Notes: generated by a model not told the origin, from the sequence alone. Counted from the stretch's first letter, positions 1 to 64,000 are shown. The stretch is DNA of 64,000 nt from Ramlibacter tataouinensis TTB310 (GCF_000215705.1 NC_015677.1:3298001-3362000); one strand, 5' to 3'. Made by a program: numbers and translations.

Positions 1-485
1 CCGATCAGCTCGTGCCATTCGTCGACCACGACATGGGCCACCGTGGCCAGTTCCTCGCTCGCCTTCTCGCGCGTGAGCATCAGGGTCAGCGATTCCGGCG
101 TGGTCACCAGCACCGTCGGGAAGCGCCGGTCCTGGCGGGTGCGCTCGGCGCTGGCGGTGTCGCCGGTGCGCAGGCCCAGCGTCCACATCGGGGCCAGGTC
201 ACGCAGCGGCTCGGCCAGCGCCTTGGCCGTGTCGGACGCCAGCGCCCGCATGGGCGTGAGCCACACCACGCGCAGCGGCTGGGCTTCGCGGCCGGGCGGA
301 TGCGCGCGCAGCAGCGCGTCGAGCATGCCCAGCCACACGGCGTAGGTCTTGCCGGCGCCGGTGGTGGCATGCAGCAGGCCGCTCTGGCCGCCCGCGATCG
401 CGTCCCACACGGCCCGTTGGAAATCGAAAGGCGTCCAGCCGCGCCCGGCGAGCCACGTCGTGGCGGGGGAGAGCGGTGCGCCCAC
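1..485 (-). CDS. Ligase-associated DEXH-box helicase, N-terminal part (runs off the window)
   Basis: Only the first 161 residues are present; the gene continues past the left edge. The translation shows a superfamily 2 helicase core: motif I ATTGAGKT (about residues 39-46), motif Ia TPMRALA, motif Ib TTPESL, and the Walker B box as DEWH, followed by EL. DEWHEL is typical of the Lhr-like helicases that accompany ATP-dependent DNA ligases in bacterial DNA-damage clusters; a ligase and a matching exonuclease lie at 16238-19517. The start is a GTG at 485, because an in-frame TGA (the stop of the MarR gene) lies one codon upstream. Only three bases separate the two genes, so they are probably co-transcribed. 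Confidence 0.88.
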
Positions 486-488
486 GCC

Positions 489-1013
489 TCACCCCATGGC
501 CAGCCGCTGGCGGCCGCCGCGGCGCCGGTCCGCCTTGGGCAGCTCGGCCGCCTGCAGCATGCGGTCGGCCTGCGCCTGCAGCGCGGCGAAGCTGGCGTCG
601 AGCTGCGCGACCTGGCGCGGCGACAGCGCGGACAGGAGTTGCTGGTTGATGCCGCGCACCAGCGGGAACAGCTGCTGATGCAGGGCGCGGCCCGGGGCCG
701 TGAGCGACAGGCGGGCCTGGCGCCGGTCGGCCGGCCCGCAGACGCGGGCCACCAGCTTCTTGGCCACCAGCGAGGTCACGGCCCGCGAGGTGCGGGCACG
801 GTCGAGCTGCGCGCGGACCGCCAGCTCCGACGACAGGAGTCCTTCCTGCTCGGCCAGCAGCGCGAGCACGCGCCACTCGCGCCGGGTGATGCCGAAGCGG
901 CCTTCGCACAGGCGGATGACCATGCCGCCGGCGGTCGCCAGCAGCCGGTTGAGCCGGTACAGCAGCAGGTCGTCGAGCACGGACGGATCGTCCAGCCGAT
1001 GCGTCGCAGGCAT
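489..1013 (-). CDS. MarR-family transcriptional regulator
   Basis: A 174-residue winged-helix regulator. The middle carries the MarR core: a recognition region around QLDRARTSRAVTSLVAKKLV and the wing GPADRRQARLSLTAPGR. I chose the ATG at 1013; an in-frame ATG at 1061 would add 16 residues that lie inside the palindromic operator region and look non-coding. It is divergent from the Bug receptor/sulfatase operon at 1098, so it probably represses that operon and itself, with an aromatic or acidic ligand releasing it (family knowledge). The helicase gene follows after three bases, so the regulator may drive that gene too. The ligand cannot be read from the sequence. Confidence 0.85.
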   Translation of the reverse strand: MPATHRLDDPSVLDDLLLYRLNRLLATAGGMVIRLCEGRFGITRREWRVLALLAEQEGLLSSELAVRAQLDRARTSRAVTSLVAKKLVARVCGPADRRQARLSLTAPGRALHQQLFPLVRGINQQLLSALSPRQVAQLDASFAALQAQADRMLQAAELPKADRRRGGRQRLAMG

Positions 1014-1038
1014 AGGGTTTGTCGCAGGGACGGTTGAT

Positions 1039-1053
1039 TTGATCAATCGATTG
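1039..1053. promoter_or_regulatory. Overlapping palindromes in the divergent MarR/Bug promoter region
   Basis: TTGATCAA (1039-1046) overlaps CAATCGATTG (1044-1053); both are perfect palindromes. They lie between the MarR start and the first Bug receptor start, in an AT-rich patch in otherwise GC-rich DNA. MarR proteins typically bind such 16-20 bp dyads between themselves and the divergent target, so this is the natural operator candidate. No binding data exist here. Confidence 0.5.
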
Positions 1054-1097
1054 TCCGGCAACTAGAGTGGTCCCATCCCGGCCCCCAAGGAGACGAC

Positions 1098-2054
1098 ATG
1101 CGCCTGGCCCGCCGCCCTTTCCTCGCGCTCACGCTGGCCTGCGCGTGCGGCGCGTCCGCCGCGCAGGACAAGCCGCCCTTGCGCATCCTCGTCGGCTTCC
1201 CGCCGGGAGGCTCGGCCGACGTGCTGGCGCGCCTCATGGCCGATGCGATGCGGGACGCGTTCTCCTCGGTCGTGGTCGAGAACAGGCCCGGCGCCGGCGG
1301 CCGGCTGGCGCTGGCCGCGGTGAAGGCCGCCAGGCCCGACGGCCAGACCGTGATCATCCTGCCCAGCGGGCCGATGGTCCTGTTCCCGCACGTGTACAAG
1401 AAGCTGGAATACGACGCGGTCAAGGACTTCACCCCCGTCTCGCTGCTCGCGCATTTCCAGTTCGGCGTGGTGTCCGGGCCGGCCAGCGACGTGAAGACCC
1501 TGCCCGGGATGCTGGCCAAGGCAAGGGCGGACGCCAAGAGCGCCACCTACGGATCGCCCGGGCTGGGAACGCTGCCGCACTTCATGGGCGTGATGCTGGA
1601 ACAGAGCACCGGCGTGCCGCTCACCCATGTGCCGTTCCAAGGCGGCGGGCCCGCCAACACCGCCCTGCTGGGCGGCCACATCGGCTACAAGTTCGACGTG
1701 GTGTCCGAGACCGCCGAGCTCCACAGGGCCGGCAAGGTGCGCATCATCGCCGTCACCGGCGGCGCGCGCGACCCGCAGGTGCCCGAGGTGCCGACCCTCA
1801 GGGAATCCGGCGTGGACATGGAAGCCACGGCCTGGTTCGCGATGTATGCGCCCGCCGGCCTGGCACCCGCCACGCTGTCCCGGCTCGAAGAAGCGGTGCG
1901 CACCGCGGTCGGGAAGCCCGCCCTGCAGGAGCGCCTGCGTGGCCTCGGCTACCAGCCGGTCGGCTCCACGTCGCGGGAACTCGCCGCGGCGCAGCGGGCC
2001 GACCTCGCGCGCTGGGAAAAGCCCATCAAGGCCACTGGCGTGAGCCTCGATTGA
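1098..2054 (+). CDS. Bug/TctC-family tripartite tricarboxylate transporter receptor (copy 1)
   Basis: A 318-residue periplasmic solute receptor. Residues 1-22 are an export signal with an RRPFL stretch that resembles a twin-arginine motif, ending near AQD. The mature part has the Bug hallmarks: VGFPPGGSADVLAR near the start, VVENRPGAGG about 40 residues later, and a THVPFQGGGP turn in the middle. The family binds carboxylates or related anions and hands them to TctA/TctB membrane subunits; none are encoded here, so it is an orphan receptor or serves a distant permease. First gene of a four-gene operon ending in a sulfatase. The start follows an AAGGAG site. Confidence 0.88.
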   Translation: MRLARRPFLALTLACACGASAAQDKPPLRILVGFPPGGSADVLARLMADAMRDAFSSVVVENRPGAGGRLALAAVKAARPDGQTVIILPSGPMVLFPHVYKKLEYDAVKDFTPVSLLAHFQFGVVSGPASDVKTLPGMLAKARADAKSATYGSPGLGTLPHFMGVMLEQSTGVPLTHVPFQGGGPANTALLGGHIGYKFDVVSETAELHRAGKVRIIAVTGGARDPQVPEVPTLRESGVDMEATAWFAMYAPAGLAPATLSRLEEAVRTAVGKPALQERLRGLGYQPVGSTSRELAAAQRADLARWEKPIKATGVSLD

Positions 2055-2073
2055 CCGCATGACGGAGAACCCC

Positions 2074-3060
2074 ATGTCCGCAAGTCCCCTCACCCGCGGG
2101 CGCCTCGGCGTCCTGGCCGCCACGATGATGGCCCTGGCGGGAAGCGCCCTGGCCCAGGCACCGTCCTGGCCCACCAAGCCCGTGAAGATCCTGGTCGGCT
2201 CGCCGCCGGGCGGGCCGTCCGACATCACCGCGCGGGTGTTCGCCGAGCAGCTCGGCAAGCGCTACAGCCAGCCGGTGGTCGTCGAGAACCGCCCGGGCGC
2301 CGGCAACAACCTCGCGGCCGGCGTCGCCGCGAAGGCCGAACCGGACGGCCACACGCTGGTGCTCAGCCCCGACACGGTGCTGACCGTGAACCCGCTGGTC
2401 TATGGCAGCCAGAACTTCGATGCGCGCGCCGACCTGGTGTCGGTGTCCGTGCTGAGCAGCTTCACGCAGATGCTGGTGTGCCACCCCTCGACGGGCGCGA
2501 AGACCGTGCCGGAGCTGGTCGCCAGGGCACGCAATGCGAACCTCACCTACGCCTCGGGCGGGCCGGGCGTGCCGGGGCACCTGGCGTCGGAGATGTTCCT
2601 GCAGGGCGCGGGCATCAGGATGCAGCACATTCCCTACCGCGGGCCGGCGCCGGCGACGCAGGCGGTGCTGGCCGCCGAGGTGAACTGCGGCTTCCTGGCC
2701 ACGCCGACCGTGCTGCCGCACGTGAAGGCCGGCACGCTGCTAGCCCTGGCCGTGTCCTCGGCCGCGCCGTCGCCGCTGGCGCCCGACGTGCCCACGCTGG
2801 CCACCGCCCTCCGGCAGCCCGGGCTGGACGCGAGCTTCCGGCTGGTGCTGCAGGCGCCCAAGGACACGCCGGCGGCCGTGGTGCGCGAACTCGAGCGCGC
2901 TGCCGCGGAGATCATGAAGGACCCGGCCGTGCGCACCCGCCTGCAGGGTGCCGATCTGCTGGCCCAGGGCACGACCAGTGCGCAGGCGCGGGAGCTGATG
3001 CAAACCGAGATGGCCCGCTGGGAGCCGCTGGTGCGGCGCCTGGGTCTGAAGGCCGATTGA
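2074..3060 (+). CDS. Bug/TctC-family receptor (copy 2)
   Basis: A 328-residue paralogue of its neighbours. It has an N-terminal signal ending at ALAQA, then WPTKPVKILVGSPPGG, VVVENRPGAGNN and QHIPYRGPAPATQAVL, all diagnostic of the family. The ATG at 2074 has GGAG a few bases upstream; the in-frame ATG at 2059 lacks a good site. The gap to copy 1 is about 20 bases, and the stop TGA overlaps an ATG at 3060 that is probably not used. Its residues differ enough from copies 1 and 3 that the three may bind different ligands. The ligand is unknown. Confidence 0.87.
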   Translation: MSASPLTRGRLGVLAATMMALAGSALAQAPSWPTKPVKILVGSPPGGPSDITARVFAEQLGKRYSQPVVVENRPGAGNNLAAGVAAKAEPDGHTLVLSPDTVLTVNPLVYGSQNFDARADLVSVSVLSSFTQMLVCHPSTGAKTVPELVARARNANLTYASGGPGVPGHLASEMFLQGAGIRMQHIPYRGPAPATQAVLAAEVNCGFLATPTVLPHVKAGTLLALAVSSAAPSPLAPDVPTLATALRQPGLDASFRLVLQAPKDTPAAVVRELERAAAEIMKDPAVRTRLQGADLLAQGTTSAQARELMQTEMARWEPLVRRLGLKAD

Positions 3061-3089
3061 TGCCGTCGCCATCGACCAGGAGGACCCCC

Positions 3090-4049
3090 ATGCAACGCCG
3101 CCTCGTGGCCACGGCACTCGCCCTTTGCGCCGCCTGCGCGCCCGCGCTGGCGCAGGACGCCTGGCCCGCGCGGCCGGTCCGCTTCGTCGTCAACTTCCCG
3201 GCGGGCGGGCCGCTGGACCTGCTGGCCCGCGCCGTCGGGGACACGCTGCAGCGCGAACTGAAGCAGCCCTTCGTCGTGGAGAACAGGCCCGGCGCCGCCG
3301 GCAACATCGGCGCGGATGCCGTCGCCAAGGCTGCGGCGGACGGCCACACCGTGCTGTTCACCATCGACTCGACCTCCACCGTCAACCCGCACATCTACCA
3401 GGGCATGCCGTTCAAGCCGGCCGACCTGCAGCCGCTGGTGATCATGGGCTCCTCGGGACTGCTGGTGGGCGTGCATCCGTCCAATGGCTTCAAGACCCTG
3501 GCCGACCTCGTCGCCGCCGGGAAAACCAGGGGCGTCACCTTCAGCAGCGCCGGCAACGGCAGCCCGGGCCACCTGGCCGCGGAGATGGCCACGCAAGCGA
3601 CGGGCATCAGGATCACGCACGTGCCCTACAAGGGCAATGCGCCGGCGGTGCAGGCCGTGCTGTCCGGCGAGGTGACCGGCGGCGTGCTCGCCACGCCCGG
3701 CATGCTGCCGCACGTGAAGGCCGGCAAGATGACGGCGCTGGCCGTCACCAGCAGCAGGCGCTCGACGCTGGCGCCCGAGGTGCCCACGGTGCGGGAAGCG
3801 GGCATGCCGCAGCTGGAGCAGGAGGTGCTGTACCTGGCGATGGTGCCGGCCGCCACGCCGGCGCCCGTCGCGCAGGCCATCCAGAACGCCATCGAGGGCG
3901 CCCTGGCGCGCCAGGAGATCCGGTCACGGCTGGGCAGCCTGGATATGCATCACGAAGGCACGGCCGGCACCGCCGCGGCCAGGCGGTTGGCGAACCTGTC
4001 CGAACGCTACGGCCAGGTGATCCGCGCCACCGGGATGAAGGTCGAATGA
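3090..4049 (+). CDS. Bug/TctC-family receptor (copy 3)
   Basis: A 319-residue receptor with a signal peptide ending ALAQD, the motif VVNFPAGGPLDLLARAVG, VVENRPGAAGN, and THVPYKGNAPAVQAVLSGEV. The ATG at 3090 is preceded by AGGAGGA, the strongest ribosome site in this operon, which decides the start over the in-frame ATG at 3060. The stop overlaps the sulfatase start as ATGA, so receptor and sulfatase are translationally coupled. That coupling suggests the ligand is a sulfate ester or the product of one, but this is inference. Confidence 0.88.
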   Translation: MQRRLVATALALCAACAPALAQDAWPARPVRFVVNFPAGGPLDLLARAVGDTLQRELKQPFVVENRPGAAGNIGADAVAKAAADGHTVLFTIDSTSTVNPHIYQGMPFKPADLQPLVIMGSSGLLVGVHPSNGFKTLADLVAAGKTRGVTFSSAGNGSPGHLAAEMATQATGIRITHVPYKGNAPAVQAVLSGEVTGGVLATPGMLPHVKAGKMTALAVTSSRRSTLAPEVPTVREAGMPQLEQEVLYLAMVPAATPAPVAQAIQNAIEGALARQEIRSRLGSLDMHHEGTAGTAAARRLANLSERYGQVIRATGMKVE

Positions 4050-5365
4050 ACGGGCGCCCCAACGTCGTCTTCATCGTCGCCGACGACCTCGGCTTCGCCG
4101 ACCTGGGTTGCTATGGCGGGCGCGAGGCCGGGTTCAGCCGCGTGTCGCCGGTCCTGGACGGCCTGGCCGCCAAGGGCCTGCGGTTCACGCAGGGCTACGC
4201 CAATTCGCCGGTGTGCTCGCCCACCCGCTTCGCCCTGATGACGGCGCGCTACCAGTACCGGCTGCGCGGCGCGGCCGAGGAGCCCATCAACAGCCGCAGC
4301 CGCGGCAGCACCACCCTGGGCCTGCCGCCCGAGCATCCCACCGTGCCGTCGCTGCTCAAGGCGGCGGGCTACCGCACGGCCCTGATCGGCAAATGGCATC
4401 TGGGCTACCCGCCGGCCTTCGGTCCGCTGCGCTCGGGCTACGAGGAGTTCTTCGGGCCGATGTCGGGCGGCGTCGACTACTTCAGCCACTGCAGCTCCAA
4501 CGGACAGCACGACCTGTGGCTGGGCGAGCAGGAGCGCGCCGAGGAGGGCTACCTCACCGACCTGCTGTCGCGCCGGGCCGTCGACTACGTCGCCCGCATG
4601 GCGCGGCAGGACGCGCCCTTCTTCCTCAGCCTGCACTACACCGCGCCGCACTGGCCCTGGGAGACGCGCGAGGACGCCGGCAAGGTGGCCGAGGTGAAGG
4701 ACAACCTGTTCCACCTGCACGGCGGCAACGTCGAAACCTACCGCCGCATGATCCACCACATGGACGAGGGCATCGGCTGGGTGATGGACGCGCTGCGGCG
4801 GCACGGCCTGGAGCGCGACACCCTGGTCGTCTTCACCAGCGACAACGGCGGCGAGCGCTTCTCGGACAACTGGCCGCTGGTGGGCGGCAAGATGGACCTG
4901 ACCGAGGGCGGCATCCGGGTGCCCTGGATCGCGCACTGGCCCGCCGTCATCGCGCCCGGCGGCGCCAGCGCCCAGCCCTGCATGACCATGGACTGGTCGG
5001 CCACGGTGCTGGATGCCGCCGGCGCGGCGGCCGACCCGGCCTACCCGCTGGACGGCGTCTCGCTGCTGCCGGTGCTGCGCGATGCCTCGCGCCGCTTCGC
5101 CCGCCCCATGCACTGGCGCATGAACCACCGCGGCCAGCGCGCCACCCGCGACGGCGACTGGAAGTACCTGCGGGTGGACGGGCACGACTACCTGTTCGAC
5201 ATCCCGGCCGACGAGCGCGAACGCGCCAACCTGGCCGGCCGCGACCCGCGGCGCCTGGCGCGCATGCGCGAGGCCTGGGAGGAATGGAACGCCGGCATGC
5301 CGGCCATCCCGCCCGACGCCACCGTCAGCCTGGGCTATGGCGCCAAGGACATGCCGCAGCGCTAG
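4046..5365 (+). CDS. Sulfatase of the alkaline-phosphatase superfamily (arylsulfatase type)
   Basis: A 439-residue type I sulfatase. The N-terminus carries the metal-binding aspartates in VFIVADDLG. CSPTR, about residue 55, is the CxPxR signature whose cysteine becomes formylglycine. GKWHLGY, HYTAPHWPW and TSDNGGE follow in the expected order. No signal peptide is visible, so it should act in the cytoplasm on imported esters. No formylglycine-generating enzyme lies in the window; the modification must come from elsewhere. It is coupled to Bug receptor copy 3 by an ATGA overlap. The substrate is unknown; aryl or alkyl sulfates are plausible. Confidence 0.9.
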   Translation: MNGRPNVVFIVADDLGFADLGCYGGREAGFSRVSPVLDGLAAKGLRFTQGYANSPVCSPTRFALMTARYQYRLRGAAEEPINSRSRGSTTLGLPPEHPTVPSLLKAAGYRTALIGKWHLGYPPAFGPLRSGYEEFFGPMSGGVDYFSHCSSNGQHDLWLGEQERAEEGYLTDLLSRRAVDYVARMARQDAPFFLSLHYTAPHWPWETREDAGKVAEVKDNLFHLHGGNVETYRRMIHHMDEGIGWVMDALRRHGLERDTLVVFTSDNGGERFSDNWPLVGGKMDLTEGGIRVPWIAHWPAVIAPGGASAQPCMTMDWSATVLDAAGAAADPAYPLDGVSLLPVLRDASRRFARPMHWRMNHRGQRATRDGDWKYLRVDGHDYLFDIPADERERANLAGRDPRRLARMREAWEEWNAGMPAIPPDATVSLGYGAKDMPQR

Positions 5366-5389
5366 GGGCGCGGCGGCAATTGCGCGGGC

Positions 5390-6304
5390 TCATGCGGCGT
5401 TCGCGGCTGCCTGCTCGCGCGCGTATCGCGTCGGCGACCGGCCGACGTGCCGCGCGAAGGCGGTGCTGAACGTGCTGGCGGAGTTGTAGCCGACGCGCTC
5501 CGCGATCTCGGCGACGCCGCCCGCGTTGCGGCGCAGCAGGTCCTTCGCGAGTGCCATGCGCCAGGCAAGCAGGTACTCCATCGGCGCGACCCCCACCGTG
5601 CGGCCGAAGCGCTCGAAGAAGGTCGAGCGCGAGAGCGCGGCCTCGTTGGCGAGCTCGGCCACCGTCCAGTCGTACATCGGGCGTTCGTGCATCCCGCGGA
5701 TCGCGGCCGCGAGACGGCCGTCGGCAAGCCCGCGCACGAGACCCGGCGACGCGTTCGTGCCTGCGGCGGATCGCAGCGCCTCGATGAGCAGCACCTCCAG
5801 CAGCCGCGCGAGCACGACCTCGCGCGCGGGCCGCTGCTCGCGCGACTCCTCGCGCACGAGTTGCACCAGCGTGGCCAGCCGCTGCTCGCCGCGGACATGC
5901 ACGAGCTGCGGCAGCAGCGAGACCAGCAGGGACGCATCCGGTGAACCGAAGCTGCAGTGGCCCACCAGCATCCGCACGTCGATCGGGCCGTCCTGGGCGC
6001 CGACCCTGAATTCGCCGTTGCCCAGCGCGAGGGGCGCCGGCGTCTCGACGCCCGTCGGAGGCGGCTCGAGGCTGGAGACCGTGACGCCATAGGCCGCAGG
6101 AACCAGGATGAAGTCTCCCGGAAGGAGCTCGGTCGGCTCATGCCCATCGATCGCGATGCGGCAGCCGCCCTCGAGGACCACGCAATAGAAGGGCTGGCCG
6201 GCATCCGAGCGGCTGACGCGCCAGGGGCTGGCGCCGAAGACGAGCTTGGAGAACCGCGCGCTCGGCTGCAGCAGGGTGACCACCTCGGCCAGCGGATCGA
6301 CCAT
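5390..6304 (-). CDS. AraC-family transcriptional regulator with cupin sensor domain
   Basis: A 304-residue protein. The first 180 residues look like the cupin-type AraC_binding domain, with ALVLEGG-like strands (FYCVVLEGGCRIAIDG) and an LPGDF turn. The last 100 residues hold two helix-turn-helix units: ELANEAALSRSTFFERFGR and EIAERVGYNSASTFSTAFAR, then GRSPTRYAR. It is divergent from the SDR gene at 6406, a common arrangement in which the AraC protein controls the oxidoreductase, often in response to an aldehyde or electrophile. The effector is not evident. Confidence 0.87.
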   Translation of the reverse strand: MVDPLAEVVTLLQPSARFSKLVFGASPWRVSRSDAGQPFYCVVLEGGCRIAIDGHEPTELLPGDFILVPAAYGVTVSSLEPPPTGVETPAPLALGNGEFRVGAQDGPIDVRMLVGHCSFGSPDASLLVSLLPQLVHVRGEQRLATLVQLVREESREQRPAREVVLARLLEVLLIEALRSAAGTNASPGLVRGLADGRLAAAIRGMHERPMYDWTVAELANEAALSRSTFFERFGRTVGVAPMEYLLAWRMALAKDLLRRNAGGVAEIAERVGYNSASTFSTAFARHVGRSPTRYAREQAAANAA

Positions 6305-6324
6305 GATCGGACTATTTCACATGA

Positions 6325-6353
6325 GAGTCGGACTCCCGATTGTAGTGAGTCCG
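6325..6353. promoter_or_regulatory. GAGTC/GACTC repeat cluster between the AraC and SDR genes
   Basis: GAGTC at 6325-6329 and GACTC at 6331-6335 form an 11-bp palindrome. CGGACTC (6329-6335) pairs exactly with GAGTCCG (6347-6353) across 11 bases. The cluster sits in the 101-bp divergent intergenic region and is the obvious operator candidate for the AraC regulator. No consensus promoter is clear around it. Confidence 0.45.
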
Positions 6354-6405
6354 GCCCGGACGACCTATCGTTTGGCCCCGACCAACCATCCCCCAAGGAG
6401 TCCTC

Positions 6406-7155
6406 ATGAAAACCGTTCTGATCACCGGCTGCTCGTCCGGCTTTGGCCTCGAGATCGCCCGCCACTTCCTGGCGCGCGATTGGCAGGTCGTCGCCACCAT
6501 GCGCACGCCGCGCAACGACGTGCTGCCGCCCTCCGAGCGCCTGCGCGTGCTCGCGCTCGACGTCACCGATCCGCAGAGCATCCGCAAGGCTGTGGAGGCC
6601 GCGGGGCCGATCGACGTGCTCGTCAACAACGCCGGCTTCGGCGTCGCGTCCCCGGCCGAACTCACCCCGCTGGCGACGGTGCGCGAGGTCTTCGAGACCA
6701 ACACCTTCGGCACGATCGCACTGACGCAGGCGGTGCTGCCCCAGTTCCGTCTGCGCGGGGCCGGCGTCGTGGTCAACGTCACGTCGAGCGTGACGCTGAA
6801 GGCGCTGCCCTTGATCGCCTCGTACCGCGCGAGCAAGGCGGCGGTGAACGCGTTCACCGAGTCGATGGCGCTCGAGCTCGAACCGTTCGGCGTGCGCGCG
6901 CGGCTGGTGCTGCCCGGCCGCTCGCCCGAGACACGCTTCGGCGACAACGCGCGGCCCCGCATGCGCGGCCTCGACCACGAGGCCTATGCAGACCTGGTGA
7001 GGAAGGTCTTCGCAGAGTTGCAGGACACGTCAACCCCGACGACCCGGGCTCTGGACGTCGCCGAAGCGGTGTGGCGCGCGGCGACCGATCCGGCGGCCCC
7101 GATGCGCATCCCGGCCGGCGCCGATGCCGAGGCCTGGGCGATCGACGCTTCCTGA
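6406..7155 (+). CDS. SDR-family oxidoreductase
   Basis: A 249-residue classical short-chain dehydrogenase/reductase. It shows the nucleotide motif TGCSSGFG at residues 7-14, NNAG at about 75-78, the catalytic serine in NVTSSVT, and YRASK for the Tyr/Lys pair. The sequence type resembles NADP-dependent reductases of the RhlG/retinol-dehydrogenase-like group, but the substrate cannot be read. The ATG follows AAGGAG closely. It is divergently paired with the AraC regulator. The SulP gene downstream has its own leader and may not be in the same transcript. Confidence 0.88.
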   Translation: MKTVLITGCSSGFGLEIARHFLARDWQVVATMRTPRNDVLPPSERLRVLALDVTDPQSIRKAVEAAGPIDVLVNNAGFGVASPAELTPLATVREVFETNTFGTIALTQAVLPQFRLRGAGVVVNVTSSVTLKALPLIASYRASKAAVNAFTESMALELEPFGVRARLVLPGRSPETRFGDNARPRMRGLDHEAYADLVRKVFAELQDTSTPTTRALDVAEAVWRAATDPAAPMRIPAGADAEAWAIDAS

Positions 7156-7236
7156 ATTGCCAGAGACGGCACGCTCGGCATCGAAGTGAGGTGCGCCAGG
7201 CGGATCGCATCGCGCGCTCTGGCGTAAGCTCGGCCG

Positions 7237-8892
7237 ATGCCCTCCAAGCTCTCCCGCTGGCTCCCCTTCCTCAACTGGCCGCGGCCCGACGCGGCCCTGC
7301 TGCGCGGCGAGGTCGCCGCCGCGCTGACGGTGGCCGTGGTGATGATCCCGCAATCGGTGGCCTATGCCGGCCTGGCGGGCATGCCGCTGGTCACGGGCCT
7401 GTACGCCACCTTCCTGCCGGCCCTGCTGGCCGTGCTGTTCAGCAGCTCCACCCGGCTGTCGGTCGGGCCCTCGGCGCTGAGCAGCGTGCTGGTGGGCGCC
7501 TCGCTGGTGGGCCTGGCCGAGCCGGGCAGCGCGCAATGGGTGGCACTGGCTGTGTGGCTGGCGCTGCTGGCAGGCATGCTGCAGCTGGCGGTGGGCGCCA
7601 GTGGCGCGGCCTGGGTGCTCAACCTGGTCAGCTCGCCGGTGCTGACGGGCTTCAGCCAGGCGGCGGCCTTCCTCATCATTGCCTCGCAGTTGCCCGCCCT
7701 GCTCGGCCTGCAAGGCCCGCTGTCCGGCCTGCTGGAGGCACCGCGCTTCGACCTGGAAGCCCTGGGCTACGGCCTGGGCGCGCTGGCGCTGTTCGAGCTC
7801 GGCAAGCGCCGGCTGCCGCGGCTGCCCATGGTGCTGCTGGTGCTGGCCGCCGCCGCCGCGCTGAGCGCGATCACCGGCTACGCGGCGCGCGGCGCGGTGG
7901 TGGGCGCCCTGCCGGTGGGCCTGCCCTCGCCCTACTGGCCCGGGCTGCCGGGGTGGGAGCGCTTCCTGGCCCTGGTGGCGCCGGCGCTGGTGATCGCGCT
8001 GGTCAGCTCGCTGGAGATGGCGGCCAGCGCCAAGATCGAGGCGCAGCGCGACGGCCGCCGCTGGGACGCCAACCAGGACCTGATCGGCCAGGGCGTGGGC
8101 AAGCTGGCCTCGGCATTCTCGGGCAGCTTTCCCACCAGCACCTCGTTCTCGCGCTCGGCCATCACGCTGTACGCCGGCGCCCGCACCGGCTGGGCCACGG
8201 TGGCCACCACGGCGCTGGTGCTGCTGGTGCTGCTGTTCCTCACGCCCGCCCTGTACCACGTGCCCTCGGCGGTGCTGGCCGCCGTGGTGGTGGCCGCGGT
8301 GCTGGGCCTGGTCAAGCCGCGCAGCCTGCTGGGGCTGTGGCGCATCCAGCCGATGGAGGCGGTGACCGCCGGCGTCACCTTCGCGGTCACCCTGCTGTCG
8401 GCGCCGCGCATCTACTGGGGCGTGCTGGCCGGGGTGGTGCTGGGCCTGGCGCATTTCCTGTACCACCGGCTGCACCCGCGCATCATCGAGGTCGGCCTGC
8501 ACCCCGACGGCAGCCTGCGCGACCGGCACCTGTGGAAGCTCGCTCCGCTGGCCGACCGCATGTACGCGCTGCGCATGGACGACGAGCTGGATTTCGCCTC
8601 GGCCAGCGCCTTCGAGCGCGCCATCGTGGACCACCTGGCGGCCCACCCGGACGTGCAGCACGTGTGCCTGTTCGCCCAACCCATCAACCGCATCGACGCC
8701 ACCGGCGTGGAGGTGTTCACCCAGCTGCGCAAGACGCTGGAGGCGCGCGGCATCACCCTGCACATCAGCGGCCTCAAGCTGCCGGTGGAACAGGTGCTGC
8801 GGCGCGCCGGCGCGCTGCACGACAGCCCGCTGCTGCGCATGTACCGCACCGACGTGGAGGCGCTGCTGGCGTTCGGCCGGCTCAGCCCCTGA
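7237..8892 (+). CDS. SulP-family inorganic anion transporter with STAS domain
   Basis: A 551-residue membrane protein. The first 400 residues form about 12 hydrophobic segments, including the SulP signature region PQSVAYAGLAGMPLVTGLYATF near residue 30 and SFPTSTSFSRSAI in the middle. The last 130 residues are a STAS domain (VCLFAQPINRIDATGVEVFTQL). SulP proteins carry sulfate, bicarbonate or other anions, usually with sodium or proton coupling. With a sulfatase 2 kb upstream, sulfate is an attractive substrate, but the two are not in one operon and bicarbonate is equally possible. Confidence 0.88.
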   Translation: MPSKLSRWLPFLNWPRPDAALLRGEVAAALTVAVVMIPQSVAYAGLAGMPLVTGLYATFLPALLAVLFSSSTRLSVGPSALSSVLVGASLVGLAEPGSAQWVALAVWLALLAGMLQLAVGASGAAWVLNLVSSPVLTGFSQAAAFLIIASQLPALLGLQGPLSGLLEAPRFDLEALGYGLGALALFELGKRRLPRLPMVLLVLAAAAALSAITGYAARGAVVGALPVGLPSPYWPGLPGWERFLALVAPALVIALVSSLEMAASAKIEAQRDGRRWDANQDLIGQGVGKLASAFSGSFPTSTSFSRSAITLYAGARTGWATVATTALVLLVLLFLTPALYHVPSAVLAAVVVAAVLGLVKPRSLLGLWRIQPMEAVTAGVTFAVTLLSAPRIYWGVLAGVVLGLAHFLYHRLHPRIIEVGLHPDGSLRDRHLWKLAPLADRMYALRMDDELDFASASAFERAIVDHLAAHPDVQHVCLFAQPINRIDATGVEVFTQLRKTLEARGITLHISGLKLPVEQVLRRAGALHDSPLLRMYRTDVEALLAFGRLSP

Positions 8893-8902
8893 GGACGCAG
8901 GC

Positions 8903-10500
<1,598 letters not shown>

Positions 10501-10504
<4 letters not shown>

Positions 10505-10953
10505 GGTGCTTCCTGTCGTGGAGGATATTCGTTCAAGCCCAGCCAGTACAGGTCCAGCGTCTTGACCATGTCCAGCAGCCGGTCGAACTCGACCGGCTTG
10601 ACCAGGAAGGAATTGACGCCCAGGGCGTAGGCGCGCTCCAGGTCGCGGCTTTCGCTGGAACTGGTGAGCACCACCACCACCAGCCCGCTGAACGCCGGAC
10701 GCCCGCGGATCCAGGCCAGCACCTCCAGGCCGGAGCGGCAGGGCAGCTTGAGGTCCAGCAGGACCAGGCGCGGCAAGGGGTGCAGCGAGCGGTCGGCGTA
10801 CGGGCCCTCGCCGGCCAGGTAGGCCACCGCGGCGTCGCCGTCGCCCACCACCGACAGCGGCGTGGTGATGCCGCTGCGGCGGAAGGCGCGGCGGATCAGC
10901 AGCACGTCGTCCGGATTGTCCTCGACCAGCAGGATGGCGGGCGCGCCGGTCAT
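10501..10953 (-). CDS. Single-domain response regulator, Rcp1-like
   Basis: A 150-residue receiver domain with no output domain. It has the acidic pair in LLVEDNPDD, the phospho-acceptor Asp in RLVLLDLKLP, Thr in VVLTSS and Lys in FLVKPVEFD. This variant resembles the Rcp1 regulators that accompany phytochrome and PAS kinases. The ATG overlaps the kinase stop (ATGA) and the end overlaps the hybrid kinase start. It is probably a phosphate shuttle between the CHASE3 kinase and the hybrid kinase (inference). Confidence 0.9.
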
Positions 10954-13133
10954 GCCGCGCCCCCCGGCGCCGCGGTCAGCTCGAACCAGAAGCGGCTGCC
11001 ACCGCCCGGCGCCGACAGCACGCCGCAGCGGCCGCCCATGCGCTCGCAGCCCTTGCGCACGATGGCCAGGCCGACGCCGGTGCCCGGGTAGGACTCCTGG
11101 CCGTGCAGGCGCTCGAACACGTGGAAGATGCGCTCCTGGTGCTCGGGCCTGACGCCGATGCCCTGGTCCTCCACCCAGGTGCGCACGCCGTCGCCCAGCC
11201 GCTCGGCGCGGATGCGCACCCGCGGCACGGCGCCGGGCGCCACGAACTTGACGGCATTGCCCACCAGGTTGGCCAGCACCTGCATCAGCACGGCGGGGTG
11301 GGCCATCACGGCCCGCAGCGGCTCCTGCACCGACACCACGGCGTGGCGCCGCTCGATCTCGGACGCCAGCTGGCCCAGCGCCTCGGCCACGGCGGTGGAC
11401 AGGTGGACTGGCCGCAGCCGCAGCTCCTCGCGCGCCAGCCGGCCGTAGTCCAGCAGGTCCTGGATCAGGCCCTCCATGCGCCGCGCGGCGGCGATGATGC
11501 GGTCCAGGTAGTCGCGGCCCTCGGGGTCCAGCCGCTCGCCGTAATCCTCGTGCACGGCCTGGGCGAAGCCCTGCAGCCCGCGCAGCGGCGCCCGCAGGTC
11601 GTGCGAGACGGTGTAGCTGAAGGCCTCCAGCTCCTGGTTGGCCTCGGACAGCTGGCGCGTGCGCTCGGCCACCCGCTGCTCCAGCTGGGTGTTCAGCCGC
11701 TGCACCTCGCGCTGCGCGGCCTTGAGCTCGGTCACCTCGGCGGACACGCCGCACACGGCATAGAGGGTGCCGTCGGCCTCGCGCAGCGGGAACTTGCTGG
11801 TCAGGTAGGTGCGGCTGCGCCCGGCGATCACCACCACCTCCTCGGTGACCACGGTCTCGCCGGATTCGAGCACCTGCCGGTCGATCTCGCGCAGGCGCTG
11901 CGCCACCACGGGGCCGAAGACATGCACGTCGTCGGTGCCCTCGGCCTCCTCGGGGGTCAGGTGCACCAGCGAACGCCAGGCCCGGTTGGTCAGGAAGTAG
12001 CGGCCCTGCAGGTCCTTGGCATAGACCAGCGCGTTGGCGCCCTCGATGATGGCCTGGGTCAGCGCCTGGCTGCGGCGCAGCGCGTCCTCCGCCTCCTTGC
12101 GCTCGGTGATCTCGTAGCGGATGGAGACGTAGCGCTCGGGCAGGCCGTGGGCATCCAGCAGCGGCACGATGGTGGTGTCCATCCAGTAGAGGCTGCCGTC
12201 CTTGCGGCGGTTGTGGATCTCGCCATGCCAGGTGCGGCCTTCGGCGATGGTGGCGTACAGGTCGTCGAAGAAGCGTCCGGGGTGGGCGCCGCTGTTGACC
12301 AGGCGGTGGTTGCGGCCCAGCAGTTCGTCCCGGCCGTAACCCGACACCTCGCAGAACTTGTCGTTGACGTAGGTGATGGTGCCCTGGGCATCGGTTACCG
12401 CGACCACGGCGGCCTGGTCCAGCGCGTACTTCTGGAAGGCGAGCTCGCGGTTGCTCTGTTCGGCGGCGACCAGGCTGCTTCGCAGCGAGCGCTCACTGGC
12501 GCGCACCTTCCGGCCGGCGCGGCGCGCCGTGACGAAGGCCGTGGCCAGCAAGGCCAGCACCAGCCCGGTGGTGAGCACCGCGAAGGTGGCGCTGCGCCGG
12601 CTGGCGGCCTTCACCTCGGCCATGCGCAGCGCCAGCAGCCGCTGCTCCTCGGCCTTCATCAGGGCCAGTTCGGCGCGGGCCGCGTCCATCACCTGCTTGC
12701 CGCGGCCGGAGTTCACCACCTGCAGCGCCCCGTCGATGTCGCCCGACCGGCGCCGCCGCACCGCTTCCTGGCTCACCGCGACCCGCCGCGCGGCTAGCGT
12801 GCGCAGCGTGGCGACGCGTTCCTGCTGCAGCAGGTTGTCCGCGGTGAGCGCCTGCGCGCTGGCTATGCGCGCCTCCAGCTGCGCGCTCGCCTCCAGGTAA
12901 GGCTGCAGGTAGGGCTCCTGCCCGGTCAGCAGGTAGCCGCGCTGGCCGGTCTCCACGTCCTTGAGCACCGACAGCACCTCTTCCAGCGCGGCCTGCACCT
13001 GGTGGGTGTGCGCCACCCGGGCGGTCGCCCGCGCCACGCCTTGCGTGTTCCAGTAGGCGCCGGCGCCGGTGGCCAGCACCGCCGCCGCAGCAAGTACCAG
13101 GGACAGCCCGAGGGGCGAGCGAAGGCCAGCCAT
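10950..13133 (-). CDS. CHASE3-PAS-PAS sensor histidine kinase
   Basis: A 727-residue membrane kinase. A transmembrane helix at about 8-28, a CHASE3 periplasmic domain (DVETGQRGYLLTG, about 60-70) and a second helix at about 185-205 are followed by two PAS domains (about 240-365 and 370-485). Next come a coiled linker, a HisKA domain with the phospho-His in FSYTVSHDLRAPLR, and HATPase_c (NLVGNAVKF, DQGIGVR, GTGVGLAIV). The layout matches phytochrome-like and CHASE3 kinases that lack a chromophore. The ligand is unknown. It heads a three-gene operon with two downstream phosphorelay proteins. Confidence 0.9.
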   Translation of the reverse strand: MAGLRSPLGLSLVLAAAAVLATGAGAYWNTQGVARATARVAHTHQVQAALEEVLSVLKDVETGQRGYLLTGQEPYLQPYLEASAQLEARIASAQALTADNLLQQERVATLRTLAARRVAVSQEAVRRRRSGDIDGALQVVNSGRGKQVMDAARAELALMKAEEQRLLALRMAEVKAASRRSATFAVLTTGLVLALLATAFVTARRAGRKVRASERSLRSSLVAAEQSNRELAFQKYALDQAAVVAVTDAQGTITYVNDKFCEVSGYGRDELLGRNHRLVNSGAHPGRFFDDLYATIAEGRTWHGEIHNRRKDGSLYWMDTTIVPLLDAHGLPERYVSIRYEITERKEAEDALRRSQALTQAIIEGANALVYAKDLQGRYFLTNRAWRSLVHLTPEEAEGTDDVHVFGPVVAQRLREIDRQVLESGETVVTEEVVVIAGRSRTYLTSKFPLREADGTLYAVCGVSAEVTELKAAQREVQRLNTQLEQRVAERTRQLSEANQELEAFSYTVSHDLRAPLRGLQGFAQAVHEDYGERLDPEGRDYLDRIIAAARRMEGLIQDLLDYGRLAREELRLRPVHLSTAVAEALGQLASEIERRHAVVSVQEPLRAVMAHPAVLMQVLANLVGNAVKFVAPGAVPRVRIRAERLGDGVRTWVEDQGIGVRPEHQERIFHVFERLHGQESYPGTGVGLAIVRKGCERMGGRCGVLSAPGGGSRFWFELTAAPGGAA

Positions 13134-13266
13134 TCCAATCAGTGGTTGATGTGTGACGTGCCGCGGATGGCGCGGCAGTGGGACCAGTATGAAGCCGTTC
13201 CAGCCCAGCAGTGTAGGACGGCTTCCCTGGGGCAGGTGCGGTGTCCGCCGCGCCGGCAGGGGGCCC

Positions 13267-14103
13267 TCAGGCCGTCAGGATCCAGCCTTCCAGCGGGTCC
13301 AGCGCCTCGGGCAGCCCCCAGCGCGGCGCGCCCTGCCGCTGCGCCCAGGCCGCCTGCACCAGGCACAGCACGGCGTCGAGCCGGTCGCCGCTGCCGTCCG
13401 CCGCCAGCGCGTCGCGCTGGGCGTTGCTCAGCTTGAGCCTCAGGCCCAGGCGCGTCTGGCCGTTCTCCAGCGCGGTGACCAGGTCCTTGCGGGCGATCAG
13501 CCGCTCGGGCGTGTGCTTGGCCTTGTCGTCGTTCTTGTAGCTGCGCCGGCCGATCAGCTCGCGCGCCAGCAGCCCGGGGTAGGCCTCCAGCGCGACGCGG
13601 CGCGGGTCGCCTTCGTGCAGCCCCGGGAAGTGCACGCCGGCGCGCAGCAGCGGCGGCACCGCCGCGTGCAGCATGTAGGCCACCGGTGGATTGACCCACT
13701 TCATCGACGGGCTGGAGCCGGCACGCTTGTCGAAGGCGCGGTGCGCGAACTTGGCGCCGGCCGGCCGCACAGCGCAGAACGCGGCGAAGGTGTCGCGGAT
13801 CTCGCTTCGGGACAGGCGCGCGTAGTGCTCGATGCAGGCGCGCCACTCGCGCGGCCATCCCAGGTGCTCGACCAGCTCGCGCGGCAGGCCGAAGGGGACG
13901 TCGAAGCCGCCGAGCCAGTGCCCCGGCGCGGCGGCCCAGCCGGCAAAGGCCTCCAGGGTGTCCAGCGTCTCGATGCGCTCGAGCAGCACGCGGCCCGGGT
14001 CCTGGCGGCCCCAGGCCAGCACGATGGGCTTGCGCCGGCTGGGGCTGCTGGAGAAGTCGCAGCCGACCAGCGGCAGCGGAGCGTCCGCGGCCACCGCGTT
14101 CAT
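13267..14103 (-). CDS. DUF429 protein, predicted RNase H-fold nuclease
   Basis: A 278-residue protein of the DUF429 group. The N-terminal strand VGCDFSSSPSRRK carries an Asp in the RNase H-like position, and GGFDVPFGLPRELVEHLGWP is the second conserved block. Later blocks include VNPPVAYML, ALEAYPGLLAREL and GDRLDAVLCLVQA. The fold prediction comes from family knowledge; no function is established. The ATG overlaps the stop of the EamA transporter gene by ATGA, so the two are coupled, although no functional link is obvious. Confidence 0.8.
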   Translation of the reverse strand: MNAVAADAPLPLVGCDFSSSPSRRKPIVLAWGRQDPGRVLLERIETLDTLEAFAGWAAAPGHWLGGFDVPFGLPRELVEHLGWPREWRACIEHYARLSRSEIRDTFAAFCAVRPAGAKFAHRAFDKRAGSSPSMKWVNPPVAYMLHAAVPPLLRAGVHFPGLHEGDPRRVALEAYPGLLARELIGRRSYKNDDKAKHTPERLIARKDLVTALENGQTRLGLRLKLSNAQRDALAADGSGDRLDAVLCLVQAAWAQRQGAPRWGLPEALDPLEGWILTA

Positions 14104-14981
14104 CCCAGCGCCAGCGCCATCACGCCGGTGGCGATGAAGGCCGCTCCCAGCAGGCGCGGCAGCCGGTCGCCCTCGCCCAGCAGCTGGCCGCCGAGCAGGG
14201 CGGCGAACAGCATGGAGATCTCGCGCGCCGGCGCCACGTGCGACAGCGGTGCCACCTGCATCGCGTACAGCACCAGCACGTACGACACCGGGCTGACGAT
14301 GCCGACGAACAGCGCGTAGCGCCGCTGGGCGCGCCACAGGCGGGCGGCCGCGGGCAGGTCGCGCAGCACGGCCGGCGCCAGCACCGCCAGGCGCAGCAGG
14401 TTGCCCATGTAGTCGACCAGGATGGGCGACATCAGCAGGAACTTGACGGCGTAGCCGTCGACCACCGTGTAGCCCGCGATGAAGGCGCCGCTGGCCACGC
14501 CGTAGGCGATGCCCTTGCGCACCCGTTCGCGCTGCTGCCCGTCGTGCGCGCGGCGCCACAGGCCGGGGCCGCCGGCGATCAGGAACACGCCGACCACCAC
14601 GCCGGCGATGCCGACAGCGCCCAGCGCCGACAGCTGCTCGCCCAGCAGCAGCACCGCCGCCAGCGACGACAGCAGCGGCCCCGAGCCGCGGGCCAGCGGG
14701 TACACGACGGTGAGGTCGGCCTGGCGGTAGCCCCGCAGCAGGATCAGGTAGTAGGCGGTGTGCAGCAGCGCGCTGATGGCGATGAAGCCCCATTCGGTCC
14801 AGCCCCAGCCCGGCACCTGCCGCACGCCCAGCCACAGGCCCAGCGGGGCCCAGAACACCATCAGGACAACGGCGGTGAAAGCCGCGAAGCGCCCGTCGCC
14901 GCCGGCCTTCTTGGCCGCGATGTTCCAGCTGGCGTGGATCAGGCCGGCCAGGACGACCAGGGCGAAGGCGCCGGCCGGCAC
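14100..14981 (-). CDS. EamA/DMT-superfamily transporter
   Basis: A 293-residue protein with about ten hydrophobic segments arranged as two EamA repeats. SGPLLSSLAAVLLLGEQLS in the first half and REISMLFAALLGGQLLGEGD in the second are the paired helix-4/5 signatures of drug/metabolite transporters. The N-terminus ALVVLAGLIHASWNIAAKK is typical of the subgroup that exports or imports small metabolites. The substrate is unknown. It is coupled to the DUF429 gene. A second, distinct member lies at 47942-48781. Confidence 0.87.
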   Translation of the reverse strand: MPAGAFALVVLAGLIHASWNIAAKKAGGDGRFAAFTAVVLMVFWAPLGLWLGVRQVPGWGWTEWGFIAISALLHTAYYLILLRGYRQADLTVVYPLARGSGPLLSSLAAVLLLGEQLSALGAVGIAGVVVGVFLIAGGPGLWRRAHDGQQRERVRKGIAYGVASGAFIAGYTVVDGYAVKFLLMSPILVDYMGNLLRLAVLAPAVLRDLPAAARLWRAQRRYALFVGIVSPVSYVLVLYAMQVAPLSHVAPAREISMLFAALLGGQLLGEGDRLPRLLGAAFIATGVMALALG

Positions 14982-14999
14982 GTCAGGCGCGCCGGCCTC

Positions 15000-15422
15000 T
15001 CATGCGCGGCCGCAGATGGCGGCGGTGGCCATCAGGTCCTCCAGCAGCGCCAGCGACACCTTGCCGGAGACGGCGTAGGGGTCGAGCTCGGGCTTCTCGG
15101 AGTACTTCAGCAGGAGGGAGTGGTTCAGCTTGTTCAGGTTGACCTGACCCATGGTCCAGCCGCCGAAGCGGCGCTCGAAGATCTCTTCGTAGTGCAGCAG
15201 CGCCACGTCCTTGTGGCGCGCATCCTTCTGGATGTGGCCGAACAGCTCGGACACCTGCATGCGGCCGCCCTCGATGGCCTGCAGGAAGATGCCGCCGCCG
15301 TAGCACAGGATGCCGGTGATGCCGCTGACGGGATTGTGCTGGCGCGACTGCGCCAGGATGGACTCGATCGCCTCGGGGCTGGGGTCGACGGAGCGGCTGG
15401 CGTAGAGGAGGCGGACCAACAT
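15000..15422 (-). CDS. Short BLUF-domain blue-light photoreceptor
   Basis: A 140-residue stand-alone BLUF protein that binds FAD. The photocycle residues are visible: Tyr7 in RLLYAS, Asn30 in HNPVSGITGIL, Gln48 in IFLQAIEG, and the Trp89/Met91 pair in FGGWTMG. There is no attached effector domain, so it must signal through a partner protein. Its closest neighbours are folE (12 bases upstream on the same strand) and the EamA gene. I start at the ATG at 15422; upstream codons are in the folE tail. Confidence 0.9.
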   Translation of the reverse strand: MLVRLLYASRSVDPSPEAIESILAQSRQHNPVSGITGILCYGGGIFLQAIEGGRMQVSELFGHIQKDARHKDVALLHYEEIFERRFGGWTMGQVNLNKLNHSLLLKYSEKPELDPYAVSGKVSLALLEDLMATAAICGRA

Positions 15423-15433
15423 GGCGTGCGTGC

Positions 15434-16150
15434 TCAGTTCTTCGGGATCAGGGCCAGGAATTCGCGGCGCAGCGCGGAGTCCTTGAGGAACACGCCGCGC
15501 ATGACGGAGTTGATCATCTTGCTGTCCATGTCCTTCACGCCGCGCCAGGCCATGCAGTAGTGGGTGGCCTCCATCACGATGGCCAGGCCGTCGGGCTGCG
15601 TCTTCTCCATGATCAGGTCGGCCAGCTGCACCACGGCTTCTTCCTGGATCTGCGGGCGGCCCATCACCCACTCGGCCAGGCGCGCGTACTTGGACAGGCC
15701 GATCACGTTGGTGTGCTCGTTGGGCATGACGCCGATCCAGACCTTGCCGATCACCGGGCAGAAGTGGTGGCTGCAGGCCGAGCGCACGGTGATCGGGCCC
15801 ACGATCATCAGCTCGTTGAGGTGCTCGGCGTTGGGGAACTCGGTGATGCTGGGCGGCTTGACGTAGCGGCCCTTGAACACCTCGTTGAGGTACATCTTGG
15901 CCACGCGGCGCGCCGTGTCGCCGGTGTTGTGGTCGCTCTGGGTGTCGATCACCAGGCTGTCGAGCACGCCCTGCATCTTGGTCTCAACCTCGTCCAGCAG
16001 CGCCTCGAGCTCGCCGGGCTGCACGAAGTCGGCGATGTTGTCGTTGGCGTGGAAGCGCTTGCGGGCGGCGCGGATGCGCTCGCGGATCTTCACCGACACG
16101 GGCGTGCCAGCGTCGGCGTCGGCGGCGGTCATGGGCGGGTCGGCTTTCAT
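15434..16150 (-). CDS. folE: GTP cyclohydrolase I
   Basis: A 238-residue enzyme that converts GTP to dihydroneopterin triphosphate, the first step of folate synthesis. The zinc site is present: Cys and His in CSHHFCP and the second Cys in THYCMAWRG. SDHNTGDTARRVAKMY and GLSKYARLAEW are also conserved. The start is uncertain: ATGs at 16171, 16156, 16150 and 16132 are in frame and none has a good ribosome site; conservation begins only after residue 15. A nudB-type gene for the next folate step lies at 21459, in a different operon. Confidence 0.9.
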   Translation of the reverse strand: MKADPPMTAADADAGTPVSVKIRERIRAARKRFHANDNIADFVQPGELEALLDEVETKMQGVLDSLVIDTQSDHNTGDTARRVAKMYLNEVFKGRYVKPPSITEFPNAEHLNELMIVGPITVRSACSHHFCPVIGKVWIGVMPNEHTNVIGLSKYARLAEWVMGRPQIQEEAVVQLADLIMEKTQPDGLAIVMEATHYCMAWRGVKDMDSKMINSVMRGVFLKDSALRREFLALIPKN

Positions 16151-16237
16151 GAGCATGCCGCATGCTAACACCGGGCGTTCCCCTGCCGTGTCATGAAGGT
16201 TTTTGGCCTCGGGCCGGCACCAATACTTGTCCCGCAG

Positions 16238-18010
16238 CTACAGATTCAGGAGCGATTCCAGGTCCTGCAGCGTGTTGGCCTCGTGCAGCGGCTTGTCGTG
16301 GCGGATGCGCAGCATGCGGGGAAAGCGCACCGCGATGCCGCTCTTGTGGCGCGGGCTGCGGTTGATGCCCTCGAAGCCCAGCTCGAACACCAGGGTGGGC
16401 CGGACGCTGCGCACCGGGCCGAACTTCTCGAGCGTGGTGCGGCGGATGACGGCGTCGACCTGGCGGAACTCCTCGTCGGTCAGCCCCGAGTAGGCCTTGG
16501 CGAAGGCGACCAGTTTCAGGGCCCCCACGCTCCCCGCTTCGCGTGGTTCGCTGCCCCCCGGGGGGGCCTTCGCGCCTTGGGGCGGCCCGGCGGCGCTCAT
16601 CGCGGCAATCGCCGCATCGGCCTCGGCCTGGCCCTCGGGCTCGCGGCTCCACACGGCGAAGGTGTAGTCGGTGTAGACCGAGGCGCGCCGCCCGTGGCCG
16701 GCCTGCGCGTACACCAGCACGCAGTCGATGGTCATGGGATCGATCTTCCACTTCCACCACAGGCCGTCGGCCTTGGTTCGGCCGGTGCCGTAGGCGGCGT
16801 CCAGGCGCTTGAGCATGAAGCCCTCCACGCCGCGCTCGCGCGACTGGCGGCGGCGCTCGGCGTATTCCAGCCAGGAGGACGCGTGCTCGATCGGCGACAG
16901 CTTGAACGGGGTGCCGTCCAGCAGGGCCTCCAGCCGCGCGCGGCGCTCGCGCTGCGGCACGGCGCGGATGTCCTGGCCACCCTGCTCCAGCAGGTCGTAG
17001 GCCATGAAGGTGACCGGCGCCTCCTGCAGCACCTTCTTGGTCAGGGTCTTGCGGCCGATGCGCTGCTGCAGCAGCGAGAACGGCGCCGGCCGGCCGATCA
17101 CCGTGCCGGGCGGCTCCACCGGCTCGTCCTTCCACACCATGATCTCGCCATCGAGCACCGTGCCGTCGGGCAGCGGCTGGGCCATCGCCACGATCTCGGG
17201 GAAGCGGTCCGTCACCAGCTCCTCGCCGCGCGACCAGAGCCACACGGCGCCGCCGCGCTTGACGATCTGGCCGCGGATGCCGTCGTACTTCCACTCCACC
17301 TGCCAGTCGGCCACCGGCCCGAGCTTGGCCTGGAACACCTCGGCCGGCGCGTCCAGCTGGTGCGCCAGGAAGAAGGGGTAGGGCTGGCCCTCGTCGCGCA
17401 GCTGCGCCGCGCCCTCCTCGGCCTGGGCGATCAGCGCCAGCAGCCGTTCGGCCGAGGGCTGGGCCCGGCCGTCGGTGTAGCCCATCATGCGCTGGGCCAC
17501 CTGCTTGGCGTCCACGCCGCCATGGGCCGCCAGCGCCCGCTGCACCAGCAGCTTGCTCACGCCCACGCGGAAGCCGCCGCCCACCAGCTTGGTCAGCAGG
17601 AAGCGTCCCTGCGTGTCGAGCTCGGCCCAGTAGCCGCGCACGCGCTGGGCGATCTCCTGCGGCGGCAGGCCGCGCAGGGGCAGCAGCCGCTGCTCCACCC
17701 AGTCGGCCAGGCCCAGGTCCGAGGTTTCGCCGCCGCGCGGCAGCACATGGGCGATGGTCTCGGCCAGGTCGCCCACGGCCTGGTAGCACTCGTCGAACAG
17801 CCAGGGGGCTATGCGTGCCTCCTGGCAGGCCAGCTCGGCCAGCACGGCCATGGGCGCGACCTGGCGCGGCTTGCCGCCCGCCAGGAAGTACACGGCCCAG
17901 GCCGCGTCGCGCGGCGCCGCCTGCGCGAAGTAGCGCTGCAGGGCCTCGACCTTGGCGTTGGTCGAGGTGGTGGCGTCCAGCTCGGCGAACAGGCGCGAGA
18001 ACAGCTTCAT
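16238..18010 (-). CDS. ATP-dependent DNA ligase (ligase-associated DNA-damage cluster)
   Basis: A 590-residue ligase that uses ATP to seal nicks, alongside the housekeeping NAD ligase. It has an N-terminal helical DNA-binding domain (about 1-210), the adenylation lysine K241 in EWKYDG, the motifs VLDGEIMVW and GVEGFMLKR, and a motif V region LWWKWKIDP. An OB-fold domain ends the protein. Residues about 473-497 (PPQGAKAPPGG and neighbours) are encoded by a GC-rich palindromic repeat and look like an in-frame insertion. The ATG overlaps the DUF2269 stop. It works with the exonuclease at 18483 and the helicase at 1-485 (family knowledge). Confidence 0.92.
   Translation of the reverse strand: MKLFSRLFAELDATTSTNAKVEALQRYFAQAAPRDAAWAVYFLAGGKPRQVAPMAVLAELACQEARIAPWLFDECYQAVGDLAETIAHVLPRGGETSDLGLADWVEQRLLPLRGLPPQEIAQRVRGYWAELDTQGRFLLTKLVGGGFRVGVSKLLVQRALAAHGGVDAKQVAQRMMGYTDGRAQPSAERLLALIAQAEEGAAQLRDEGQPYPFFLAHQLDAPAEVFQAKLGPVADWQVEWKYDGIRGQIVKRGGAVWLWSRGEELVTDRFPEIVAMAQPLPDGTVLDGEIMVWKDEPVEPPGTVIGRPAPFSLLQQRIGRKTLTKKVLQEAPVTFMAYDLLEQGGQDIRAVPQRERRARLEALLDGTPFKLSPIEHASSWLEYAERRRQSRERGVEGFMLKRLDAAYGTGRTKADGLWWKWKIDPMTIDCVLVYAQAGHGRRASVYTDYTFAVWSREPEGQAEADAAIAAMSAAGPPQGAKAPPGGSEPREAGSVGALKLVAFAKAYSGLTDEEFRQVDAVIRRTTLEKFGPVRSVRPTLVFELGFEGINRSPRHKSGIAVRFPRMLRIRHDKPLHEANTLQDLESLLNL
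16521..16593. repeat. GC-rich palindromic (REP-like) element inside the DNA ligase gene
   Basis: Two perfect inverted repeats lie in 73 bases: CCACGC (16525-16530) with GCGTGG (16541-16546), and GCCCCCC (16553-16559) with GGGGGGC (16561-16567). A GGCC pair flanks the right part. I recognise this composition from intergenic repeats that are abundant in Comamonadaceae genomes. Here it is read in frame by the ligase as about 25 Pro/Gly/Ala-rich residues. It interrupts the region between the OB-fold strands. No second copy was found in this window. Confidence 0.65.
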
Positions 18011-18486
18011 AGAAAAAAACCGCGTCCCAGCATCAGCGCGAACAGCACCAGCACGCCGGCAAAGGCCGGCCAGCCGAGCAGGAACCAGATGCGGAACTGC
18101 CGGTGGAAACGCGCGTCCAGCGCCTGCACCGAGGGCGCGGCCCGCGCGCCGTCGCGCAGCTGGATCTGCAGCCACACCACCGGCAGCCAGCACAGGCCCA
18201 CGAACACGTAGGTGGCGGCCACCCAGGCGATCCAGGGGCTGCGCCAGCTGCCGCCCGCCAGGTGCCACAGCAGCGCACCGGTGACCGGCTGGATCGCCGC
18301 CCAGACCGCTGTGAAGACGGTGTCGGCCACCACCGTGAGCGTCAGCACGCCGCGCAGCAGGCCGATGTCCTGGTGGCGCAGCGCCATGCGATAACCGAAC
18401 CAGGCAAAGAAGGCGATGCCCAGGCCGGTGCCGAACAGGATGGCCGAGCCGATCAGGTGCAGGTACTTGAGGGCCAGGTAGGTCAT
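18007..18486 (-). CDS. DUF2269 integral membrane protein
   Basis: A 159-residue protein with four hydrophobic segments (about 5-30, 45-65, 80-105 and 135-157). The opening YLALKYLHLIGSAILFGTGLG is characteristic of the DUF2269 family, which has no known function. It overlaps both neighbours by ATGA: the exonuclease before it and the DNA ligase after it. It is therefore translated between two DNA-repair enzymes although it looks unrelated to DNA. A conserved role in that module is possible but unproved. Confidence 0.83.
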   Translation of the reverse strand: MTYLALKYLHLIGSAILFGTGLGIAFFAWFGYRMALRHQDIGLLRGVLTLTVVADTVFTAVWAAIQPVTGALLWHLAGGSWRSPWIAWVAATYVFVGLCWLPVVWLQIQLRDGARAAPSVQALDARFHRQFRIWFLLGWPAFAGVLVLFALMLGRGFFL

Positions 18487-19517
18487 GCACCCTCCCCCGC
18501 CGGCTCGGTGTCGGCCTCGATCCGGTCGTCGCCGTACTCGGTCTGGAACGCCTGCGCCTGCAGGCCCTGCTCGGCCAGGTAGCGCACCATCACCGGCACG
18601 CTGCCATGGGTGACGATGACGCGCTGCGCACCGGTGGCGCCGATCGCGTCCAGCAGGCCCGGCCAGTCGGCATGGTCGGACAGCACGAAGCCGCGGTCGT
18701 AGCCGCCGCGCCGGCGCGCGCCGCGCAGCTGCATCCAGCCGCTGGCGAAGGCGGTGCTGCATTCCCCGAAGCGGCGCAGCCAGGTGCTGGCCGTCGCGCT
18801 GGGCGGGCACAGCACCAGGCAGCGCCGCAGCTCGGCCTTGTCGGCCACCTCGCTGACCAGGCGCGTGGGCGGCAGCTCCACCCCGGCGGCCCGGTAGGCG
18901 CGGTTGAGCGGTTCCACCGCGCCGTGCACGATGATCGAACCGATGGACGGGTCCACGCCGCTGAGGATGCGCTGCGCCTTGCCGAAGCTGTAGCAGGCCA
19001 GCACGCTGGCGCGGCCCACCGCTGCATTGGCCGCCCACCAGGCGTTGACGTCGGCGAAGAGCTCCTCGTCCGGGCACCAGCGGTAGATCGGCAGGCCGAA
19101 GGTCGATTCGGTGATGAAGACGTCGCAGCGCACCGGCTCGAACGGCGCGCAGGTGCGGTCGGGCGCCACCTTGTAGTCGCCGCTGGCCACCCAGACCCGG
19201 CCGCCGTGCTCCAGCCGCACCTGGGCCGATCCCAGCACGTGGCCGGCCGGGTGCAGCGACACCGTGACGCCGTGGTGCGTGATGCGCTCGCCGTACGGCA
19301 GGGTCATCAGGTCGATCTCGCCCAGCCGCGCGCGCAGCACGCCCTCGGCCGGCGCCGCTGCCAGGTAGCGGCCGTGGCCGACGCGCGCATGGTCGGCATG
19401 GGCGTGCGTGACGACGGCGCGCGGCACCGGCCGCCAGGGGTCGATGTAGAAGTCGCCCGGCGGGCAGTACAGCCCCTCGGGCCTTTGCACCACCAGGTCC
19501 TGCGCGGCCGCCGTCAC
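18483..19517 (-). CDS. Ligase-associated DNA-damage-response exonuclease (MBL / beta-CASP fold)
   Basis: A 344-residue metallo-beta-lactamase-fold nuclease. The metal site THAHADH appears at about residue 35, with HPAGHVLGSAQV, SGDYK and ITESTFG after it. SDHADWPGLL and THGS near the C-terminus match the beta-CASP motifs. The family was once named mRNA 3'-end processing factor and is found beside ATP-dependent ligases. The start is a GTG at 19517 that overlaps the clsB stop (GTGA). It is two overlapping genes upstream of the ligase on the same transcript. Confidence 0.9.
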   Translation of the reverse strand: MTAAAQDLVVQRPEGLYCPPGDFYIDPWRPVPRAVVTHAHADHARVGHGRYLAAAPAEGVLRARLGEIDLMTLPYGERITHHGVTVSLHPAGHVLGSAQVRLEHGGRVWVASGDYKVAPDRTCAPFEPVRCDVFITESTFGLPIYRWCPDEELFADVNAWWAANAAVGRASVLACYSFGKAQRILSGVDPSIGSIIVHGAVEPLNRAYRAAGVELPPTRLVSEVADKAELRRCLVLCPPSATASTWLRRFGECSTAFASGWMQLRGARRRGGYDRGFVLSDHADWPGLLDAIGATGAQRVIVTHGSVPVMVRYLAEQGLQAQAFQTEYGDDRIEADTEPAGEGA

Positions 19518-20728
19518 AGGTACCTCTTGCCCTGCACCGCCAGCGCCAGCCGCATGACGCCCAGCGCCAAGCCTTCCAGCACGCGCTGGCGCAGCGGCCG
19601 GGTGCCGTACTGCGCCGGGTCCATGGCCGCCGCCGGGTCGCCGATGGCCTGCAGCAGGCGCTGGCGCAGCTGCAGCGCGAACGGCGCGTCCTCCACCACC
19701 ACGTTGGCCTCGCGCGCCAGCAGCAGGCTCAGCGGGTCGAGGTTGGACGAGCCCACGGTGGCCCAGCGGGCGTCGATCACCGCCACCTTGGCATGCAGGA
19801 AGCTGGGCGAGTACTCGTGGATGGCCACGCCGGCCTGCAGCAGCGCGCCGTAGATGGGCCGCGCGGCGTAGTACTGCATGAAGTACTCGTAGCGCCCCTG
19901 CAGCAGCAGCTTGACCTGCACGCCACGCCGCGCCGCGCTGGCCAACGCCTCGCGCAGCTTGCGGCCGGGCACGAAGTAGGCATTGGCGATGATGATCTCG
20001 CTCTGGGCCCGGCCGATGGCGCGGCGGTAGGCGCGCTCGATGCGCGCGCGGTAGCGCAGGTTGTCGCGCAGCAGCAGCGCGGCGCGGGCGCGCTGCTCGG
20101 CCGCCGGCGCAGGGTCCTGCGGCCAAGGCGGCACGGCCGTGGGCCGCGGCGGGAACAGCGCGCCGGACAGGGCCTGCCCGCGCAGGCTGTGCCGCGCGCG
20201 CAGGCGCTGCCACAGCTGCTGCGTGGCGGCGTGCACCTCGGCCACCAGCGGGCCCGTGACCTGCACCGCGAAGTCGAAGCGCGGGGCCTCCAGCGTGCCG
20301 TGGTTGGGGTCGTGCAGGTCGTCCAGGATGTTGATGCCGCCGCAGAAGGCCATCGTGCCGTCCACCACGCACAGCTTGCGGTGCAGGCGGCGCCAGCTGC
20401 CGGGCCACAGCACGCCCAGGCTGCCGACCGGGGCGTAGACCTGCCAGGCCACGCCGGCCTGCTCGAAGCGGTGCGCCCAGTCGGGCGGCACCCCGGGCGT
20501 GCCGAAGCCGTCCACCACCACCTGCACCGCGACGCCGCGCCGCGCCGCCCGCTCCAGCGCGTAGGCCACCTCGCTGCTGGCGCCGGTGAAGTCGAAGATG
20601 TAGGTTTCCAGCCGCACCTCGCGCTTCGCCTGCTCGATCGCGGCGATCAGCGCGGGGAACAGCTCGCGGCTGCCCTCCAGCAGGCGCAGCCCGTGGCCGC
20701 CGCGCAGGGGTGGCAGGCGCAGCGGCAT
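19514..20728 (-). CDS. clsB: Cardiolipin synthase B / phospholipase D family protein
   Basis: A 404-residue enzyme of the phospholipase D superfamily. Both HKD motifs are intact: HRKLCVVDG in the first half and HAKVAVIDARWATVGSSNLD in the second. It should join phosphatidylglycerol with a second lipid or alcohol to make cardiolipin at the inner membrane. In enterobacteria clsB (ybhO) follows an EEP phosphatase gene (ybhP), and the same EEP-clsB order occurs here with one base between the two genes, which supports the name. Confidence 0.88.
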   Translation of the reverse strand: MPLRLPPLRGGHGLRLLEGSRELFPALIAAIEQAKREVRLETYIFDFTGASSEVAYALERAARRGVAVQVVVDGFGTPGVPPDWAHRFEQAGVAWQVYAPVGSLGVLWPGSWRRLHRKLCVVDGTMAFCGGINILDDLHDPNHGTLEAPRFDFAVQVTGPLVAEVHAATQQLWQRLRARHSLRGQALSGALFPPRPTAVPPWPQDPAPAAEQRARAALLLRDNLRYRARIERAYRRAIGRAQSEIIIANAYFVPGRKLREALASAARRGVQVKLLLQGRYEYFMQYYAARPIYGALLQAGVAIHEYSPSFLHAKVAVIDARWATVGSSNLDPLSLLLAREANVVVEDAPFALQLRQRLLQAIGDPAAAMDPAQYGTRPLRQRVLEGLALGVMRLALAVQGKRYL

Positions 20729-20729
20729 G

Positions 20730-21455
20730 CTAGGCGCGGAACTCCGCGATCAGCGGCAGGTGGTCGGACATCTGGCCCCAGATGCGGCCGCGCGGGGCCT
20801 CCAGCCCGACCGGCTTGAGGCCGCGGGCGTACACGTAGTCGAGCTGGGTGAGCGGCAGGCGCGAGGGGTAGGTGCGCACGCGCTCGGCCACGAAGTCGGC
20901 CAGGCCCAGCGCGGCCATGGGCTCGCGCAGCTTGCCGCCCCAGTCGTTGAAGTCGCCGGCCACCAACAGCGGCGCCTTGCGCGGGATCTCGCGCTCGATG
21001 AAGCGGCCCAGCTGCTCGACCTGCCGCAGCCGGCTGGCCGCGATCAGGCCCAGGTGCACCACGATCACGTGCACGGTGCGCCGCTCCACCTGCACGCACA
21101 CGTGCAGCAGCCCGCGCTGCTCGAAGCGGTGGTCCGACATGTCCTCATGGCCCTGGGACACCACCGGCCAGCGCGACAGCAGCGCATTGCCGTGCTCGCC
21201 GAAGCGCGTGGTGGCGTTGGTCTGGTAGACGGCCTGGTAGCCCATCGGGCACAGGAACTCGGCCTGCGGCAGCTCGGGCCAGCGGGTGAAGTAGCGCTCC
21301 TCGCGCCGGTGCAGCTTGCGCACCTCCTGCAGGCAGACGATGTCGGCGTCCAGCTGCTCGACGGCATGGCCGATGTTGTGGATTTCCAGCCGCCGCGCCG
21401 GGCCGAAGCCCTGGACGCCTTTGTGGATGTTGTAGGTCGCGACCCGGAGGATCAT
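20730..21455 (-). CDS. Endonuclease/exonuclease/phosphatase family protein (YbhP-like)
   Basis: A 241-residue EEP-fold protein. Conserved blocks include ATYNIHKGVQG at the start, CLQEVRK for the metal-binding Glu, VHLGL, GDFNDW, and MSDHLPLIAEF at the end with the catalytic Asp-His. It sits directly before clsB as in the E. coli ybhP-ybhO pair. The substrate is unknown; the family includes nucleases and lipid or nucleotide phosphatases. The downstream clsB start is one base past its stop. Confidence 0.87.
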   Translation of the reverse strand: MILRVATYNIHKGVQGFGPARRLEIHNIGHAVEQLDADIVCLQEVRKLHRREERYFTRWPELPQAEFLCPMGYQAVYQTNATTRFGEHGNALLSRWPVVSQGHEDMSDHRFEQRGLLHVCVQVERRTVHVIVVHLGLIAASRLRQVEQLGRFIEREIPRKAPLLVAGDFNDWGGKLREPMAALGLADFVAERVRTYPSRLPLTQLDYVYARGLKPVGLEAPRGRIWGQMSDHLPLIAEFRA

Positions 21456-21458
21456 CGT

Positions 21459-21944
21459 TCAGCGCTGCGCCCGGCCATCGGCAAATTGTGGCAGCAGAAG
21501 GATGGCTTCGGCGTTGGAGGGTGAGAAGCAGGCATCGGCAGCCTCCCGCCAGGGCAGCCAGCGCCAGGCCGTGTGCTCGCACGGGCTCAGCAGCACCGGC
21601 GTGGCGGGCGGCACGCGCAGGCCGAACACGTGCTCGGTGTTGCGCGTCACGCCCGGTGCGTAGCGGTGCAGCCAGCGCGGGTAGATGTCGTACACGTTGG
21701 CCAGGCCCCAGTCGCGCAGCCCGGCATGCAGGGGCGTGCCGGGGCGGCAGTCGATGCCGGTTTCCTCCAGCACCTCGCGCGCCGCCGTGTCGGCCAGCTC
21801 TTCCTCAAAGCTGTCCTTGCTGCCGGTCACCGACTGCCAGAACCCGGGCGCATCGGCCCGGTTGATGAGCAGCACCTCGAGCTCGGCGGTATGGACCACC
21901 ACCAGCACGGACTCGGGGATCTTGAATGGCTTGGCGGCCATCAC
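21459..21944 (-). CDS. nudB: Dihydroneopterin triphosphate diphosphatase (NUDIX)
   Basis: A 161-residue NUDIX hydrolase. The NUDIX box runs from GSKDSFEEEL to REVLEETGI and has every expected residue. The N-terminal VPESVLVVVHT-type strand (here IPESVLVVVHTAELEVLLI) and the position after aspS match nudB, which removes pyrophosphate from dihydroneopterin triphosphate in folate synthesis. aspS-nudB adjacency is common in proteobacteria; here the toxin-antitoxin pair has come between them. The start overlaps the toxin stop by four bases. Confidence 0.87.
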   Translation of the reverse strand: MMAAKPFKIPESVLVVVHTAELEVLLINRADAPGFWQSVTGSKDSFEEELADTAAREVLEETGIDCRPGTPLHAGLRDWGLANVYDIYPRWLHRYAPGVTRNTEHVFGLRVPPATPVLLSPCEHTAWRWLPWREAADACFSPSNAEAILLLPQFADGRAQR

Positions 21945-22261
21945 ACGCCGCTGATGACGGCGTCGAGGGCATCACGCAGCGCGTCTGCCTGCGCCGTGAC
22001 ATTCGCAACCGGCTTCTTGAGCAGCCGTGCAGGCCACGGCGCGCACTGATGCGACGCCAGGAAGAACCGTTCGCCTTCGACCTCCACCGTGAGCGCGAGC
22101 CTGCGCGGCACGTTCGCCGGCGGCGTGGCTGACAACCGTTGCAAGGGCATGACCAGCCGCGTCGGTAGATGATCGAGCTGATCGCTTTGGATGACGACGA
22201 AATAAGGGAAGCCCTGGGCCTGAGCGACGCTTGGATTGCGAAAAACGTCGAACTGGGCCAT
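21941..22261 (-). CDS. CcdB-family toxin
   Basis: A 106-residue protein. FVVIQSDQLD followed by TRLVMPL aligns with the CcdB core of gyrase poisons, and the overall length matches. The extreme C-terminus reads ISGV where plasmid CcdB ends FWGI, so the tryptophan needed for gyrase poisoning is absent. Codons upstream (GTGATG) allow a start two residues earlier. It follows its antitoxin after a few bases and overlaps nudB by four. It may be a weak or altered toxin. Confidence 0.82.
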   Translation of the reverse strand: MAQFDVFRNPSVAQAQGFPYFVVIQSDQLDHLPTRLVMPLQRLSATPPANVPRRLALTVEVEGERFFLASHQCAPWPARLLKKPVANVTAQADALRDALDAVISGV

Positions 22262-22270
22262 CACCACCGA

Positions 22271-22540
22271 CTACCAGGGCCGGAACTCTTCACCGAACAC
22301 GCCGTAGGTATCGAAGTGGCGGTTCTGTTCGGCAATCCAGTCCTTGTAGGTCTCGTTGAATTCCTTTTGACGCTGTGCCATCGACTTGTTGCCCGCCGCC
22401 GCCTTGAGTGCCTGGAACTCTTCGTACGACACGATGACCGAGTCCGGCCGGCCGTCTTTCTCGACGATCACCGGCTCCACTTTGGCTTGGCTGCACAGAT
22501 AGCCGAACCGGTTCTTTGCTTCAGTCGCCGTGACTTGCAT
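22271..22540 (-). CDS. Antitoxin: Phd/YefM-like N-terminus with a CcdA-like tail
   Basis: An 89-residue protein in front of the CcdB-type toxin. Residues 1-47 (TATEAKNRFGYLC, VIVEKDGRPDSVIVSYEEF) follow the Phd/YefM DNA-binding pattern. Residues 66-89 (KDWIAEQNRHFDTYGVF, ending EEFRPW) look like the CcdA C-terminus that wraps around CcdB, which also ends in a Trp-tipped tail. Classic CcdA has a ribbon-helix-helix N-terminus instead. This is therefore a mixed antitoxin: one family's operator binding with another family's toxin-neutralising tail. AGGAG precedes the ATG. Confidence 0.8.
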   Translation of the reverse strand: MQVTATEAKNRFGYLCSQAKVEPVIVEKDGRPDSVIVSYEEFQALKAAAGNKSMAQRQKEFNETYKDWIAEQNRHFDTYGVFGEEFRPW

Positions 22541-22610
22541 GGGAACTCCTCGAGTTAGTGGCCATTTTAGCCATCGATCCTCAGGATGGAACGAGCGGTT
22601 CGGGCGTCTC

Positions 22611-24413
22611 TCAAGCCGCCTGCGGATTCCTCAGCCGGATGTGCAGCTCGCGCAGCTGCTTCTCGTCCACCGGGCCGGGCGCGCCGGTCAGCAGGTCCTG
22701 GGCGCGCTGGGTCTTGGGGAAGGCGATCACGTCGCGCAGGCTTTCGGCGCCGGTCATCAGCATGACGAAGCGGTCCAGGCCGATGGCGATGCCGCCGTGC
22801 GGCGGGGCGCCGTACTGCAGCGCGTCCAGCAGGAAGCCGAACTTGAGCTTGGCCTCCTCGGCGTCGATCTTGAGCGCGCGGAACACCTTGCTCTGCACGT
22901 CCTCGCGGTGGATACGCACCGAGCCGCCGCCCAGTTCGATGCCGTTGAGCACGGCGTCGTAGGCCTTGGCGACGCAGCGGCCCGGATCGGTCTCCAGCCA
23001 GTCCTCGTGGCCGTCCTTGGGCGAGGTGAAGGGGTGGTGCACCGCGTTCCAGCGCTGCGCATCGTCGTCGTACTCGAACATCGGGAAGTCGACCACCCAC
23101 AGCGGCTTCCACTGGCCCTCGACCAGCCCGCGCGCCTTGCCGAACTCGCTGTGGCCGACCTTGACGCGCAGCGCCCCGATGGCGTCGTTGACCACCTTGG
23201 CCTTGTCGGCGCCGAAGAACAGCAGGTCGCCCTGGATGGCGCCGGTGCGCTCCAGGATGGCGGCGACCGCCGCGTCGTGCAGGTTCTTGACGATGGGCGA
23301 CTGAAGCCCGTCCCTGCCCATGGCGGGATCGTTCACCTTGATCCAGGCCAGGCCCTTGGCGCCGTAGATCTTGACGAACTCGGTGTGCGCGTCGATCTCG
23401 CCGCGGCTCATGTCGGCGCCGCCGGGAATGCGCAGCGCCACCACGCGCCCGTCCGGCTGGTTGGCCGGCCCCGAGAACACCTTGAAGTCCACGTCCTTCA
23501 TCACGTCGGTGAGCTCGGTGAACGCCAGCTTGACGCGCAGGTCCGGCTTGTCCGAGCCGTACAGGCGCATCGCCTCGGCGTGCTTCATCACCGGGAAGGC
23601 CGGCAGCTCCACGCCGATGGCGTGGTCGAAGGTGCTGCGGATCATGCCCTCGAACATGGTGCGGATCTCCTCCTCGGTCATGAAGGAGGTCTCGATGTCG
23701 ATCTGGGTGAACTCGGGCTGGCGGTCGGCGCGCAGGTCCTCGTCGCGGAAGCACTTGGTGATCTGGTAGTAGCGGTCGAAGCCGGCCACCATCAGCAGCT
23801 GCTTGAACAGCTGGGGCGACTGCGGCAGCGCGAAGAACATGCCGTCGTGCACGCGGGAGGGCACCAGGTAGTCGCGCGCGCCCTCGGGCGTGCTCTTGGT
23901 GAGCATGGGCGTCTCGATGTCGATGAAGCCGTTGGCGTCGAGGAACTTGCGCACCTCCATCGTCACCTTGTAGCGCAGCATCAGGTTGTTCTGCATGTAC
24001 GGGCGGCGCAGGTCCAGCACGCGGTGCATCAGGCGCGTGGTCTCGGACAGGTTCTCGTCGTCCAGCTGGAACGGCGGGGTCACCGAGGGGTTGAGCACGG
24101 TCAGCTCGTGGCACAGCACCTCGATCTTGCCGCTCTTGAGGTTGTCGTTGGTGGTGCCCGCCGGGCGCGCGCGCACCAGGCCCTTGACCTGGATGCAGAA
24201 CTCGTTGCGCAGGCCCTCGGCCGCCTTGAACATCTCCGGGCGGTCGGGGTCGCACACCACCTGCACGTAGCCCTCGCGGTCGCGCAGGTCCACGAAGATC
24301 ACCCCGCCGTGGTCGCGCCGGCGGTTCACCCAGCCGCACAGGCTCACGGTCTGGCCCAGCAGGTCCTCGGTCACGAGGCCGCAATAGGTGGTGCGCATCT
24401 TTTGAGGGGACAT
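22611..24413 (-). CDS. aspS: Aspartyl-tRNA synthetase
   Basis: A 600-residue class II synthetase of bacterial type. An N-terminal OB domain ([23 protein letters not shown]) is followed by motif 2 ([18 protein letters not shown]), the GAD insertion in the middle, and motif 3 with [14 protein letters not shown] near the end. It charges tRNA-Asp and, if it is of the non-discriminating kind common in bacteria lacking asparaginyl-tRNA synthetase, also tRNA-Asn; that cannot be decided here. It is the third gene of the FmdB-DUF502-aspS operon. Confidence 0.95.
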
Positions 24414-24456
24414 GGCAGTTTCCGAGGGGAGCGCCCGCCGGGGCGGCGGGCGCGGA

Positions 24457-25080
24457 TTACTTGAGGAGGTTGTTGACGGGCCCGCCCGGGACGACCACGC
24501 CCATGGAGATCACGTAGCGCAGGGCCTCGTCCACGGTCATGCGCAGCTCGATGCAGTCGGTCCTGCGCAGCATGACGAAGTAGCCGCCCGTGGGGTTGGG
24601 CGTGGTGGGCACGTACACGCTCAGGTACTCGCCCTGCAGGTGGTTGGTGACGTCACCGCCCGGGGTGCCCGTAACGAACCCGATGGTCCAGACGTCCGGC
24701 CGCGGCCACTGCACCAGCACCGCGGTGCGGAATGCATTGCCCGAGGGCGAGAACAGGGTGTCGGAGACCTGCTTGACGCTGGAGTAGATGGACCGCACCA
24801 CCGGGATGCGGTTGAGGATGGCATCGCCCCACTCCACCAGCCGCCGGCCGACGATGTTGCTGGTGATGGCGCCCACCGCCAGCAGGATGGCCAGCGCCAG
24901 CAGCACGCCCAGGCCGGGCACGTGGTAGCCGATCAGCCGGTCCGGCTGCCAGGCCGCCGGCAGGATCAGCAGCGTCTGGTCCAGCGTGCTGATGATCCAT
25001 TCGAGCACCCACACCGTGATGGCCAGCGGCACGATCACCAGCAGGCCGGCGAACAGCCATTTGCGCAAGGGGGCCATCAC
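24457..25080 (-). CDS. DUF502 membrane protein
   Basis: A 207-residue protein with two hydrophobic segments (about 8-30 and 55-80) and conserved stretches [16 protein letters not shown] and [31 protein letters not shown] typical of DUF502. No function is established for the family. It is nine bases behind the FmdB gene and 43 bases ahead of aspS, a gene order conserved in many betaproteobacteria. Confidence 0.85.
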
Positions 25081-25089
25081 GTCGGCCGC

Positions 25090-25431
25090 TCAGTGGCAGG
25101 CGCAGGCGCTGCCGCAGCCGCCGGCCGATGCGGACGGGGCGTCGGACTTGGGCGCGGCCGCGCCCAAGTCCGGCTTGGATTCGGCCTTGTCGGCCGGCTT
25201 GGCGTCGCCGGACTTGGCCGGATCCGATGCGGGGGCGGAAGCGCCGCCGCCGTTGCGGAAGTCGGTCGCGTACCAGCCGGAGCCCTTGAGCTGGAAGCCG
25301 GCGGCGGTGATCTGCTTGCCAAAGGCGCTGGCGCCGCAGGCCGGGCACTCGGTCAGCGGGGCGTCCGAGACTTTCTGCAGGACATCCTTGGCATGGCCAC
25401 AGGAGCCGCATTTGTAGGCGTAGATGGGCAT
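25090..25431 (-). CDS. FmdB-family zinc-ribbon protein
   Basis: A 113-residue protein. It opens with MPIYAYKCGSCGHAKDVLQ, and a second pair of cysteines in CPACGASAFG completes the zinc ribbon (residues 1-45). The middle is rich in Ala, Lys and Asp and likely disordered, and the tail is Gly/Ser/Cys-rich with CGSACACH. The start is set by alignment with the family; an ATG 12 codons upstream gives a non-conserved leader. First gene of the FmdB-DUF502-aspS operon. Function unknown, possibly a regulator. Confidence 0.87.
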   Translation of the reverse strand: MPIYAYKCGSCGHAKDVLQKVSDAPLTECPACGASAFGKQITAAGFQLKGSGWYATDFRNGGGASAPASDPAKSGDAKPADKAESKPDLGAAAPKSDAPSASAGGCGSACACH

Positions 25432-25447
25432 GGCGTCAAAGGAAGTG

Positions 25448-25472
25448 TGCGGGCGCAAAGCCCGCAATTATA
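25448..25472 (-). promoter_or_regulatory. Probable promoter -10 box and leader hairpin of the FmdB-DUF502-aspS operon
   Basis: On the minus strand a perfect TATAAT (25472-25467) stands 35 bases from the FmdB start. A GC-rich stem, TGCGGGC paired with GCCCGCA around a five-base loop (25448-25466), follows it at once and would sit at or near the 5' end of the transcript, where it could stabilise it. No strong -35 box is visible; GGCTTG at the right spacing is a poor match. Confidence 0.5.
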
Positions 25473-25531
25473 GGCGGCGGGCCCCGACTCAAGCCCTTCA
25501 ATTGCCGGCGCCGGCCCAAGCCGGCCGGGCC

Positions 25532-26989
25532 TCAGGCCGTGACGGGGTGCCGGGGCTCGTGGCGGTTGCGCAGCACCTGCGGCGCGAGCGAACCGGCCAC
25601 CATGCCCACCAGCGCCGCCAGCAGTCCGGCCAGCTGGCCGGGGAAGGCCTCGCCGAGGCCCTCGTTGATCTGCGGGAAGAACAGCACCCAGGTGCCTATG
25701 CCCGCCGCGATGGACGCGATGGCGCCCTGCGTGGTGGCCCGCTTCCAGTAGATGCCCATGACCAGCGGCACGAAGGCGCCGACCAGCGTCACCTGGTAGG
25801 CGGCCGAGACCAGGTCGTAGATGGGCGTGCCCTTCATCGCGATGGCGTAGGCCAGCACGATGGCGGTGAAGACCACGATGGTGATGCGCATGGCCAGCAG
25901 CTGCTGGCGGTCGCTCATGCCCGGGCGCAGGTTCTTCAGGATGTTCTCGACGAAGCTGGTCGACGGCGCCAGCAGCGTGGCGGAGGAGGTGCTCTTGATG
26001 GCCGACAGCAGCGCGCCGAAGAACAGGATCTGCATCACCAGCGGCATCTGCGTCAGCACGAAGGTGGGCAGCAGCCGCTGGTAGTCGTTCTTGGCCAGCT
26101 CCATGGCGTTGTTGCCCATCACCACCACGGCGCTGGCGACGATGAACATGGGCACGAAGGCGAACAGGATGTAGCTGACGCCGCCGATCACGGCGCCTTT
26201 CTGCGCCGTGCCCACGTCCTTGGCCGACATGACGCGCTGGAATACGTCCTGCTGGGGGATGCTGCCCAGCATCATGGTCAGGCCGGCGGCCACGAAGAAG
26301 GCGATGTCGGTGAAGGTCGGCGCGGGGAAGAAGTTCCACAGGTTCTGCGAGGTCGCCATCGCGAACACCTGGTCCGAGCCCCCCGCCAGGCTGCTGGCGA
26401 ACACGGCGATGACCGACAGCCCCACCACCAGCACGATCATCTGGATGAAGTCGGTCCAGGCGATCGCCAGGAAGCCGCCGATCACCACGTAGACCAGCAC
26501 GGCCAGCGTGCCCACCACCATGCCCGCCGTCTCGGACATCGCGCCGTTGGTCAGCACCGAGAACACCAGGCCCAGGGCCGTGATCTGCGCGGCCACCCAG
26601 CCCAGGTAGCTCAGGATGATGGCGACGGAGCAGAACACCTCGACGCCGCGCCCGTAGCGCGCGCGGTAGAAGTCGCCGATGGTCAGCAGGTTCTGCTTGT
26701 ACAGCTTGGCGGCGAAGAACACGCCCACCAGGATCAGGCAGGTGCCCGCGCCGAACGGGTCTTCCACGACGGCGTTGAGGCCGCCCTGCACGAACTTGGC
26801 CGGGATGCCCATCACCGTCTCGGCGCCGAACCAGGTGGCGAAGGTGGTGGTCACCACCATGACGAGCGGCAGGCGCCGGCCGGCGAGCGCGAAGTCCGCC
26901 GTGGACTTGACGCGGGTGCCGGCCCAGGCGCCCAGCGCCAGCGTGCCCACCAGGTACAGGACGACAAACGAGATCAGCGTGTAGTTCAT
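25532..26989 (-). CDS. Sodium:solute symporter family protein
   Basis: A 485-residue protein with about 13 hydrophobic segments. Conserved SSS-family stretches include FATWFGAETVMGIPAKF near residue 55, GWVAAQITALG, FLAIAWTDFIQM, and PQQDVFQRVMSAKD. The family couples sodium entry to uptake of sugars, amino acids, carboxylates or vitamins; the substrate cannot be read from this sequence. It is on the minus strand between ubiB and fmdB with gaps on both sides, and probably has its own promoter. Confidence 0.88.
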   Translation of the reverse strand: MNYTLISFVVLYLVGTLALGAWAGTRVKSTADFALAGRRLPLVMVVTTTFATWFGAETVMGIPAKFVQGGLNAVVEDPFGAGTCLILVGVFFAAKLYKQNLLTIGDFYRARYGRGVEVFCSVAIILSYLGWVAAQITALGLVFSVLTNGAMSETAGMVVGTLAVLVYVVIGGFLAIAWTDFIQMIVLVVGLSVIAVFASSLAGGSDQVFAMATSQNLWNFFPAPTFTDIAFFVAAGLTMMLGSIPQQDVFQRVMSAKDVGTAQKGAVIGGVSYILFAFVPMFIVASAVVVMGNNAMELAKNDYQRLLPTFVLTQMPLVMQILFFGALLSAIKSTSSATLLAPSTSFVENILKNLRPGMSDRQQLLAMRITIVVFTAIVLAYAIAMKGTPIYDLVSAAYQVTLVGAFVPLVMGIYWKRATTQGAIASIAAGIGTWVLFFPQINEGLGEAFPGQLAGLLAALVGMVAGSLAPQVLRNRHEPRHPVTA

Positions 26990-27044
26990 CGACGGCCACC
27001 ATGCCCACCGTGGGCCGGCGCATTATGCCAAGGCACGGCCGCGC

Positions 27045-28613
27045 TCAGAACAGGCGGACGCGCACCACCAGCTGCATGACCACCAGCCCCAGCACGAAGC
27101 CCACGCCGCCGTACACCAGGCCCTGCAGCAACCGGTTGGTGCGGCGCTGCTCGGCCAACATGGTGTCGAGCTTGCGGCCGAGGACGACGCTGGGGTTCTG
27201 CCGCAGGAAGTCGTGCGCCAGGCGGGGCAGCTCGGGCAGCATCTTGGCGTAGCGCGGCGCCTGGTCGCGCAGCTCGGCCCACAGCTTCTGCGGGCCGACC
27301 TGCTCCAGCATCCAGCGCTCCAGGAAGGGCCGGGCGGTGGCCCACAGGTCCAGGTCGGGGTCGAGCTGCCGGCCCAGCCCCTCGATGTTCAGCAGCGTCT
27401 TCTGCAGCAGCACCAGCTGCGGCTGGATCTCGACGTTGAAGCGGCGCGAGGTCTGGAACAGGCGCATCAGCACCATGCCCAGCGAGATCTCGCGCAGCGG
27501 CCGGTCGAAGTACGGCTCGCACACGGTGCGCACCGCGCCCTCCAGCTCGTCGACGCGCGTGCCCGGCGGCACCCAGCCGGACTCGATGTGCAGCTCGGCC
27601 ACCCGCTTGTAGTCGCGCCGGAAGAAGGCGGTGAAGTTCTGCGCCAGGTACTCCTTGTCGAACTCGGTCAGCGTGCCGATGATCCCGAAGTCCAGCGAGA
27701 TGTAGCGGCCGAAGGTCTGCGGCGCCAGGCTGACCTGGATGTTGCCGGGGTGCATGTCGGCATGGAAGAAGCCGTCGCGGAACACCTGGGTGAAGAAGAT
27801 GGTCACCCCGTCGCGCGCCAGCTGGGGGAGCTGGACGCCCGCCTCCACCAGCCGCGCCGTCTGGTTGATCGGCACGCCGTCCATGCGCTCCATGACGATG
27901 ACCTCGGGATGGCAGAAGTCCCAGTACATCTCCGGGATCAGCACCAGGTCCAGGCCCGCCATGTTGCGCCGCAGCTGGGCGGCGTTGGCCGCCTCGCGCA
28001 CCAGGTCCAGCTCGTCGTGCAGGTACTTGTCGAACTCGGCCACCACCTCGCGCGGCTTGAGGCGCTTGCCGTCGGCCGACAGGCGCTCGACCCAGCCGGC
28101 CATCATGCGCATCAGCGCCAGGTCCTTCTCGATGATGGGCAGCATGCCGGGGCGGCGCACCTTGACCGCGACCTGGCGCAGCTCGCCCTGGCGCGTGGCC
28201 AGGGTGGCGAAGTGCACCTGGGCGATGGAGGCGCTGGCCACCGGCTCGCGCTCGAAGCTGGCGAACACGCTGTCCACCGGCCGGCGGAAGGCGCGCTCGA
28301 CGATGGCCACGGCGATCTCGGAGGGAAAGGGCGGCACCCGGTCCTGCAGCCGCGCCAGCTCGTCGGCGATGTCCGGCGGCAGCAGGTCGCGCCGAGTCGA
28401 CAGGACCTGGCCGAACTTGACGAAGATCGGCCCCAGGCATTCCAGCGCCTCGCGCAGGCGCTGGCCGCGTGGCTCGTGCAGCCGCCGGCCCAGGGCCAGG
28501 ACGCGCGCCAGGCGGTGCAGCCAGGGCTGCTGGAAGCTGTTGAGGACGAGCTCGTCCAGGCCATAGCGCAGGACGATCCAGAAGATGAAGGCGCCGCGCC
28601 AGTAGCGCGTCAT
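27045..28613 (-). CDS. ubiB: Ubiquinone biosynthesis kinase-like protein UbiB
   Basis: A 522-residue member of the ABC1/ADCK/UbiB atypical kinase-like family needed for ubiquinone synthesis. The KxGQ motif appears as [11 protein letters not shown] near residue 65; ASIAQVHFA and VAVKVRRPG hold the ATP-binding residues, HADMHPGNI the catalytic loop, and LDFGIIG the metal-binding DFG. Two hydrophobic helices end the protein, as in UbiB. The ATG overlaps the UbiJ stop by ATGA, and the gene is the last of the ubiE-Tim44-ubiJ-ubiB set. Confidence 0.93.
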
Positions 28614-29167
28614 CGGGCCGCGCCCGCTGCCGGCGACGCCGATGCCGCGCCCCTGCCGCCGGGCGCGCGGCCGACAAAGCGGCGCAGCGCCTCGCCCGCC
28701 TGCCGCAGCGCCCGGCCGGCCGCATGGGCCGGGGCGTCGCCCACCAGGCGCGACAGGTCCTCCTCCAGGTCCCAGCGCACGTGGTCCACCAGCCAGTTGA
28801 TCTCGGCGGCGAACTGCACGTCGCCGGCGATGCGCACCGCCGGCTTGTCGCCGCGCAGCGCCGCCTGTGCCAGCTGCCAGGGCGACTCGTCGGTCACGGT
28901 GAGCGTGAGATCGGGCACGGTGGCCGGCGGGGCCAGGTCCAGCAGGCCGGCCGGCGTGGCCACCAGCCGCAGGCTGAACTGGCGCCAATGCGCCTCCACC
29001 ACCCGGCCGGTCTGGCGCGCCAGCCGCGCGCAGGCCTCGGGCTCCTGCATCAGCACGTGGTTGAGCAGCAGCACCAGCCGGCGCTGGGTCTCCTCGACCA
29101 GCCAGGGCGGGGGCTGGAACGCCTGGGCCAGGCCGTCCAGAAAAGCAAAGGGGGACCGTGTCGCCAT
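28610..29167 (-). CDS. ubiJ: Ubiquinone biosynthesis accessory factor UbiJ (SCP2 domain)
   Basis: A 185-residue protein with an SCP2 lipid-binding domain ([13 protein letters not shown] through [34 protein letters not shown]). UbiJ gathers ubiquinone precursors for the Ubi complex. The last 40 residues are Arg/Ala-rich and less conserved. The gene overlaps ubiB by four bases and follows the Tim44 gene. Confidence 0.88.
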
Positions 29168-29233
29168 AGTCCCCCGATTATGAGGTTGAGCGCCGAGCGC
29201 CAGGCCGGGCCTGGGCTCAGCGAGGGCACCACG

Positions 29234-30268
29234 TCACTGCAAGGCCTGCACCCCCGCCACCAGCCAGCCGGTGGATCCGTTCTTGGGCTTGGTCATGTTC
29301 CAGACCTCGCGGAACGGGCTGGGCCCGGCCGAGGGCTCCTCGCGGATCATGCCGGAGAACTCCACGCTGGCCATGTAGTCGTCGCCCAGGTCCTCGATGC
29401 CCAGCAGCTGGGCCTCGAGCATGACCACGTCGGTCTTGTTCGGCTGGCCCGGCCGGTGGCTCTCGCGCTCGGCCAATTGGGCCCGGATCTCGCCCAGCAT
29501 CTCGTCGGTCATCATGGAGCGCAGCGCCTGCAGGTCGGAGCGGTCCCAGGCGTCCTGCAGCGTCACGAAGTTCTGCTTGGCCGCGGTCACGAAGCCGGCG
29601 GTGTCAAAACCGGGCGGAACGCCCCAGTTCTGCGAACCGGCCAGCGCGGAACCGATCTGCACGCCGCCGCCCGCCGCACCGTACTTGCCGGCGTCGAAGG
29701 CCATGCTGCCGCGCTCCCAGGGCCGGGCGGAGGCGTCGTTGCCCACCTTGTCCGGGTCGTAGTGGGAATTCGGCGCCAGGTCCGCGTCGGCCGGGGCGCC
29801 GGCGCCCTGGAAGGCCATGGGGCGTCCCCGGACCGCAGCCGGCGCGGCGCGGCGCGACCGCATGATGAAACCGATCACCAGCATCACCACCAGCACCAGC
29901 AGCGCGATCATCAGGAACTGCGCGAACTCGGCGCCCAGGCCCAGGGCGCTGGCCAGCCAGGCCAGTCCCAGGCCGGCCGCCAGGCCGCCCAGGATGCCGC
30001 CCCAGGGCCGGCGCGGCGCCGCGGCGGCCGGGTTGGCGGCCGGCGTGCCGGGGCGTGCGGCCGGCGCCGCCTGGTTCTGCGCCGCGCCGGGCGCGGTCTG
30101 GGCGTTGCCGGGGGTGGCGGGCGCCTGCGGCGGCGTGGCGTCGCGCTGCGTCACGTTGCCCGACTGGCGGCCGAGGTTGCGCCCGCCGCCCATGCGGCGC
30201 TGGGCGTCGGCATCGAGGCTGGCCAGGGCCAGGGTGCCGGCCAGGATCATCACAGCCCAGTGTTTCAT
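29234..30268 (-). CDS. Tim44-domain protein
   Basis: A 344-residue protein. A signal peptide (residues 1-22, ending DADA) precedes a Pro/Ala/Gln-rich stretch. A hydrophobic pair at about 85-130 follows, then the C-terminal Tim44-like domain (FVTAAKQNFVTLQDAWDRSDLQALRSMMTDEML). The start is the ATG at 30268 with GGAAGGA eight bases before it. The gene is conserved between ubiE and ubiJ in betaproteobacteria and may help assemble or anchor the ubiquinone complex; the bacterial function is not settled. Confidence 0.86.
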   Translation of the reverse strand: MKHWAVMILAGTLALASLDADAQRRMGGGRNLGRQSGNVTQRDATPPQAPATPGNAQTAPGAAQNQAAPAARPGTPAANPAAAAPRRPWGGILGGLAAGLGLAWLASALGLGAEFAQFLMIALLVLVVMLVIGFIMRSRRAAPAAVRGRPMAFQGAGAPADADLAPNSHYDPDKVGNDASARPWERGSMAFDAGKYGAAGGGVQIGSALAGSQNWGVPPGFDTAGFVTAAKQNFVTLQDAWDRSDLQALRSMMTDEMLGEIRAQLAERESHRPGQPNKTDVVMLEAQLLGIEDLGDDYMASVEFSGMIREEPSAGPSPFREVWNMTKPKNGSTGWLVAGVQALQ

Positions 30269-30296
30269 GTCGCGTCCTTCCAGAAATGAATACGAG

Positions 30297-31028
30297 TCAG
30301 CACTTGATTCCAACATGCAGCGCCACCACACCCCCGGAGAGGTTGTGATAGTCCACGTGGCCGAAACCACCTTTCTTCATCAGGGCCTTGAGCGCGGCCT
30401 GATCGGGATGCATGCGGATGGATTCAGCCAGGTAGCGGTAGCTGTCGGCGTCGCCGGCCACCAGCCGGCCCAGCCGCGGCAGCACCTTGAACGAGTACCA
30501 ATCGTAGGCCCTGGCCAGCGGCCGCGCCACCTTGGAGAACTCCAGCACCAGCAGCTTGCCGCCCGGCCGCAGCACCCGGTGCATTTCGGCGACCGCCTGC
30601 TCCTTGTGCGTCATGTTGCGCAGCCCGAAGGCCACGCTCACCCGGTCGAAGCTGCCGTCGGCGAACGGCAGGCGCTCGGCGTCGCAGACCAGGGTGGGCA
30701 GCACCACGCCGGCGTCGAGCAGGCGGCTGCGCCCGGTGCGCAGCATGGCCTCGTTGATGTCGGTGTGCACCACCTGGCCGGAGGGGCCGGCCTTGCGGGC
30801 GAACGCCAGGGCCAGGTCGCCGGTGCCGCCGGCGATGTCCAGCACCTGGTGACCGGGCCGCACGTCGGCCACCAGCACGGTGTAGGCCTTCCAGGCGCGG
30901 TGCAGCCCCATCGACATCAGGTCGTTCATCAGGTCGTAGCGCGGCGCGACCGAATCGAAGACGTCTCGCACGCGCCTGGCCTTGTCGTGCTCGTCGACCT
31001 GCTGGTAGCCGAAGTGGGTGCTGGACAT
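30297..31028 (-). CDS. ubiE: Bifunctional demethylmenaquinone/ubiquinone C-methyltransferase
   Basis: A 243-residue SAM-dependent methyltransferase. It opens with THFGYQQV and has [24 protein letters not shown], the SAM motif [12 protein letters not shown] near residue 70, [13 protein letters not shown] and LVLEFSKV. All are UbiE signatures. It methylates the C5 ring position in ubiquinone synthesis. The gene leads the four-gene cluster; the Tim44 gene follows after 28 bases. Confidence 0.95.
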
Positions 31029-31118
31029 GGCCCGATGCTAGGACAAGCGGGCCGCGCGTGGCGGCTCAGCCCTGCCGCAAGCGCGGGGATTCTGTCGCGG
31101 GATGTAAAGAGTCCGGCG

Positions 31119-31529
31119 TCAGTGGCCGCAGGCGCCCGCCGACTTGGCCGCCATGGGGGCGTCGCGGTCCACGCCGGCGTGCGCCAGGCGCTGCTCGTAG
31201 TCCTGCCACAGCTGCTGCTGCTGCGAGCCCAGGAAGTACAGGTAGTCCCAGGAGTAGATGCCGCTGTCGTGCCCGTCGGAGAAGGTCGGCTGCACGGCAT
31301 AGTTGCCCACCGGCGCCAGGCTGGCGATCGCCACCTCGCGCTTGCCGGTCTGCAGCACCTCCTGGCCCGGCCCGTGGCCCTGCACCTCGGCCGAGGGAGA
31401 GTAGACGCGCATCAACTCGAAGGGGATGCGGAAGCTGGCCCCGTCCGCGAAGGCGACTTCCAGCACGCGCGAGCGCGCATGCACCGTCATCGCCACCGGC
31501 GCGGGGGTATCGCGGTTCAGTCCTGCCAT
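31119..31529 (-). CDS. DUF971 protein
   Basis: A 136-residue protein of the DUF971 (gamma-butyrobetaine hydroxylase N-terminal-like) family: SRVLEVAFADGASFRIPFELMRVYSPSAEVQGHG, then VAIASLAPVGNYAVQPTFSDGHDSGIYSWDYLYFLG. The family has been linked to iron-sulfur proteins, but its role in bacteria is unknown. In betaproteobacteria it normally sits next to ubiE, as it does here. The tail AGACGH is a Cys/His-ended extension. Confidence 0.85.
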   Translation of the reverse strand: MAGLNRDTPAPVAMTVHARSRVLEVAFADGASFRIPFELMRVYSPSAEVQGHGPGQEVLQTGKREVAIASLAPVGNYAVQPTFSDGHDSGIYSWDYLYFLGSQQQQLWQDYEQRLAHAGVDRDAPMAAKSAGACGH

Positions 31530-31554
31530 GCCACTGTCCTCGGGGAAAACCCTA

Positions 31555-31983
31555 TTAAAACGCCAGGCGCTGGCGCAAGGCCTGGTCCAGCGCCGGCAGG
31601 CGGGCCTGCAGCGCCGCCAGCTTGTCGGCCGGCGCCGGCCGCTGCGCCGCGGCCCAGACCGGCGACGGGAAATGGCTGTCCCAGCGGAAGCGCGCGATCA
31701 GGTGCCAGTGCAGGTGCGGCACCTGGTTGCCCAGGGCCGCCAGGTTCACCTTGTCGGGCGACAGGTGCTCGCGCACCAGCCGCTCGGCGGCGGCCACGGC
31801 TTCCATGCAGTGCTGGCGCTCGTCGGCGGCCAGGTCGGAGAACTCGGCCACGTGGTCGCCCCAGACCAGGCGGTAGAAGGCCGGGAAGCCCGCCTCGTCC
31901 GCGCGGATCAGGCGAAAGTGCGCGCCGGTGGCCACCAGCTCGCCGCCGGCCGACTCGCACAAGGGACAGCCCGGCGAGCGCAT
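31555..31983 (-). CDS. HIT-family hydrolase
   Basis: A 142-residue histidine-triad protein. It opens with CPLCES and carries the triad HLHWHLIARF about residue 95. The family hydrolyses nucleoside phosphoramidates or dinucleoside polyphosphates. The ATG at 31983 lies two bases past the stop of the large oxidoreductase gene, so the two are coupled. The next gene on the strand is DUF971. Confidence 0.87.
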   Translation of the reverse strand: MRSPGCPLCESAGGELVATGAHFRLIRADEAGFPAFYRLVWGDHVAEFSDLAADERQHCMEAVAAAERLVREHLSPDKVNLAALGNQVPHLHWHLIARFRWDSHFPSPVWAAAQRPAPADKLAALQARLPALDQALRQRLAF

Positions 31984-31985
31984 GG

Positions 31986-34900
31986 TCAGACCAGCACCCG
32001 CTCGATGCCGCCCTGGTTGGCCGCCTGCACGTACTGCGGCATCCAGTCGGGGCCCAGCAGGCGGTTGGCCATCTCGACCACGATGTAGTCGGCCTCGAGC
32101 AGGCCGCTCGTCAGGTCGTGGCGGTAGCGGTTCAGGCCCTGCAGGCAGCTGGGGCAGCTGGTCAGCACCTTGAGGTTGCCCTGGGCGCCGGTGGCCGCGC
32201 GCAGCGCGTCCTCGTCCTTGCGCAGCTGCTCCTCCTTGCGAAAGCGCACCTGGGTGGAGATGTCGGGCCGGGTCACGCCGAAGGTGCCGGACTCGCCGCA
32301 GCAACGCTCGGACTTGCGCACGTTGTCACCCACCAGCGCCTGGACCGTCTTCATCGGCTCCTGCAGCTTCAGCGGCGTGTGGCAGGGATCGTGGTACAGG
32401 TAGGCGCCCTCGCCGGCCAGCTTGATGCCCTTTTCCAGCAGGTACTCGTGGATGTCCACGATGCGGCAGCCCGGGAAGATCTTGTCGAACTCGTAGCCCT
32501 GCAGCTGGTCGTAGCAGGTGCCGCAGCTGACCACCACGGTCTTGATGTCCAGGTAATTGAGCGTGTTGGCCACCCGGTGGAACAGCACCCGGTTGTCGGT
32601 GATGATCTTCTCGGCCTTGTCGAACTGGCCGCTGCCGCGCTGCGGGTAGCCGCAGCACAGGTAGCCCGGCGGCAGCACGGTCTGCACGCCGGCGTGCCAC
32701 AGCATGGCCTGCGTCGCCAGGCCCACCTGCGAGAACAGCCGCTCGGAACCGCAGCCCGGGAAGTAGAACACCGCCTCGGTCTCGGCCGTGGTGGACCGCG
32801 GGTCGCGGATGATGGGGACGTAGTCCCGGTTCTCGATGTCCAGCAGCGCGCGGGCGGTCTTCTTGGGCAGCCCGCCCGGCAGCTTCTTGTTGACGAAGTG
32901 GACCACCTGCTCCTTGACCGGGGCGGTGCCGTGGGTCGAGGGCGGCAGCATCACCTGCTTCCTGGCGAAGCCGCGCAGCAGGCCGTTGGCCAGGCGCTGG
33001 GCCTTGAAGCCCACGCCCACCATGGCGCCGCGCACCAGCTTGATGGTCTCCGGGTTGGTGGCGTTGAGCATGAACATGGCGGCGGCGTTGCCGGGCCGGA
33101 AGCTCTTCTGCCCCATCTTGCGCAGCAGGTTGCGCATGTTCATGGAGACGTCGCCGAAGTCGATCTTGACCGGGCAGGGGTTCTCGCACTTGTGGCAGAC
33201 CGTGCAGTGGTCGGACACGTCCTCGAATTCCTCCCAGTGCTTGACCGACACGCCGCGGCGGGTCTGCTCCTCGTACAGGAAGGCCTCCACCAGCAGCGAG
33301 GTGGCCAGGATCTTGTTGCGCGGGCTGTACAGCAGGTTGGCGCGCGGCACGTGCGTGGCGCACACCGGCTTGCACTTGCCGCAGCGCAGGCAATCCTTGA
33401 TGGAATCCGCGATGGCGCCGATGTCGGACTGCTGCATGATCAGCGACTCGTGCCCCATCAGCCCGAAACTGGGCGTGTAGGCATTGGTCAGGTCGGCGTG
33501 CAGCCGGCGCGCCACCTCGTTGGGCTGCTCCCATTGCCGCAGCAGCTTGCCCTGGTTGAAGCGGCCCTCGGGGTCGACCTTGCGCTTGTATTCGGCGAAC
33601 GGCGCCAGCTCCTCGTCGGTCAGGAACTCCAGCTTGGTGATGCCGATGCCGTGCTCGCCCGAGATCACGCCGTCCAGCGAGCGGGCCAGCGCCATGATGC
33701 GCTTGACGGCCTGGTGCGCGGCCTGCAGCATCCCGTAGTCGTCGCTGTTGACCGGGATGTTGGTGTGCACGTTGCCGTCGCCCGCGTGCATGTGCAGCGC
33801 CACCCAGACCCGGCCCTTGAGCACGCGCTGGTGGATGGCGTTCACTTCCTCCAGGATGGCGCGGAACGGCTGGCCGCCGAAGATGAGCGCGAGCGGCGCG
33901 CGGACCTGGGTCTTCCAGCTGGCGCGCAGGCGGTGGTCTTGGAGCTCGGGGAACAGGGTGTCGACCTGGTCCAGCCAGCCCTGCCACTGGGCGCGCACCT
34001 CGCGCAGCAGCGCCAGCGCCTGGCCCACGCGGTCCTCCAGCAGCTCGGCCGAGGGGATCTCGCTGGCGTCGTCCTGCCTGCCCAGCGGCAGATGGCCGCG
34101 CAGGAAGAAGGCCTCCAGTTCGTCCACCAGCTTGAGCTTGTTGGCCAGGGACAGCTCGATGTTGATGCGCTCGATGCCGTCGGTGTACTCGGCCATGCGC
34201 GGCAGCGGGATCACCACGTCCTCGTTGATCTTGAAGGCGTTGGTGTGCTTGCTGATGGCGGCCGTGCGCTTGCGGTCCAGCCAGAATTTCTTGCGCGCCT
34301 CGGGGCTGATGGCCACGAAGCCCTCGCCGCTGCGCGAATTGGCCAGGCGCACCACCTCGGAGGCGGCGCGCGCCACCGCGTCGGCATCGTCGCCGGCGAT
34401 GTCGCCGATCAGCACCATCTTGGGCACGGCGGACGAGGGGCCGCCTTTGGCGTCCGTGGCCCGCTTGGCCTTGGTGGCGTAGCCCACCGCCTTGAGGTAG
34501 CGGTCGTCCAGGTGCTCCAGGCCGGCCAGCACGGTGCCCGAGCGCTTCTGCTCGGCGAACATGAAGTCCTTGATCTCGACAATGCTGGGCACCGCGTCCT
34601 TGGCGTTGCCGAAGAACTCCAGGCACACCGTGCGCGTGTGCGCCGGCATGCGGTGCACCACCCAGCGCGCGCTGGTGATCAGGCCATCCGTGCCTTCCTT
34701 CTGGATGCCCGGCAGGCCCGAGAGGAACTTGTCGGTGACGTCCTTGCCCAGGCCCTCCTTGCGGAAGGTGGAGCCGGCAATGGCCAGGCGCTCGGTGCGG
34801 ATCGGCGTCCTGCCGTCGGCCTGGAAGTAGCGCAGCTCGAAGGTGGCGACCTCGGCGTCGTGGATCTTGCCCAGGTTGTGGTCCAGCCGCACCACTTCCA

Positions 34901-35897
34901 GCCACTGCGCCTGCGGCGTCACCATGCGCCAGGACACCAGGTTGTCCAGCGCCGTGCCCCACAGCACGGCCTTCTTGCCGCCGGCGTTCATGGCGATGTT
35001 GCCGCCTATGCAGGAAGCCTCGGCCGAGGTCGGGTCCACCGCGAAGACGTAGCCGGCGCGCTCGGCCGCGTCGGAGACGCGCTGCGTCACCACCCCGGCC
35101 TCGGTCCACACCGTGGGCAGCGGCCGGTCGTGGCCCGGCACGCTGACCAGCTCGACCTCGGTCATCGCCTCCAGCTTCTCGGTGTTGATGACCGCGCTGT
35201 TCCAGGTCAGCGGGATGGCGCCGCCGGTGTAGCCGGTGCCGCCGCCGCGCGGGATGATGGTCAGGCCCAGCTCGATGCAGCCGGCCACCAGGGCGGCCAT
35301 CTCCGCCTCGGTGTCGGGCGTGAGCACGACGAACGGGTACTCGACGCGCCAGTCGGTGGCATCGGTCACGTGCGACACGCGCGACAGGCCGTCGAACTTG
35401 ATGTTGTCCCTGGCGGTGAGCCGGCCCAGCACGCGCTGGGTGCGCCGGCGCAGCTCGGTCGTCCGGGTGAAGCCGGCGTCGAACGCGCGCACCGCCTGCC
35501 GGGCCGCCTCCAGCAGCTCGGCCACCAGAACGTCGCGCCCGGCGTCCGCCGGGCTGCCGGCCGGCGTGCGGCGCTTCTCCACCTCGGCCAGCCGGTGGTG
35601 CAGCGCATCGACCAGCAGGCGCCGCCGCCGGGGGTTGTCCAGCAGGTCGTCCTGCAGGTAGGGGTTGCGCTGCACCACCCAGATGTCGCCCAGCACCTCG
35701 TACAGCATGCGGGCCGAGCGGCCGGTGTGGCGCTCCTCGCGCAGCCGCCCCAGCACCTCCCAGGCGCGGGTGCCCAGCAGCCGGATCACGATCTCGCGGT
35801 CGGAGAACGAGGTGTAGTTGTAGGGGATCTCGCGCAGGCGCGGCGTTTGCGCGTCGCCGGCATGCAGGAGCTGGTTGAGCGGGGTGGGTGCGTTCAT
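31986..35897 (-). CDS. FAD-binding and 4Fe-4S oxidoreductase (GlcD-GlcF-type fusion, DUF3683)
   Basis: A 1303-residue protein joining two usual subunits of glycolate or D-lactate oxidases. Residues 1-135 are the DUF3683 leader ([19 protein letters not shown]). A PCMH-type FAD domain follows ([12 protein letters not shown]) with its C-terminal linked domain. Two ferredoxin clusters come next ([11 protein letters not shown] and [11 protein letters not shown]), then two CCG modules (CCGYPQRG and CCGESGTFG). It likely passes electrons from a 2-hydroxyacid to the quinone pool. The HIT gene is coupled downstream. The substrate is not decided by the sequence. Confidence 0.9.
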
Positions 35898-36104
35898 CGC
35901 GTTCGGGCTCAGCCGAAAGGATGCAGGCGCGGCTGAAAAGGGATGTTACCGCAGTGCAACAAGGCCCCGCTGACAAATGGCCGGCGGCAGCGGCGGCGAG
36001 CCTCATGGGAAACCCCGTTGCCCGGCTCGCCCCGGCTCTGTCTAATCGCGGTCACGAAACGACGGTAGAGTCACGCCCCTGTGCCCGTCCCATCAGGAGT
36101 CTTC

Positions 36105-37409
36105 ATGAAGCTTAAGTTCGCAGCGGTGGCCATGGCCGCCGCCTTCACCCTGCCTGCCGTCGCCCAGACCGAGATCCAGTGGTGGCATTCCATGGGCGGC
36201 GCCCTGGGCGAATGGGTCAACGACCTGGCCAAGGACTTCAATGCCAGCCAGAAGGATTACAGGATCGTGCCCACCTTCAAGGGCAGCTACGACGAATCCA
36301 TGACGGCGGCCATTGCCGCGTTCCGCTCCGGCAACGCCCCGCACATCCTGCAGGTGTTCGAGGTCGGCACCGCTACCATGATGGCCGCCAAGGGCGCAGT
36401 GGTGCCGGTGGGCAAGGTGATGCAGGACGCCGGCGTAAAGTTCGACTCCGACGCCTACGTGCCGGCGGTGGCGGGCTATTACACCGCGCCCAACGGCCAG
36501 ATGCTGAGCTTCCCCTTCAACAGCTCGACGCCGGTCTTCCACTACAACAAGGACGCCTTCAAGGCCGCGGGCCTGGACCCGGAGAAGCCGCCGACCACCT
36601 GGCCGGAGGTGGCCCTGGCAGCCGCCAAGCTCAAGGCTTCCGGGCACAAGTGCCCGTTCACCACTGCCTGGGTGAGCTGGACCCAACTGGAGAGCTTCTC
36701 GGCCTGGCACAACGTGCTGTACGCGACCAAGAACAACGGCTTCGGCGGCCTGGACGCGCGGCTGGCCTTCAACAGCCCGCTGCACGTGCGCCATATCGAC
36801 AACCTGGCCAACATGGCCAAGAATGGCCTGTTCGTCTACAAGGGTCGCGGCAACGCGGCGGATGCCACCTTCGTCTCGGGCGAATGCGCCATGTTCACCG
36901 GCACCTCGGCCGTGTACGGCAACGTCAAGCGCAATGGCAAGTTCGGCTATGGCATCGGCACCCTGCCCTACTACCCCGACGTGCCCGGGGCGCCGCAGAA
37001 CACGGTCATCGGCGGCGCCAGCCTGTGGGTGATGTCGGGCAAGAAGCCGGACGAGTACAAGGGCGTGGGCCAGTTCTTCGCCTACCTGTCGCAGCCGGAG
37101 GTGGCGGCCAAGAGCCACCAGCGCACCGGCTACCTGCCGGTGACCAAGGCCTCCTTCGAGATCACCGACAAATCCGGCTTCTACAAGCAGAACCCGGGCA
37201 CCGACGTGTCGGTCACGCAGATGATCCGCAAGACCACCGACAAGTCGCGCGGCGTGCGCCTGGGCAACTTCGTGCAGATCCGCGCCATCGTCGACGAGGA
37301 AATGGAGCAGGTCTGGCGCGGCGCCAAACAGCCCAAGGAGGCGCTGGACGCGGCGGTGCAGCGCGGCAACGAGCAGCTCGAGCGCTTCCAGAAGGCGAAC
37401 AAGGGCTAG
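36105..37409 (+). CDS. ugpB: Glycerol-3-phosphate ABC transporter, periplasmic binding protein
   Basis: A 434-residue receptor with a signal peptide of about 20 residues ending PAVAQT. The mature protein opens with IQWWHSMGGALGEWVNDLAKDFN, characteristic of UgpB. GTSAVYGNVKR and AFNSPLHVRHI are also conserved. It binds sn-glycerol-3-phosphate or its diesters for UgpAEC. The ATG at 36105 follows AGGAG by six bases; an upstream in-frame GTG is unlikely. First gene of ugpBAECQ. Confidence 0.93.
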   Translation: MKLKFAAVAMAAAFTLPAVAQTEIQWWHSMGGALGEWVNDLAKDFNASQKDYRIVPTFKGSYDESMTAAIAAFRSGNAPHILQVFEVGTATMMAAKGAVVPVGKVMQDAGVKFDSDAYVPAVAGYYTAPNGQMLSFPFNSSTPVFHYNKDAFKAAGLDPEKPPTTWPEVALAAAKLKASGHKCPFTTAWVSWTQLESFSAWHNVLYATKNNGFGGLDARLAFNSPLHVRHIDNLANMAKNGLFVYKGRGNAADATFVSGECAMFTGTSAVYGNVKRNGKFGYGIGTLPYYPDVPGAPQNTVIGGASLWVMSGKKPDEYKGVGQFFAYLSQPEVAAKSHQRTGYLPVTKASFEITDKSGFYKQNPGTDVSVTQMIRKTTDKSRGVRLGNFVQIRAIVDEEMEQVWRGAKQPKEALDAAVQRGNEQLERFQKANKG

Positions 37410-37434
37410 TACATTAGCGACCTCATCCAAAAGG

Positions 37435-37456
37435 ACAAGGCCCCGCGGGGCCTTGT
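37435..37456. terminator. Perfect 22-bp hairpin between ugpB and ugpA
   Basis: ACAAGGCCCCG is followed directly by its exact reverse complement and then TTT. This is a stable stem that would attenuate read-through or protect the ugpB message, as intergenic stems do after other binding-protein genes. It ends nine bases before the GTG start of ugpA, so it could also limit ugpA translation. No long T-tract follows, so termination would be partial. Confidence 0.6.
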
Positions 37457-37465
37457 TTCACGTCC

Positions 37466-38350
37466 GTGACCGAAAAACGCGTTCGATTTAAGTCGGCCTG
37501 GCTGCCCTGGGTGCTGGTGGCACCGCAGATGGCCATCGTGCTGGTGTTCTTCTTCTGGCCGGCCGGCCAGGCGCTGGTCCAGAGCCTGCTCCAGCAGGAT
37601 GCCTTCGGCATGAGCAGCGAGTTCGTGGGACTGGAGAACTTCCGGCGCCTGTTCAACGATCCCAGCTACCTGGAGTCGTTCAAGACCACGGCCCTGTTCT
37701 CGGCTTTGGTGGCTGTGCTGGGGCTGAGCATCGCCCTGCTGCTGGCCGTCATGGCCAACCGCGTGATCCGCGGCTCCGGCCTCTACCGGATGCTGCTGAT
37801 CTGGCCCTACGCCGTCGCCCCGGTGGTGGCCGGCGTGCTGTGGCTGATGATGTTCGCATCGCCCTATGGCGTGGTGGCCTATTTCCTGCGCTACATCGGC
37901 ATTCCCTGGGACCACCTGCTCAACGCCAACCACGCGATGGCGCTGATCGTCATGGCCGCGGTGTGGAAGCAGATTTCCTACAACTTCCTGTTCTTCCTGG
38001 CCGGGCTGCAGTCCATCCCGCAATCGCTGATCGAGGCCGCCACCATCGACGGCGCCACACCCTGGCGGCGCTTCTGGGGCATCGTGTTCCCGCTGCTGTC
38101 GCCTACCACCTTCTTCCTGCTGGTGATCAACGTCATCTACGCCTTCTTCGACACCTTCGCCATCGTCGACGCAACGACGCACGGCGGCCCGGGCAAGGAG
38201 ACGGCGATCCTGGTCTACAAGGTCTACTACGACGGCTTCAAGGCCCTGGACATCAACGGCTCGGCCGCGCAGTCGGTCATCCTGATGGGGATCGTCATCG
38301 CGCTGACCGTGGTGCAGTTCCGCTTCGTCGAGAAGAAAGTCCAATACTGA
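37466..38350 (+). CDS. ugpA: Glycerol-3-phosphate ABC transporter permease UgpA
   Basis: A 294-residue inner-membrane permease with six hydrophobic segments and the permease motif [22 protein letters not shown] (about 190-210). The start is a GTG with no clear ribosome site, since the hairpin at 37435-37456 covers the usual place; the N-terminus [18 protein letters not shown] agrees with known UgpA proteins. It pairs with UgpE. Confidence 0.93.
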
Positions 38351-38364
38351 GATGAGCGCCCGCC

Positions 38365-39219
38365 ATGGTTGAACGCCGCCCCGTCCTCACCTTCTTCTCC
38401 CACCTCATCCTGCTGGCCGGGTTGGCCGTCATCGTCTTCCCGGTGTTCCTCACCTTCATCGGCTCGACGCAGACCGCGCAGCAGATCGCCACCAGCAATC
38501 CGCTGTCGCTCAGGCCCGGCGGCAACTTCTGGGAGAGCTACACACTGGCCCTGTTCGGCGGCAAGACCTACAGCGGCTCCACGATCGCGCCGGTGGCGCC
38601 CATGCTGTGGGTCAGCCTGGTGAGCGCGCTGACCATCTCCCTGGGCAAGATCGCCATCTCGCTGCTGTCGGCCTTCGCCATCGTCTACTTCCGCTTCCCC
38701 GCGCGCAACCTGGTGTTCTGGATGATCTTCGTGACGCTGATGCTGCCGGTGGAGGTGCGCATCGGGCCGACCTACGAGGTGGTGTCGGACCTGGGGATGC
38801 TCAACAGCTATGCCGGCCTGACGGTGCCGCTGATCGCATCGGCCACCGCCACCTTCCTGTTCCGCCAGTTCTTCCTGACGGTGCCGGACGAGCTGGTCGA
38901 GGCGGCCCGCATGGACGGCGCCGGGCCGATGCGCTTCTTCTTCGACGTGCTGCTGCCGCTGTCGCGCACCTCCATCGCGGCGCTGTTCGTCATCCAGTTC
39001 ATCTACGGCTGGAACCAGTACCTGTGGCCGCTGCTGGTGACCACCAGCGAGGACATGTACCCCGTGGTGCTCGGCATCAAGCGCGCCATCTTCGGCGAGG
39101 TCTACGTCGAATGGAACGTGGTCATGGCCACGGCCATCCTGGCCATGCTGCCCCCGGCCCTGGTAGTGACGCTGATGCAGCGCTGGTTCGTCAAGGGCCT
39201 GGTCGATACCGAGAAATAA
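38365..39219 (+). CDS. ugpE: Glycerol-3-phosphate ABC transporter permease UgpE
   Basis: A 284-residue permease with six hydrophobic segments. It begins [13 protein letters not shown], has GSTQTAQQ in the first loop, and the motif [21 protein letters not shown] (about 180-200). It forms the channel with UgpA. The gene lies 14 bases after ugpA. Confidence 0.94.
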
Positions 39220-39246
39220 GACAGCAAGCAAGAAAGACGGAAAGCC

Positions 39247-40257
39247 ATGGCTGCCATTTCATTTCGCAACGTCATCAAGCGCTACGGCAAGGGCAAGCAG
39301 GAGCTGCAGGTCATCCATGGCGTGAACGCCGAGATCGGCGATGGCGAGTTCATCGTGATCGTGGGGCCTTCGGGCTGCGGCAAGTCCACCCTGCTGCGCA
39401 TGGTCGCCGGCCTGGAGGAGATCTCCGGCGGGGAGGTCGCCATCGGCCCCCGCGTGGTCAACGACCTGGAGCCGGCCGAGCGCGACATCGCCATGGTGTT
39501 CCAGAACTACGCGCTCTACCCGCACATGAGCGTGTTCGACAACATGGCCTACGGCCTGAAGATCCGCAAGGTGCCGGTGGCCGAGATCAAGGCCCGCGTC
39601 GACAAGGCGGCCGGCATCCTCGAGCTGAGTCACCTGCTGGAGCGCAAGCCGCGCCAGCTCTCGGGCGGCCAGCGCCAGCGCGTGGCCATGGGTCGCGCCA
39701 TCGTCCGCCAGCCCCAGGTCTTCCTGTTCGACGAGCCGCTGTCCAACCTGGATGCCAAGCTGCGCGCCCAGACCCGCCTGGAGATCCAGAAGCTGCACCG
39801 TGAGCTGGGCATCACCTCGCTGTTCGTCACGCATGACCAGGTGGAGGCCATGACGCTGGCCCAGCGCATGATCGTGATGAACGCAGGCAACACGGAGCAG
39901 TTCGGCACGCCCGAGGAGGTGTACCACCGGCCGGCGTCCACCTTCGTGGCCAGTTTCATCGGTTCGCCGCCCATGAACCTGCTGAAGAACGGGCCCGGCG
40001 GCAAGGCCGGCACCATCCTGGGCATCCGGCCGGAGCACCTGGACATCGCCGAAGGCGGCTGGGCGCTGCAGGTGGAAACGGTGGAACTGCTGGGCGCCGA
40101 GCGCCTGATCTACGGCCGCCTGGGCGGTGAGCAGGTGATCGTGCGCAGCGAGGAAGGCCGCCCGCCGCCCGCCCCCGGCGCCACCTTGCACGTGCGCCCG
40201 CGCGAGGACCGGCTGCACTGGTTCGACGCCGCAAGCGGCAAGCGGATCGCTGGATGA
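39247..40257 (+). CDS. ugpC: Glycerol-3-phosphate ABC transporter ATPase UgpC
   Basis: A 336-residue ATPase. It has Walker [10 protein letters not shown] (about residues 39-47), the Q-loop [11 protein letters not shown], signature [15 protein letters not shown], Walker [13 protein letters not shown] and the switch HDQVEAM. A C-terminal MalK-type regulatory domain follows (GIRPEHLDI). It powers UgpAE. Its stop overlaps the ugpQ ATG (ATGA). Confidence 0.95.
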
Positions 40258-41102
40258 GCGGCGGCAACGGCACCTCATCGCCCTCCCGCTTCCCCTCTCC
40301 CTCCCCTGGACAGGGGAGGGCTGGGGTGGGGTCGAGCCCCGTGCGGCCGCAGGCCACGGGGTCCGCAGGACCCGAGTGGCCTTATCCGCGCTGGATCGCC
40401 CATCGTGGAGCCGGCAAGCTGGCGCCGGAGAACACCCTGTCGGCTTTCCGGCTGGGCGCGGCCCACGGCTACCGCATGTTCGAGTGCGACGCCAAGCTGT
40501 CGGCCGACGGCGTGCCCTTCCTGCTGCACGATGCCACGCTGGAACGCACCACCAATGGCCGCGGTACGGCCGGCGACCTGCCATGGCAGCAGCTGTCGCA
40601 GCTGGACGCCGGCGGCTGGCACTCGCGGACCCACGCCGGTGAGCCGCTGCCCACGCTGGAGGGGTTGGCCCGCTGGTGCCTGGCCAATGGCCACCTGCTG
40701 AACATCGAGATCAAGCCCACGCCAGGACTGGAGCGGCGCACCGGCGAGGTGGTGGCGGCCGAGGCGGCGCGGCTCTGGCAGGGCGCGCAGATCCCGCCGC
40801 TGCTCACCTCTTTCCGGCCGGAGGCGCTGCAGGGCGCCCTGGCAATGGCACCGGTGCTGCCGCGCGGCCTGCTGCTGGACACGTTGTGGGACGACTGGTC
40901 CGGCGTGGCGCAGGCGCTGGGTTGCGTGGCCATCGTCTGCAACCATGCACTGTGGGATGCCGCGCTTGTGGCGCAGGTGCACGGCGCCAACATGCGCTGC
41001 CTCAGCTATACGGTTAACGACGAGTGGGCGGCCCAGCGGCTGCTCCAGCTCGGCACGGACGGCATCATCACCGACCGGGTCGACTTGTTTGCCCCGGTTT
41101 GA
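40254..41102 (+). CDS. ugpQ: Glycerophosphodiester phosphodiesterase UgpQ
   Basis: A 282-residue cytoplasmic GDPD enzyme that cleaves imported glycerophosphodiesters to glycerol-3-phosphate. The active-site block [18 protein letters not shown] begins at about residue 48, with [26 protein letters not shown] after it. The first 40 or so residues are Ser/Pro/Gly-rich and are encoded by a palindromic repeat; the conserved UgpQ sequence begins near [11 protein letters not shown]. The ATG at 40254 is the only start that couples to ugpC (ATGA), so the repeat seems to be translated. An internal start cannot be excluded. Confidence 0.9.
40299..40320. repeat. Palindromic repeat within the ugpQ N-terminal codons
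   Basis: CCCTCCCCT (40299-40307) and AGGGGAGGG (40312-40320) form a perfect nine-base stem with loop GGAC. CTGGGGTGGGG follows. The type resembles the short CCCTCTCC...GGAGAGGG intergenic repeats of Comamonadaceae. Here it lies inside the coupled ugpQ reading frame. Confidence 0.6.
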
Positions 41103-41133
41103 GGCGGCGCGGCCCCTGGCGGGCCCGCTTGCG

Positions 41134-41168
41134 ATTACGCTATAGTAAACGCATTACGCAATGGTAAA
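41134..41168. promoter_or_regulatory. Two tandem TTAC-N6-GTAA dyads before the VOC operon
   Basis: ATTACGCTATAGTAAAC (41134-41150) and ATTACGCAATGGTAAAT (41153-41169) agree at 14 of 17 bases and repeat with a 19-bp period. Each is itself an imperfect palindrome with the core TTAC-N6-GTAA. They end a dozen bases before the VOC start at 41181, so a bound regulator would sit over the promoter or start site. This is a strong operator candidate; the regulator is not encoded next to it. Confidence 0.55.
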
Positions 41169-41180
41169 TCAGGAGACGCC

Positions 41181-41798
41181 ATGGCCGCCGTACTCAAAGC
41201 CACCCAGCCCCTGCCCGCCCCCGCTCCCATCCAGCAGCTGCACCACTACGCTTGGCGGGCGCGCGATGCCGAGGAGACGCGCCGCTTCTACGAGGACATC
41301 CTGGGGCTGCCGCTCTACCACATCATCCAGAGCGACCACGTGCCCAGCACGGGGGAGTACTGCCCGTACACGCACTTCTTCTTCCGGCTGCAGGACGGCT
41401 CGTTCATCGCCTTCTTCGACCTGGGTGACGACCAGGCGGCCGAGCCCTCGCCCAACACGCCCAAGTGGGTCAACCACATCTCCTTCCGGGTGGACAGCAT
41501 CCAGGCGCTGCAGGACATGAAGGCCCGGCTGGAGGCGCATGGCGTGGAGGTGCTGGGCATCACCGACCACCACATCTTCGACAGCATCTACTTCTTCGAT
41601 CCCAACGGCATCCGCCTGGAGCTCACGGCCCAGCGGGCCGACGAGTTCCAGATGCTGCAGGAGAGCAGGACCGCCCATGCCCGGCTGGCCGAATGGACCG
41701 CCCGCAAGGAGCAGTGGCGGCGCGAGCGGGCCGAAGGCAAGGCCGCCGGAGCGCTCAAGCCCCAGAAGAACGACCGCCCGGAATACGGCAGCCGCTAG
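41181..41798 (+). CDS. VOC-family (glyoxalase/extradiol dioxygenase fold) protein
   Basis: A 205-residue protein. It has two VOC-fold stretches: QLHHYAWRARDAEETRRFYEDILGLPLYH near the start, and VNHISFRVDSIQALQDMKARLEAHGVEVL with YFFDPNGIRLELTA later. The metal-binding His and Glu expected of the fold are visible. The C-terminal 45 residues are charged and helical. It could be a dioxygenase, lyase or resistance-type protein. GGAG precedes the ATG. It leads an operon with an FAD hydroxylase and a DUF2783 protein, which points to aromatic metabolism. Confidence 0.82.
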   Translation: MAAVLKATQPLPAPAPIQQLHHYAWRARDAEETRRFYEDILGLPLYHIIQSDHVPSTGEYCPYTHFFFRLQDGSFIAFFDLGDDQAAEPSPNTPKWVNHISFRVDSIQALQDMKARLEAHGVEVLGITDHHIFDSIYFFDPNGIRLELTAQRADEFQMLQESRTAHARLAEWTARKEQWRRERAEGKAAGALKPQKNDRPEYGSR

Positions 41799-41825
41799 GC
41801 GCATCGCACGAGGAAGGAGGGCGCG

Positions 41826-43568
41826 ATGGCCGAGCGCTACGCCGAGACAGCCTTCAGCAACGGCTACGAATTCACCCAGGGCGGCGGCTACGTGCTGCCC
41901 GAGTACCCGTTTGTCGAGCCACCCGAGATCCGCAGCGGCCAGACCGGGCACCAGCCCGTCGTCATCGTCGGCGGCGGCATCACCGGCCTGACGCTGGCCT
42001 GCGCGCTGGCCCAGCACGGCGTGCCGGCCGTGCTGCTGGACGAGGACAATACGGTGGGCGTCAAGGGCGCGTCCTCGCGCGGCATCTGCTACACGCAGAA
42101 ATCGCTGGAGATCTTCCACAAGCTGGGCGTCTATCCGCACATCGCGGCCAAGGGCATCCAGTGGAGCGTGGGCCGCACCTTCGCCGGCGACGACGAGGTC
42201 TATTCCTTCGACCTGCGCCAGCAGAGCGCGTACAACCTGTCGAGCCAGCCGCCGTTCATCAACATCCAGCAGTTCTACATCGAGGCCTTCCTGGTCGACC
42301 GCATTCGCCAGCTCGGCCAGGTGGAGATCCGCTGGAACAACCGGGTCACCGCCTTCGAGCAGGACGCGGACGGCGCCACGCTTTCAGTCAGCACCCCCGC
42401 CGGCGACTACCGGCTGCGCGCCGACTGGGTGGTCGATGCCACCGGCTCGCGCACGCCGTTCCGGCAGTGGGCCGGCGTGCAGGTCACGGCCAAGAAGGGC
42501 GACGACCGCTGGTGCATCGCCGACGTGCGCTTCACCAGGCACCCGCCGGTGGAGCGCCACACCTGGGTGGAGGCGCCGTTCAACGAGAACCGCGCCGTCT
42601 GGCAGCACCTGATGGGCGACGGGGTCTGGCGCATCGACTACCAGATGGCGCCGGACGCCGACCCGGCCTACGTCAGCCGCGAGGACGTGGTGCGCGAGCG
42701 GCTGGCGCGGCAGTTCGGCCCCGACTGCGAGGTCGAGATCGTCTGGGTCGGCCCCTACGCCTACCGCAGCGAGTGCGTGGACCGCATGCGCTGCGGCCGG
42801 CTGTTCCTGATGGGCGACGCGGCCAAGGTGGTCAGCCCCTTCGGCGCGCGCGGCGGCAACACCGGCATCGCCGACGCCGACAACCTGGCCTGGAAGCTGG
42901 CGGCGGTGGTGCAGGGCCTGGCGCCGGCCAGCCTGCTGGACAGCTACCACGAGGAGCGCCACGAAGCGGCTCGGCAGAACGTGCTGGTGACCAACCGCAC
43001 GGCGCGCTTCCTGCGGCCGGCCGACGGCGTGGAGCGCACCTTCCGCCAGGCGGCGCTCAGCCTGGCCAAGCAGTACCTGTTCGCGCGCCAGCTGGTCAAC
43101 ACCGGCCGCATGGCGGTGGCCAACCCCTATACCCGCTCCTCGGCGTGCGACGGCGGCGGCGGCCAGTCGGTGCAGAACGTGGGCTTCCAGTGGGTCGACG
43201 GCTCGCCGGGCGTGGTCAACGACCTGCTGCGCTGGGCCGGCCTGCGGCTGCTGCTGCTGGTGTTCGGCGAGGTGGACGGCGCGGCGCTGCGGCGGCTGCG
43301 CGAGCTCTGCGCATCGGCGCCGCTGCGCTGCGTGCAGGTGGTCGGCGCCGACCAGCGCGCCGCCATCCACGAGCACGTGCGCGACCTGCGCGGCCACCTG
43401 CAGGGCGCCTGCCATGTGTTCGGCCACGTTCCCGTGAAGGAACCTCGCGGTTCCTGGGCGCTGCTGCGGCCCGACAGCTACGTGGCGGCCACCGGCGGGA
43501 GCATCGACGGCACCCTGGTGCGGGCCGTCGGCAAGGCCCTCGGGCTGCAGGAGTCGGTCGCCGCATGA
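41826..43568 (+). CDS. FAD-dependent aromatic hydroxylase-type monooxygenase
   Basis: A 580-residue flavoprotein of the PHBH/MhpA type. It has an FAD motif VIVGGGITGLTLACALAQHG near residue 47, the DG motif RADWVVDATGSRTP in the middle, and FLMGDAAKVVSPFGARGGNTGIADADNLAWKLA, the second FAD site. The C-terminal 150 residues form a thioredoxin-like dimer domain as in larger members. It would add an oxygen to an aromatic ring using NAD(P)H. The substrate is unknown. GGAGG is found before the ATG. The stop overlaps the DUF2783 start. Confidence 0.86.
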   Translation: MAERYAETAFSNGYEFTQGGGYVLPEYPFVEPPEIRSGQTGHQPVVIVGGGITGLTLACALAQHGVPAVLLDEDNTVGVKGASSRGICYTQKSLEIFHKLGVYPHIAAKGIQWSVGRTFAGDDEVYSFDLRQQSAYNLSSQPPFINIQQFYIEAFLVDRIRQLGQVEIRWNNRVTAFEQDADGATLSVSTPAGDYRLRADWVVDATGSRTPFRQWAGVQVTAKKGDDRWCIADVRFTRHPPVERHTWVEAPFNENRAVWQHLMGDGVWRIDYQMAPDADPAYVSREDVVRERLARQFGPDCEVEIVWVGPYAYRSECVDRMRCGRLFLMGDAAKVVSPFGARGGNTGIADADNLAWKLAAVVQGLAPASLLDSYHEERHEAARQNVLVTNRTARFLRPADGVERTFRQAALSLAKQYLFARQLVNTGRMAVANPYTRSSACDGGGGQSVQNVGFQWVDGSPGVVNDLLRWAGLRLLLLVFGEVDGAALRRLRELCASAPLRCVQVVGADQRAAIHEHVRDLRGHLQGACHVFGHVPVKEPRGSWALLRPDSYVAATGGSIDGTLVRAVGKALGLQESVAA

Positions 43569-43765
43569 AGACCAGCCTGAACTTCAAGGACGCCGACGGG
43601 TTCTACGAGCAGCTGCTCGATGCACATGCGGGGCTGTCGCCGCAGCAGTCGGAGCTGCTCAACGCCCGCCTGATCCTGCTGCTGGCCAACCAGGTCGGCG
43701 ACGCCCAGGTGCTGCGCGAGTGCGTGGAAGCCGCGGCCCGGCTGCCGGAGCCGCCCGCCGAATAA
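43565..43765 (+). CDS. DUF2783 protein
   Basis: A 66-residue protein: [21 protein letters not shown], then [18 protein letters not shown]. It is a DUF2783 member, a family usually found next to FAD hydroxylases like the one just upstream. It overlaps that gene by ATGA. Its size and placement suggest a small accessory subunit, but no function is known. Confidence 0.8.
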
Positions 43766-43786
43766 AATCGGGCCACCCGACCACGA

Positions 43787-43815
43787 CGGCATCCCACGGG
43801 GTGCCGTTTTCTTTT
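43787..43815 (+). terminator. Rho-independent terminator just before valS
   Basis: CGGCATCCC and GGGGTGCCG (one G:T pair) form a nine-base stem around two bases, followed by TTTTCTTTT. It should end the VOC-FAD-DUF2783 transcript. It lies only eight bases before the valS ATG, so it overlaps the region where the valS ribosome site would be. Either valS starts from inside this region or the stem regulates it. Confidence 0.75.
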
Positions 43816-43823
43816 GCCCAGCC

Positions 43824-46718
43824 ATGAGCGACACACCCCAGCAACCCGGCCTGAACAGCCTGCCCAAATCCTTCGAGCCCGCCCCGATCGAGGCCCGCTG
43901 GGAACCGGTCTGGGAGCAGCGCGGCTACGGGCGCGCCGGCTGGCGCGGCACCGGCCAGGCCCGGGAGGGGGAGCCCTCCTTCGCCATCCAGCTGCCGCCG
44001 CCCAACGTGACCGGCACGCTGCACATGGGGCACGCGTTCAACCAGACCATCATGGACAGCCTGACGCGCTACCACCGCATGCGCGGCTTCAACACGCTGT
44101 GGGTGCCGGGCACGGACCATGCGGGCATCGCCACCCAGATCGTGGTGGAGCGCCAGCTGCAGCAGCAGGGCCTGTCGCGCCATGACCTGGGCCGCAAGAA
44201 CTTCGTGGCCAAGGTCTGGGAGTGGAAGCAGCAGTCGGGCAACACCATCACCCGGCAGATGCGCCGAATGGGCGACAGCGTGGACTGGTCGCGCGAGTAC
44301 TTCACCATGGACGAGCGGCTCTCGCGCATCGTCACCGAGACCTTCGTGCAGCTGTACCAGCAGGGCCTGATCTACCGCGGCAAGCGCCTGGTGAACTGGG
44401 ACCCCGAGCTCAAGACGGCGGTGAGCGACCTGGAGGTGGAGAGCGAGGAGGAGGACGGCTTCCTCTGGCACATCGCCTACCCCCTGGCGGGCGACGGCGG
44501 CTCGCTGACGGTGGCCACCACGCGCCCGGAAACCCTGCTGGGCGACGTGGCCGTGATGGTGCACCCCGAAGACGAGCGCTACAAGCACCTGGTGGGCAGG
44601 CAGGTGAAGCTGCCGCTGTGCGACCGCGAGATCCCGGTCATCGCCGACGAGTACGTGGACCGCGAGTTCGGCACCGGCGTGGTCAAGGTCACGCCGGCGC
44701 ACGACGCCAATGACTACGCCGTGGGCCAGCGCCACGGCCTGCCCCTGGTCGGCGTGCTGACGCTGGACGCCAGGATCAACGACAACGCGCCGGCCGCCTA
44801 CCGCGGGCTGGACCGTTTCGTGGCGCGCAAGAAGGTGGTGGCCGACCTGCAGGCGCAAGGCCTGCTGGTCGAGACCCGCAAGCACAAGCTGATGGTGCCG
44901 CGCTGCGCCCGCACCGGCCAGGTGGTGGAGCCCATGCTCACCGACCAATGGTTCGTCGCCATGACCCAGGTCGGCCAGGGCGACGCCACCGGCAAGTCCA
45001 TCGCGCAGAAGGCCATCGATGCCGTGCAGTCGGGCCAGGTGCGCTTCGTGCCCGAGAACTGGGTCAATACCTACAACCAGTGGATGAACAACATCCAGGA
45101 CTGGTGCATCTCGCGCCAGCTCTGGTGGGGCCACCAGATCCCGGCCTGGTACGACGAGGCGGGCAAGGTCTACGTCGCGCGCAGCGAGGCCGAGGCGCAG
45201 GCCCAGGCGCCGGGGCGGCAGCTGCGCCGTGACGAGGACGTGCTGGACACCTGGTATTCCTCGGCCCTGGTGCCCTTCTCCACCCTGGGCTGGCCCGACA
45301 AGACCCAGGACCTGCAGCTGTACCTGCCTTCCAGCGTGCTGGTGACCGGCTACGACATCATCTTCTTCTGGGTCGCCCGGATGATCATGATGACCACCCA
45401 TTTCACCGGCCAGGTGCCGTTCCGCGACGTGTACATCCACGGCCTGGTGCGCGATGCCCAGGGCCGCAAGATGAGCAAGTCCGAAGGCAACGTGCTGGAC
45501 CCGGTTGACCTGATCGACGGCATCCCGCTGGCGCCGCTGCTGGACAAGCGCACCACCGGCCTGCGCAAGCCCGAGACCGCGCCGCAGGTGCGCAGGAACA
45601 CCGAGAAGGAATTCCCCGAGGGCATCCCGGCCTACGGCGCCGACGCGCTGCGCTTCACCTTCGCCTCGCTGGCCTCGCTGGGCCGCAGCATCAACTTCGA
45701 CGCCAAGCGCTGCGAGGGCTACCGCAACTTCTGCAACAAGCTCTGGAACGCCTCGCTGTTCGTGCTGATGAACTGCGAGGGCTTCGACTGCGGGCTGAAG
45801 GAGCACACCAAGGCCGAGTGCCAGCCCGGCGGGCCGGCGCACGGCTACATGCGCTTCTCGCAGGCGGACCGCTGGATCAGCTCGGCGCTGCAGAAGGCCG
45901 AAGCCGCGGTGGCGCAGGGCTTCGCCGACTACCGCCTGGACAACGTCGCCAACGCCATCTACGACTTCGTCTGGAACGAGTACTGCGACTGGTACCTGGA
46001 GATCGCCAAGGTGCAGCTGCGCGAAGCGGCCCGGGACGGCGACGAGGGCCGGCAGCGCGCCACCCGGCGCACGCTGATCCGCACGCTGGAAGCCATCCTG
46101 CGGCTGGCGCATCCCGTCATCCCCTTCATCACCGAGGAGCTGTGGCAGAAGGTGGCGCCGGTGGCCGGCCTGCCGGGCGAGTCGGTCAGCATCGCCCGCT
46201 ACCCGCAGGCGCAGCCGGAGAAGATCGATGAGGCGGCCATCGCCTGGGTGGAGCGGCTCAAGGCCCTGGTGGACGGCTGCCGGCAGCTGCGAGGCGAGAT
46301 GAACGTCTCGCCCGGCACGCGCCTGCCGCTGTATGCCGTCGCGGAAAGCACCACGGCGGCCGCCTTCCTGCGCGAGGCCGCGCCGGTGCTGCAGGCACTG
46401 GCCAAGCTGAGCGAAGTCCAGGTGTTCGACGACGAGGCGGCCTGGGCCGCGGCGGCCCAAGCCGCGCCGGTGGCGGTGGTCGGCGATGCGCGGCTGTGCC
46501 TGTTCATGGAGATCGACGTGGCCGCGGAGAAGGCGCGCATCGCCAAGGAGGCGGCGCGGCTGGAGGCGGAGCTGGCCAAGGCCAACGGCAAGCTGGCCAA
46601 CCAGGCCTTCGTGGCCAAGGCGCCGCCGGCGGTGATCGAGCAGGAACGCCAGCGCATCGCGCAGTTCGCGGCCACGCTGGACAAGCTGAAGGGACAGCTG
46701 CTGCGGCTGGGCGCGTGA
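43824..46718 (+). CDS. valS: Valyl-tRNA synthetase
   Basis: A 964-residue class I synthetase. GTLHMGHAF is the HIGH motif and RKMSKSEGN the KMSKS motif. The editing domain lies between them ([19 protein letters not shown]), and a C-terminal coiled-coil arm ([35 protein letters not shown]) closes the protein. It charges tRNA-Val and edits threonine. The ATG has no clear ribosome site because the terminator stem lies right before it. It is convergent with the acquired operon at 46734. Confidence 0.95.
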
Positions 46719-46733
46719 GCGGCTGGCAAGGCT

Positions 46734-47909
46734 TCAGTCAACGCTGGCCCACGCTTGCGCGATATCCTCCATGAGGTCCGTCGGTTCCTCAAGGCCGATC
46801 CAGAACCGTACGACCTGCCTGATCTCCGGATCAACGGCGCGCAGGCGAATGACCGCAGGATGAGACTCCTCGAAAAGCATGACCAGGCTCAACGGCCCTC
46901 CCCACGAATAGCCGATGTGGAAGAGATCGAGGCCTTCGACGATGTGCTCGGCAGGGCACGTTCCCATGGCGACGCTGATCAGACCGGGGGCGCTGGTGAA
47001 GTAGCGCTTCCAGTGCGCATGACCAGGACTGGATGCCAATGGCGGGAAGTGCACGCGGCGCACGCCCGGTTTGCCGTCGAACCATGGTGCAATCTGCTCG
47101 GCCGCGGACCTGCTGTGGCTGTAGCGCATCCTCAACGTGGGTAACCCCCGGAGCACCAGGTAGGCGTCGTCGGAGCTCACGTTGAGCCCGAGGTAGTGTC
47201 GGGTCAGCTTCAGCTGGCATATCAGTGCGGCATTGGCAGCACTGACGGAACCCAGCACGACGTCGGATCCTCCGGACTGCAACTTGGTCAAAGCCTGAAC
47301 GGACACATCGGCCCCGAGTGCAAACGCTTGCAGATGCAGTCCGGCCGCATACGTGTTGTCGATTGCCACCGTCACGTTCGCGGCTTTGGCTGCAGCAATC
47401 AGCGCCCCGAGATCGGGCACTTCAAGGCTCACGGAGCCGACGGCTTCGATCCAGACGAGCCGCGTCCTTGGACCCAGTGCTGCGGCGAGGGATGACGCTT
47501 CGCCGGGTTCATACCGGCGAAGTCCGATGCCAAAACGCGCCAGGAGGGTTTCGGCCATCTGCACGGCGGAACCGTAGAAGTTGGCCGGCATGGCCACCTC
47601 GTCTCCCGCCTTCAGCAGTGCCACGCAGGTGACGTAGATCGCCGCCAATCCGGAGGGAACCAGGATGGTTTCGCCGGCGCCCTCCAGGCGCGCAAGTCGC
47701 CTTTCCAGTTCGCGGGTCGTGGGTGTTCCCTCCCTGCCATACGGCGAAGGGTCAGCATCCCAGCCAGTCCGCCGCAGCTTCTCGACGCTCTCGAGCAGCA
47801 CGGTCGATGCGCGGTGGACCGCCGGCAGCGTGGCGCGGAACCCCCCCTGCTGATTGGGCTGGATCAAGTCGGTCTGGCTCGCCCGGTTCGCGCGCGAAGT
47901 CTTTGGCAT
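46734..47909 (-). CDS. PLP-dependent Cys/Met-metabolism-type enzyme (operon gene 9)
   Basis: A 391-residue fold type I PLP enzyme. YGREGTPTTRELERRL (about 57-72), PSGLAAIYV (about 85), AIDNTYAAG (about 182-190) and the PLP lysine K209 in VQALTKLQSGGSDVV match the cystathionine beta-lyase/gamma-synthase group. The substrate could be cystathionine-like, an O-acyl homoserine, or a novel beta- or gamma-substituted amino acid. The second of two ATGs (47909) has better spacing from AGGAG. Last gene of the operon that starts at 54998. The 32-base gap before it is the largest in the operon. Confidence 0.85.
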   Translation of the reverse strand: MPKTSRANRASQTDLIQPNQQGGFRATLPAVHRASTVLLESVEKLRRTGWDADPSPYGREGTPTTRELERRLARLEGAGETILVPSGLAAIYVTCVALLKAGDEVAMPANFYGSAVQMAETLLARFGIGLRRYEPGEASSLAAALGPRTRLVWIEAVGSVSLEVPDLGALIAAAKAANVTVAIDNTYAAGLHLQAFALGADVSVQALTKLQSGGSDVVLGSVSAANAALICQLKLTRHYLGLNVSSDDAYLVLRGLPTLRMRYSHSRSAAEQIAPWFDGKPGVRRVHFPPLASSPGHAHWKRYFTSAPGLISVAMGTCPAEHIVEGLDLFHIGYSWGGPLSLVMLFEESHPAVIRLRAVDPEIRQVVRFWIGLEEPTDLMEDIAQAWASVD

Positions 47910-47941
47910 CATCCCTCCTCGCACCTTCGTCCGGCCATCCC

Positions 47942-48781
47942 TCACCCCAGCAGGGTGAAGAACAGGCCCACGGTGACGGCCAACGTGCAAAGCATGCGCA
48001 CGAAGCCAACGCTCTCCTTCAGGAACACTGCGCCGAAGATCACCCCGAAAACCACGCTTACCTCGCGTAGCGCGGAGACCAACGCGGGCTGGCTGCGCGA
48101 AAGTGCGACGATGATCAGTGCGTGCGCGGCGGACATGACGAGCCCATTGACCAGGCAGGTCCGTCCACGTGCCTTCGCGTATCGCGCCAAACGCACAGGG
48201 GACTTCAGCAAGGCTGCCATGAGCATCAGCAATCCCTCGAGAACGAACAGCCACAAGATATATGCGTAGGCGTGGCCGCTCACGCGGGCTCCTTTGCTGT
48301 CCAGCAACGTGAAGGTGGCGATGAATGCGGAGGTTCCGAGCGCAAAGCCGATGGCCGCCCTTGCATGCGACGTCGGGAAGCCGCGATCGAAAGTAAGGCC
48401 CATGATGCCGACCGCGATTGCCAAGATGCCAAGGTATTGCCACGCACTCAGGCTCAGGCCCATGGCGACCGATGCCAGAGCCACGAACAGCGGGGTAGCT
48501 CCGCGTGCGATCGGATACACCTGGCTCATCTCCCCATACTTGTAGCCGAGGCTGAGGCAGATGCGGTATCCCGCGTGCAGTATTGCCGAAACGCCGAGGA
48601 TCGGCCAGGCCCGGCTGTTGACCCCAGGAAGGAGGGGGAGCGCCAATGCGCACAGCACGGCGGAGGTCGCGGCCATCAGCGTCAGGGACAGGAACTTGTC
48701 TTCATCCTTCTTCACGAAGAGGTTCCATCCTGCGTGCATGAGGGCCGAAAGCATCACGATGGAAAGCGAGATCGGGTCCAT
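47942..48781 (-). CDS. EamA/DMT-family transporter (operon gene 8)
   Basis: A 279-residue membrane protein with about ten hydrophobic segments and two EamA repeats: YPIARGATPLFVALASVAMG in the first half and LREVSVVFGVIFGAVFLKES in the second. It is distinct in sequence from the other DMT gene at 14100. In this operon it is the likely exporter or importer of the product or precursor (inference). The start is three bases past the SDR stop. Confidence 0.85.
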   Translation of the reverse strand: MDPISLSIVMLSALMHAGWNLFVKKDEDKFLSLTLMAATSAVLCALALPLLPGVNSRAWPILGVSAILHAGYRICLSLGYKYGEMSQVYPIARGATPLFVALASVAMGLSLSAWQYLGILAIAVGIMGLTFDRGFPTSHARAAIGFALGTSAFIATFTLLDSKGARVSGHAYAYILWLFVLEGLLMLMAALLKSPVRLARYAKARGRTCLVNGLVMSAAHALIIVALSRSQPALVSALREVSVVFGVIFGAVFLKESVGFVRMLCTLAVTVGLFFTLLG

Positions 48782-48784
48782 GCT

Positions 48785-49537
48785 TCAGATGGCGTGATCC
48801 TGAGGCAGGACGACGAGTTGCGGGATGTTGATGTGCGCAGGCTGGCACATGACCCAGTAAATCGCATCGGCCACATCTGCGGCGCTCAATGGCCGCGAGA
48901 TGTTCCGTGAAACGGAGGGATGGACGTCCAGATCGCGATGAAGCTCCGTCCTGACCAGGCCCGGTGCGATGCAGGATACGCGAACGCCACTCCTTGCGAG
49001 TTCGATGCGAAGCGCTTCACAAAGCGCCTCGATGGCGTGTTTGGTTCCGGCGTAGCCGCCAGCCGTCTCGCGTACCTTGTGACCCATGACGCTCGTGGTG
49101 TGGATCAAGTGCCCGGAATTCTCCTGCTGGAAGTGCTTGAGGAACGTGTAGGTGAACCGATACGCTGCCTCGACGTTGATGCGGACCATCTGGCAGAGCA
49201 GGTCCAGGTCGATCTGATCGATCGTGCCTGTATGGTTGATTCCGGCATTGTTGATCGCGTAGTTGACGGTACCGAAGTGCTTCAGGGCCATCTCCAGGAG
49301 GCGCGAGGCCGCGTCCCCGTCCACGAGATCGCCCTCAAGCCATACGACGTCGGGGAACTTCTGTGCGGTGGCGGCCAACCTGGCTGCCCGCCTGCCGTGA
49401 AGAACGAGCTTCACGCGAGCTGCAGCCAGCTTTTCGGCGGCTGCCATGCCAATGCCGCTCGATGCGCCGGTGATCACGGCCACGCGGCCGGCCAGTGGGT
49501 ACGCGGTCGCGTCGGGCAGGACGGGGCCGGTCACCAT
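48785..49537 (-). CDS. SDR-family oxidoreductase (operon gene 7)
   Basis: A 250-residue classical SDR: TGASSGIG near residue 24, NNAGINHTG, HTTSVMG for the catalytic Ser, and YAGTKHA for the Tyr/Lys pair. PGLVRTEL is also conserved. It should reduce a ketone or oxidise an alcohol on the pathway product. The ATG at 49537 has GGAG eight bases upstream; an ATG 13 codons earlier would overlap the C26 gene. NADP or NAD preference is not clear. Confidence 0.86.
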   Translation of the reverse strand: MVTGPVLPDATAYPLAGRVAVITGASSGIGMAAAEKLAAARVKLVLHGRRAARLAATAQKFPDVVWLEGDLVDGDAASRLLEMALKHFGTVNYAINNAGINHTGTIDQIDLDLLCQMVRINVEAAYRFTYTFLKHFQQENSGHLIHTTSVMGHKVRETAGGYAGTKHAIEALCEALRIELARSGVRVSCIAPGLVRTELHRDLDVHPSVSRNISRPLSAADVADAIYWVMCQPAHINIPQLVVLPQDHAI

Positions 49538-49542
49538 CGTGG

Positions 49543-50349
49543 TCACTCCGTTCTGGCGCGCAGGCGATCGGTGCACGCGGCACGGAAGGCGGCGGTGATC
49601 GCGCAGTCAAGCGGGCTGGAGCCGTCCATCCATTCGATGTGCCACTGCACTCCGAGTGCAAAGGCATGGCCCTGCACGGAGATGGCCTCTACCACCCCGT
49701 CCTCCGCGTGCGCCTGGGCAAGGACGCGGGAGCCCAGACGGGAGACGCCCTGTCCATGCAGCGAGTTGACGCGAAAGTCGCTCTCGCCAAGATGCGCGGC
49801 ACGCGCCAGAGCCTCCAGTTGCGAACCCCTCGCCAAGCGCAGCGTATGCCTCGGCTGGTAACGCTGCTCGTAGGGGAGCTGCTTATCGGATCGGTGATCC
49901 ATGTTTCCCGCGATTGCATGAAGCTCCTGGTGCAGATCGCCGCCGAAAGCGACGTTGAGTTCCTGCATGCCACGGCAGATCCCCAGAATCGGAACATTGC
50001 TATCGAGGCAGTCCAAGATGAGCGGCAGTGTTGTCATGTCCCGCGCGTAGTCCGCACTGCCGAGCGGCTGAGTCTTGATGAAGGATCCACCCTGCAGGCG
50101 TACCCCCACGTTGCTAGGGGAACCGGTCAGCAACAATCCGTCCAGCCGCTCGACCAGGGCGGACAGCCCGCCCGGCGCCGACGGTGCTGCCGGGACTGCC
50201 GGCAGGAGCACGGGGACGGCATCGAGCGCGTTCACCACGTAGTCCACGTACTTGTGGAAGGCGGTATGGTGGGGCGTCGGCGGATAGTCCCCGAAAGCGA
50301 TGTTCCGCAGGCAGCACGACACACCGACGACGGGGCGGGCGGCGGTCAT
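49543..50349 (-). CDS. Class-I glutamine amidotransferase-like hydrolase, peptidase C26 type (operon gene 6)
   Basis: A 268-residue protein of the PuuD/gamma-glutamyl hydrolase group. The nucleophile C125 is in GICRGMQELN, and the His of the triad in GVQWHIEW near residue 235; NSLHGQGV is also conserved. The family cleaves gamma-glutamyl bonds, for instance gamma-glutamyl-GABA. In a biosynthetic operon it could remove a gamma-glutamyl protecting group from an amine (inference by analogy to glutamylated intermediates). The ATG overlaps the stop of the nucleotidyltransferase gene. Confidence 0.85.
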   Translation of the reverse strand: MTAARPVVGVSCCLRNIAFGDYPPTPHHTAFHKYVDYVVNALDAVPVLLPAVPAAPSAPGGLSALVERLDGLLLTGSPSNVGVRLQGGSFIKTQPLGSADYARDMTTLPLILDCLDSNVPILGICRGMQELNVAFGGDLHQELHAIAGNMDHRSDKQLPYEQRYQPRHTLRLARGSQLEALARAAHLGESDFRVNSLHGQGVSRLGSRVLAQAHAEDGVVEAISVQGHAFALGVQWHIEWMDGSSPLDCAITAAFRAACTDRLRARTE

Positions 50350-51380
50350 CGGAACAAAGCCCGCGTGGCCGGTGTGCGAGCGCCGTAAGCCTTCTTGCGA
50401 TAGTCGATCTCCATGTCTGAGTACTCCCCATCCCCTTTTTCCATCAGCTCGTCGATTGCGCTGCATGCTGCCATGCCCGAGGGCACTTCGGCGTAGGCCC
50501 CCAGGCGGTGCGCGCCTGCCGCAAAGATGTCATCGACGAAATCCATCAGCGCAAGGATGTACTCCTTGATTTCGCTTGCAGAGAGCCCGAAGCCGGCGCT
50601 TAGCAGGCGCAGGTACCTGGCGAGGAGCTTCGGTTCCGTTGCGCAGCGTTGGGCGGACTTGATGATCCACTTGCGATGGTAGTTGGTGTTCCCGCAAAGA
50701 TGCGTGTAAGCCTGGAACTGGGCAACCATGTTTTCGCGGGCGAGGTCGGCGCAGCGGACAAGGTCTCCTTCGTCCCAGGCGCCCAGGATGTCCAGGAGCA
50801 CCGAGAAGTCCGACGCCTTCCACCGATAGAGAAGGTATTGAAAGCGCACCAACCCTATCCTCGCCCGCAAGTCAGCCAGGTACTCGCCTCCAGCGAGGTC
50901 CCTTGCGTGAAACAGCCGATGCACAAAAGCCATGTCCCTGACGCCGAGGTATTTCGTCAGCAGCATGAGGGACCGCGTCGCATACGCAAAAGTCTCTCCG
51001 AGCTCTCGGGCAAGCGCCTCGACTTCCGACAACGTCCGGTATTCAATATCCACCTTGACGTGCGTGCCAGGAACGACGGTGTGGATCAGGAAGACTTCGG
51101 ACGCGGGGTCGGACCCCTTCAGGATGGAACGGTCAGGCGTTAGGACGCGGTAGTGCCTCCGGACGTCGATTTCGTGCCCCTGCCGCAGCCTCTCGGTGAT
51201 GACGTGGACGTCGATGTCCGAGTAGGCGTTGCCGATCCCCTCGATCAGCGAGCCGCCGATGAAGGCACCATCACCCGGTCTCAGGTAGGCGTTCTCGAGC
51301 ACGAAAGGTACCGGCAATCGCAGCGCCCCTTGGAGCAGAGGAATGGTCTCGTCTGCGTGCAGCAACGTTCTGTCAACCAT
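50346..51380 (-). CDS. Nucleotidyltransferase-fold protein (operon gene 5)
   Basis: A 344-residue protein of unknown function. Residues 38-60 (GAFIGGSLIEGIGNAYSDID) carry the GS-x10-D-x-D pattern of polymerase-beta-like nucleotidyltransferases: G42, G43, S44, D55, D57. A later acidic pair, D111 and E113 in VKVDIEYRT, fits the third metal ligand. The C-terminal 200 residues appear all-helical and I cannot assign them. It could transfer NMP to a small molecule or protein. The start overlaps the end of the NDK-like gene by eight bases, at TCCATGGTTGA. Confidence 0.7.
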   Translation of the reverse strand: MVDRTLLHADETIPLLQGALRLPVPFVLENAYLRPGDGAFIGGSLIEGIGNAYSDIDVHVITERLRQGHEIDVRRHYRVLTPDRSILKGSDPASEVFLIHTVVPGTHVKVDIEYRTLSEVEALARELGETFAYATRSLMLLTKYLGVRDMAFVHRLFHARDLAGGEYLADLRARIGLVRFQYLLYRWKASDFSVLLDILGAWDEGDLVRCADLARENMVAQFQAYTHLCGNTNYHRKWIIKSAQRCATEPKLLARYLRLLSAGFGLSASEIKEYILALMDFVDDIFAAGAHRLGAYAEVPSGMAACSAIDELMEKGDGEYSDMEIDYRKKAYGARTPATRALFR

Positions 51381-52368
51381 GGAAGACCTCCCGGAGCGAG
51401 CCCCGGATCGCGGCGCCCTGGGACTTCCAAGTCTGCAAGACGTCGTCGACCGAGCGCGCGTCCAAGATCGGGGACGCGCCCGCACGGTCATGCTTGATCA
51501 GTTCGGCCGACAGCGTCAGTCCATCCCACGAATCCAGGTCGATCCGGGCGGCGCACAAGGCCGAGCGCACCACGTCCAGCGGCAATTGCGCGCCTCGCTC
51601 GACGGCCCAGGCCAACTCGGCGGCGATCGATACCTCATCCTGGTGCGTCAGGCGCCGCAACACCTCTGCGGGGTCCACACTGTGCCGCTCGCTGGAACTT
51701 TCCAACTCCGTGACCTTCTGCCCCAGTGCGCCGTCCGGCACAGGGTCGCCGCCGCACCCCGGGATGCACGCAAGCAGGAGCGGCCGGAGTTCCTCAAGCG
51801 GCAGGAGGATTCCGAGTTCACGAACCAAGTCAGCCGGCTCGTCCGGACAGTGAACGAAGCCCAGCATCCTGTTGTGCATCGCCATGGCGGTCCGCAGGTG
51901 CTCGGCGCGGCGCCGCTCGGGGTGGGCTGATCCTTTGAGAGCCCACAGGTGAACGCATGCGGGCACGGTGGCACCGGCAGGGCCGCGCAGAAGCACCAGG
52001 AGAGAGTTGCTCTTGGCATTGACGCGGTGAGTCAGCCGCACGCGGTCCAGGGTGGCTGCGTTCCACTGGAAACGCCAGATGGCATTTGCATCGGCACGCC
52101 CGATGGCCACCGGCGTGTGCCCGACCGGGATGTAACCATGACGTGTGACGAAATCCAGCGCGACCCTGGTCAATCGGCGAGCGATCGCTTCGGGCTTGAT
52201 GACGAGGAACGTGTGCCCGTAGACGAAGTCGGGAATGCGCGGGCCGTGGGTCTCAAGCAGCGCCGACCAGCACTCATCGGCCGCGAATTCCGACGCATAG
52301 AGTTCGGCCTTGCGCTCCTGGACTGTCAGCATCGGCAGCGCGCTCGCGTATTCGAGACCTTGCGTCAC
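51373..52368 (-). CDS. Nucleoside-diphosphate-kinase-like protein with C-terminal extension (operon gene 4)
   Basis: A 331-residue protein. Residues 52-190 follow the NDK pattern: TFLVIKPEAIARR (K58), ALKGSAHPERRRAEHLRT, and VHCPDEPADLVRELG with H173 at the place of the phospho-histidine. The usual NDK is about 140 residues; here an N-terminal 45 and a C-terminal 140 residues are extra and unrecognised. The insert between the two motif groups also differs from ordinary Ndk. It is probably a specialised kinase, not the housekeeping enzyme. The end and start overlap its neighbours. Confidence 0.7.
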   Translation of the reverse strand: MTQGLEYASALPMLTVQERKAELYASEFAADECWSALLETHGPRIPDFVYGHTFLVIKPEAIARRLTRVALDFVTRHGYIPVGHTPVAIGRADANAIWRFQWNAATLDRVRLTHRVNAKSNSLLVLLRGPAGATVPACVHLWALKGSAHPERRRAEHLRTAMAMHNRMLGFVHCPDEPADLVRELGILLPLEELRPLLLACIPGCGGDPVPDGALGQKVTELESSSERHSVDPAEVLRRLTHQDEVSIAAELAWAVERGAQLPLDVVRSALCAARIDLDSWDGLTLSAELIKHDRAGASPILDARSVDDVLQTWKSQGAAIRGSLREVFHG

Positions 52369-53132
52369 TGTCGCGCTCCGCCCGCGGAACTTCGCGGATC
52401 ATTGTTCGGGGAGATGTTCGTGACTCTCGTGCCAAGCGCATCGTAGTAGAACATCATGGTTCGCGGCGAGTGAGAACGGCAGAGTTCGCGGATCCTGCCG
52501 ATCCGCTGCAGGCTGTGCCGCTCCGCCACGCGGATCGCCTTCAAAGTGGACACCGTGCCCTCGAGATCATCGTTGACCACGTGGTAATGGTGCTCGTCGA
52601 TGTACCCAAGGTCCTGAAGGGCCATCTGCTCCTTGATATAAAGCTCCTCGCCCGTTTCGGTTCCGCGCCCGTGCAGCCGGCGCAACAACTCCGAGAACGT
52701 CGGCGGCACTATGAATATGCCGACCACCTGCTCCCGGAACTGCCGTCTGAGATTGATGTACAGCTGCGGCGTGTAGTCGAACACCAGGTCGCGGCCCTCC
52801 GCGATCGCAGCCTCCAGAGGTGCGATCGGCGTGCCGTAGTACTTTCCCTCCGACGGGTTGACCCACTGTGCAAAGGCTTTGGCTTCGACCAGCCGCCGGA
52901 ACTCTCCGCGCGAGACGAACTGGTAAAGGCCGCTCTCGTCTGCGCGGTGTTGCGGCCGGGGCTTGCGCGTTGTGATGTTTGCCACGTAGCCAAGGTCCGA
53001 GCACTCCTGCCGCCATCTCTTGATCAGCGTGGTCTTGCCCGTGCCCCCCGGGCCCGAGAGGACATAGAAGGTCGCGCCGGGGTTGGCACGAAAGTCGATG
53101 TCAGGGACGGAACTCGTGCTGGAATCAACCAT
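52365..53132 (-). CDS. Guanylate-kinase-like protein (operon gene 3)
   Basis: A 255-residue P-loop kinase. GPGGTGKTT at residues 27-35, NITTRKPRP (53-60), YYGTP (98-102), IFIVPPTFSELLRRLHGRGTE and VVNDDLEGTVSTL all match guanylate kinase in order. Housekeeping enzymes are about 205 residues; the extra 45 at the C-terminus are not recognised. An acquired copy beside an NDK-like kinase and a nucleotidyltransferase suggests action on a nucleotide-like pathway intermediate or supply of a GTP-type donor. It overlaps the transketolase C half by eight bases. Confidence 0.78.
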   Translation of the reverse strand: MVDSSTSSVPDIDFRANPGATFYVLSGPGGTGKTTLIKRWRQECSDLGYVANITTRKPRPQHRADESGLYQFVSRGEFRRLVEAKAFAQWVNPSEGKYYGTPIAPLEAAIAEGRDLVFDYTPQLYINLRRQFREQVVGIFIVPPTFSELLRRLHGRGTETGEELYIKEQMALQDLGYIDEHHYHVVNDDLEGTVSTLKAIRVAERHSLQRIGRIRELCRSHSPRTMMFYYDALGTRVTNISPNNDPRSSAGGARQ

Positions 53133-54093
53133 GGAGGATGGCCTCTCCCGGCCGCGAGAGGCCGCGCAGCCATGCCGCGACTCTGGTCGCGATGGCCTCG
53201 GGTTGGAGGCCGAAGAGCGCGTGAAGGTCCTCGGTACTGCCCACGGGGGCGAACACCCCCGGCACGCTGATGCTCAGCATCGGCACGGGCGTGCCGCGTA
53301 CGACGACGGAGGCGACGGCGCTGAACAAGCCTCCTTCCCGCTGGTGATCCTCGACGCACACGAGGCGACGCGTCTCCCTGCAGGCCCGCGATATCGCCTT
53401 TACGTCAAGGGGCGCGAGACTGGACATGTTCAGCACGCGCGCCTCTATCCCTTCGCGTGCGAGCAGTGAAGCGGCCTCGAGCGCACCGTGCGCAGCGAAG
53501 CCCATGCTGAAGAGCGTGACGTCCTCGCCTTGCCGGAGTTCGGTAGCCTTGCCGAATTCAAAGGGCTGGGTGTGCGGTTGCAGCGAGGGGACCGGTATGC
53601 GATTGAGGCGAATGAAGACCGGGCCGACGTGTTCATGCGCGGCGCGGACCGCTTGTGCCGTCTCCGTGGCGTCTGAGGGTGCGGCGATCCGCAGACCGGG
53701 CAGCACGCGCATCCAGGCGATGTCCTCGATCGCGTGATGGGTGGGCCCCAGCGACCCGTAAGCGAAGCCTGCGCTGTTTCCGCATAGCTTGACGTTGGCA
53801 TCGGACAGTGCGATGTCGACCTTGATCTGCTCGAGGGCGCGGCCGGTGAGGAAGCAAGATGCCGCACAGACAAATGGGATCATCCCTGCGTTTGCAAGGC
53901 CTGCCGCAACCCCGACCATGTTCTGCTCGGCGATTCCGGCGTCGAAGAGTCGATCCGGGAATCGTGCCAGGAAGCCGGCGGCGCTGCTGGACGAAATGGA
54001 ATCGTTCACCACCATGCACACGCGAGCGTCCGTCGCCGCCAGATCCACGAGGGTGGCGGCGAAACTCGCGCGGGGATCTTCGGTAGCGTTCAT
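53125..54093 (-). CDS. Transketolase, C-terminal half (operon gene 2)
   Basis: A 322-residue protein with the pyrimidine-binding and C-terminal domains of a transketolase. The catalytic Glu is in FDAGIAEQNMVGVAAGLA, and YGSLGPTHHAIEDIAWMRVLPGLRI is the usual substrate-side block. With the N-terminal half encoded just upstream it forms a split transketolase, a form seen in catabolic and secondary pathways. It needs thiamine diphosphate. The start overlaps the N half by ATGA. Confidence 0.88.
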   Translation of the reverse strand: MNATEDPRASFAATLVDLAATDARVCMVVNDSISSSSAAGFLARFPDRLFDAGIAEQNMVGVAAGLANAGMIPFVCAASCFLTGRALEQIKVDIALSDANVKLCGNSAGFAYGSLGPTHHAIEDIAWMRVLPGLRIAAPSDATETAQAVRAAHEHVGPVFIRLNRIPVPSLQPHTQPFEFGKATELRQGEDVTLFSMGFAAHGALEAASLLAREGIEARVLNMSSLAPLDVKAISRACRETRRLVCVEDHQREGGLFSAVASVVVRGTPVPMLSISVPGVFAPVGSTEDLHALFGLQPEAIATRVAAWLRGLSRPGEAILHG

Positions 54094-54998
54094 TCGTGAG
54101 CAGCTGCCGCACCAAGCTCTCTAAAGGCCAGCTCCGCCTCGGCGCTGGTGGGCAGCTTGTGATGCCATGCCGCCTGCCCCTCCATGAAACTGACGCCCTT
54201 CCCTTTGCGGGTCCGGGCAAGGATGCAGCTGGGACGCCCCTTCTGCAGAGGTAGGCCGTCCAGGCACGCGAGAATCTGTTCCGCGCTGTGGCCGTCAACC
54301 TCCATCACCGACCAGCCAAACGCCCTCCACTTGTCCGCGAGCGGCTCCAAGCGGCACACCGACTCCGTGGCACGTCCCTGCTGCAGGCCGTTGCGGTCTA
54401 CGATGACCGTGAGATTGTCGAGGCCATGGGTGGCCGCCAGCATAGCCGCCTCCCAGTTGCTTCCCTCCTGCAATTCGCCATCCCCGGTGAGAACGAATGT
54501 CCGGCGGTCCGAACGGTGCAGGCGCGCCGCCAGGGCTGCGCCGACCGCGAAGGGAAGCCCGTGTCCGAGCGCTCCAGTGCACGTTTCGATGCCAGGGCTG
54601 TGGGCGGACGGATGACCTGCAAGCGCACCGTCTAGGCGTCCGTAATTGTCGAGAATCGATGCCGGCCACCAACCTAGCTCAATCAGAACACTATAAAGAG
54701 CAAGTGCTGCATGTCCTTTGCTCAAAATAAACCGGTCTCGGTCGGGGTGCTCGCTTTGCACGCATGGCTTCCTAAGGACGCCTGCGTAAAGAGCGGAAAT
54801 GAGGTCGGCCGCTGAGAAATCCGGACCGAGGTGGCCGAATTCGCTGCTCGAGGTAACCGCCAGGCAGCGAAGTCGGACCCGGTGTGCGATGGCGCTCGAA
54901 AATGCAGCGCGAGTTTGCAGAGATGCTTGGCGGTGCTGCTCCTGCTCTTGCTCTTGCGAATCGGTTTCCTGAAGATTTGGCGGGCTCGTCACACGCAT
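54090..54998 (-). CDS. Transketolase, N-terminal half (operon gene 1)
   Basis: A 302-residue protein with the thiamine-diphosphate-binding domain: FILSKGHAALALYSVL, AHSPGIETCTGALGHGLPFAVGAALA, the TPP motif GDGELQEGSNWEAAMLA and VDRNGLQQG. It pairs with the C half that follows. The ATG at 54998 has AGGAGGA upstream. The two-carbon donor and acceptor are unknown. It leads the nine-gene operon. The GC content falls noticeably across its first 200 bases and upstream. Confidence 0.88.
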   Translation of the reverse strand: MRVTSPPNLQETDSQEQEQEQHRQASLQTRAAFSSAIAHRVRLRCLAVTSSSEFGHLGPDFSAADLISALYAGVLRKPCVQSEHPDRDRFILSKGHAALALYSVLIELGWWPASILDNYGRLDGALAGHPSAHSPGIETCTGALGHGLPFAVGAALAARLHRSDRRTFVLTGDGELQEGSNWEAAMLAATHGLDNLTVIVDRNGLQQGRATESVCRLEPLADKWRAFGWSVMEVDGHSAEQILACLDGLPLQKGRPSCILARTRKGKGVSFMEGQAAWHHKLPTSAEAELAFRELGAAAAHE

Positions 54999-55034
54999 GA
55001 CATCTTCCTCCTGTATGGCAATGCAGCTCGGAGG

Positions 55035-55063
55035 ATTTAATCTGCAGATAATCGTTGACGCAA
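55035..55063 (-). promoter_or_regulatory. Candidate promoter of the nine-gene operon
   Basis: On the minus strand TTGCGT (-35, 55063-55058) and TTAAAT (-10, 55040-55035) are 17 bases apart, 37 bases before the transketolase start. Matches to the consensus are four of six each. The region is AT-rich compared with the surrounding DNA. No operator is obvious. Confidence 0.35.
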
Positions 55064-55179
55064 TCCTGTTAGATATGACAGGGGCTCTGCATGTGAGTCA
55101 GCATTAAGAGGAAATTGCAACCCCGAGGTTTGACCTGCAAGTTGGCCATTCGGCCGCACAAATTGAAACTACGGTTGAG

Positions 55180-55761
55180 ATGCTATACGACCCTTGGCTT
55201 GATCGCTGGCTTCCTCTGTTAACCCAGCAGTATTCGGGCGAGCTTGTCCTCGACATTGGTTGCGGTCATGGCGACGATCTCCGGACGCTCGCACGGGCCG
55301 GGTTCCGGGTAATGGGGTTCGACCGGTCGGCCGTTGCAGTTGCTCTCGCGCGCAGGCGTGTGCCAGGGGCGCGCATAGAACACACCGACTTTCGCGAGCG
55401 CTTTGCAGTGGGTGTTCCATCCCTTGGCGTAGTGGTAGCAAGTCTCTCGCTGCACTACTATCCGTGGGAGGAAACTTTAGCTCTCGTGGCGAAAATACGG
55501 AGCGCGCTTCGTCCTGGGGGGCTTTTACTTTGCCGACTCAACTCAACCACAGACCGCCACTTCGGTGCGGGCAGGGGCGATGAGATCGAGCCGAATCTTT
55601 TCCTGATCGATGGTCACCCAAAACGGTTTTTCGACGAGGAGTCCGTATCAGCGCTCTTTTCGAAGGGATGGAAAACACTGTCAATTCAACAGCTGCACAC
55701 ACGTAAATACCTGCGACAGAAGGCACTGTGGGAGGTCGTCCTTGAGCGTAGCGCTAATTGA
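55180..55761 (+). CDS. Class I SAM-dependent methyltransferase
   Basis: A 193-residue methyltransferase. Motif I is VLDIGCGHGDDLRTLA near residue 23, with GFDRSAVAVALAR after it; ASLSLHYYPWEETLALV and LRPGGLLLCRLNS give motifs IV and V. The acceptor is unknown. It is divergent from the nine-gene operon; in 55621-55680 I count 28 G/C of 60, against 40 of 60 in valS at 45001-45060. That composition suggests recent transfer. The start could lie upstream at an ATT codon, as the frame is open from 55108. It may belong with the operon or be a passenger. Confidence 0.75.
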   Translation: MLYDPWLDRWLPLLTQQYSGELVLDIGCGHGDDLRTLARAGFRVMGFDRSAVAVALARRRVPGARIEHTDFRERFAVGVPSLGVVVASLSLHYYPWEETLALVAKIRSALRPGGLLLCRLNSTTDRHFGAGRGDEIEPNLFLIDGHPKRFFDEESVSALFSKGWKTLSIQQLHTRKYLRQKALWEVVLERSAN

Positions 55762-56064
55762 CCGGTGCTAATTTACCCTGCGAATTGTCTTTCTACATAG
55801 GCATGTTGAAAGATGAGCATCATCGGTATTTTCAAAACATGCAGACGATGTCTTACGCCCTAAACTTCTATATGCCCGAGGTATCAGTCGGGGACTCACA
55901 AGCTCCGAGTTGTTTGAAAAGTTGTTTGAAAGTATTTCGCCGCACTCGGCGCCGCGACTCAGCTCCCAGATGAAGGAGCCGGCGAAAGCCGCAACCCAGC
56001 AAGCGCGGCAGCGCTGGAGACCGTCTTGGCGCCCGGTGTCTGGCTGAGGTAGCGCGACCTCTGG
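55762..56064. other. About 300 bases without a convincing gene
   Basis: Frames here are short and share no family pattern I know. The left part is AT-rich like the methyltransferase; from about 55960 the GC returns to the background. It contains a 12-base tandem duplication. No hairpin with a T-tract was seen between the convergent methyltransferase and dehydrogenase genes. This is the likely right edge of the acquired segment. Confidence 0.6.
55908..55931. repeat. 12-bp tandem duplication
   Basis: AGTTGTTTGAAA occurs twice in direct succession at 55908-55919 and 55920-55931. The sequence is AT-rich and lies at the edge of the acquired region. It may be a simple slippage product. Confidence 0.7.
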
Positions 56065-57060
56065 CTAGGGCGCCGACTCGCCAGCACCCAAGCTGTCCTC
56101 GAACGGCACGGGCTGGCTGGGAATCTGGTCGAAGATGCTGGTGCGCTGCGTGGTCAGGGTCTCGTGGATGCGGTGCGCCACGTACCAGCTGGCGCGCAGC
56201 CGGGCCTCGCGCGTGTGCGTGCCCAGACGCGGCGTCAGGTAAAGGTTGGACGCATCGTGCAGCGGCGAGCCCCGCGAGGCGAAGCCGGCCTCCGCGCCGT
56301 CCAACAGGCAAGCGTCGATGCGGCCGTCCGCCAGAGCGCGGGCCAGCGCTGCCGCATCGAACAGCTGCGAGCGGCTGATGCCCACCCACACCTGCCCGGG
56401 CTTGCAGTGCGCCAGCAGCTTGTCGTTGACGAAACCCTGGTAGCGCGAGGCATACATCACCTGCACGGACACGGCGTCGGCCTGGGACAGCACGTCGTTC
56501 AGTCCCAGCGGCTGGATGTGCAGGCGCGACCAGATCGGTGCCGTGTGGTGGATGGCCGGGTCGTAGCCGACCAGCCGCACGCCCAGCCCATGCAGCATGG
56601 GCGCGAGCGCGTGCGCCGTGGGCGCCAGGCCGACGATGCCTACCACGCTGCCGAACAGCTCGCGCCCGAGCCGCACTTCGGCATGCCGGTTGCCGCCCAA
56701 GGTGGCGCCGAGGCCGCGCCGGTACAGCAGTAGCAGGCTGGCCAGCAGGTACTCGGCGTTCGAGCGCACGTTCGCGGTACTGGCCTGTATCACCCGCACC
56801 TTGCGGTCGCGGCAGGCCTCCAGGTCGGTGTTGTCGGTGCCCACGTGCATGCGGGCGATGGCGCGCAGGCGCGGCGCGAAATCCAGGAATTCGCGCGTGA
56901 CCACCACCTTGCGCGGCAGCACCACGGCCTGGGCGTTGTAGAGGGCCTTGCGCAGCAGGCTGGCATCGATGGCCAGCTCGGGCCGGCACGCCACGGTGTG
57001 ACGCTCCTGCAGCCACGCCAGGGCCTCCGGCACCAGGCGCTCCGCAAGTAAGATGTCCAA
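56065..57060 (-). CDS. D-isomer 2-hydroxyacid dehydrogenase homologue with altered catalytic residues
   Basis: A 331-residue protein of the SerA/PdxB-like fold. The general architecture is kept, with a GTDNTDLEA block near residue 74 and the Arg of the triad in VGISRSQLFD (R230). However, the Rossmann GxGxxG is G144-x-A146-x-x-A149, and the catalytic His position in TPRLGTHT is R278. It may not bind NAD or catalyse the usual reaction. It is next to galU, but divergent. Another function, such as a regulator or corepressor-like role, is possible. Confidence 0.75.
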   Translation of the reverse strand: MDILLAERLVPEALAWLQERHTVACRPELAIDASLLRKALYNAQAVVLPRKVVVTREFLDFAPRLRAIARMHVGTDNTDLEACRDRKVRVIQASTANVRSNAEYLLASLLLLYRRGLGATLGGNRHAEVRLGRELFGSVVGIVGLAPTAHALAPMLHGLGVRLVGYDPAIHHTAPIWSRLHIQPLGLNDVLSQADAVSVQVMYASRYQGFVNDKLLAHCKPGQVWVGISRSQLFDAAALARALADGRIDACLLDGAEAGFASRGSPLHDASNLYLTPRLGTHTREARLRASWYVAHRIHETLTTQRTSIFDQIPSQPVPFEDSLGAGESAP

Positions 57061-57165
57061 GCTCGGCGTCCTTGTCTGACAGAGATATCAGCGGGTAGAT
57101 GACGCAGCCGTGTGAGCGCGCCGCAGAAACTGCGCAAACTTTAGCTACAAAACTGCACGTCGTCG

Positions 57166-58053
57166 ATGAAAAAATTCACAGGCATTAACAAAGCGGTTTT
57201 CCCGGTGGCGGGCCTGGGAACGCGATTCCTCCCGGCCACCAAGGCGCAGCCCAAGGAGATGCTGCCCATCGTCGACAAGCCTTTGATCCAGTACGCAGTC
57301 GAGGAAGCCTACGACGCCGGCATCCGCCACATGGTGTTCGTCAACGGCCGCAACAAGCGGGCCATCGAGGACCATTTCGATACCGCCTACGAGCTGGAGA
57401 CCGAACTCGAGGCCGCCGGCAAGAACGACCTGCTGGCGCTGGTGAATTCCATCAAGCCCGATGACATGCACTGCTCCTACGTGCGCCAGTCCCGTGCGCT
57501 GGGCCTGGGACATGCCGTGCTGTGCGCCCAGCCGCTGGTGGGCGAAGAGGCATTCGCCGTGCTGCTGGCCGACGACCTCATGACCGGCCCGGACGGCGGC
57601 CCGTCGGTGCTCAAACAGATGGTCCAGGTGTTCGATCAGACCCAGGCCTCCGTGCTCGCCGTCCAGGAAGTGCCGCGCGATCACGTCAAGCGCTACGGCA
57701 TCGTCGCCGGCGAAGCCAGCGGCGAACGCCTGATCCGGGTGCGGCAGATGGTCGAGAAGCCCGCCCCCGAGGTGGCGCCTTCGCGCCTGGGGGTGGCCGG
57801 CCGCTACGTCCTGACCCCCAGCGTGTTCGACCAGATCCGCCAGCAGCCCCGCGGCACGGGCAACGAGATCCAGCTGACCGACGGCATCGCGCGGCTGATC
57901 GCCACCGAGGGCGTCTACGCCTATGCCTACCAGGGCAAGCGCTACGACTGCGGCAGCAAGCAGGGCTTCCTGGAGGCGACGGTGGAGCTGGCGCTCAAGC
58001 ACCCCGAGGTGGGCCCCGGCTTCCAGGAATACATCAAGACCACCTTCTGCTGA
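57166..58053 (+). CDS. galU: UTP-glucose-1-phosphate uridylyltransferase
   Basis: A 295-residue enzyme that makes UDP-glucose. [30 protein letters not shown] (residues 8-37) is the nucleotide-binding signature. [14 protein letters not shown] and [10 protein letters not shown] follow, then [20 protein letters not shown] and [15 protein letters not shown] near the end. It supplies UDP-glucose for surface polysaccharides. It has no operon partners here: tusA is convergent and the dehydrogenase is divergent. Confidence 0.94.
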
Positions 58054-58081
58054 AGCGCTACGTGCTCGCCGGGCGCTTCAG
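58050..58081. terminator. Convergent hairpin covering both galU and tusA stops
   Basis: CTGAAGCGC (58050-58058) pairs exactly with GCGCTTCAG (58073-58081) across a 14-base loop. The stem overlaps both stop codons, so it could stop transcription from either side. There is no T-run, so termination would be weak or would need Rho. Confidence 0.5.
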
Positions 58082-58305
58082 CGCCGGCGCAGCACGTGGA
58101 TGAATTCCTGCCCCGCGGTGCGCTGCTCCACCAGCTCATTGCCGGTCTGCTTGGCGAATGCCTGGAAATCGCGGATCGAACCGGCGTCGGTGGCCACCAC
58201 CTTGAGCAGCTGGCCGGTCTGCATGTCGGTCAGGGCCTTCTTGGCCTTGAGGATGGGCAGCGGGCAGTTCAGGCCACGCGTGTCGATTTCCTTGTCGATG
58301 TTCAT
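58078..58305 (-). CDS. tusA: TusA-family sulfurtransferase
   Basis: A 75-residue protein. The active-site cysteine C14 lies in the conserved TRGLNCPLPILKAKKAL. TusA passes sulfur to tRNA thiolation and other acceptors. The start at 58305 fits the family. It is convergent with galU and upstream of it there is no operon gene. An assignment to TusA rather than another YedF-like member is likely but not certain. Confidence 0.85.
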   Translation of the reverse strand: MNIDKEIDTRGLNCPLPILKAKKALTDMQTGQLLKVVATDAGSIRDFQAFAKQTGNELVEQRTAGQEFIHVLRRR

Positions 58306-58346
58306 CGTGCTTGTCCTGAAGCGATGCGCCGATTCTAGGCAATGCC

Positions 58347-58889
58347 TCAGGCGCTGCGCGGGAACTCCATGAACTGCGGCTGGTGGCCGCGGCTGCGCAG
58401 CCAGTCGGCCAGAGCGTAGCCGGTGCCGGCCGGCCAGCACTTCACCGCGTCGTAGTCGTACAGCCGCCAGTCGGCCAGCTCGGGCGAGAGCCTGACCTCA
58501 CCCTCGGCCACCACGTGGTAGGCGATGATGACCTGGTTCATGCGCTGGAAGTCGTAGACCCCGATGAGATGGACCTCGGTTGCGCGCAGGCTGGTCTCCT
58601 CCAGCACCTCGCGCGCGATGCCGTCCTGCGGCGACTCGCCCGCCTCCATGAAGCCGGTGATCAGCGCGTACATCTTGTGCTGCCAGGCGGCATTGCGCGC
58701 CAGCAGCACCTTGTCCTGGTACTGGACCACCGCGGCCAGCACCGGCGTCGGGTTGTTCCAGTGCGTCCAGCCGCAGGCCGGGCAGCGCAGCCGCTGCTTC
58801 TCGCCGCCGTCCTCCAGCTGCGCGATCCACCGCAGCGGCGTGGCACAGGCCGGGCAGAAGCGGTACGCCCCGTCCGCGCTCCCGCTCAT
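58347..58889 (-). CDS. NUDIX hydrolase with zinc ribbon (NudC-like)
   Basis: A 180-residue protein. A four-cysteine ribbon (FCPACATPL and RCPACGWTH) precedes a NUDIX box: GFMEAGESPQDGIAREVLEETSL. NudC-type enzymes decap or hydrolyse NAD(H); this one is shorter than NudC, about 260 residues, so it may act on other nucleotides. It overlaps cysM by ATGA, an unusual partner. Confidence 0.85.
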   Translation of the reverse strand: MSGSADGAYRFCPACATPLRWIAQLEDGGEKQRLRCPACGWTHWNNPTPVLAAVVQYQDKVLLARNAAWQHKMYALITGFMEAGESPQDGIAREVLEETSLRATEVHLIGVYDFQRMNQVIIAYHVVAEGEVRLSPELADWRLYDYDAVKCWPAGTGYALADWLRSRGHQPQFMEFPRSA

Positions 58890-59788
58890 GCGGGGAACAC
58901 CCCGGTGGACAGGTAGCGGTCGCCGCGGTCGCACACCACGAAGACGATGGTCGCGTTCTCCACCTGCACCGCGACCTGCTGGGCGACCCAGCAGGCGCCG
59001 GCGGCCGAGATGCCGGCGAAGATGCCTTCCTCGCGCGCCAGCCGGCGGCACATCTCCTCCGCATCCTCCTGGCTCACGTAGACCAGCTCGTCCACGGCGC
59101 TGGGGTCGTAGATCCGCGGCAGGTACTCCTGCGGCCACTTGCGGATGCCGGGGATGCGCGAGCCCTCGCTGGGCTGCGCGCCGATGATGCGCACCGCCGG
59201 GTTCTTCTCCTTGAGGTAGCGCGAGACGCCGGTGATGGTGCCGGTGGTGCCCATGGCGCTGACGAAATGGGTGATGCGGCCGCGCGTCTGCTCCCACAGC
59301 TCGGGGCCGGTGGTCTCGTAGTGGATGCGGGGGTTGTCGGGGTTGGCGAACTGGTCCAGCACGCGGCCCCTGCCCTCGCGCTGCATGTTCTCGGCCAGGT
59401 CGCGCGCGTACTCCATGCCGCCGCTCTTGGGCGTGAGCAGCAGCTCGGCGCCGAACGCCTTCATGGTCTGCGCCCGCTCGACCGACAGGTCCTCCGGCAT
59501 GATCAGCAGCATGCGGTAGCCCTTGATGGCGGCGGCCATGGCCAGGGCGATGCCGGTGTTGCCCGAGGTGGCCTCGATCAGGGTATCGCCGGGCTTGATC
59601 TCGCCGCGCTCCTCGGCGCGGCGGATCATGGAGACGGCGGGCCGGTCCTTGACCGAGCCGGCCGGGTTGTTGCCCTCGAGCTTGCCCAGCACGACGTTGC
59701 CGCGCCGGCGGTTGGCGTCGGCGCCTATGCGCTGCAGCGCCACCAGCGGTGTCTTGCCAATGGCGTCTTCGATGGTGGGGTAGTTCAT
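58886..59788 (-). CDS. cysM: Cysteine synthase B
   Basis: A 300-residue PLP enzyme that makes cysteine from O-acetylserine and sulfide or thiosulfate. It opens with NYPTIEDAIGKTPLVAL, the PLP lysine lies in NPAGSVKDRPA, and TSGNTGIALAMAAA is the phosphate loop. The start at 59788 is the family start; a GTG nine bases upstream is in frame. The NUDIX gene overlaps the end. Confidence 0.93.
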   Translation of the reverse strand: MNYPTIEDAIGKTPLVALQRIGADANRRRGNVVLGKLEGNNPAGSVKDRPAVSMIRRAEERGEIKPGDTLIEATSGNTGIALAMAAAIKGYRMLLIMPEDLSVERAQTMKAFGAELLLTPKSGGMEYARDLAENMQREGRGRVLDQFANPDNPRIHYETTGPELWEQTRGRITHFVSAMGTTGTITGVSRYLKEKNPAVRIIGAQPSEGSRIPGIRKWPQEYLPRIYDPSAVDELVYVSQEDAEEMCRRLAREEGIFAGISAAGACWVAQQVAVQVENATIVFVVCDRGDRYLSTGVFPA

Positions 59789-59831
59789 GGCGACCACTGT
59801 GCCATAATTTCCGGCTCCCCTTTTTCTTGCT

Positions 59832-59918
59832 GCCGGAGTGGTGAAATTGGTAGACGCAGGGGACTCAAAATCCCCCGCCCGAGAGGGCGTGCCGGTTCGA
59901 TTCCGGCCTCCGGCACCA
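59832..59918 (+). tRNA. tRNA-Leu (anticodon CAA)
   Basis: The 87-base gene folds into a long-variable-arm tRNA. The acceptor arm GCCGGAG pairs with CTCCGGC, followed by A and an encoded CCA. The D-arm AAATTGGTAGA and T-arm GGTTCGATTCC are standard. The anticodon loop CTCAAAA gives CAA, which reads UUG. It stands between cysM and the H-NS gene. Confidence 0.95.
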
Positions 59919-59932
59919 GCAAGCAGCAGCGC

Positions 59933-60247
59933 TCAAGCCGCCAGGTCGTCGAGCTTCTTGCCGCCCTTGAGCGCGTCGACCACCCACTGCGGCTTGCGGC
60001 CGCGGCCGGACCAGGTCTTGCCGTCGGGGCCGCGGTACTTGGCGCTCGCGGCAGTCCCGCCCGCCCTGGCACTGCGCCGACCTGCGCCGGCGGCGGCGCG
60101 CAAGCCCAGGTCCTCGGCCGTGAGGCCATAGGCCTTGATCTTGGCCTTCACGTCGTTGATCGCGTCCTCGGTTTCCTTCTGGCGCAGCTGCTCGGCCTGC
60201 GCCATCAGCCGTTCGGCCTGTTCCTTGAGTTCGAGATAAGTAGCCAT
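59933..60247 (-). CDS. H-NS-family nucleoid protein
   Basis: A 104-residue DNA-binding protein. An N-terminal coiled coil (LELKEQAERLMAQAEQLRQKE) is for dimerisation, and the C-terminal YRGPDGKTWSGRGRKPQWV holds the AT-hook-like minor-groove motif of betaproteobacterial H-NS. An Ala/Gly/Arg linker separates them. It may silence AT-rich acquired DNA such as the operon at 46734-54998 (inference). The start at 60247 is the family start. Confidence 0.9.
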   Translation of the reverse strand: MATYLELKEQAERLMAQAEQLRQKETEDAINDVKAKIKAYGLTAEDLGLRAAAGAGRRSARAGGTAASAKYRGPDGKTWSGRGRKPQWVVDALKGGKKLDDLAA

Positions 60248-60350
60248 CGCAAGTTGAATGTTGTAGAGAGAGGGCGCGAATTTAGCCGATTGCAGGGGCA
60301 TTGCGATTGGCGCATCCTCCAGCCGTCCGGTCCTCTTTCAAGGAGCTGTC

Positions 60351-61385
60351 ATGGTCGCGATGCGTCGAATGCAGTGGTGGGGCTTGCTGGTCCTGGCTTT
60401 CGCCTCGGGCGGCACGTGGGCACAGACCCCCACGCCGCAGCAGGACGCGCAGCAGCAGGCCGTGGTGGAGGCGCTCACCCGGGCGCACGCGGCCGTCGTC
60501 GGCGTGCAGGTCGAGGCAGCCGAAGGCGCGCGCTCGGCCGAGACCCTGGGGCGCCTGCGCAGCGGCTCGGGCGTGGTGATAGCCCCCGACGGGCTCATCC
60601 TCACCATCGGCTACCTGACGCTGGAGGCCGACAGCATCCAGGTGGTCACCGCCGACAACCGCACCTGGCCGGCCCGGGCGGTGGCCTACGATCCGGCCAC
60701 CGGCTTCGGCTTGGTGCGGCCGCTGCTGCCCCTGCCGGGCGTGCTGCCGGTGCCGCTGGGCACGGCTGCCGATGTCGAGCGGGGTGAGCCGCTGATGGGC
60801 GCGGTCGGCGGCGCGGATGCCGGCGTGGGGGTGCTGCAGCTGGTGGACAAGCGCCCGTTCTCCGGCTACTGGGAGTACCACATCGACACGGCCCTGTTCA
60901 CCAGCCCGCCCTTGTCCAACCACAGCGGCGCGCCGCTGTTCAACCGCCGCGGCGAACTGCTGGGGATAGGCAGCCTGTTCGTGATGGACGCCGCCGGGGA
61001 GGACCGCCGCCTGCCGGGCAACATGTTCGTGCCGGTAGAGCTGCTCAAGCCCATCCTGGAGGAACTGCAGCAGACCGGCACGACCCGGCAGGCGCGCCGC
61101 CCCTGGCTGGGACTGACCTCCACCGGGCAAGGCGGCCGCGTGCAGGTGGTGCGGGTCAGCCGTGACAGCCCTGCCGAGGCGGCCGGCCTGCGCGTGGGGG
61201 ACGTGGTGCTGGCGGTGGATGACCAGCGCGTGGCCACGCTGGAGGAGTTCTACAAGCGCATCTGGGCGCACCGCAACCCGGACGACGAGGTGCGGCTCAC
61301 CATCCAGCAGGGCGAGCAGGTCAAGGCCGTGTCGGTCAAGGCCGTCGATCGCATGACCACCATGGTCAAGCCGGCCGGCATCTGA
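60351..61385 (+). CDS. HtrA/DegP-like protein lacking catalytic His and Asp, with a PDZ domain
   Basis: A 344-residue exported protein: signal peptide ending TWAQT (about 25), an S1C-type domain (about 65-235) and a PDZ domain (about 250-335, RPWLGLTST, SPAEAAGLRVGDVVLAV). Relative to DegP, the active His position is Y88 in ILTIGYLT, the Asp position is G118 in DPATGFG, while Ser192 remains in NHSGAPL, without the usual GNSGGP. It is therefore probably not a protease and may be a chaperone or binding protein. AGGAG is five bases before the ATG. Confidence 0.85.
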   Translation: MVAMRRMQWWGLLVLAFASGGTWAQTPTPQQDAQQQAVVEALTRAHAAVVGVQVEAAEGARSAETLGRLRSGSGVVIAPDGLILTIGYLTLEADSIQVVTADNRTWPARAVAYDPATGFGLVRPLLPLPGVLPVPLGTAADVERGEPLMGAVGGADAGVGVLQLVDKRPFSGYWEYHIDTALFTSPPLSNHSGAPLFNRRGELLGIGSLFVMDAAGEDRRLPGNMFVPVELLKPILEELQQTGTTRQARRPWLGLTSTGQGGRVQVVRVSRDSPAEAAGLRVGDVVLAVDDQRVATLEEFYKRIWAHRNPDDEVRLTIQQGEQVKAVSVKAVDRMTTMVKPAGI

Positions 61386-61527
61386 GCGCCGCGAAAGGCC
61401 GCACTCAGGCGCTGCAGTCCTTCTCCCACACGCCGTCGCGACGAGCCCTGACGCCGGGCGCCCGGCGCCCCGCTAGCCTCCTTCACGCGGGCGTTTCCCC
61501 GCGGACCTGACAAGGAGTGGCCGGCCC

Positions 61528-61701
61528 ATGGCCGACGCCGAACGGATCCCGTTGACCCGCCGCCTGGCGCGGCACCTGCAGCGCTGGGGCGCCTACTGGG
61601 TGGCGGCGCTCGCCCTGCTGGCCGCCTCGGAGGTGCTGTGGTGGTGGCAGACCTGGCCCGTGCGCGAGCTGCTGCCGGCGGCGCAGGAGCCCGCCGCATG
61701 A
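61528..61701 (+). CDS. 57-residue membrane protein
   Basis: A short reading frame from an ATG at 61528 to a TGA that overlaps the next ATG (ATGA). It has a basic start (MADAERIPLTRRLARHLQR), one hydrophobic segment (about 23-44, WVAALALLAASEVLWWW) and a short acidic tail. AAGGAG lies a dozen bases upstream. The tight coupling to the large protein at 61698 supports it as a real gene, perhaps a small partner that stays in the membrane. I do not recognise it. Confidence 0.65.
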   Translation: MADAERIPLTRRLARHLQRWGAYWVAALALLAASEVLWWWQTWPVRELLPAAQEPAA

Positions 61702-63830
61702 AACGCCGGCTGCGGCTCGAGCATGCGGTGCTGGCGCTGCTGGTGGCCTGGGCCTGCGGCCTGGCGGTCGCCGCCGTGCGGCTGGATGCCTGGCGGCACG
61801 AACTGAGCCGCACCCTGATCCAGCTGCGCGCGGACACGCTGTTCCGCGCCAACATGGCCCGCGAGCGGGACAAGATCCAGCCGGCCTGGTATCGCCAGAA
61901 GGCGCTGTCGCTGATCTCCGCCCTGGAGCGGATGCGCCACGACGCGGCCTGGACCCTGTTCATGCCCGGCTCGTGGCACGTGTTCGACGACCTCGAGGAG
62001 CGCCTGGCCGGCCACATCGGCGAGGCGTTCGGCCACACCGTGGTGGACACCGTCCACCGGGAGCTGTACGCGCGGGCCGCCGTCTTGACCGGGGTGCCGC
62101 AGGATGCGGTCACGGCACAGCTTCAGGTCGGCCGCGGCTGCACGGCGCCGGGAGCGCGGGCTGCTACGGGCCGCCACGCCAACGCAACGCCCGAGGACAT
62201 GCCCGAATATGCGGCGCTGACGCAGTACCTGGCCCAGGCCGAGGCGCTGGACCGGGCGGTGCAGGCGCTGACGCGGCTGCAGAGTCCCGCCACGGCCAAG
62301 CCCGAGGACGTGCAGATGCTGGTGCGCTATGCGCTGCAGGCCGAGCTTCCCGGCGAGGTCTCGCGCAGCATCGCGCTGTTCCATTCGATGGCCGGTCGCG
62401 AGGGCCGCGCCGCACACGACCTGGCGACCCGCATCCAGTGGGCGACGCGCTGCAGCCTGGGCAGCGGCATGGCGGCCCTGCATGCGCGCCTGATGACGGG
62501 CAACGAGCTGCTGTCGCTGGAGACCGAGCTGGCGCAGGCCGGCGCGGGCCTGTTCGATCCCGCGCACCGCGCCGCCCCGGCGTCGCCCGAGGCCGTGCTG
62601 GTGCGCTACCACCAGGTGTCGGCGCTGCTGCAGCGGCAGGAGGCCCTGCTCGCCCAGGGCCGGCACGAGTGGATGCAGCAGGACGCGATGCAGCTGGGGC
62701 CGGGCTACCAGCGGCTGGTCGAGCGCATAGCCGCCATCGGCCTGCTGGGTCCGCAGGCGGCGGCCCAGGTGCAGGCCGAGGCCGACCGCGCCTTCGTGCA
62801 GTTCCGCCAGCGGTTCAACGCGCTGTTCGGCCGGCCCGGCAGCGGCATCGTGTGGCTGCCGGGCGAGCGCCGGTTCGCCCTGTCGCCCGAGCGCCAGGCG
62901 CTGCGCGAAGGGTTCTCGGTGCTGCTTCGCGAACCTTCCATGGCCCTGCCCCGGGGCGCGGCGCCGGGCACCGAACCGCGGCGCACAACGGTGGCGGCCA
63001 CCGTCGCCGTCGCCGCGCCGTCCGCTTTCGGGCCGGGCGACGTGCAGGAGATGCTGGAGGCGCGCAAACGCCTGCTGCGCGAGGCCCTGCCGGTGTTCCC
63101 GCCGCGCGCCCGGGCGTCCGTGGCACGGTTCGTCAACGCGCGCGTCGCGCAGGTGGCCTACGAGCGGGCCGCCCTGGCCCTGGCGCCGCCGGCCGGAGAG
63201 GCCGCCCTGGGGCCGTTGGATTCTTCTGCCGTGGCCATGCAGCGCGACCGGGCCGCCGCCCTGCAGGCCCTGTTGCAGGAGCTGGGCGCGCCAGGGCTGG
63301 CGCAGCAGCTGCGCGATACGCTGGGCCGCGAGCAGCTGCGCCGCATCGCCTCGGCTGAGGACAGCCTGCGCGGCCTGCCGCTGTTCAATGCGCGCTCGTT
63401 CGACTTCAGTTGGTGGCAGGGCGAGTCCGGGCCCTTGCTGCGGGTGTTCAACGCACCCAATGGCGAGGCGCTGCAGCGCTTCGTGCCCGAACAGGTGGGC
63501 CGGCTGGAGCGGCTGGGCGGGCAGGCCGCGCAGATGCTGGCCTCCACCGATCCTTCCATGGCCGCCGACCCGGCGGCCCAGCGCTGGGCGCCCCTGCTGG
63601 GCGAGCTGCAGCGCTACCGCAACCGGCAGGCCGACAGCAGCCTGGTGGCACTGGAGAGCTACCTGGCCGCGGTGGGCGGCGACCTGCGGCGCGACAACTG
63701 CCTGGAACGGCTGGTAGCCCAGCCGGCGCCGCAGCCGCGCGACGAGATCGGGCGCCGGCACGCTCAGCTGCATCGCGGCCTGGTCGCGCGTTGCCTGCAG
63801 CTGCGCCAGTCGGGCACGCCTGCGCTCTAG
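61698..63830 (+). CDS. Large helix-rich membrane-anchored protein of unknown function
   Basis: A 710-residue protein. A basic N-terminus and one transmembrane segment (about 8-30) put the bulk in the periplasm. The rest is Ala/Leu/Gln/Arg-rich and almost all helical, and I found no enzyme motif. A late stretch QRYRNRQADSSLVALESYL is faintly like the C-terminal part of T6SS TssM/IcmF proteins, but this is a weak impression only; no other secretion gene is nearby. The ATG at 61698 is chosen for its overlap with the 57-residue gene. Confidence 0.6.
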   Translation: MKRRLRLEHAVLALLVAWACGLAVAAVRLDAWRHELSRTLIQLRADTLFRANMARERDKIQPAWYRQKALSLISALERMRHDAAWTLFMPGSWHVFDDLEERLAGHIGEAFGHTVVDTVHRELYARAAVLTGVPQDAVTAQLQVGRGCTAPGARAATGRHANATPEDMPEYAALTQYLAQAEALDRAVQALTRLQSPATAKPEDVQMLVRYALQAELPGEVSRSIALFHSMAGREGRAAHDLATRIQWATRCSLGSGMAALHARLMTGNELLSLETELAQAGAGLFDPAHRAAPASPEAVLVRYHQVSALLQRQEALLAQGRHEWMQQDAMQLGPGYQRLVERIAAIGLLGPQAAAQVQAEADRAFVQFRQRFNALFGRPGSGIVWLPGERRFALSPERQALREGFSVLLREPSMALPRGAAPGTEPRRTTVAATVAVAAPSAFGPGDVQEMLEARKRLLREALPVFPPRARASVARFVNARVAQVAYERAALALAPPAGEAALGPLDSSAVAMQRDRAAALQALLQELGAPGLAQQLRDTLGREQLRRIASAEDSLRGLPLFNARSFDFSWWQGESGPLLRVFNAPNGEALQRFVPEQVGRLERLGGQAAQMLASTDPSMAADPAAQRWAPLLGELQRYRNRQADSSLVALESYLAAVGGDLRRDNCLERLVAQPAPQPRDEIGRRHAQLHRGLVARCLQLRQSGTPAL

Positions 63831-64000
63831 GCCCGCAAGCCCTGCGCCACCGTGGGATAGCGCAGCCGCAGGCCCAGCTCGCGCTTGAGCCGGCCGTTCA
63901 GCAGCCGTCGCGACTCGCTCATGAAACTGAGCAGCATCAGGGGCAGTTCGTCGTGCGCAGTGCCGCGGGCCACCCGGGGCGGCCGCGGCAGGCCGTAGAG
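63827..64000 (-). CDS. NAD-dependent epimerase/SDR, C-terminal end (runs off the window)
   Basis: Only the last 57 residues are seen: LYGLPRPPRVARGTAHD, then LMLLSFMSESRRLLNGRLKREL, GLRLRYPTVAQGLRA and a stop. SFMSESRR and LRYPTVAQGL match the C-terminus of extended SDR/NAD-dependent epimerase proteins. It ends within the last codons of the convergent 710-residue gene. Confidence 0.7.
   Translation of the reverse strand, partial: LYGLPRPPRVARGTAHDELPLMLLSFMSESRRLLNGRLKRELGLRLRYPTVAQGLRA

Follow-up and report, generated by a model that had tools for sequence, protein, structure and literature searches.

The chromosome of Ramlibacter tataouinensis TTB310 contains an island that, judging from its sequences, we lean towards regarding as a horizontally transferred biosynthetic cluster. 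Its product would be a small phosphorus-bearing compound destined for export, most probably an antimetabolite, made via nucleotidyl- and gamma-glutamyl-bearing intermediates. The island lies in a stretch of 64,000 nt (GCF_000215705.1 NC_015677.1:3298001-3362000), referred to below as the window, and comprises the following features, listed with their neighbours:

43824-46718, plus strand: valS, left flank of the island
46719..56064, no strand: island between valS and the 2-hydroxyacid dehydrogenase gene
46734..47909, minus strand: PLP enzyme of the cystathionine beta-lyase type (P0009), accessory; PF01053, 270 bits
47942..48781, minus strand: DMT/EamA transporter, presumed exporter; PF00892, ~57 bits
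48785..49537, minus strand: short-chain dehydrogenase/reductase (SDR); PF00106 (adh_short), ~144 bits
49543..50349, minus strand: Peptidase C26/gamma-glutamyl hydrolase (C26); PF07722, 190 bits
50346..51380, minus strand: nucleotidyltransferase (NTase) of the Pol-beta (KNT/LinB) type (P0005); motif and predicted fold
51373..52368, minus strand: NDK-like protein (P0004) with a C-terminal extension of ~130 residues
52365..53132, minus strand: guanylate-kinase-fold (Gmk-like) kinase with altered acceptor site; PF00625, 84 bits
53125..54093, minus strand: TktC, C-terminal subunit of a split transketolase
54090..54998, minus strand: TktN, TPP-binding N-terminal subunit of the split transketolase; the operon starts with this gene
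55180..55761, plus strand: SAM methyltransferase, divergent, tenth cluster member; PF13649, 58 bits
56065-57060, minus strand: 2-hydroxyacid dehydrogenase gene, right flank of the island

The nine minus-strand genes occupy 8.3 kb (46734-54998), and the positions and junction lengths given in the original prediction proved exact to the base: going from TktN to the PLP gene, overlaps of 4, 8, 4, 8 and 4 bases are followed by gaps of 5, 3 and 32 bases. The count of nine was correct for these genes, but the block as such has ten members, since relatives of the divergent methyltransferase (41-47% identical) adjoin the same block in Paracidovorax and in Photorhabdus (P. caribbeanensis). The start of the methyltransferase is uncertain because the N-terminus is longer in these relatives. 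The families proposed earlier were recovered as well, eight of them through Pfam, marginally so for the NDK-like protein, and that of P0005 through its motif and predicted fold.

Acquisition and distribution of the block

The composition of the island is in line with acquisition. The lower GC content that had been proposed was evident at the third codon position, with GC3 values of 0.68-0.80 for the nine operon genes (whole-gene GC 0.61-0.66) and 0.59 for the methyltransferase, against 0.96 for valS, 0.92 for the 2-hydroxyacid dehydrogenase and 0.90 for galU, the three flanking genes measured. Paracidovorax and two of the three congeners have an island-less site next to valS: in congener G198 valS is followed within ~50 bp by the dehydrogenase gene (78% identical) and then by galU, while in congener G097 and in Paracidovorax G265 valS is located 150-160 bp from galU. 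In the third congener (G272) valS and galU are ~106 kb apart, so that this genome does not display the empty site. With ValS (53% identical) as sole comparator protein, seven of the nine proteins shared between the window and Photorhabdus caribbeanensis were 58-70% identical, the NDK-like protein and the methyltransferase reaching 45% and 47%, respectively. The ValS of Paracidovorax, on the other hand, is 81% identical, against 41-67% for its cluster proteins. Considering the low GC3, the absence at the valS side in two of three congeners and similarities that do not track that of ValS, the block looks like one horizontally moving system.

The comparison of neighbourhoods across genomes revealed conservation of the block in distant genomes, as expected for the single acquired system that had been predicted. 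It recurs in Paracidovorax, Photorhabdus and Vreelandella, i.e. in plant-pathogenic, insect-associated and marine bacteria besides the soil-type Ramlibacter host, and is therefore more than a chance assembly. The order TktN-TktC-Gmk-NDK-NTase-C26-SDR-DMT is found in P. oryzae and P. cattleyae (Paracidovorax) and in P. caribbeanensis. Vreelandella neptunia has the same order minus the SDR gene, and in P. citrulli (Paracidovorax) the block is split over two contigs. The DMT gene was matched in all six other copies of this type (type I) that cover that end (L010, L013, L015-L018). The SDR, PLP and methyltransferase genes are not common to every copy: the Vreelandella locus gave no SDR match and no relative of the methyltransferase, and the Photorhabdus and Vreelandella loci contain no close copy of the PLP gene, which lies on the opposite strand in Paracidovorax. 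A remote Cys/Met enzyme of the housekeeping type was observed in L013. Beside the Vreelandella copy there are TraI-like and LuxR-like genes, both scoring below cut-off.

Outside type I the association is looser. The NTase was detected in only 3 of the 399 genomes of an order-level sample. The type II cluster L040 combines NTase, C26, NDK-like and MFS genes, in this order, with a PatB C-S lyase (392 bits, cut-off 340); L041 carries NDK-like, Thymidylate_kin, GGACT (presumably the BtrG-type family), NTase and MFS genes on one strand. In four rhizobial loci a Tmk-like kinase accompanies the NTase and C26, and three of these loci also contain an MFS gene; none of the four gave an NDK-like match in the stretches covered. 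Altogether, a gamma-glutamyl remover is located near the NTase in six of the ten NTase loci outside type I (L009, L019-L021, L040, L041) and an NDK-like match in only two, while three loci (L035, L036, L042) showed none of the other cluster proteins of the window in the stretch covered. What is partly shared is thus a module of a kinase and/or NDK-like protein, the NTase, a gamma-glutamyl remover (C26, and once GGACT) and an exporter. In general terms, the earlier reading is supported in that the nucleotide-handling folds and a gamma-glutamyl-removing enzyme do recur together. The scatter of homologues over unrelated contexts, named beforehand as evidence against a single system, was not seen as far as close homologues are concerned. 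More distant relatives of the NTase and the NDK-like protein do occur in other contexts; those of the NDK-like protein include some with AMP-binding genes, with aminotransferase genes or with a gene resembling PEP mutase in the neighbourhood.

Properties of the encoded proteins

The TPP-binding and the pyrimidine/C-terminal domains of transketolase reside in two adjacent chains, with the TPP motif present. TktN matches Transketolase_N (PF00456, 143 bits), has the split-chain transketolase 6yak as best PDB match (227 bits) and contains a GDGELQEGSNWEAAM...DRN stretch common to four aligned cluster copies. TktC matches Transket_pyr (PF02779, 118 bits) and Transketolase_C (PF02780, 98 bits), and its GIAEQN and G(P/A)THH stretches are likewise found in four aligned copies. 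A housekeeping Tkt is encoded at a separate site (position 4022599 of the genome, G000), and the genome also has separate housekeeping guanylate kinase and NDK genes; the cluster genes are hence not the sole copies of gmk, ndk and tkt, which had been the other result considered adverse to the prediction.

The Gmk-like protein is a clear family match (PF00625, cut-off 25.2) and retains the P-loop, but scores 129 bits against the guanylate kinase equivalog TIGR03263, under its cut-off of 160. The E, S and D of the housekeeping Gmk, which we take to be base contacts, are replaced by Q89, P102 and T121 in all four cluster copies aligned with it, that of the window included, and likewise in the five Gmk-like copies of a larger set. 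A function as ordinary guanylate kinase is improbable, considering that these presumed contacts differ from those of the genome's own Gmk and that the equivalog cut-off is missed. The NDK-like protein scored marginally against PF00334 (27.8 bits, cut-off 27) and had no NCBIfam match at E 0.01. H173, D176, P59, R109, G146, R159 and E184 are identical in 11 of 11 aligned rows, which comprise ten NDK-like proteins and the housekeeping NDK of the genome, H173 and D176 presumably being the catalytic His and the neighbouring Asp, and the predicted model (pLDDT 71) matches E. coli NDK in Foldseek (E 5.7e-5, TM (target) 0.72). Both proteins had been put forward as nucleotide handlers. With the one changed at the presumed base contacts and the other diverged outside the catalytic residues, they are probably not enzymes of the nucleotide pool.

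P0005 has no Pfam match above cut-off. It is assigned as a nucleotidyltransferase on basis of a conserved motif, G-S/T...D55xD57...D111, which all nine rows of the alignment retain with the Asp triad intact, and of a predicted fold of the KNT/LinB type, the nearest folds being those of the antibiotic nucleotidyltransferases (ANT/LinB type). C26 is closest to 7d4r (204 bits) and PuuD (6vtv, 161 bits) in the PDB and contains GICRG and QWHIEW stretches, which we assume to be catalytic (Cys/His/Glu triad). In profile comparisons it scored 176 bits with PuuD versus 51 bits with the gamma-glutamyl-CDP-amidate hydrolase equivalog (NF045546), the latter under the cut-off of 250.

The DMT protein would be the exporter anticipated among the cluster proteins; its score with TIGR03340 (phosphonate-utilisation associated) was 139.5 bits, under the cut-off of 288. 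The PLP enzyme (Cys_Met_Meta_PP) has MetC structures as best PDB matches and reaches 386 bits with the cystathionine beta-lyase equivalog NF005456, under the cut-off of 500. Its PYGR, ALTKLQSGG, SWGGP and RFW(I/L)GLE stretches are present in four of four copies (the window and three Paracidovorax), and the genome encodes a second homologue that is 48% identical.

Proposed function and alternatives

In the pathway that we favour, the two-subunit transketolase would move a two-carbon unit to give a ketose-type (phosphate) skeleton. A non-nucleotide or modified-nucleotide acceptor may then be phosphorylated by the repurposed Gmk-like kinase and, via phosphohistidine, by the NDK-like protein, and to this acceptor the NTase would attach a nucleotide as handle or protecting group. 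A gamma-glutamyl group on the intermediate, serving as amine protection or representing an amide of glutamine, would be taken off by C26. Tailoring could be carried out by the SDR and, in some genomes, also by the C-S lyase-type PLP enzyme and the methyltransferase, after which the DMT protein would move the product out of the cell. The conserved block, its horizontal spread, the intact catalytic motifs, the changes in the Gmk-like site, the recurrence of the module and the sub-cut-off TraI-like and LuxR-like genes beside the Vreelandella copy argue for such a pathway; the marginal Pfam score of the NDK-like protein, its few matches outside type I, the rarity of the NTase in the order-level sample and the variable presence of SDR, PLP and methyltransferase genes argue against it. 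In the block of the window we recognised neither a gamma-glutamyl ligase nor a regulator or self-resistance gene, and none of its genes is unmistakably one that builds the scaffold of a known natural-product class.

An alternative is phosphoramidate logic as known from the O-methyl phosphoramidate of Campylobacter, in which the NDK-like protein would N-phosphorylate glutamine via phosphohistidine and the NTase would form nucleotidyl-glutamine. Once C26 had split off glutamate, a nucleoside diphosphoramidate would remain as the substrate for further phosphorylation by the Gmk-like kinase. Taking the later steps of that pathway as we presume them to be, four classes (His-transfer kinase, nucleotidyltransferase, gamma-glutamyl hydrolase, small kinase) match one-to-one, and the weak resemblance of C26 to the amidate hydrolase and the gamma-glutamyl removers near NTase genes outside type I fit in. 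We nevertheless consider it rather unlikely: C26 is far better matched by PuuD and its hydrolase score is well below cut-off, transketolase, SDR and PLP enzyme have no role there, the rhizobial loci are without an NDK-like match in the stretches covered, and for its remaining three steps that pathway presumably employs enzyme families other than those of the window. The PLP enzyme, with its characteristic stretches kept, the PatB-type lyase of another fold in L040 and the conserved methyltransferase would suit a thiol-bearing higher sugar. By analogy with lincosamide-type logic, the transketolase would extend a sugar, kinase and NTase activate it, C26 deglutamylate a conjugate of the glutathione type, the PLP enzyme free the thiol as a C-S lyase and the methyltransferase cap it. 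Such a route seems quite unlikely, given that the Photorhabdus and Vreelandella loci lack a close PLP gene and the latter also the methyltransferase, that no glycosyltransferase or glutathione transferase was recognised in the block, and that NDP-sugars are, to our knowledge, usually made by enzymes other than NTases with a Pol-beta fold.

The remaining genes may also make an inhibitor of methionine biosynthesis that targets cystathionine beta-lyase, with the PLP enzyme as a copy of this target that confers self-resistance. Two related clusters contain non-homologous candidates for this enzyme, of the MetC and the PatB type (PatB/MalY enzymes, we assume, can act as cystathionine beta-lyase), and both the second homologue in the genome and the opposite orientation in Paracidovorax agree with this, but its absence from the Photorhabdus and Vreelandella loci makes the idea improbable. 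Two-subunit transketolases occur in sugar catabolism, and together with the sub-cut-off similarity of the DMT protein to TIGR03340 this would be compatible with an operon that breaks down a sugar, nucleotide or phosph(on)ate from the environment and uses the DMT protein for its import. Such an operon is very improbable, however, as no regulator, polymer hydrolase or aldolase was recognised in the block, the NTase and two kinases consume nucleotides, a TraI-like gene lies next to the Vreelandella copy and relatives of the NDK-like protein are found among AMP-binding, aminotransferase or PEP-mutase-like neighbours. An anti-phage or nucleotide-based defence island, finally, is hardly credible: PADLOC at E 0.001 gave no match for nine of the ten proteins, the methyltransferase matches to mad2 (56 bits) and MTase_III (20 bits) cover only parts of larger models, transketolase, SDR, PLP enzyme and C26 do not fit, and antibiotic nucleotidyltransferases score better.

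Returning to the metabolite cluster, one can conceive of a new logic in which Gmk and NDK folds were remade into phosphotransferases acting on a glutamyl-tethered substrate, a Pol-beta NTase adds a nucleotide, C26 or GGACT deglutamylates, and the exported antibiotic, a phosphoramidate or a phosphorylated compound of the nucleotide type, has a skeleton built by the transketolase. Although we think this specific scheme unlikely, the module would, if the scheme holds, be common to a broader class of proteobacterial clusters that has gone unrecognised, and its NDK-like component would extend to Streptomyces. Clusters without PKS, NRPS, RiPP or PEP mutase genes are probably overlooked by ordinary genome mining. 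A search signature would be a divergent NDK and/or small kinase with a Pol-beta nucleotidyltransferase, a gamma-glutamyl remover and an exporter, a combination that spans Paracidovorax, Photorhabdus, Vreelandella and rhizobia. Were the product an antimetabolite, the island would represent a new source of one, and its two repurposed kinases would serve as test cases for nucleotide-pool enzymes acquiring new acceptors.

Comparison with known systems

TktN and TktC have the same two-chain layout as 6yak, but sit in a biosynthetic-looking operon. Gamma-glutamyl protection is known from butirosin, where BtrG removes the group late, and polyamine breakdown uses PuuD. The block would share the removal of a gamma-glutamyl group with both, C26 belonging to the PuuD family, but no gamma-glutamyl ligase was recognised in it.

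A phosphonate biosynthetic cluster is not supported, as no PEP mutase was recognised in or near the block: the EDKx5NS motif was absent from the window and 12 related loci, and TIGR02320 reached its cut-off in none of six genomes (out of eight carrying type I or II), with sub-cut-off matches in five of the six. In Paracidovorax one such match, of 273 bits, is on another contig.

The gene set had been thought to be without a described counterpart. None was indeed found in the open-licence papers searched, but the pair of NDK-like protein and nucleotidyltransferase is already published: according to the excerpts of the paper on the argolaphos (alp) phosphonate cluster of Streptomyces monomycini, it encodes the NDK-like AlpE (291 aa), named once, in Table 1, and the nucleotidyltransferase AlpM (cd05403), for which cytidylyl activation of the phosphonate was proposed (PMC8976061). 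The likeness of AlpE/AlpM to P0004/P0005 is one of description only. Argolaphos also has an aminotransferase and an MFS transporter, and differs from the window in having PEP mutase and phosphonate enzymes and, as far as Table 1 goes, no transketolase, Gmk-like protein or C26. The Campylobacter pathway, as described in extracts of its report, starts with the N-phosphorylation of glutamine (PMC6429109). As would be the case for the block, a kinase, a nucleotidyltransferase and a gamma-glutamyl hydrolase presumably act in series there, the last of the C26 type (weak match), but the pathway is not known to involve a transketolase and serves capsule decoration instead of an exported small molecule. 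The nucleoside antibiotic ADG and 4'-thiothymidine (4'sT) have been attributed to adgB-E (PMC9239236) and to a radical SAM cluster (PMC12691670), respectively. The excerpted texts of both papers are without the words transketolase or nucleotidyltransferase, which sets these systems apart from the window by description only; both products are small nucleoside-type antimetabolites from Photorhabdus, the genus of two of the type I copies.

Composition and conservation of the gene cluster

The nine genes that the original prediction had read as one operon were found on the strand and with the junctions described there, namely overlaps of 4, 8, 4, 8 and 4 bases and gaps of 5, 3 and 32 bases. They lie in an island between valS and a 2-hydroxyacid dehydrogenase gene:

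43824-46718, plus strand, valS
46719-56064, the island
46734-54998, minus strand, the nine-gene operon: split transketolase (TktN, TktC), Gmk-like kinase, NDK-like protein, nucleotidyltransferase (NTase), C26 hydrolase, SDR, DMT protein (presumed exporter) and PLP enzyme
55180-55761, plus strand, divergent methyltransferase gene
55762-56064, low-GC DNA that forms the right edge of the island, from the methyltransferase gene to the dehydrogenase gene
56065-57060, minus strand, 2-hydroxyacid dehydrogenase gene

Eight of the nine operon proteins score over their Pfam cut-off, the NDK-like one barely. The NTase (P0005) has no Pfam placement over cut-off, and its profile gave no match among PDB sequences at an E-value of 1.

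A scan of genome contigs with a three-row NTase alignment, which rested on two short peptide patterns, yielded at least nine loci: six (L013-L018) carry the block of the window (type I below) and three rhizobial ones (L019-L021) another gene set. A contig scan with a single NDK-like protein as query gave no match. The order TktN-TktC-Gmk-NDK-NTase-C26-SDR-DMT is common to Paracidovorax oryzae (L015), P. cattleyae (L016) and Photorhabdus caribbeanensis (L013). In P. citrulli, a single genome counted once for its three loci, the block is interrupted by a contig end (L010/L014) and resumes on another contig (L022). At the Vreelandella neptunia locus (L017) SDR, PLP and methyltransferase genes were not found; a LuxR-like fragment and a TraI-like AHL synthase gene adjoin the cluster there (L017, 1-1017). 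In Photorhabdus asymbiotica (L018; L067 is the same copy again, with the same match figures) TktN and TktC were not matched, and NTase and C26 lie in broken frames. This decayed copy (L018, 7997-11736) has methyltransferase and Gmk remnants sharing one frame, and NTase and C26 in two frames each. Type I was thus found in seven genomes including that of the window, one of the seven copies being decayed.

The PLP gene of Paracidovorax lies on the opposite strand and is followed by a methyltransferase gene, and in P. caribbeanensis a methyltransferase gene precedes TktN. Because this gene accompanies the block in both genera, the divergent methyltransferase of the window is its tenth member. The predicted single conserved block is therefore borne out by its recurrence in other genera, while its extent of nine genes had to be enlarged. 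A Cys/Met-type PLP gene of P. caribbeanensis (L013, 17598) was considered as the missing PLP gene and rejected as a housekeeping-type O-acetylhomoserine enzyme (914 bits vs 790).

Extra copies and altered kinases

The genome of the window is complete (one contig, 4,070,193 bases) and encodes its own guanylate kinase (166 bits), NDK (189 bits) and transketolase (516 bits) elsewhere. The gmk-, ndk- and tkt-type genes of the operon are extra copies and not the sole housekeeping ones. A second homologue of the PLP enzyme, 48% identical, is also present elsewhere in the genome.

When four cluster copies of the Gmk-like kinase were aligned with the genome's own Gmk, all four were seen to retain the P-loop and the TTRxPR stretch and to carry Gln89, Pro102 and Thr121 in place of Glu, Ser and Asp. 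Since these three positions are the ones that we take to be guanine contacts in known Gmk structures, the acceptor of the Gmk-like kinase has probably changed. In the alignment of the NDK-like proteins with the genome's own NDK, seven residues, among them the catalytic His, are identical in all 11 rows. The structural model of the NDK-like protein has the NDK fold (pLDDT 71, with a poor C-terminal part), and the protein carries a C-terminal extension.

Relatives of the nucleotidyltransferase outside type I

Ten further loci with an NTase relative were surveyed. L040 (genome G995; type II) combines NTase, C26, NDK-like and MFS genes with a PatB-family C-S lyase. L041 (genome G905) holds, on one strand, genes for an NDK-like protein, a class III aminotransferase, a formyltransferase, a Thymidylate_kin protein, GGACT, NTase and MFS, and here GGACT, a different gamma-glutamyl-removing family, adjoins the NTase. 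The same operon (287-7683) also encodes a 355-residue protein without a Pfam match. The rhizobial loci L009, L019, L020 and L021 share NTase, C26 and a Tmk-like kinase (Pfam was run on L020 only), and the first three also have ATP-grasp, aminotransferase-type and MFS genes. These four loci form a second cluster type, with two NTase paralogues in the Neorhizobium loci; around the Mesorhizobium locus, adenylation, condensation and P450 genes were recognized by eye. On Agrobacterium plasmid pAt1 (L008) the NTase relative is accompanied by annotated dTMP kinase, ATP-grasp and orotidine decarboxylase genes, and no C26 match was obtained. L035, L036 and L042 gave no match to any further cluster protein of the window, in searches that lay outside the Tmk and GGACT families and, for the last two, had the window's proteins as the only queries.

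Over the ten loci a gamma-glutamyl remover occurs in six, a Tmk-like kinase in six and an NDK-like protein in two, while three gave no match to the remaining cluster proteins of the window. The genes of the module thus recur together, though not at every locus.

Horizontal transfer and insertion site

GC3 of the cluster genes is 0.59-0.80, versus 0.90-0.96 in the three flanking genes measured (valS, the dehydrogenase gene and galU). In the comparison made with regard to horizontal transfer, ValS was the sole comparator. Identity of the window's proteins to those of P. caribbeanensis is 58-70% for NTase, C26, Gmk, TktN, TktC, SDR and DMT, 45% for the NDK-like protein and 47% for the methyltransferase, versus 53% for ValS. 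The corresponding values are 41-67% for the cluster proteins and 81% for ValS with Paracidovorax, and 44-60% and 56% with V. neptunia. An NTase match was found in 2 of 299 genomes sampled at family level, 3 of 399 at order level and 4 of 398 at phylum level, the window's genome being one in each; the three congeners in the family-level sample had none. The NDK-like profile matched 2 of 12 Photorhabdus genomes.

Congener G198 has, after valS, a dehydrogenase gene 78% identical to that of the window, and then galU. The valS-galU distance is 150-160 bp in congener G097 and in Paracidovorax G265; in congener G272 the two genes are about 106 kb apart, so that this genome is uninformative on the site. 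Integration targeted at a tRNA gene was rejected, as the single tRNA-Leu (59832-59918) lies outside the island. The repeat listing covered 20 of the 33 families of direct repeats and 25 of the 46 pairs of inverted ones; within it, a 17-base inverted repeat (46739/56335, 88%) is alone in having its arms close to both ends of the island, and its right arm falls within the dehydrogenase gene. The ORF listing for the right edge shows no integrase.

NDK-like relatives on plasmids

NDK-like relatives without a detected copy of this NTase were found on nine plasmids, eight from Streptomyces and one from Enterobacter, in differing gene neighbourhoods; eight of the nine neighbourhoods were inspected and six of the proteins aligned. 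In Streptomyces scopuliridis a PEP-mutase-like gene (313 bits vs 319.6; EDKIFPKRNS present) lies about 11 kb from the NDK-like gene. That plasmid region (L047, 131-12993), with PRPP synthetase and GAPDH genes alongside, is a candidate phosphonate cluster. The Enterobacter plasmid cluster comprises genes for a 2-hydroxyacid dehydrogenase, an aminotransferase, an NDK-like protein, an MFS transporter and an NTP_transf_5 family protein; no PatB model was among the best 25 of 63 families for the aminotransferase. The same region (L007, 6987-19224; E. chuandaensis) further encodes a DUF2817 protein and two redox enzymes annotated as iron-containing.

According to PMC8976061, the argolaphos phosphonate cluster of Streptomyces monomycini encodes AlpK, AlpL, AlpE, AlpN and AlpM, of which AlpM was proposed by the authors for cytidylyl activation; these are the same kinds of genes as in the Enterobacter cluster. 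Together, the PEP-mutase-like neighbour in S. scopuliridis, the Enterobacter cluster and the gene kinds of argolaphos connect the NDK-like family, if only loosely, with small products that contain phosphorus.

Functional interpretation and comparison with known systems

The best-supported explanation is a biosynthetic cluster. The transketolase would make a skeleton, a core that transfers phosphoryl and nucleotidyl groups and removes a gamma-glutamyl group would act on it, and the product would then be exported. Which atom would be phosphorylated, which nucleotide added and where the glutamyl group attached are points that we infer. The TraI-like synthase that neighbours the cluster in Vreelandella (79 bits, below the cut-off of 292) is in keeping with a secreted metabolite. 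The boldest version compatible with the evidence, a pathway that runs through a glutamine phosphoramidate, is the first of the alternatives and seems to us improbable. A phosphonate cluster was rejected, as PEP mutase is absent from the cluster of the window. In Paracidovorax G265 a 273-bit, sub-cut-off PEP mutase match lies in a 702-residue open frame (L069; contig C44, 135607-136422), on a contig other than that of the cluster. A defence island was set aside after a PADLOC search.

The Photorhabdus nucleoside antibiotics ADG and 4'-thiothymidine were set apart by text and not by sequence, the wording of their papers giving, in the parts available, no pointer to the genes of the window. In the available part of PMC9731981, where antiSMASH was employed, the word transketolase is absent. 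The gene set as a described cluster was not found in the open-licence literature searched, apart from the partial likeness of argolaphos, and in that literature no precedent was found for the combination, the putatively repurposed Gmk or the swap of C26 for GGACT. The split transketolase, C26, SDR, DMT, CBL-type PLP enzyme and nucleotidyltransferase fold are all of already known kinds, and the pairing of an NDK-like protein with a nucleotidyltransferase has in fact been published for argolaphos (PMC8976061).
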